Below, in pieces: positions 1-26,209 of a DNA stretch of 26,209 nucleotides (the stretch's first letter is position 1; every line of letters begins with the position of its first letter). Below the pieces are notes generated by a model that searched no databases, had not been told where the DNA came from, and saw only the letters and a program-made list of their open reading frames with translations. Both the position numbers and the translations under genes were made by a program. Where the stretch lies: the NCBI GenBank assembly GCA_024243835.1, contig JALPMN010000592.1:1-26209 (forward strand), in the 5' to 3' direction. Origin of the DNA: Enteropsectra breve (Eukaryota > Microsporidia).

Positions 1-458
1 TTGTAAGACGAAGATTTAGTCCAGAGGTAAGACTTAAGCTCTAACTAACTAATAATTTTACTAATTTAATAAATTATTACAAACATGTGTATTATTATTA
101 CAAACATGCTTTTTAATACCTTTTATTCGCAAAAATCAAAATTCACAAATGTAAATCATTGGTTATTTGATCGGGTGTTGTATAATGCACATTTCTTTAA
201 GATATTAAGATACTCATCACTTAACTTAAACAAACTTGTTTAGTATTTGCAGTTTTGTATTCTTAATATAAATTAAAAAGACTATTATTAACTCCCTGTT
301 ACAACAGAAGACGATTCTTATCTATAATAAAAAAAAGTAGATTCTTATCTATAATAAAAGAAGTAGATTCTTATCCATAATATAAGATAGATATTATAAA
401 ATATAGCTATAAATACATTTCATAAATTATTTTTAATATTCAAACAGCAATGATCTCT
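1..458. other. Intergenic region downstream of the Tra1-like gene
   Basis: AT-rich non-coding DNA with no convincing open frame. It holds two sets of short direct repeats: a 15-bp sequence (attattacaaacatg) at 73-87 and again at 94-108, and a 26-27 bp unit repeated three times at about 309-390. The left part may be the flank of a gene lying outside the window. No terminator or RNA gene was recognised. Confidence 0.6.
309..390. repeat. Three tandem copies of a 26-27 bp unit
   Basis: The core gattcttatctataataaaa starts at 313 and 340, and a variant (gattcttatccataatataa) starts at 366. The spacing is therefore 27 and 26 bp. The array lies 70-150 bp beyond the stop codon of the Tra1-like gene, in or just after its 3' untranslated region. 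Function unknown. It could simply be replication slippage in AT-rich DNA. Confidence 0.75.
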
Positions 459-3400
459 TTACAACCACCCCATCTCTCTTACATCCATTTCCATCCCATT
501 CCGGAGATCAACCATCTCACCAACAGCTAATTCTGCTCCTCCGTTTTTTTCATTCACAATATTTTTCATTTTCTTATTTATACGCTCGACATTTCCCATA
601 TAGAATCTGAGAATCTCCCCAATACTTTCATTTTCCAGCATTTCTTCAGCCAGACACTTCAAAATAACAACAAAGGACCCATTTATTCCCTCCTGGCCCA
701 TAAGCTCCTGAATGTTCGGCCTTATAAATGGCACTTCGTCTCTGCAAAGAGCAGAGTCTCTGATCTTCACCTGCCCACTCTCCATCTCAATCATAATATT
801 TTCCATACTGCATTCATAGCCCTTCATATTCTCAGATTTACTTCCCATGCTGCACTCACCTCCCACCAGATGTTCCATTCCCACGAGATATTCCATTCCC
901 ACAATACTGCTGTAGCTGTTAATAAAGTTCTTTCTTATTGAATAGTAGATCTTTGCATTCATTGTCCTGTTGATCATTTCATTCTTCAGAGTATTTCTGT
1001 ATTTCAGAGCAGCACTGGCAAACCCAATTGATTTCTTATTATTTCTGAAATAGTCACAAATTATATCACTCGATGAGCAGCAAATACCTCTCATATGCCC
1101 AAATATGGCATCCTTCACACTAAAATCTCTGCTGCCATGCACAATTATCTTATAGTTTTTAATACCGCTATTTTCAACTGTTGTATAAAACTTGTGTGAA
1201 TATCCATTTTTGTTCAGGGCATGGCTGTTCCTGGCATAGAAAGCGAGTATCTCTTTGCATTTCCTCTGGGCGAATCTTTTGTTGATATTATTATCAATGA
1301 TACTATCTCTTATATCAATGATATCTTTATCATTGATACCGTCTCGTATATTAATATTATCATTCTTTATATTATAAATATCATTCTTTAAATTATGTAT
1401 ATCAAACGAAATCTTCACTAGCTCCCCATCACTCCTCCTTATATAAAGCCCATTGTTCACCACATCCTTAAGATTATAGTATCCCTCGATATACTCCATA
1501 TATTTTATATTCTCATATTCATTTCTCATTCTTGAATATTCTCCAATCATGGGAATATCATTCTTAAAATAATGCAGTACTTTGTTTGTATTAGTGAATG
1601 AATATGAATATCGGTAGTCTGTTTCCATAAAATATTTCACAACCTTTTTCAGATCATCGATAGCATCGCATGTCTCTTCCCTATAATTATTTATATTTTC
1701 ATTAATATTGATATTTTCATTAATATTAATATTTTCATTAATATTAATATTTTCATTATCAGCCTGGCCTTTGCCTCGGCCCTTGCATTTCTTAGCATCC
1801 AATTCTTTCATCAGTTTTTCCATGGCTTCTTTTGCACTTCTGTACTTTTCTTTGACTTGTGCATCCGAGTGTTTATTTATCACATCGATACAAACAGTTT
1901 CTCCATATCTGCACTTCTTCATTGCCTCGTTATTATAATCGTGATATCCAATGGCAGATAATTCGTCTCTAAAGTAAAACAGCTTCTTCTCATCAATCTG
2001 ATTAATATCAGCCTTGTCTTTGATTTGGTTGCTGTTTTCCAGATGTCTCACACTTCCCAAATACTCCAGAACAAGTGGTCTGCTCTCCTCAATCGTTACC
2101 TCGTTAATCAGGCCAATTAATAAATTTTTATATTTTTCTGCTATTGAAGTATTTTCCTTGCTCATGGAGTCTGCTTCACTGATAATTCCACGGTACAGAT
2201 CCATCTCCTCAGAATTATTTTTTGCAAAAATATTACAATTTGCTTCTTTATCTGCTCTCAGAAGTGTCCTAAGAATACGCAGATCCTCCTTCCTGTTCTC
2301 AACAATCTCGCCCATCCGTCTGCTCAAAACATTGTACTTCAAGGCCTCTGAATACTTCCCCATCTTTAAGACAGCCTTGTATCCCCAGTGGTACAGCAGT
2401 GCCCTTCCCTCGGCACTGAGCCGCCCGATGTTGATGCTGCTTACAAGACTCGTGATATTCCCGTAGTTTCCGCTTTTGTACAGGGCCTCAATATCCAAGA
2501 AGTGCTTCTGCAGATTCTGCTTCAGCTCAATTATCTGTATGGAGTTAATCTCATTAAGGATATACGATGCCTTCAGATAAAGCTTTTCTTTCAGGGCCTT
2601 CGTTGCATAGAGACAGTAAAGCTTGCAAATATCTGCACCGATCTTCTTCCTGTTGCTGTTGCTATTGTTTATATTGACACCCGTGCTGCTTATGCTGTTG
2701 TTTACGCTGGTGCTGTCAATCATTTCAATAATGCTGTTGAAGCAGAAGACTCTCCAGCGTATAAACTGGCTCCACTCAAACATGTCGCCCTCCATCAGTG
2801 GGTACCTGTTCATCCAGAGGCGTATCCGCCCATAGATATTCTCATACTGATTTTCAATATACAGACTGTTTATTTCTATTATCTCAGCACATATTCCGCT
2901 GTACAGCAGAATCCGGTTGAACAGATTGGATCCCCTGGGGATATTTCTGGAAATATCAAATCTTTTTAGAATACACTTTGTTTGTTCGATCAATTCATCG
3001 TTAATAGGGAATTTGGCGGAAATAATTTTGATAAGAAGAGAATTGAAATCGAATGAAAGGATATCCAGATAGTTTGTGTTGAATGAAGAGTAAAGGACAT
3101 CAAAGGCATCGCAGAAGGTATATTCATCGGGAGTGTCGCCGCTCTTTGAATTATTATTAGCATAGTTATTATTAGCATAGTTATTATTGTTAAAATTATT
3201 ATTAGTATTGTTACTAGTAAAATTATTGGTAGTAGAAGGACTGGACTTAAGAAACACATTCGTGTCACACGTCCCATTCATTGCATGGATCGAATAATAT
3301 TCCCTGTATATAAAACTGAGTATCTCCTCAAGCATCCGCAGATCATCTCTTTTGTACGAAACAGTTCTGTTTTCTATTCCCTTGAATATCTCAAATATCA

Positions 3401-6400
3401 TAGCAACAGCCTCTTCATACTTTCCATACAAGCAAAGCCTGGAAATAGTCTTTACCTCCCTGATTCCGGGCGAGGAAATGATTTTTCCAAAGGCGAGTGG
3501 CATATCAAGCAGAGACAAATAGTATTTGGCTGAGAAGCTGTGGACATTGCAGGCGTGCTGCACCGAGCTATTTTCAATTGAAGAGCAGCATCCTTTCGAT
3601 GCCATGCCGCTCTTATTCTCGCTGTCATCCTGATCTTGGATTTTCAGCTGGTACGGAGCAAAAGCCATGCACAGTATTTTTCTTATCTGTCCCTTGGCAT
3701 TTCCCTCCATAAATATTCTGTACATTTCTTTCATTCCCACAAGATCCATTTCTTTGAAGATGCCCTCAAGAGCACCATGGATGAATGAAATGTATTCTTT
3801 TGAAAGCCTAAGGATTGTTTCAAGCCTGAAATTGTCTTTTAGAGCGTATTCGCTGAAACTACTGTTTACATTATTTTTCATATTATTCATATTATAAATA
3901 TTATTGTTCATGGTATTAAAATGACTATTGGTGGTAGAAGTGGCATCCATAGAAAAGCTCTTTAAATCAATAGTGGCACTGTGCCCAAATGAATTGTTTT
4001 TCTGGCTGAACGCAATGACATGCGGATGCGAACGCACCAGCTTAATCAGCACTGCTGCAACCAGTTCCTCAGCAACAGAGTCATCAAGCAGCGAATAGTC
4101 CATTTTTAATATGATGTTCATTACTTTGCTTAGTAACAGGGAGAAAGTGCAGTGCTCCTCGTTCAACAGAATAGAAAGATAAAGCTCGATGTACATCCTC
4201 CTGACCGGGCTGTCTGTGCTGTTGAGTCCCCGCAGGAATTCCTTTTGAATCGGGATGTTCCTTCCGTATATTTTATAGAGATGCAGAAACAGCATTTCTT
4301 TCTTTGGATACTTGGCACAAAGATCAATGGCCTGTTTAAATTCAATTTTGTACATCATTTCACAGGCAATATTTTCCATGAAGGTGTTGCTTATCAGGGT
4401 GGCTATGGATATCGAGTGGATCCATTTGACAAGAATCTCCTGCGGAATTTGGCTAAGAATTATTTTGATTGCTGGTCCTTCAGAGCCATTCTCAATGAGT
4501 CTCCTGCAAATCTCGAGCAGAATATGCATGTCGTTTCTAATAGCTGTGCTTTTGTCCATAACACTATTACTATCGATACTATTAATGTTATTGATATTAC
4601 CATAATTATTATCTATACCACTACTGTTAATATTACCATAATTATTATCTATACCACTACTGTTACTATTAGGGTTACTATTAGTGTTAGTATTACTGTT
4701 ACTATCATTTTCGTCTATTACACCGTTGCTGCTGGAAAGACCCAGCCGCTTCACATAGTGCCCAAGAAACTGGCTCTGAATAGAGCTGTTTGCCTCTATG
4801 AACCACTCCAGCGGTGCATGCTCTGCCAGCCACTCGGACATACCGCTCACTATCTCCGCATCACCCCATCCCTCCAGTATCATCTCCATGTCTCCTGGAT
4901 TTTCTTTCTCCACATGCTTCCTGTACAGCTCTGGATACTTGTTCATATGCATAAATAGAATATTTTTTTTAATTTTCTTGAAATTCACTTTGTTGGTATG
5001 GAAAATCGAGCAGTTGGGGAACAGTGTGTAGCTCTCATTAAGAATTTCATGGTTGATTACGAGTGTGTTCAGCTCCTTTACGATACCATCACTGCCGATA
5101 TTCAACTCTTCATTCTTGTTATCTATGGTACCTTTGTTAGTGACGGTGGAACTTTGTTCTCTGCCTGCAATAGCAGCCAAAAGCTCATAGTTCATTTCCC
5201 CACGGGAAAACATCTTGTGGGCCAGCACTGACAGATCAACAAATATCTCTGTATTTAAAAGAACATCCCTCCGCTCAAGAATAAAGGGAATCAAGATGTG
5301 TCGCACTGCCTCGTATCTCATTTCAGCCTGCAGAAGTGTTATGATTGTGCTGGAAAATGGCTCCAGTCCGTACTTGTCGTAGAGAAGGGACAGGCATTCG
5401 ATTGAGTATTTCCTCTCATTGTGATTCAGCTTGAAAACAGCACCAAATAGATCTTTGCTGGGCTTGAAAAGACACAGATAGTAAATGGAAAGATACCTGA
5501 GAGAAGGGCTGCTAAAAGCGCTTTCTGCTATAGAAATGAGTTCTTTGTGGAGAATCCTGTGGCTGCAGAAGAACTCAAGAAGCGCTTCATTGCAGTCACT
5601 GAGGGCATAGTAGAATTTATCGATAGTCACTGCATCGAACGCACTGCTCACACTATTTTTACTACCATAGATATTATTCTTACTATTATTAAAGGTATTA
5701 TTATTACTACTGTTATCAACAGTATTAATATTATTACTACTGTTATCAACAGTATTAATATTATTACTACTATTATCAACAGTATTAATTTTATTGCTGC
5801 TTTCTTTGCAGCTGTGTGAAGCAAGGCCCTTTCTGTAGTCATCCATTGATTCGGTGCTTACAACACTTTCATCACTCACTGAGCTGACAGCACTCTCGTC
5901 TGAAATGCTGCTTGCATCCATAAAGAGGCTATCGATCGAATTCTCCGAGTCGCTTTCTGCAAATGCGTTTCCCACCTCATCTGCGCCTGTGAAAATGTTG
6001 CATGATGGTGTTGAATTAATAGAAAGAAGATCAGTCTCTTCATTATTATATTCATTATTTTCACTATTCTTATTTACATTTATAGCATTATCTAGATTCA
6101 AGATATTCTTGTTTACATTATTCTTATTATTATTATCATTCGTGCTGGCATCATCGCTTATAAATACACCTTTAAATACTTCATCAAAGCTTCTTAATAT
6201 AAAGTCCCGCAGCGCCTTGTTCCCCTTAACCTCAACCAGCTTGTCAAGCAAATAGGCACCGGGAACAAATCGGAAATTGGCATTTATTTTGTGCAGATAG
6301 TCAATTTCCTGGATGCTGAAAAACGGAACATAGAAATTAATAAGGCCATCAAATAAACAGGTACCGGGAGAAAGATACTCGTAGACAATGAGAACAAGAT

Positions 6401-9400
6401 CGTTGATGGAGAAGCGCGTGCCGAATGAGCGCAGAATACGCAGGCTGTTCATCGCATTCAGCATGTTCTGTGCCAGGCCGTTCGCACTGCCCTTGTACGG
6501 CTTGAAGGAATAGCTGTAGGGCTTTCCAAAGTTCTTTCCGTTTACGATGCAGTCGTAGAACGTGGTGAGCCACTCAGTAAGAATTGTGCTGTGCCGCTTC
6601 TCGATGATGCAGCCCACAAGCTCATAAATATCCTGGTTGTGAAGATTTGAAATCAGCACATACCAAAACTCCATTTTGTCTCCAATGCGCGTCCTAAGGG
6701 TATTTGCCAGGCCAATATTTTTGAAAAACGAAGGCCCGCGGTGATAAACAACCGGGCTGCTGTGGAACACTGCGTTGTTCCGGCTGAGATACGAGGAAAG
6801 ATTCTCAATGAGAAACTCGAAAGTTGCCATGTCGTATTCCCTGACTCCCAGCAGAATCTCGTAAATAACGTCTTTGTACGGACTGCTCGTGTACATCTCA
6901 ATGTAGTTATTTCTAATAAACACATTTATACTATTTTTGTAAAACAGGCTTTTGAATACCTGCAGCGAATTGAGCGTGTTCGTCTGTATCGTGTTGCACT
7001 GCGTTGTCGACTTGTTGACACTCTCAACAAACTTTCTCTTCTCCTCGATGCTCTTGAAGCCCTCGATCACCGCCACCGTCGGCAGATTTTTCTTCATCGA
7101 TGCAATCACACTGTTGTATGTTGCTTTTCCGATATTTTTAAGCTTTTTGAAGGCATGGAGATACGCACCGATTGCTGGAAGATCCTTTTTGGAAATCAGC
7201 TTTATAAAGGCATCGACTGTCGGGAGAATCTTGTCGTAGCGCTCGAGAATATTCTCGTTCAAATTAAGCAGCCGCATTATGCAGAACCTGAAGTTGCTGT
7301 TGTTGCTGTTCGATGCGGCCTGGGTGTTGGGGACATGTGTGTCGTACTGGCTGAGCATCTCGTAGTAGAATATTTTTACCTGGAGATTTTCGTGGGCAGT
7401 AAGATTTCCTGAAGTTTCAGTGCCACTCGCAAGCGGAATCTTCGGGGTAAAAACCATTTCAAAATATTTAAAGGCGCTCGCGTCCATCTGCTTGATGAGC
7501 GCATTTGAGATTTTGATGCAAAGCTCATAGGCCCTGATTGACTGTGTGTTGCCGAGTTTTATTTTCAGTGCATGGAAAATCTTTAGGGCGAGAGTTTCAT
7601 CGATCCAGAAACTGGCGGCATTTTGTCCGCTGCCCTTGGGACAGATGCATGGATTGTGGGTTTGGTGTAAATTATGGGAGTGCGACAGATAGCCCTCCCT
7701 GTAGATGTTTTTGCTTTCTCTGCGATAGTGGCGCTTTCCGTTTGCAACATCCAGGTAAAACAGCACTGCGCGCATGGAGCGGAATGCAATGAAATCGTCT
7801 GAGCTGTAGATGTGGAAGACGAGCTCACGCAGCTGCTCTGAAATGAACTTCCCCTTTTCCTCCTGCAGAGAGTAGTGATCTAAAAGCTCCAGGAGATACT
7901 CCACGGCCTCTTTCGCGCGGCTGGATGAATAAATCAGTGCGTCCACTAGAACTTTCGTGAACACGCCTCTGTCGATGTCATCCACGCTGTAGTTGCCTTT
8001 ATCACTATTGATATCTTTATTAATATCATTATTGATATTATTATTATGATTGATATTATTTGAATTATTATTATGGATATCGGCGGCAGAGGCAAAGCTG
8101 CTGACATACAGCTCAATAGAAAGATCTATGATCCTGTGGCTCTCTTCTGACGTGTCCATGTAAAAGGCAAGCAAAATATCCTCAATCAGCAAATGAAGCT
8201 TTTTAGAGGCACCATTTGATTTGCACTCCTGCAGAAAATCATCACACATCTTAATTTGGCTATCTTTTTTTATATCCATGGCTTTTTTGAAGCTCTCTGA
8301 GAGTTTCTTTTCTCCTTCAGAAATGCTGGTTATCCCGGCCAGAATCATAAAATACTTAATAAGCGCATCGCGTACGTCTTTTGGTGACCCATTTATCTTC
8401 TCCTTGTAGCAGGCCTTGATCTTTCGCTTGTCTCTTATCATGCTCTCGTGTGTTATGAATTTGTATTCATAAACAAACTCTACACCGATTAGGTTTTTAA
8501 TAAGCCCACGCACGATGGAACTCACGTCTATCTGAACGGGACTGAAAGCTGTCTTTGCCTTAGTCTCTGCATCAAGCGCCAAAAGCGTATTTTCATTCAC
8601 CACAATGTCTGATTCTGCGCTGCACTTGAAATGATACGGCAGAAACACAAGCGCCCTGCTGTAGTCTGTGTACTCCCGGTGGGTGTAGTTTATCAGATTC
8701 ATACGGTTGTAGTTGGAAATCTTTGCCAAAATATGCATTGCCCTGATATTCGTCTCATCATTTGCTGTATTATCAACAATAAATGACTTTTTAGGGCCAT
8801 AGTGGTGACTTGCATTTATTAATATGAAAACACGGTAGAGAATTTTGTCCAGCTTTCCATCATCGTTATTAAACTCAACAATGTAGTCAACATACTTAAG
8901 AACAATCTCACGCAGGCGCCGAGAAGAGCTAAGGGCAATCTCAAACGGCTTAATAAGCAGGTCTGAACGGGTAATTAGCAGATTAAGAGATACAGGAATA
9001 TTCAGCAGGCACTCGATGTAGAAGATCTCACAGGTGATGCAGTAGAGATAGTAGAGCTCGCGTGCAACCTTCTCGAAGGTCTCGTAAATGAAAAATAGCC
9101 CGGTGTATCCGCCATCAGTCATTTTAACATCGAGGAAAAAACGGTTGAGTATTTTCAGGAAACGCAACGTCTTTTTAGAATCAGCCTTTATCTCAAGCAA
9201 AGAAATATAAATCATGGAGAAATAGCTTGAATATTCAGGTTTGTAGTTCTTTTTGTCCATTCTGAAAAAGGAATATGCGATGGGAATAACCGCCTCGTAG
9301 AATTCCATTGGTTTGTAGTTTCCCAAAATAATGTCTCTGTAGACAAGTTTGTTGGCTTCCAGAATCACGATGTGGTTTATCGATGGCATTTCACAGAGAA

Positions 9401-11135
9401 ATCCCCATAGAGAAAATGTGTTATAGAACTTTGTGAGAAGCGTCTTTATGTTGATATTAAAAATCATCTCGAGATTTGTGTGGTGCAGCAACATCAAGTT
9501 CTTGTAGAAAGAGGCGGCCATGCTGCTAATGTTGATGTTATCTTTGCTGCTTATATTGATATTATCTTTGTAGTTTGCTTGACAGACTGTGAGTGGGAAG
9601 ATAAAGAATTCAGCGAGGACTCTCGCTTCCTCAGGAGAGAAAAGCTTGGACTGGGCAGGCAGTGCGCCTATAGCGTATATAATTGAGTTTATGTACCCCA
9701 TGAGCAGGGTGAGGCACTCTTCCTCGCTGTTGCAGCCATCTTTATCGCTAATGCCCATAAAATTGTCTTCTCTTATATTACTGTTATTAAGCTCTTTATT
9801 AAATTCTCTATTAAATATTCTATTTAGAGGCTCTTGACTAGAATCTGCATTTTGTTTGCTGTGCGAAAGATACAGCTGATAGAGACAGCGGCAGTGGTGA
9901 ATCTGCAGCGAAATGTGCTTCTTGAAATCATAGCTCTCTTTTATCGCAAGATAGCGGTAGATGCTCAGATTAGCGGTGAGTGCTGCCAGGCAGCTGCTGA
10001 TCACAGAAACATCACGTGTCTTGGGAAGCATCTCTGATATGCGGCGGTCGAACTGGTCCAAAAGCCCAAAATTAATCCCAATGTTCGGAATGTTGTAGCT
10101 GCTGTTGAGAAATCCAGTCGCAATTTCAAGGTACGCCTTGCTGAGTGATGAATCACTGATTATATTAAGCGGTGATCGGAAGAAAAGCATGTCAATCGAG
10201 GAAAAATGGTGCCGTTTGTGGAAAATCGTGTCAAAAATGGCCTTGAGAGCCTCCTTTTTAAGGGACACGCAGTCAGAGGGGATGAGTGTTGCCAGGTTCG
10301 AGCAGAGATTGGGCAGATATTGGCAAATATTCTTGTAGTACGGCATATTTCCAATACTCAGCGCACCGCTCCGGTTTCCATAGCCGTATTCATTGCCTCC
10401 ACAGTCTCTTTCCAGAATATTCATGAAACTAAGCAAATTAATAATAAACGTAGAATAGTCGCATATTAATTTCTTATTTTCCATCGATAGCAGGGATGGC
10501 ATCGCAAAGAGCTGGCTGACAACCATAGAGAGTGTGCGGAGAATACTCTCATAGTAGTGCAGATCAATCTGGTGGAAGGCATGGAAATCTGTGAGGTACT
10601 GAAGGGCATCTGCAGCAGTGAAAAATCCAAGCTCTTTCTTCGCCGAGTCCTCAGAATCTACAAGCGAAAGCTCATTGACGAAAAAGGAATTCACCATCGA
10701 AAGATGCAGATTTATGTCTCTTATCGCTGGAGTCTCAATGAGGGGGGACATGGCACGCAGCGCTAAGTACCGGTTAAAGATATTCTCTTTGCTGAGAAGA
10801 TCGTAGAGCAGCAGCATCGTTTCGCTCAATATTTCAAGCTCGCTGTTTCCGCTTGTGCCAGGATTTTCACAACTCGTTTCCAGTAGCTCGGTAAACCTTA
10901 TTTTGGCAAGCATCCGTATAAAAAATACTCGAATTTGGTTGTTGGCGCTGCTAGGATTGAAGTTTTTCTCAGGCTGAAATTTTGCAAAAACCTGCCGCAC
11001 AAAGGGCAGCAGCAGGTGCAGATACCTGCTGGGTGCCGCCAGAACGGGCATAAAGGCGGGTGTTTGTGTAAATGCCTGTATCTCCTCGATTTTTTCTTCC
11101 AGTGTTTTGCTTGAAGAAATAATTTCGTAAAACAT
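459..11135 (-). CDS. TRA1: Tra1/TRRAP-like PIKK-family pseudokinase
   Basis: Probable homologue of Tra1/TRRAP, the scaffold subunit of SAGA and NuA4 acetyltransferase complexes that is contacted by transcription activators in the nucleus. The product is 3558 residues, close to the roughly 3700-3800 of yeast and human proteins. Most of it is helical repeat. Near residues 275-318 there is a stretch (LPNLCSNL..., VSLKKEALKAI..., ending SSIDML) matching the TRRAP segment LRKELL-A-HIL...F-P-IDELL. FAT-like helices lie around residue 2850 (KALKEKLYLKASYILNEI). The C-terminal kinase-like region has VHGSRDF near 3325 and VPFIRPNIQELMG near 3470, like the Tra1 VPFR-TPN segment, and no HRD or DFG motif, as expected of this catalytically dead branch. 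The protein ends in GWL. The frame extends upstream to a TTG at 11156, but the first ATG is at 11135, directly after AGCCCTATC, a CCC-type microsporidian start signal. Asn-rich low-complexity insertions interrupt it many times. TOR or ATM is less likely because the catalytic motifs are absent. Confidence 0.85.
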   Translation of the reverse strand: MFYEIISSSKTLEEKIEEIQAFTQTPAFMPVLAAPSRYLHLLLPFVRQVFAKFQPEKNFNPSSANNQIRVFFIRMLAKIRFTELLETSCENPGTSGNSELEILSETMLLLYDLLSKENIFNRYLALRAMSPLIETPAIRDINLHLSMVNSFFVNELSLVDSEDSAKKELGFFTAADALQYLTDFHAFHQIDLHYYESILRTLSMVVSQLFAMPSLLSMENKKLICDYSTFIINLLSFMNILERDCGGNEYGYGNRSGALSIGNMPYYKNICQYLPNLCSNLATLIPSDCVSLKKEALKAIFDTIFHKRHHFSSIDMLFFRSPLNIISDSSLSKAYLEIATGFLNSSYNIPNIGINFGLLDQFDRRISEMLPKTRDVSVISSCLAALTANLSIYRYLAIKESYDFKKHISLQIHHCRCLYQLYLSHSKQNADSSQEPLNRIFNREFNKELNNSNIREDNFMGISDKDGCNSEEECLTLLMGYINSIIYAIGALPAQSKLFSPEEARVLAEFFIFPLTVCQANYKDNINISSKDNINISSMAASFYKNLMLLHHTNLEMIFNINIKTLLTKFYNTFSLWGFLCEMPSINHIVILEANKLVYRDIILGNYKPMEFYEAVIPIAYSFFRMDKKNYKPEYSSYFSMIYISLLEIKADSKKTLRFLKILNRFFLDVKMTDGGYTGLFFIYETFEKVARELYYLYCITCEIFYIECLLNIPVSLNLLITRSDLLIKPFEIALSSSRRLREIVLKYVDYIVEFNNDDGKLDKILYRVFILINASHHYGPKKSFIVDNTANDETNIRAMHILAKISNYNRMNLINYTHREYTDYSRALVFLPYHFKCSAESDIVVNENTLLALDAETKAKTAFSPVQIDVSSIVRGLIKNLIGVEFVYEYKFITHESMIRDKRKIKACYKEKINGSPKDVRDALIKYFMILAGITSISEGEKKLSESFKKAMDIKKDSQIKMCDDFLQECKSNGASKKLHLLIEDILLAFYMDTSEESHRIIDLSIELYVSSFASAADIHNNNSNNINHNNNINNDINKDINSDKGNYSVDDIDRGVFTKVLVDALIYSSSRAKEAVEYLLELLDHYSLQEEKGKFISEQLRELVFHIYSSDDFIAFRSMRAVLFYLDVANGKRHYRRESKNIYREGYLSHSHNLHQTHNPCICPKGSGQNAASFWIDETLALKIFHALKIKLGNTQSIRAYELCIKISNALIKQMDASAFKYFEMVFTPKIPLASGTETSGNLTAHENLQVKIFYYEMLSQYDTHVPNTQAASNSNNSNFRFCIMRLLNLNENILERYDKILPTVDAFIKLISKKDLPAIGAYLHAFKKLKNIGKATYNSVIASMKKNLPTVAVIEGFKSIEEKRKFVESVNKSTTQCNTIQTNTLNSLQVFKSLFYKNSINVFIRNNYIEMYTSSPYKDVIYEILLGVREYDMATFEFLIENLSSYLSRNNAVFHSSPVVYHRGPSFFKNIGLANTLRTRIGDKMEFWYVLISNLHNQDIYELVGCIIEKRHSTILTEWLTTFYDCIVNGKNFGKPYSYSFKPYKGSANGLAQNMLNAMNSLRILRSFGTRFSINDLVLIVYEYLSPGTCLFDGLINFYVPFFSIQEIDYLHKINANFRFVPGAYLLDKLVEVKGNKALRDFILRSFDEVFKGVFISDDASTNDNNNKNNVNKNILNLDNAINVNKNSENNEYNNEETDLLSINSTPSCNIFTGADEVGNAFAESDSENSIDSLFMDASSISDESAVSSVSDESVVSTESMDDYRKGLASHSCKESSNKINTVDNSSNNINTVDNSSNNINTVDNSSNNNTFNNSKNNIYGSKNSVSSAFDAVTIDKFYYALSDCNEALLEFFCSHRILHKELISIAESAFSSPSLRYLSIYYLCLFKPSKDLFGAVFKLNHNERKYSIECLSLLYDKYGLEPFSSTIITLLQAEMRYEAVRHILIPFILERRDVLLNTEIFVDLSVLAHKMFSRGEMNYELLAAIAGREQSSTVTNKGTIDNKNEELNIGSDGIVKELNTLVINHEILNESYTLFPNCSIFHTNKVNFKKIKKNILFMHMNKYPELYRKHVEKENPGDMEMILEGWGDAEIVSGMSEWLAEHAPLEWFIEANSSIQSQFLGHYVKRLGLSSSNGVIDENDSNSNTNTNSNPNSNSSGIDNNYGNINSSGIDNNYGNINNINSIDSNSVMDKSTAIRNDMHILLEICRRLIENGSEGPAIKIILSQIPQEILVKWIHSISIATLISNTFMENIACEMMYKIEFKQAIDLCAKYPKKEMLFLHLYKIYGRNIPIQKEFLRGLNSTDSPVRRMYIELYLSILLNEEHCTFSLLLSKVMNIILKMDYSLLDDSVAEELVAAVLIKLVRSHPHVIAFSQKNNSFGHSATIDLKSFSMDATSTTNSHFNTMNNNIYNMNNMKNNVNSSFSEYALKDNFRLETILRLSKEYISFIHGALEGIFKEMDLVGMKEMYRIFMEGNAKGQIRKILCMAFAPYQLKIQDQDDSENKSGMASKGCCSSIENSSVQHACNVHSFSAKYYLSLLDMPLAFGKIISSPGIREVKTISRLCLYGKYEEAVAMIFEIFKGIENRTVSYKRDDLRMLEEILSFIYREYYSIHAMNGTCDTNVFLKSSPSTTNNFTSNNTNNNFNNNNYANNNYANNNSKSGDTPDEYTFCDAFDVLYSSFNTNYLDILSFDFNSLLIKIISAKFPINDELIEQTKCILKRFDISRNIPRGSNLFNRILLYSGICAEIIEINSLYIENQYENIYGRIRLWMNRYPLMEGDMFEWSQFIRWRVFCFNSIIEMIDSTSVNNSISSTGVNINNSNSNRKKIGADICKLYCLYATKALKEKLYLKASYILNEINSIQIIELKQNLQKHFLDIEALYKSGNYGNITSLVSSINIGRLSAEGRALLYHWGYKAVLKMGKYSEALKYNVLSRRMGEIVENRKEDLRILRTLLRADKEANCNIFAKNNSEEMDLYRGIISEADSMSKENTSIAEKYKNLLIGLINEVTIEESRPLVLEYLGSVRHLENSNQIKDKADINQIDEKKLFYFRDELSAIGYHDYNNEAMKKCRYGETVCIDVINKHSDAQVKEKYRSAKEAMEKLMKELDAKKCKGRGKGQADNENININENININENININENINNYREETCDAIDDLKKVVKYFMETDYRYSYSFTNTNKVLHYFKNDIPMIGEYSRMRNEYENIKYMEYIEGYYNLKDVVNNGLYIRRSDGELVKISFDIHNLKNDIYNIKNDNINIRDGINDKDIIDIRDSIIDNNINKRFAQRKCKEILAFYARNSHALNKNGYSHKFYTTVENSGIKNYKIIVHGSRDFSVKDAIFGHMRGICCSSSDIICDYFRNNKKSIGFASAALKYRNTLKNEMINRTMNAKIYYSIRKNFINSYSSIVGMEYLVGMEHLVGGECSMGSKSENMKGYECSMENIMIEMESGQVKIRDSALCRDEVPFIRPNIQELMGQEGINGSFVVILKCLAEEMLENESIGEILRFYMGNVERINKKMKNIVNEKNGGAELAVGEMVDLRNGMEMDVREMGWL
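1695..1760 (-). repeat. 18-bp coding minisatellite in TRA1 (NENINI repeats)
   Basis: Three full copies and one partial copy of an 18-bp unit (attttcattaatattaat on the plus strand) start at 1695, 1713, 1731 and 1749. They encode a repeated Asn-Glu-Asn-Ile-Asn-Ile hexapeptide near residues 3125-3147, between the FAT region and the pseudokinase. The unit is a multiple of three, so copy-number change keeps the frame. Confidence 0.85.
3151..3180 (-). repeat. 15-bp coding repeat in TRA1 (NNNYA)
   Basis: Two exact copies of ttattattagcatag (3151-3165 and 3166-3180) are followed by further Asn codons to about 3230. They encode NNNYA pentapeptides inside an Asn-rich linker near residue 2650 of the Tra1-like protein. 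Confidence 0.8.
4595..4666 (-). repeat. 36-bp coding repeat in TRA1 (GIDNNYGNINSS)
   Basis: Two near-identical 36-bp copies begin at 4595 and 4631 (plus strand tattaccataattattatc...). They encode the 12-residue unit GIDNNYGNINSS, flanked by a longer Asn/Ser-rich tract, near residues 2156-2180. In-frame expansion of a disordered linker is the simplest reading. Confidence 0.85.
5701..5790 (-). repeat. 30-bp coding minisatellite in TRA1 (INTVDNSSNN)
   Basis: Three consecutive 30-bp copies: 5701-5730 and 5731-5760 are identical, and 5761-5790 differs at two positions. They encode the decapeptide INTVDNSSNN near residues 1782-1811. Two identical adjacent copies point to recent duplication and a locus likely to vary in length between isolates. 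Confidence 0.9.
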
Positions 11136-11144
11136 GATAGGGCT
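11136..11144 (-). promoter_or_regulatory. CCC-type start signal before TRA1
   Basis: Read on the minus strand the bases directly before the ATG are AGCCCTATC, preceded by an A/T run (AAATTTTT). CCC- or GGG-centred motifs a few bases upstream of the ATG are an established feature of microsporidian genes. Here it supports 11135 as the start codon instead of the in-frame TTG at 11156. The assignment rests on position and motif only. Confidence 0.55.
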
Positions 11145-11467
11145 AAAAATTTTCAAGAGTAAACAAAATGAGAAAAAAGGAAAATGGCGGGACCTTTTGG
11201 TAATAATAATAAGAGATTATAAAAGGGATTAAATGAACTAGATAACAGCATCTAACTAAAGAAAAATTATCTTTTAGGCACAAAATATTAATATTTTTCT
11301 AGAAGTTAATATTGGCATATCAGCTATAAGAACCATTTTAAACTTGCATCTCATGTTTGTTCTGGAAATTTTAAAACTGAAGTAAACAGCAGGAAGGCTT
11401 TCGGTGCTAATTACAGTCTAAATGCTGTAGAAAGAACGATTCAATCCAACCCCTAAGGCTCTTTCAT

Positions 11468-11632
11468 TTAAAATTTTGCCTTCAAGAAATCATATCTGGC
11501 AAACACCTGATATTCCACCTCTGGACTATCAGAAGTAGTAGAATTGTAACGCAAACGATATATTTTTCGTGAAAAGCATTTATTAGTTCGGATTAATTGT
11601 TCATTGAAACAAATGGTAGATATATGGTTCAT
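11468..11632 (-). CDS. Possible 54-residue protein, unrecognised
   Basis: A short minus-strand frame starts at an ATG (MNHISTICFNEQLIRT...) and ends ...ARYDFLKAKF before TAA. The frame is open upstream for eight more codons to a TGA. Its composition is protein-like, with balanced charge and tyrosines, and with none of the Lys/Asn/Ile/Phe bias typical of random AT-rich DNA. It is unlike the A/B/C family. There is no clear start motif. It could be a small gene, the tail of a decayed gene, or chance. It sits on the same strand between paralogue A and TRA1. Confidence 0.3.
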   Translation of the reverse strand: MNHISTICFNEQLIRTNKCFSRKIYRLRYNSTTSDSPEVEYQVFARYDFLKAKF

Positions 11633-11818
11633 GGCTATACGTTTAAAATTCTTAAATAATCAAGTAATATTCTTTTGCAACTTCTTTGAACGCATTGAGT
11701 GCAAGGCCATTCCTAAATGAAATACCTAAGTGGAGTAATGTGAAATTTTCATTTTTACTACAAAAAGAATATTTGAGATAAAATATTGGGGTAACAAGAT
11801 TAAAACCAAATTTATATT

Positions 11819-13903
11819 TTAATCATTATCGACATAGTTAATAATATTGTTGATCAACCCCTCGTGTCTTTCTTCTTTTTCTTCGACGGATAAGCAAGGC
11901 ATTTCATCATTCCATACACCATTCTGCATTTCAAACTCTAAAAACTTTGTTGCTGGGATGCAATAGTGCAGCTTTCTTTCGATAGTATGAATATCCACTA
12001 TTATCTTCAAATTGGGTCCGATTAGATTTTGTCTTTCTTTACAGAAATTTACCAGAGATAACTTTAAAATATTCAGTGCCACTTGAACGTTACTGTCTAC
12101 AGTCAATTTAAATGCAATTATACCATTTTGAACATCAACTAGATTAAACGCATTTCTCAGAGAAGCTTCTGAAATGAAGTTTCTTGCAGACATATCGAAC
12201 TCAATGCTTTTAACAGCACCGCTGTTTCTAATAAAATTTCCTGCCAGGTCTGAGTTAATCAGCAGTTTGTCAGTATTAAAAAGAGTAAATATCAAGTCAT
12301 GCTGGGAAGGATAATGCGAGAGTTCTGGTACAAACCTTCTAAGATATTGATGTCCAGTCACGTAGGTTGCCAAATAGTGTTCGTGCCTGTACACGAGGGT
12401 TATCGTTTCGATTTTTAAAGGATATCCAATTTTACCCAAAACAATTTCTCCGTTTGTATTGCACAAATCAGAGGGTATCGTGTAAGAGCAAGGAATGATG
12501 CTCTGGTTGCCTGAAATAATAGTCACATTCTTAAGCTGCTGTTTGCCCAGAATCGCACCCACAATACGTGCAATGACTGGATTTCCCTTAAAGTGTTGTA
12601 CGCTCGCTCTAAGTTCGCATTCTTCTTTCAAAAGATATACGATGTATTCGCATTCAAATTCCGTTGTCAATCCATATAAGCCGAGAGTTTGAAGTTTCAT
12701 TTTCTTAAGTTTTTCAAGAATAGCTGAAGAGAGCTTGCCGTATCCAATAAGGCTCAGCGATTTTATATTGTCAAGCAAATTGCTGTTTTCAGCAAGAAGA
12801 ACTGAAATCACATCGGTGATTGTTTTTCCAGGCTCTGTAGTCGATTCTTCTATTTCAATATGCCTCAGGGATGGGAACAGGAAGATTAAATTGTGGTAGA
12901 ATGAGCTTATGCTTTCCCCAATCATCAAGTGGCACAAGGCTTTCAAGTGAGAAACAAGCGGGAAGAATGTGAGCTGGTTAAAAAGATCAAAGACAGAGGC
13001 ACGTTCGTAAATGCCATTTCCAAAGGCAACAGCTGGCCTAAGAACCAGTGTTCCATCACGGTGCATGCCGTACCCAAACATTTCTCTGTTTTTACTGATG
13101 AAAAGATCGGTTACCTGCCCATTTATCTCGCCAAAACTTATTATACTGAAAACAGCTCTTTCAGTATGTAGATCTTTAATAATTTCTAAAAACCTCCCAA
13201 TGTGATAATTGGCTCCTGTCATTTTAAGGTTAGTATTATTGCTAAGCACCCTGCTTTTATATCGATCAAACATTTGCATTCTGTGCAGCTCAAGTGCCAA
13301 GTTTATGGTAAAAAGCACATTCTTTTCCATAACGCAGTGCGTTTTTCGCCTAGTTTTTTCATTTGTAAGGAAAATGTCTGCGGAAGAGCCGCATTCAAAG
13401 GACAGCTGTGCGTATTCCCGCAAAAGACGAACGACATCAACTTGCTTCGCTAACAATTTTTCAGTAATCAACTCATTTCGCATTCTCAATATTGTTTTTA
13501 TATGTTTGAAATCGAAAGAGTAGTGAGCTCTTATTATTACTTTAATTTCTTTCAAAAAAGTTAAGGCAGCATTATCCCAAAGCTGCAATGCCTCCTGGCA
13601 TTTTATCTTCCTTAAAAAGCATTCTGATGTGTTATTAACATCCCGTGCATCACTGACAATTTTATCGTAATTCTGGAATACTACATTAAGGCATTCTTTA
13701 AGCAAGTTTAAAGAAGGCCCATATCTGTTTTTCTCTTCCATTGTGTAAAACAATTCATTAAAACCGTTCCGTTTGAAGTATTTGCTGTGGTGCAGATCAA
13801 TGTAAGAAATGTTTCTGAGGATGCTTTCAGCATTATCGACAGATACATTAAGCCCCTCTGCATAGTCCCTGGTGTATGGCAAGACAGTAAGGGCCGATGA
13901 CAT
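11819..13903 (-). CDS. Paralogue A of a ~700-residue LRR-like family, no leader
   Basis: A 694-residue protein of unknown function, clearly homologous along its length to the products at 17810-19894 and 20172-22349. Shared blocks in order are: LRMRNELI near 140; GSSADIF near 172; VMEKNVLFTINLA near 190; a block with FGYG near 277 followed by DGTL-L-P-AF; ASVFDLF and LKALCH near 300-325; and SLSLIGYGKLSSAILEKL...LGLYG near 382-412, which has the spacing of leucine-rich repeats. The frame opens at a TTG nine bases upstream, but the first ATG is at 13903. Its N terminus (SSALTVL) lines up with about residue 27 of paralogue B, so the hydrophobic leader seen in B is missing. The transposon begins about 250 bp upstream. 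It may be cytosolic, or a copy truncated at its 5' end. Confidence 0.9.
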   Translation of the reverse strand: MSSALTVLPYTRDYAEGLNVSVDNAESILRNISYIDLHHSKYFKRNGFNELFYTMEEKNRYGPSLNLLKECLNVVFQNYDKIVSDARDVNNTSECFLRKIKCQEALQLWDNAALTFLKEIKVIIRAHYSFDFKHIKTILRMRNELITEKLLAKQVDVVRLLREYAQLSFECGSSADIFLTNEKTRRKTHCVMEKNVLFTINLALELHRMQMFDRYKSRVLSNNTNLKMTGANYHIGRFLEIIKDLHTERAVFSIISFGEINGQVTDLFISKNREMFGYGMHRDGTLVLRPAVAFGNGIYERASVFDLFNQLTFFPLVSHLKALCHLMIGESISSFYHNLIFLFPSLRHIEIEESTTEPGKTITDVISVLLAENSNLLDNIKSLSLIGYGKLSSAILEKLKKMKLQTLGLYGLTTEFECEYIVYLLKEECELRASVQHFKGNPVIARIVGAILGKQQLKNVTIISGNQSIIPCSYTIPSDLCNTNGEIVLGKIGYPLKIETITLVYRHEHYLATYVTGHQYLRRFVPELSHYPSQHDLIFTLFNTDKLLINSDLAGNFIRNSGAVKSIEFDMSARNFISEASLRNAFNLVDVQNGIIAFKLTVDSNVQVALNILKLSLVNFCKERQNLIGPNLKIIVDIHTIERKLHYCIPATKFLEFEMQNGVWNDEMPCLSVEEKEERHEGLINNIINYVDND

Positions 13904-14150
13904 CGAAATCAACTAAATTACTAGTCTTTTTTTGATCGATATTTCCCTAGCGATCATTTTAGCAGGGCACAAAATTTTTTTTATAAAACCTTTTTATTAA
14001 AAATGATAAAAGCTAAACAACCACATTGGATTTTTGTCAATATGATTGTTAAGCAGTCTTTTATATAGCATTATGCTATTAATACAACATAATGAATGTT
14101 AACTTTTATCCAAGTATAGTGTTTGATATTTTTATTATTTTTTAAAGGAT
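13904..14150. other. Upstream region of paralogue A
   Basis: AT-rich promoter region between paralogue A and the left arm of the transposon. It holds a near-perfect palindrome at 14065-14079. It also holds a 22-bp stretch (14078-14099) resembling DNA upstream of paralogue B. No alternative first exon encoding a leader was found in the nearest 90 bases. Confidence 0.45.
14065..14079. repeat. 15-bp palindrome upstream of paralogue A
   Basis: atagcat-t-atgctat has perfect 7-bp arms around one central base, about 165 bp upstream of the paralogue A ATG. A half copy (atagcataatg) occurs at 20143-20153 upstream of paralogue B. It could be a protein-binding site, but short AT-rich palindromes arise easily by chance. 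Confidence 0.4.
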
Positions 14151-14157
14151 TAAATAT

Positions 14158-14402
14158 AAAAATATAAAGTTTGTTATAAAATTTGTAAAAATATATAAAA
14201 ATGCAAAGAAATTTAACAAAAATATAAAACCATATAATCTGTTACCTAAATATAAAAATTAAAGACAAGTTTACAGAAATATAAAACAGCGGAAAGAATA
14301 TTGCAAAAAATATATGATATTAAAATGTATTTATAAAAATATATAATCAACAAATATCAAAATGCGGAAATATATACCTGTTGTAGACAATTACAAAATT
14401 GT
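14158..14402 (+). repeat. Left-arm array of ~30-bp spaced transposon motifs
   Basis: Matches to a tt(a)caaaaatataaa-like motif have cores starting at about 14158, 14187, 14218, 14246, 14275, 14306, 14335, 14366 and 14395, with spacings of 28-31 bp. The DNA between motifs is not conserved. Such regular subterminal sites are most simply read as multiple transposase-binding sites within the terminal inverted repeat. It is not a CRISPR array because the repeat is too short and too degenerate. Confidence 0.7.
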
Positions 14403-14632
14403 AGAATGAAGAAATATTCACTCGAACGTAACATTTTTGTAAATAAAAGTTTTACTAAAAACTTTACAAAAATGTAAAGGTAAAATGGCAATATTATGAA
14501 AATATAAACAGACAAACATAAATTTACAGCATTATAATATTTTGTAAAATTTGTTAACAAAAAAGTAGAAAAAAAAACTCATATGAATAGCAAGATCCAC
14601 TTAATTTAATTGTAAAAATATAAAGAAGCAAT

Positions 14633-16357
14633 TTACTCGTTTTCTGCATTTATAAAATTTCTGTTTCTCGGGCATTTTCTCTTATCATGGCCAGGCTGTG
14701 CACATTTGCTATATGTTTTCCTCCTCCTCATACGAATCTCTGCTTGGGCCCTAATTCTTTCTCTGTTTGCCGGTCTGCCTCTTCTATTATGGGAGTAAGC
14801 GCTGGCAACAGAAATGGGAACCAAATTGTCAGTATCAATCATGGTGATGTATCCGCTGTAAACCTGTTTTAGAGCACCTACCATTCTTTTTTCAGAGATA
14901 AATTTATCTTTTACAGCATTGTCGACATTTATAATGGTGCAGGCATGAATGCATGGTAGCCCAAATTCCCTAGTGTACAGGCAGCTACATTCTCCATTTT
15001 CAGCATTGACAATTCTAGCCTGAGCGCAGCCTTCAACCTTTTGTACCTCAAACATATCAGAATTCGGTATTTTTGCCACTGACAGGAATCTCGCTTTATT
15101 TAGTAGTTCTTCTAGCTGAATTGCTAAAGTTTTATCAAGTTCTCCGTCTCTAAAAGTTTCCACTGATATAGAGTTTTTTAAAATATTAGCGTTGATAATT
15201 CGTGAAATCCCAATCATAATATCAAGAGGTTGCATTTTTCTCACAGAAGCTAGTGAGGAGTTGATAGCCTCTGCAACATTAGAAGTAATATGCCCAAAGC
15301 GCGGTACAGGGAAGAAAGCAGATGCCCAATTTTGTCTGGGTATACTGCGAATGTATCCAGCAACAGCAGGTCCTTTGTCATTTTCAATTTGTGTCATGTA
15401 ATTTTCAAATTCACATGGGCTATATACTCTTGCAGCAGGCCACAGCTTGGGGCATGAGCGCCTATATCTCGAGACAATATTTCTTTCAATATGCGCAAGA
15501 CAAAAAGAATGCGAGGCCGATGGTACTATAGCCTGAATGGCATTTTCGAGGCCCTTTTCCCTATCGCTTATTATAACTAAATTACGAGCATTATTTAATA
15601 GAAGGCTTTCATTCAGCAGCTGTAGAAATTTTGTCCAGTATTCCTCATTCTCAGAGGGTGCTATAGCATATCCTATGATTATGCCTTTGTTGTGCCCTGT
15701 TATCGCTGTGGCAACCATAATTATTCCTTTATATTTCCCTTTGGTGTGGCATGCATCCAATGTAAATATCGGTAATGTATTTTGAAAAGTGTTATATGCA
15801 TATGACGGTATTAACGCACAGTATTTAAATGACATTGTTCCATCTTCGTTTTCTTGGTTTAAATAGTCGATTCTTGTGCCATTTTGAACACGGCATACTT
15901 CGAGCAACCACGGATGAATAAGAGAAAAAGATCTTTCCTCATTTTGAATTCTTCCCTGTCTTAAATGACGTAATCCTGCATAGGCTTTGTTAAATGTTGT
16001 GGTTATTCCACAATTGTTGATTAAAAATTGTTGACAGTCTTTTGTACTCAGATTTGAAACTGTATTTTCTACTTTTCTTATATGCATGGCAACTAACTTA
16101 TTTTTGATACAAGATCTTTGTGTATTGCAGCTGTGCTGATCAAATGCTGTAACTTCATATAGATGTTTCTTGTTTCTTTTGACCTCAAATTTGAATGAAC
16201 ACTCTAGATCTATACATTTCATTAGATAAACATATTTATTGCTCTGTATTACTTTACCTGTTCTTTGAGAACTTAAATTATATGAGTATGCAAACAGGCT
16301 TATCTCTTCTCTTGTTGCAAATATTTTTTTTGTATTCTCTTCGTTGCCCAACATCAT
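14633..16357 (-). CDS. MULE transposase with SWIM zinc finger
   Basis: Cut-and-paste transposase of the Mutator-like superfamily, 574 residues. The N-terminal Mutator-type DNA-binding zinc domain has ligands C48, C53, H75 and C77. A MULE DDE domain follows, with D201 (FTLDACHTKGKYKG), D265 (ISDREKGLENA), the C286-x2-H289 insertion (CLAHIERN) and probable third acidic residue E363 (TSNVAEAINSSL). A SWIM finger has C457-x-C459-x9-C469-x-H471. A C-terminal zinc knuckle (YSKCAQPGHDKRKC) has Tyr where the first Cys is expected. The frame opens at a TTG at 16387, but tandem ATGs at 16357 and 16354 give the first Met. No internal stop or frameshift is present, so the gene looks recently functional. 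The flanking arms are its likely binding sites. Confidence 0.93.
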   Translation of the reverse strand: MMLGNEENTKKIFATREEISLFAYSYNLSSQRTGKVIQSNKYVYLMKCIDLECSFKFEVKRNKKHLYEVTAFDQHSCNTQRSCIKNKLVAMHIRKVENTVSNLSTKDCQQFLINNCGITTTFNKAYAGLRHLRQGRIQNEERSFSLIHPWLLEVCRVQNGTRIDYLNQENEDGTMSFKYCALIPSYAYNTFQNTLPIFTLDACHTKGKYKGIIMVATAITGHNKGIIIGYAIAPSENEEYWTKFLQLLNESLLLNNARNLVIISDREKGLENAIQAIVPSASHSFCLAHIERNIVSRYRRSCPKLWPAARVYSPCEFENYMTQIENDKGPAVAGYIRSIPRQNWASAFFPVPRFGHITSNVAEAINSSLASVRKMQPLDIMIGISRIINANILKNSISVETFRDGELDKTLAIQLEELLNKARFLSVAKIPNSDMFEVQKVEGCAQARIVNAENGECSCLYTREFGLPCIHACTIINVDNAVKDKFISEKRMVGALKQVYSGYITMIDTDNLVPISVASAYSHNRRGRPANRERIRAQAEIRMRRRKTYSKCAQPGHDKRKCPRNRNFINAENE

Positions 16358-16412
16358 ACCCGTCTCAGAAAAATTTTTAATAATCAAATTTTTGTTGCAA
16401 TCTTTATAATGG

Positions 16413-16630
16413 AAGATTTTTGTAATTTTTTGTCTTTTTTTATATTTTTCTAAATTTTGAATATCTCAGTTTTATAGTTTAATAAAATATTCGCAGGAGC
16501 ATAATATTTTTGCAAAAGATTTTTTAGTTTCTATATATTTTTGTAATTTATTTTATGAATCATATATTTTCATAGAAAATCTTTTGCTTTTATATTTTTG
16601 TAAATATTCTTTAATTTTTATATATTTCTA
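16413..16630 (-). repeat. Right-arm array of ~30-bp spaced transposon motifs
   Basis: On the plus strand the complementary core (atattttt-like) starts at about 16413, 16442, 16475, 16504, 16535, 16564, 16592 and 16622, with spacings of 28-33 bp. This is the same motif and period as the left arm in opposite orientation, so the two arrays are symmetric about the transposase gene. The outermost motif lies about 180 bp upstream of the ATG of the secreted-protein gene. Confidence 0.7.
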
Positions 16631-16670
16631 TAATATTTATTTGGCATTTTACAAAACCATAATCTGCCCT

Positions 16671-16808
16671 TTTTTAAATAGCAATACTGGTGGCTAATGG
16701 ACTATAAGCCCATTATGATTCGTTTAAAGAATTAAAGGGGAATAGAATTACTATTGGTGCATATATTTTCAAGAAAGGCTATTGGCTGCTGATGATTTAA
16801 ATATTAAA
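16671..16808 (+). promoter_or_regulatory. Upstream region of the secreted-protein gene
   Basis: About 140 bp between the transposon's right arm and the first ATG. It contains a small inverted repeat (taatgg at 16696 and ccatta near 16716) and an aaagggg tract ending at 16740, about 70 bp before the start. With the transposon so close, part of this gene's promoter may be element-derived. No specific control site can be assigned. Confidence 0.3.
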
Positions 16809-17744
16809 ATGGAAAGTCATGCAATGATTCGCAGCATAAGATCAAGCATCTATATATTAGCACTAGTCCTTTTAAATGCCAACGCAGAAGAAGCGAAAAA
16901 TGACATTAACTTCACACCTCTTGATCCTAGTTTTGCAATGCTTCAATTCCCAGGGCCCGGAGAAGTGAGTGTTATACGCCAAAATATGTACGGTGAATCA
17001 ACATTTTCGTTGAGAAAACTGAATCTTATTGTCAGTGGTGCATATAGGGGATGGGAGCCTGTATTTCACGGAACAGACCTTTATTTTGGAGGCGAAGGCT
17101 ACAGCATAGAGCCGGAGAAATGCTCAAGCTACAGAACAATTCCACTCTTAGTTACTGTTTATTATCCTGACGTGGCTGAAGTTTGTACTTATTTTTTTGA
17201 ATCAGAGGGAGGCAAGAGGGTGCTTAAGAATAAAGAACGGGCAAGCGATCCATATGCTAATGCTGTGTGGAAGTTTGTAAAAAGGGGAACAAGGCTTAAT
17301 ATGCTAAATTCCATGCCTCTTGATCTTAATTTTGTAAGGTATGAATTTCCGCAGCCTAGCGAGGTAAAAGTTTCGCTTTCACTTTACACTGAAGGGTCAG
17401 AGTATAATTTAGAATATTTTTTTATCGTGACAGGAAAATATCGGGGATGGGAGCCTGAGGTTGTTGGAGAAAACATTTATTTTGGGGGAGAAGGTTACAG
17501 CACAAAACCACGGGGTGGTCTTGTTGACATGAGGGTTCCACTTACAATCAATGTTTTATATTTTGATGTTGAAGAAGTATGTATTTATAAGTTTGAGCCT
17601 AAAAATGGCAAGATGGAGCTTAAGAAAACTGAAAGGCAAATATTGTATGGTCTTTCAGAAGTTCAGAGATATGATAAACATAAGGAAGAGCTTAAGGTGT
17701 ATAATTCTGAGGAATTAGCTAGGGAACTCCAAGCAAGCTTTTGA
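16809..17744 (+). CDS. Probable secreted protein with two tandem GWEP/FGGEGYS domains
   Basis: 311 residues. Residues 1-26 form a signal peptide: basic RSIRSS, then the hydrophobic IYILALVLL, and a plausible cleavage after ANA. Two copies of one roughly 110-residue domain follow. Copy 1 contains LDPSFAMLQFP, YRGWEPVFHGTDLYFGGEGY and VPDVAEVC-like elements (PDVAEVCTYFFE). Copy 2 contains LDLNFVRYEFP, YRGWEPEVVGENIYFGGEGY and FDVEEVCIYKFE. Each copy has a single Cys in the VxEVC position. A short charged tail ends ELQASF, and there is no membrane anchor. The frame opens at a TTG at 16782; ATG codons at 16809 and 16824 both keep the leader. I do not recognise the domain. It looks beta-rich and might bind a surface or host ligand, but that is inference. 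Confidence 0.88.
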   Translation: MESHAMIRSIRSSIYILALVLLNANAEEAKNDINFTPLDPSFAMLQFPGPGEVSVIRQNMYGESTFSLRKLNLIVSGAYRGWEPVFHGTDLYFGGEGYSIEPEKCSSYRTIPLLVTVYYPDVAEVCTYFFESEGGKRVLKNKERASDPYANAVWKFVKRGTRLNMLNSMPLDLNFVRYEFPQPSEVKVSLSLYTEGSEYNLEYFFIVTGKYRGWEPEVVGENIYFGGEGYSTKPRGGLVDMRVPLTINVLYFDVEEVCIYKFEPKNGKMELKKTERQILYGLSEVQRYDKHKEELKVYNSEELARELQASF

Positions 17745-17809
17745 TGGTTAAAGTAAAGCATTTTTCGCTTATGAAGTTTTTAAAATTTTTAAACAAAGTT
17801 TTGTTCCAT

Positions 17810-19894
17810 TTAATCAACATACAAATCATCAACAATACGCTCAACAAAGTCCAAACGCACTTCTTCACGTAATTCTATGTCAATTTCATTGTCTTTTTTT
17901 TTCATACACCACCGTAAAACATTGTTCTGCAGGGCGTTCTTTGCTAGCTGATTCTTTTCCAATATCCTTATGCTTATTATGATTTTCAAATTACCTCTTG
18001 AATGCTCTTGCGCGGCACCAATCTCTGTAAAAATACTGAATAGTCCCCTGTTCAAATCTCCACATCCCTTCTCCAGCAATTTATTGAATGAGCAGCTTAT
18101 TAAAATCCGGCCGTTCTCGGGGCCCAAGAGCCTGAATGCATTTTTCAAGCTCTCTTCTACTTTATCATCGTCAGGCCTTATGGTTATGAATACTCTCTTT
18201 GCCGATGGATTATCTACCAATTCGAAGTTGCTGCTCTTTGATGCAAGAGGTATGTTGTTATCAGCACTAAAAGTCTGAAATATAAATTTCTCATATACTC
18301 CGGTTGATTTTAGGGCCAAGAATTCTTTTTTAAGCACAGGCATAGAGTCTTGTGTCTTCACAACATAATAATGGAACCTGTAATTTATGATTATTAATTT
18401 GAGCCGTATCTGCTCATTACTTATTTCCTTATTTATATTCTTAATCACTTCTGACAGAGGAACAACAGATTGTGTACCTAAAATAAAGACTACTTCCTCA
18501 AGCTGGTTTTTATCCAAAAGCTGAGAGAGCTGAAGGGCACACACCGGGCTGCCCGCAAAACCAATAATGCTTTTCTTAAGCTCACAAGGAAAAGTAAAGA
18601 GGTACCTGATATTGCTAAGATTAATAGCAAAACTCTCGCACAACAGCCCCAGATGCCTGAATTTCTTAGTTTTAAGGGCATCTAAAATCTTCTTTGACAA
18701 AGTATTGTAACCAATTATACTAAAAGATGTTACATTTCGAATAATGTCAGCGTTTTCGATAAGTACCGCCTCTATGATTTCCAAAAATGAATCGCATTCC
18801 AAAGCGACAAAAGAAACCTGTTCCGATGCCTCCATTTCGATATCCTCAAGGAACTTGAAGACTCGAATTAAAGAAGTAAAGAAATGTTTCTGCCCAATAC
18901 CAAATGCTTCATGGCACAGTGCCTTAAGCTGGTTGATTTTGTAGAATGCCGTTAAAAGATCAAATACTCGGAACACCGAGGCTCGTTCAAATGCCGAATT
19001 TTCGAATGCAGCGCATGGTCGAAGAGTGAGTGTTCCATCTATTCGTGACCCATAGCCAAATAATTCGTTGTCTTTGCCTATAAAAATATCTGTAAGTCGT
19101 TCATTTTCCTGCTTTATTTCGATAATTGTGATAACCGCTTTCTCCAAGGTACATCCTTCAAGAGCCTCTATTAATTCTAGTATATTAAGCGAATGCTTTT
19201 TGTCTGACAGTAAGGCATTCTTACAGTCTTGCAGGCAATTTGCATGGTGCATGGCTATTGCAAGATTAATTGCAAAAAGTATATTGCACTCCATAACAAC
19301 GTGTCTTCTCTGAGAGTCGGCGGTATCCCGAAGGAATATGTCAGCATGAGAGCCTTCTGAATACTTTAAGAGAGAATACGCATTGATTAGATCACTCAGA
19401 TTCTCTTGCAGCACAATGATTCTATCGTGTATTAGTTCTCTACGCATTCGCAATATGATTTTAAGCCAGTGAATCTCAATAGAATCTGAAATCTGAAACC
19501 TCTTTTCACCCGCCTGTTTTATTTCAACATAAACTTTGTTAGTATAAAGCCCCCTTTGCTCTTCCAACTTTCTTAACTGCTCAGAAAAGTTTTCAGGCGT
19601 GTCATCGTATTTGCAGGCCTCCTTTCTGATTGCTTCTCTTACTTTTGTTACAATCAAAAGATTAGTGCTAAGTGCGATGTTCTGATTGAATATTTCATTG
19701 CTGGAGGACTGTGATTCCATGTTGCAATTTAGCAGCGCACTACTGCAGATTATTTCGCTGTATTCACAATCCTGAAGCTTTCCATGCTTGTTGTACAGAG
19801 TAAACGCCAGTGAATGGTCTATGTTTCTCGAGAGCTCAAGAACTTCTAGTGACCATGCCAGGTTTACTAACGATGTTGCAATATAAAAAAGCAT
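17810..19894 (-). CDS. Paralogue B of the ~700-residue LRR-like family, with leader
   Basis: 694 residues, homologous to products A and C. The N terminus MLFYIATSLVNLAWS looks like a short signal peptide, suggesting entry to the secretory pathway. Family blocks in order are: LRMRRELI near 150; GSHADIFL; VMECNILFAINLAIAMH; LFGYG followed by DGTLTLRP and AF; ASVFRVFDLLTAF; QLKALCHE; SFSIIGYNTLSKKIL...HLGLL; then AGSPVCALQLSQLLDKNQLEEVVF. The last residues, ERIVDDLYVD, match the hydrophobic/acidic tails of A and C. ATG 19894 is preceded by CAGGGTCTCTAAA, a GGG-type signal about 8-10 bases upstream. The gene is tandem with C (277 bp apart, same strand). Function unknown; the LRR-like centre suggests protein binding. 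Confidence 0.9.
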   Translation of the reverse strand: MLFYIATSLVNLAWSLEVLELSRNIDHSLAFTLYNKHGKLQDCEYSEIICSSALLNCNMESQSSSNEIFNQNIALSTNLLIVTKVREAIRKEACKYDDTPENFSEQLRKLEEQRGLYTNKVYVEIKQAGEKRFQISDSIEIHWLKIILRMRRELIHDRIIVLQENLSDLINAYSLLKYSEGSHADIFLRDTADSQRRHVVMECNILFAINLAIAMHHANCLQDCKNALLSDKKHSLNILELIEALEGCTLEKAVITIIEIKQENERLTDIFIGKDNELFGYGSRIDGTLTLRPCAAFENSAFERASVFRVFDLLTAFYKINQLKALCHEAFGIGQKHFFTSLIRVFKFLEDIEMEASEQVSFVALECDSFLEIIEAVLIENADIIRNVTSFSIIGYNTLSKKILDALKTKKFRHLGLLCESFAINLSNIRYLFTFPCELKKSIIGFAGSPVCALQLSQLLDKNQLEEVVFILGTQSVVPLSEVIKNINKEISNEQIRLKLIIINYRFHYYVVKTQDSMPVLKKEFLALKSTGVYEKFIFQTFSADNNIPLASKSSNFELVDNPSAKRVFITIRPDDDKVEESLKNAFRLLGPENGRILISCSFNKLLEKGCGDLNRGLFSIFTEIGAAQEHSRGNLKIIISIRILEKNQLAKNALQNNVLRWCMKKKDNEIDIELREEVRLDFVERIVDDLYVD

Positions 19895-20171
19895 TTTAGA
19901 GACCCTGAAAACTTAAAATTTTTAATGAAAAAAGATAAAGGTAAAAGAAAAATATTATAGTTTTTGTTGTAAAATAAAGCTTCATATTCTAAGTGCAATA
20001 TTCCTAAGCACGAACAAATGTATGTAAAATGTCTTTATAACTTTTGGCCTATATTTGTAATTTTATTGATTCATAATCAGATATCGGCAGCATAATACCC
20101 TTATTTTGCTGATAACCTAAAGCAGACACATTATTAATATAATAGCATAATGAAGTGTATAAAAAGCTATT
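19895..20171. other. Intergenic region between paralogues B and C
   Basis: 277 bp, AT-rich, holding the promoter of B and the 3' flank of C. It contains an imperfect inverted repeat (20082-20095 with 20101-20114, 11 of 14 positions pairing around a tacc-type loop). It also contains a stretch at 20133-20158 resembling DNA upstream of paralogue A. No RNA gene or further frame was seen. Confidence 0.45.
20082..20114. repeat. Imperfect hairpin between paralogues C and B
   Basis: tatcggcagcataa pairs with ttattttgctgata with three mismatches and a five-base spacer. It lies about 60 bp past the stop of C and 190 bp upstream of the ATG of B. It could form an RNA hairpin in the 3' end of C or be an operator for B. 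The evidence is sequence symmetry only. Confidence 0.35.
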
Positions 20172-22349
20172 TTAATCAATTGAAATGCTTTTTATCAGTT
20201 CGCCAACAAATGATGGATATTGCTGCTGCTCTAAGCCTACTTTTAGATATGGATGCCTATTATTTTGCATTTTGACAATTTCCTTGAAATGTTCATTCTG
20301 TTCTAATTCCCTTTCGTTGTGTGCTGCCAGAGTTCTGGGCTGCATCACAAGTTCAAATGAAATTCCCGAATACATTCGTGTCACTTGTTCTGGTATTGCA
20401 CAGCTCAGCGTTCTGATGATATCAGCACACCCAAGCACGTTTATCTCTATGCGCCCACCATCCAAAGAAGCAACTGATACTGCGTTATACAAAGCTGCAT
20501 AAGGAATATACTGCCCTTCAGATACGTAAAATCTTATTCTTTTGATTGCATCTTGTGCAAAACCCGCATCACTGTAGAATTCAGAGCCCAGGATAAGCAT
20601 CTGTGCCTTGCATATGCTGAAAATAATCTTTTCGTGTGATCCCATTACCTGTAGGCTGAATGCCTCTTTGGTCAAAAATCGTTTTTCCTCAATAGTTCTT
20701 AAATTATACTGGTAGAACTTATAAATAATAGCCATAGTCTCCAGCTCAATGTGTTTTTCAAGCTGCACTGCACTTTCAATTGAATACCCATGGAAATATG
20801 TCCTCATGAGATTCAACTCTTCTTCATTTCCAGCAAACCAGTCATAGTACACATGCTCATTCTGCAAACCTCTTATAAAAATGCCTTCTTTCAGTTGGTT
20901 TTCTTTCAACAGCTTGGATATCAGATAAATACAGGTAGGGCTGCTTTTGTAGCTCGTAATGCTATCCGAGATGACAGAAGATCCGGTAAAGAGCTTTAAT
21001 GTATAAAAACAGTCCTTGAAAAGATATTTTCCATAAAGGCCGAGCTGCTTGAAATTCGTCCATCTGAGCAGTGCTAATGCTTCATCTGAAAGCACATTGT
21101 ACCCAACAATGCTGAAATTTTGGAGTTTTCTAACTACCCTTCTATCAGTCAAAATCGCTTTTAATACGGAATTTATGGGTGTTTCTGAATTATCGCATTC
21201 TTCTTCATAGACTCCTTTAAGGGACTCCTCCAGCTCAACATCGTTAATCGATGGAAATACTCTTAATATTGATAGGTAAAACTGTGCCAAGTTTTCTGCC
21301 ATTTCTTCATGGCATACTGCACGAAGATGAACGATACTGGGAAATGCCGTCATGCAATCAAATACTTTGAATGCAGATGCCACACAGTGCTTTTCGGTGC
21401 CAAATGCAAATTTGGGTTTTAGCAAAAAGAATCCTGAGCGATGGAGCCCAAACCCAAAAGCCTGTCCTGCATGGCTTACAACTATATCACTGATTTTATT
21501 ATCCATGGAGTAAGTAATGTCTATTATGGAAATAACCGCGCATACGTATTTGAAGGGTTTCATTGCATTTAGAAATCTTGCCAAATATTTGTCGCTCTTG
21601 CAGTCTTTGTGGGTCTCAGGATTCATCAGAACACTTTTGTACTTGGAAAAATAATCCAATCTTTTCAAGTTAATGGCTATATTAATGGCAAATAGTGTGT
21701 TTCGTTCCATTAGGATGTGGGTTGGAGTGCTGTAGTAGTGTTCACCGATGAAAACATCTGTATACGAGCCATGTGCAAAAGCAAGATGTTCATACAGTTC
21801 CAAAATCTGCAATAGAGTTGATATGTTACAGACCCTTTTATGAATTAAGAGATTTTTGCGCATCTTAAAAACAATGTCAAGATGGCCTATATTGTATCCT
21901 TTGCCTAAGAACTTTTCTTTCTTCTTCAAGTTTTTAAGTGTGACAAAATCTGGATTTTCCTGCAGCAAAACTGCCGTTTTACGCTGCACATTTTGGTAAA
22001 AGCTCTCGGGTGATTCACTGCCTTTTCTCTCTGATTTGGCTACTTCCTCATAGGTATTAAGCACATTTGAGAACATGCTGTGCATCGAACGTATATGCTC
22101 CGCTTTCTCTCCATCCTCATCCTGTTGCTTTGCGCACCCCATAAACCTGCTGCAGCTTCTTAAATCGCCGTAGTCATAGCTGTCCAGTGTTTCGCTTCCG
22201 TTAGTAATGGCAACCCTTATTTCATCGCCGAATACATAGTCGTTTGAGAAAACATACAGGGCTGCTGCATGGCACATGATCCAATACCCGTTTAACATGC
22301 GCATTGCGTCTAAGGTTTTTATGAAAAATATTTTTAAAAATTTACTCAT
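20172..22349 (-). CDS. Paralogue C of the ~700-residue LRR-like family
   Basis: 725 residues and the most diverged of the three. The blocks match A and B in order: FKMRKNLL near 168; GSYTDVFIG; LMERNTLFAINIAINLKRL; AFGFG-LHRSG-F-L-P-FAFG; ASAFKVFDCMTAFPSIVHLRAVCHE; NFSIVGYNVLSDEAL...QLGLYG; and a tail ending GELIKSISID. The first ATG (22349) follows an in-frame TTG and gives a Lys/Phe-rich start. A second possible start at 22304 (MRMLNGYWIMCHAAAL) would place a hydrophobic segment at the N terminus like a signal peptide. Either way a hydrophobic stretch at residues 18-35 precedes the mature part. Function unknown. C is upstream of B on the same strand, so the pair may be a tandem duplication. 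Confidence 0.88.
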   Translation of the reverse strand: MSKFLKIFFIKTLDAMRMLNGYWIMCHAAALYVFSNDYVFGDEIRVAITNGSETLDSYDYGDLRSCSRFMGCAKQQDEDGEKAEHIRSMHSMFSNVLNTYEEVAKSERKGSESPESFYQNVQRKTAVLLQENPDFVTLKNLKKKEKFLGKGYNIGHLDIVFKMRKNLLIHKRVCNISTLLQILELYEHLAFAHGSYTDVFIGEHYYSTPTHILMERNTLFAINIAINLKRLDYFSKYKSVLMNPETHKDCKSDKYLARFLNAMKPFKYVCAVISIIDITYSMDNKISDIVVSHAGQAFGFGLHRSGFFLLKPKFAFGTEKHCVASAFKVFDCMTAFPSIVHLRAVCHEEMAENLAQFYLSILRVFPSINDVELEESLKGVYEEECDNSETPINSVLKAILTDRRVVRKLQNFSIVGYNVLSDEALALLRWTNFKQLGLYGKYLFKDCFYTLKLFTGSSVISDSITSYKSSPTCIYLISKLLKENQLKEGIFIRGLQNEHVYYDWFAGNEEELNLMRTYFHGYSIESAVQLEKHIELETMAIIYKFYQYNLRTIEEKRFLTKEAFSLQVMGSHEKIIFSICKAQMLILGSEFYSDAGFAQDAIKRIRFYVSEGQYIPYAALYNAVSVASLDGGRIEINVLGCADIIRTLSCAIPEQVTRMYSGISFELVMQPRTLAAHNERELEQNEHFKEIVKMQNNRHPYLKVGLEQQQYPSFVGELIKSISID

Positions 22350-22794
22350 CAATGATGAGCCATTTCAGTTAGATGAGAATAACAAATTAGCTCATAAAAG
22401 TGATATTAAATATTTTATAAATTAGGGTTTTATTGAATAAGTACTATCTCTTCATGCTCTTCCTGTTGTGCGCGAGATAATATGAATATAAATTTAATTT
22501 GATTAATTAAAAAATTCTTTGCATTTTAAATCTATGTGATTTGCTGATATGAGGATTAATGAACACTATTATAGAAATTTTATCAATTAAACACATTATT
22601 CGATTTTGGACACATCTTTATTCTTCTAACCTTTATTTGTTGAAGCCTTTCAGAATGTCGTGCTAACTCATTTAATTTTACTATACAAAATAATTTCTGA
22701 AGAAATACCATAAAAATACACGCCCTTAATATGAGTCTTTCAATTGTTCTTGCATTCTTCCATTTGAAAAAATAAAATTCTTCAGCCTAACAAA
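22350..22794. other. Divergent intergenic region between paralogue C and the 70-residue gene
   Basis: 445 bp between two divergently transcribed genes, so it should contain both promoters. It is AT-rich with no RNA gene. A 14-codon frame (ATG at 22732, stop near 22776) ends about 20 bp before the small gene and could act as an upstream reading frame if transcription starts far enough back. A weak CCT-type start motif (cagcctaac) ends about four bases before the ATG at 22795. Confidence 0.45.
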
Positions 22795-23007
22795 ATGTCA
22801 GAGCAGCTCAAAGCAAATGTTTCTGAAAAAGCAATGGAGCGATACAAAAAGGACATTCAGCTATACGAACAAGACATGAAAGATCTGGAAGTAAAGCTGC
22901 AAATTGAAGAAGACGAGTATCAGAAGAGACACTTAAAGAGACTGATCGAAGAAAATAAAGAAACAATTCTCAATATCAAGAATAAGATGGGACATATAGA
23001 ACTGTAA
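22795..23007 (+). CDS. Small coiled-coil protein, 70 residues
   Basis: Starts at an ATG preceded by cagcctaacaaa and ends at tandem TAA codons that overlap an AATAAA. The sequence is strongly charged and helical (Lys/Glu/Gln-rich, no Pro, one Gly), with hydrophobic residues spaced for a coiled coil from about residue 15 to 65 (for example YEQDMKDLEVKLQIEEDEY). It has no leader, zinc ligands or membrane segment. The clean coding composition in AT-rich surroundings supports a real gene. The family is not recognised; a small subunit of a larger complex is possible. It converges on CHK1 with 121 bp between stops. Confidence 0.75.
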   Translation: MSEQLKANVSEKAMERYKKDIQLYEQDMKDLEVKLQIEEDEYQKRHLKRLIEENKETILNIKNKMGHIEL

Positions 23008-23128
23008 TAAAGAGAATTAAATCAGCTCAATTGTTTTAATAGTTATACTATGCTGCCAAGACAATATTCGTTGTACTGTTTGTCAAATGCCATCAATTAT
23101 AATACATTCATTTTTATACAGTAGCATG

Positions 23129-24334
23129 CTATTTTTTGCGGTTTTTCTCTATTAGTGTTTCAAGGCACACAACCATCTTTTTGAATTCAACAGAGTTTCC
23201 CTGTGTCTTCTTTATTGTCACTAGACACCTTTTGCTCATCTGGTGCACTGACAGCTGTCCAACTAGTTTGTTGCGCTGTGTATCCGTTGTGCTAAAGCAT
23301 ATTATGTTATCACATGTCTCATAGCCTATTTTTAGCTGTGCAAATTTTTGTTCGAAAAATTTTAACACGTCATCCTCATTACCGTTGATGTATGAGCGGT
23401 AGAACACTGGGAAGCTTGTTGTCTGGTGTGGCATTGAGCTGCTTATGTATTTTTCATTTGCTGCAGGTCTTGCGCGTTCAGGCTGTGAGTAGAGATTTTC
23501 CTGTTCTACTGTGTAGATTCCTACCAGGAAGGAACTGTCTGTGCAGTCGTTTTTACTGTCCAGTAGCTGGTTGCTCTGCGAGAACCACTGGTCTTTGCAG
23601 ATATCAGAGAGTGTGTAGCGTTTTGATTCAACTGCCAGCATATTCTCAATGAGTTGCACAGTGCTTTTTCTAATTTGGCTGAATGGCTCATAGTAGTGCA
23701 ATTTAGCCTCAAGGTACTGGGTATAAAGCTTATCACTGGGAACAGCGCTGTCCCACGGCAGTTTTGCAGTAAACATATTGATGAGAGTTATGCCTGCAGA
23801 CCACACATCAGCAGCAGAGCCGTCATAATCTCGGCGAAACACTTCTGGAGCCATGTACTGATAGCTCCCTGCAGTGCCAGTGCATCTAATTGGCTCGCTG
23901 TCTTGGCGCAAAACAGTGCTGTATCCAAAATCTGCCAATTTTAAGTTTCCTGAATACGAAACTAGAAGATTCTCTGGCTTTATGTCTCGGTGGCAGATAT
24001 TCTTGCTGTGGATGAATTTTAGTGCATCGATGAGCTGCACAAAAAGCATATGGACGATCTGGGGGCTGAGCCCAAGAGCATTGTGTATCAAAGTATGCAG
24101 GCAGAAAGGCTCGAAATCCATAAGAATGGAATAGGAGTCGGGATTTTGAAAGCTCTTTATAAAGCGGACAATCCTCTTGCTTTTAAGAAATCTGTGAATT
24201 TTGATTTCACGCTGTATTTTTGCCTCATCGCGCGTTCTGAGATACATTATCTTTATTGCATGTGTTTTGCCATCAATAACCACCTTCTTGACTTTTGATG
24301 TCGGGCCGTTATCAATTGTTGATCCAGAATCCAT
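23129..24334 (-). CDS. CHK1: CHK1-type checkpoint serine/threonine kinase
   Basis: 401 residues. The kinase domain has K28 (HAIKIM), helix-C E43, HRD at 115-117 with N122 (CHRDIKPENLL), DFG at 135-137 and APE at 162-164. WSAGITLINMFTAKLPWD resembles the CHK1 segment ending LPWD. The C-terminal part (about 308-395) contains ICFSTTDTQRNKLVGQL and GNSVEFKKMVV. These match the KA1-like regulatory domain of CHK1 (ISTTD-R-NKL and G-EFKR), which separates CHK1 from other CAMK-type kinases. Established role of the family: DNA-damage and replication checkpoint signalling downstream of ATR/ATM. The glycine loop is degenerate (IDNGPTSKV keeps one Gly) and very little sequence precedes it. The frame opens at TTG 24340, and the first ATG is 24334. 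Confidence 0.92.
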   Translation of the reverse strand: MDSGSTIDNGPTSKVKKVVIDGKTHAIKIMYLRTRDEAKIQREIKIHRFLKSKRIVRFIKSFQNPDSYSILMDFEPFCLHTLIHNALGLSPQIVHMLFVQLIDALKFIHSKNICHRDIKPENLLVSYSGNLKLADFGYSTVLRQDSEPIRCTGTAGSYQYMAPEVFRRDYDGSAADVWSAGITLINMFTAKLPWDSAVPSDKLYTQYLEAKLHYYEPFSQIRKSTVQLIENMLAVESKRYTLSDICKDQWFSQSNQLLDSKNDCTDSSFLVGIYTVEQENLYSQPERARPAANEKYISSSMPHQTTSFPVFYRSYINGNEDDVLKFFEQKFAQLKIGYETCDNIICFSTTDTQRNKLVGQLSVHQMSKRCLVTIKKTQGNSVEFKKMVVCLETLIEKNRKK

Positions 24335-25052
24335 TTTCAAGATATAAATTTTAAAATTTTAAAAATTTCAAGAAATTTATATCTTACAAATGATATTTCT
24401 CTTGTGGTTATAGATTAACAGCATATATCAATTTGTGATGGATAGCTCGTGCAGTTTAAATCGTTTACGTGTTAATAATATTTTTTTCATTGCTGATGCT
24501 CGTGAAGGAGCCTTGAACGGGTTTACTAAGTGAATATGCTGATAATAAATTATAGGAGTTTTACAAACTATTTTCTACAATCAATGATTAAGAAACGGTG
24601 CTATATTTAAATCTTTATCATTTGAAACAGATTCAAGTATTATAAAAGGGACCAATATTTGCTCTATTATGTTAAATCTAAGAAATCTTGCTGTAGATCA
24701 ATTACTTACTTAGTTCATTAGCCCCTAATAAATTACTTATGTGATTGTAGTCGTTGGAATCATCCCGACAGTGCACATCTCTTTGAATAATGTTTAACTT
24801 GTTAATTGATGTTGAAATTAAAAATTCATTACCTCCTGAAATTAAAATATTATTGATAGATGGATTTACACATAACTTTTTATTATACTTGTGATAAATT
24901 ATTAAATGTCGTTTACATTAATAGCAATTCTCATAGCGTAAACCTTTATTACTTGTTTATAGTCGATCATATTTTGATTATTAGATGCATTATTAAAAAA
25001 TTTCGTGAAATTTTTATTTATTAGGTAGAAAATTTTAAGATCATCCATCATT
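24335..25052. other. Divergent intergenic region between CHK1 and the 341-residue gene
   Basis: 718 bp carrying the promoters of two divergent genes. Next to CHK1 is a perfect 13-bp inverted repeat. Further along, a 31-codon frame (24438-24533, plus strand) has a protein-like composition but nothing else in its favour. The rest is AT-rich with no RNA gene or repeat array seen. The 341-residue gene is preceded by an aaaattttaag tract. Confidence 0.5.
24339..24385. promoter_or_regulatory. Perfect 13-bp inverted repeat just upstream of CHK1
   Basis: aagatataaattt (24339-24351) and aaatttatatctt (24373-24385) are exact reverse complements separated by 21 bp of A/T palindromic sequence. The inner end is five bases from the CHK1 ATG. 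If transcribed it would form a stem in the 5' leader. As DNA it could be a dimeric regulator site or core promoter. The symmetry is visible; the role is inference. Confidence 0.5.
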
Positions 25053-26078
25053 ATGCGACCAACAAATGCAAACGAAATAGCAAGAGTGGGGTACTTTGTA
25101 ATGAACCTTGCAAGGAAATACGGAGGCCAAGAGGAAAGCCCTAAGACACAAAATAACCTTAAGGTCAGTGAGACATCCACTAATGGCAAAGTCTTGCCAG
25201 TACCTGTCGTTGAAAAAAGCGCTGCTTCTATCAGAGGTCTCAACAAAAGTACAGATGGTAAAGCACAGTCTTTAAAAATCGACTATAAAACAATGCGCAT
25301 ACTGGCTAAGTTTCTATCTGTGCATAAGGAATTTGGAAATTTTCTTCGTTCTAATATTTTCGAGTCAGAAAAGCAGCCCTGGCTGTGGTTTTTTAAATGG
25401 ATTGCAGAGGAAGACACCGATCCAGAAGACTGGTGGGGAATGAGTAGAGTATTTAATCATACTCGTTCACTCGGTACATTTGCAGACCTGAATAAAATGA
25501 TGGAATGCATCATTGAGCAATTATCTAAAAAGGACAGCACGGTGAAAAAAATTTTCAGTGATCTTCTCACAGTAACAGAAAACCTCAGTGCTGATGCGGG
25601 TACTAACTGCAAAGATGGTACTTTCTGCACGACAGAGCTCAGTTATGTCATAAAAGAACCAGTGCCTGAGAAGGAGATAACCAATAAAGCATATGATCGT
25701 AATAGTATCGATATTAGTTACATTGATGCTGATATGGAGCATTCCGAAGACATTAAGGAAAATCCGGAAACACCAGAAACGCACGTAATAGAGACACATG
25801 GTGATACTATTCTTATTGCAGCAGAATCATCTGGCCAGGCCATAGATGATTCACAGCCAGTAGCCCCTTTAGAAATAAAGTTAGTAAAAGCGGGAGAAGA
25901 AAAAGCAACCTATGGACTGTCGGCAGTTGTTTATTGGGGTAAGGACAAAAAAGAACAGCCTCTTCTCAAAACTATGAGCATGTTTAAGTTACGGATATTA
26001 GACAAAGAGGCAAAAGATGAATGGATTCGTATGATGCTGGCTAAACCTGTATTCGTTCTATATGAAAGAGTAATTTAA
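25053..26078 (+). CDS. Unrecognised 341-residue protein
   Basis: Starts at an ATG (MRPTNANEIARVGYFVMNLARKYGG) and ends ...YERVI, with TAATAA at the stop giving an overlapping AATAAA. A compact helical, aromatic-rich block lies at about residues 75-155 (FLRSNIFES, WLWFFKWIAEEDTDPEDWWG, FADLNKMMECIIEQL). An acidic, Thr/Ser-rich linker follows, and then a basic C-terminal domain (GLSAVVYWGKDKKEQP, MFKLRILDKEAKDEWIRMM). There is no signal peptide or membrane segment. Its length, codon-like composition and ATG context support a real gene. I do not recognise the family; the two folded-looking parts joined by an acidic linker could suit an adaptor or nuclear protein, but that is speculation. Confidence 0.8.
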   Translation: MRPTNANEIARVGYFVMNLARKYGGQEESPKTQNNLKVSETSTNGKVLPVPVVEKSAASIRGLNKSTDGKAQSLKIDYKTMRILAKFLSVHKEFGNFLRSNIFESEKQPWLWFFKWIAEEDTDPEDWWGMSRVFNHTRSLGTFADLNKMMECIIEQLSKKDSTVKKIFSDLLTVTENLSADAGTNCKDGTFCTTELSYVIKEPVPEKEITNKAYDRNSIDISYIDADMEHSEDIKENPETPETHVIETHGDTILIAAESSGQAIDDSQPVAPLEIKLVKAGEEKATYGLSAVVYWGKDKKEQPLLKTMSMFKLRILDKEAKDEWIRMMLAKPVFVLYERVI

Positions 26079-26209
26079 TAAACTACCGGTTTTAATTTAT
26101 TCAGTAAGTCTTTGATACCATTGTTTGCAGAGGGATTGTGCAACGCTTGGAAAAAAACTCGTCTTTCTTAAATGTTGTTAGTATTCGCAGCCATTATAAA
26201 TGTTCTATT
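26079..26209. other. 3' flank at the window edge
   Basis: 131 bp after the stop of the 341-residue gene, AT-rich, with no feature recognised. Confidence 0.5.

Follow-up and report, generated by a model that had tools for sequence, protein, structure and literature searches.

Three neighbouring genes of Enteropsectra breve belong to a large, strongly diverged family unmatched in the libraries searched

What are the three diverged open reading frames (ORFs) that share one strand of a contig of the microsporidian Enteropsectra breve, and do they form, as a first-pass annotation proposed, a cluster of three paralogues representing an undescribed, leucine-rich-repeat (LRR)-like family? We addressed this in a window comprising the whole stretch of DNA analysed (26,209 nucleotides; assembly GCA_024243835.1, contig JALPMN010000592.1) and in the remainder of the assembly.

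Three homologues and the family around them

The three ORFs lie on the minus strand where they had been placed: gene A at 11819..13903 (694 codons), gene B at 17810..19894 (694 codons), and gene C at 20172..22349 (725 codons). BLASTP alignments spanning 620-690 columns give 30% identity between A and B (E 4e-78), 26% between A and C (E 9e-65), and 26% between B and C (E 1e-58), and A, B, and C are homologues across almost their entire length; the nearest relative of C, at 40% identity, is on contig C17. The genes are genuine neighbours but not adjacent, because two ORFs that do not belong to the family separate A from B: a MULE transposase of 574 aa (14633..16357, minus strand; PF10551, E 3.8e-17, and PF00872, E 7.8e-13), and an ORF of 311 aa (16809..17744, plus strand) with a hydrophobic start and an internal duplication. 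The latter has three further matches on contig C65.

The kinship of the three is real, but three is an undercount. Searches of the assembly (3.96 Mb in 155 contigs) located 83 family places on 50 contigs, together 3.6% of the assembly; 62 are at least 1.5 kb long, and 40 lie within 4 kb of another. Places were delimited by simple rules of distance with redundant contigs included, so the number of distinct genes must be lower than 83. Sequence evidence from the genome also points to a microsporidian: its uL3 is nearest to the ribosome entries 6zu5 (P. locustae, 500 bits), 7qep (E. cuniculi, 496), 6rm3 (V. necatrix, 489), and 7qca (S. lophii, 449), none of them identical, and the microsporidian SSU model is matched over its full length, although that model also matches in 9 of 14 prokaryote controls. 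Thirty-seven members fall into four related groups of 13, 17, 5, and 2. Group 1, which includes A, B, and C, counts 13 once the redundant copy on contig C134 is removed (an identical second copy of A was rejected as a paralogue, C134 being redundant with the window). Profile comparisons among the four groups give probabilities of 86.8-99.9% over 296-645 columns, against 0.1-0.3% for 12 controls in which unrelated proteins encoded by this genome were compared; the weakest link, at 86.8%, joins group 2 to group 3b, which has two members. Where both ends are present, 26 of 28 members have 630-812 codons, and the remaining two have 547 and 411. Of the 37 members, 21 entered the alignment, 32 the leader test, and 24 the start-signal test (A excluded).

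A large gene family in microsporidia has been defined by at least 10 homologous members per genome (PMC5423893), and we count 83 places here, with 13 members in group 1 alone. A subtelomeric location is unsupported: no tandem run of three exact 4-9 nt units occurred in 27 stretches of 200 nt, which included 17 distinct true contig ends. Two contigs share their terminal letters, so the ends are probably places where the assembly broke.

A confident match of all three proteins to a named domain family was looked for in Pfam, NCBIfam, and PDB sequences, and none appeared, in keeping with the original statement that they match no known family. Specifically, i) Pfam gave no match above cut-off for A, B, and C, or for the 21 members scanned; ii) NCBIfam gave no family match for A, B, and C, to which that search was confined; iii) PDB sequences gave no match to family members; iv) no other protein was found in a database of 5.8 billion proteins, in word-based searches (best 7,994 and 7,993 candidates scored) that failed to return B or C as well and had limited reach among microsporidia; and v) the family was not found in the viral or prokaryotic contigs searched. 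The same protein database holds six relatives, at 25-30% identity, of a giant ORF beside family genes; PDB and Pfam gave nothing useful for this ORF, nor did Pfam with three of the six relatives. Large private families are a known trait of microsporidia, most being genus- or species-specific, as a usual trait rather than a criterion (PMC5423893); judged by sequence, the A/B/C family appears to be a new one, unmatched in the libraries searched.

Conserved core, variable ends, and gene starts

The ordered blocks that had been described as common to A, B, and C are present as invariant columns of their alignment: M141 R142 L145 and G172 S173 D176 F178 in blocks 1 and 2; M192 E193 N195 L197 F198 I200 N201 A203 in block 3; F276 G277 G279 G284 L288 P290 A293 F294 in block 4; and A302 S303 F305 F308, L320 A322 C324 H325, G387 Y388 L391 S392, and L407 G408 L409 in the later blocks. 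Across all 13 group-1 members the identical residues are M141 R142 L145, D176 F178, H189, F198 I200 N201 A203, F276, P290, A302 S303 F308, C324, Y388, and G408 L409; the "GS" of the second block is not kept. Mean identity in group 1 is 33-35% in the core (residues 131-480 of A) against 18-21% past residue 480, and in group 2 it is 35% against 31%, then 22% towards the C-terminus (residues 441-499 of the reference excluded from the count). The core is thus conserved and the C-terminal part the most variable, with the N-terminal 130 residues, at 22% identity, almost equally so.

Such divergence had been attributed to diversifying evolution, which the substitution rates do not bear out: four unsaturated pairs give dN/dS values of 0.38-0.47. 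Three of these remain from an initial 11 (eight were set aside as saturated, seven with dS >1 and one not computable), and the fourth is an added pair, L059/L066. We reject gene-wide positive selection on these values; dN/dS is below 1 over whole genes and exceeds 1 in only two windows of one pair (1.09 and 1.29). In all four pairs it is higher in the last 30% of the gene.

Microsporidian gene starts are marked by CCC-, GGG-, and AAATTT-like signals (PMC2803860). Among 24 members, 17 carry AAATTT no more than 60 nt from the ATG, 14 carry CC within 8 nt, and 7 carry CCC or GGG within 20 nt, where shuffles give 3.2, 2.6, and 1.7; none of 1000 shuffles reached the observed count in any of the three cases. 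The signals are not family-specific, as AAATTT also precedes 4 of the 5 other ORFs of the window. Gene B has AAATTT and GGG upstream and a leader-like start. In C, an AAATTT element falls within the first 15 codons and alignment with the nearest relative begins at the second ATG, so that C may start at 22304 and encode 710 aa. Gene A is without the leader that most relatives have: a leader-like stretch (13904..13957, minus strand) opens with an in-frame upstream ATG at 13957, preceded by AAATTT and CCC, and is broken by an in-frame stop ahead of A's first ATG.

A leader-like start occurs in 10 of the 13 group-1 members, counted as a 10-residue hydrophobic stretch of at least 1.5 on the Kyte-Doolittle scale within the first 35 residues; in all 10, by eye, A or S directly precedes the conserved mature start. 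Leaders are weaker outside group 1, many group-2 starts look weak, and among the 32 of 37 members examined the start exceeds 95% of the protein's own internal windows in hydrophobicity in only 4/13, 3/14, and 1/5.

Secreted family or something else

We favor, with a probability of roughly 0.6, the reading that A, B, and C belong to one large, lineage-private microsporidian family of secreted, host-exposed proteins that act on the infected host cell. The N-terminal leader would route the protein for secretion and be cleaved directly ahead of the conserved "(L/V/M)xV" residues with which the mature protein begins; a constant scaffold would be formed by the core, and the most variable C-terminal part would contact host partners; copies would arise partly through local duplication and then drift apart; and A, as a member with a broken leader, would remain inside the parasite or be becoming a pseudogene. 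Host exposure is suggested by the leaders, the variable C-terminus, the size of the family, and analogy with Nematocida, in which large private families with many signal peptides are exposed to the host (PMC5423893). Weighing against this reading are the weak starts of many members, the presence of the start signals at other ORFs of the window, an N-terminus nearly as variable as the C-terminus, whole-gene dN/dS below 1, the limited reach of the searches behind the term lineage-private, and the weak link and small size of group 3b. NemLGF1 of Nematocida, found also in Pancytospora, is likewise a large private family with signal peptides, with 22-27% identity between the members compared, and with N-terminal and middle parts that are kept while the C-terminal part diverges (PMC10393165, PMC5423893). 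It is compared with the A/B/C family by description; AlphaFold models the C-terminal part of NemLGF1 as a helix bundle.

A possible, though not probable, alternative is that the family is a diverged leucine-rich-repeat solenoid, used to bind host proteins and comparable to NemLGF2 of Nematocida displodere and to the LRR families secreted by Antonospora locustae, Spraguea lophii, and Trachipleistophora hominis. The central blocks show, by eye, short beta-like and then helix-like stretches in steps of about 24-33 residues, propensity-based secondary structure being too crude to decide; the strict motif L..[LIV].[LIV]..[NC] occurs 11 times in group 1 against 5.0 expected, above 300 of 300 shuffles; and self-comparison of region 300-640 places offset 29 first and offset 58 third, yet within the null. 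However, the strict motif falls below chance in group 2 (3 against 6.5 expected), and the relaxed motif departs little from chance in either group (27 against 21.6 in group 1, 19 against 25.2 in group 2); profile self-comparison of the central region gives values no higher than shuffles can produce (p 0.31 and 0.56), the only region to stand out being 130-300, at an offset of 88 (p 0.015) that is not an LRR step; and no LRR model is found among the Pfam matches of any of 21 members up to E 5, although HMMER filters remove the majority of matches with E beyond roughly 0.1. Searching the genome with LRR_6 is uninformative here, as neither the genome nor any of the 14 controls gave a match. With no Pfam or PDB sequence match, no central repeat above shuffles, and motif counts mixed between groups, we reject LRR membership as judged from sequence, and the label "LRR-like" is unsupported overall.

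The LRR families of T. hominis and S. lophii are the largest expansions of their genomes (117 and 97 ORFs), and of the 52 complete S. lophii members 37 carry a signal peptide while lacking transmembrane domains (PMC3486916, PMC3749934); they resemble the present family as expansions with leader-like starts, but their authors find leucine-rich motifs, and profiles find none here. Family B of Antonospora (Paranosema) locustae, LRR by its authors' label, fits the alternative in its equal size (682 aa, relatives of 63-86 kDa) and in its bands of 63-80 kDa in the cytoplasm of infected host fat body; it was secreted from Pichia, immunolocalisation did not succeed, and a signal peptide was predicted by just one program of five (PMC3976299). 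Its likeness to A/B/C is one of size and secretion. NemLGF2 averages 467 aa, well short of the usual 630-812 codons here, and 113 of its 235 members carry a RING; we rejected membership of the RING/NemLGF2 type, as no RING-like pattern occurs in 47 locus rows (37 different members, the rest being repeats; certain rows lack the C-terminal end), and no RING is found among the Pfam matches of 21 members.

It is unlikely that the proteins are not secreted at all, and instead form an internal or selfish, transposon-linked family whose expansion is unrelated to the host. Many members do have weak leaders, A is without an intact one, and the MULE sits between A and B; but the MULE is flanked by inverted repeats of its own, with A and B outside them, the 21 members scanned have no transposase or nuclease model among their Pfam matches, and the 10 leader-bearing group-1 members pair the leader with a small-residue site. 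We give still less credence to a new fold, a constant scaffold with a variable C-terminal arm, that descends from one unrecognised ancestor together with other supposedly lineage-specific microsporidian families such as NemLGF1 or family B of A. locustae. Very improbable is an expansion that is largely assembly redundancy or allelic copies: C134 duplicates 13,911 nt of the window (100% across the checked 3,593, 2,001, and 312 nt), C26 and C32 have the same terminal letters and share a block with C83, and C78 and C129 score identically, but the closest pairs listed for the 37 members have 19-67% protein identity, far beyond alleles (the redundant contigs just named being the exceptions), which refutes redundancy as a full account.

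What the family may mean for microsporidia

Secreted families that are private and diverge fast are regarded as the chief means by which microsporidia manipulate the host cell, and the fold or target has been established for few of them. With about 3.6% of the genome, a conserved core, a variable C-terminus, and better-defined gene starts, the A/B/C family is a good candidate for structure work, and it is also suited to exploring whether private families from one genus and another go back to a common origin; if such a hidden origin were true, many private microsporidian families would be remnants of a single ancient superfamily for host interaction that extreme divergence has split.

Extent of the A/B/C family

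Genes A (11819-13903), B (17810-19894) and C (20172-22349), all on the minus strand and of 694, 694 and 725 codons, are present as the first-pass annotation described them, and the motifs it listed are invariant columns of the A/B/C alignment. We conclude that these genes belong to a family that is real, large, without a name, and of a kind already known in microsporidia. Searches of the Enteropsectra breve assembly (3,958,979 bases in 155 contigs, the window being one entire contig) returned at least 48 matches with B, at least 57 with C, at least 53 with a group-2 protein (L047) and at least 67 with a group-3 protein (L031), all at E<=0.01, and at least 58 and at least 52 with two further sequences (L059 and L053, E<=0.001), these per-query counts being lower bounds. 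United, the six queries mark 83 places spread over 50 contigs, and 62 of the places are at least 1.5 kb long. This total is inflated by redundant contigs (C134, the C26/C32/C83 block, and probably C78/C129), and its weakest places may be chance matches. The places cover 142 kb in all (3.6% of the assembly), and 40 of the 83 lie less than 4 kb from another. Specifically, i) contig C134 (L002, L065, L067) is window 1-13911 in the opposite orientation (13,911 nt, with 100% identity in each of three stretches compared), its start lying 8 nt before the first ATG of A; and ii) contigs C26, C32 and C83 (L059, L066, L068, L069) have a common block with two family genes, one 90% identical between C26 and C32 and the other scoring identically in all three, and C26 and C32 have the same letters at their ends. 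C134 extends 1,455 nt beyond the shared part into a frame that, judged by eye, may encode an ABC transporter.

Profile comparison joins group 1 (13 members, including A, B and C) to groups 2, 3a and 3b with probabilities of 99.9%, 99.9% and 99.1%, and the other groups to each other with 99.8% (2-3a), 96.6% (3a-3b) and 86.8% (2-3b), versus 0.1-0.3% in 12 control comparisons (against uL3, the MULE transposase and two segments of the giant ORF). In a maximum-likelihood tree of the 13 group-1 members and 5 group-2 members, group 1 forms one side of a branch with full support (100/100), C is sister to a gene on contig C17 (100/100), and A and B pair at 94/94, below star level. These pairings indicate that recent tandem duplication does not by itself account for the cluster: an old tandem duplication may have produced A and B, and C sits on another branch.

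A microsporidian origin of the window is most likely. The uL3 of the assembly scores best with ribosome entries 6zu5, 7qep, 6rm3 and 7qca, which we take to be microsporidian, and is identical to none of them. The microsporidian SSU model RF02542 finds one SSU rRNA (full-length match, 882 bits), although this model also matches 9 of 14 prokaryote controls and such a match alone does not prove microsporidian affiliation. The SSU rRNA gene (L063 1501-2904, contig C151) is 62.5% G+C, versus 27-47% per kb in the window.

Relatives and fold

When some 5.8 billion proteins were searched by profile, with scores computed in each search for the roughly 8,000 candidates sharing the most words, gene A came back and no other protein; B and C were not returned though encoded in the window, which shows that either the database or its filter is incomplete here. 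As a control, the giant ORF (3,558 aa, 459-11135, minus strand) found six relatives in the same database at 25-30% identity. Patterns drawn from A, B and C gave 396 and 511 matches in prokaryotic or viral contigs, none a confirmed relative. NCBIfam had no match for A, B or C, nor Pfam any above cut-off for these or further members, the lowest value being CNOT1_1st (1.2e-4, under its cut-off, in 1 of 21 members). No description of the family was found in the main text of the open-licence papers searched, where families are rarely given as sequence.

The leucine-rich-repeat (LRR) spacing claimed by the first-pass annotation is discernible by eye in A, where strand-like 'SLSLIGY' is followed by helix-like 'LSSAILEKLKKM' and strand-like 'LQTLGLYG', and the strict LRR motif is in excess in group 1 (11 versus 5.0 expected, exceeding 300/300 shuffles). 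Against an LRR family stand the strict motif count in group 2, which falls below expectation (3 versus 6.5), a relaxed motif close to chance, the failure of any Pfam LRR model to match across the 21 members scanned, the absence of PDB sequence matches, and a central self-comparison within the range of shuffles; the signal that stood out in region 130-300 (offset 88, p 0.015) does not correspond to an LRR step. We regard LRR proteins as a rather unlikely description of the family, and the claim as unproven.

Neighboring genes

Between A and B lies a MULE transposase ORF (14633-16357, minus strand, Pfam match), flanked at about 14176-14376 and 16441-16640 by inverted repeats that are AT-rich, degenerate and about 68% identical. 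A 311-aa ORF (16809-17744, plus strand) with a hydrophobic start and an internal duplication has three further matches side by side on contig C65, at 44%, 42% and, in a copy carrying stops, 35% identity. It lacks Pfam or NCBIfam matches and represents another small private family. The giant ORF matched nothing in Pfam and had no credible counterpart in PDB; its C-terminus may resemble Tra1/TRRAP. The 401-aa protein kinase (23129-24334, minus strand) matches Chk1 in 22/22 PDB sequences at E<=1e-30, and a 341-aa ORF (25053-26078, plus strand) matches nothing in Pfam or NCBIfam.

Gene starts, divergence and likely function

Among 24 of the 37 members, AAATTT lies within 60 nt upstream in 17 (3.2 expected) and CC in the last 8 nt before the start in 14 (2.6 expected), neither count being reached in 1000 shuffles. 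These agree with the CCC-like and AAATTT-like signals that PMC2803860 gives for microsporidian genes, together with 5′ UTRs shorter than 7 nt; AAATTT also precedes 4 of the 5 other window ORFs, and the signals are general gene signals, not special to the family. Of the 13 group-1 members, 10 begin with a hydrophobic stretch, each of them with A or S directly before a conserved 'L/V/M-x-V'; the exceptions are A, one C41 gene, and the C155 gene, whose upstream frame is open but without an ATG. A stricter measure, which asks that the start exceed 95% of windows from the same protein in hydrophobicity, is passed by 8 of the 32 members examined. In A the start signals precede an in-frame upstream ATG at 13957 and the leader-like stretch after it is broken by an in-frame stop, so that A looks leaderless or recently disabled, its 694-codon body intact; the broken leader could instead be an assembly error.

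The family evolves fast yet under constraint: dN/dS is 0.41, 0.40, 0.38 and 0.47 in the four unsaturated pairs, and this range (0.38-0.47) does not bear out, for whole genes, the diversifying evolution initially proposed. The last 30% is higher in all four pairs (0.74, 0.51, 0.42 and 0.55, versus 0.30, 0.35, 0.35 and 0.42 elsewhere); in the youngest pair the ratio rises above 1 (1.09 and 1.29) in two overlapping windows around residues 561-680, which carries little weight among many windows. Mean pairwise identity in group 1 is 33-35% in the core (residues 131-480 of A), only 21% and 18% past residue 480, and likewise low (22%) in the N-terminal 130 residues.

Large private families rich in signal peptides are known throughout the microsporidia, with 68 of them counted in 23 genomes (PMC5423893) and 39 in 13 nematode-infecting species (PMC10393165). 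NemLGF1 has broadly the same layout, with N-terminal and middle parts kept and a divergent C-terminal part, and A. locustae LRR family B, detected in host cytoplasm, is similar in size to the family here (PMC3976299). We infer that the family is most likely host-facing and secreted.
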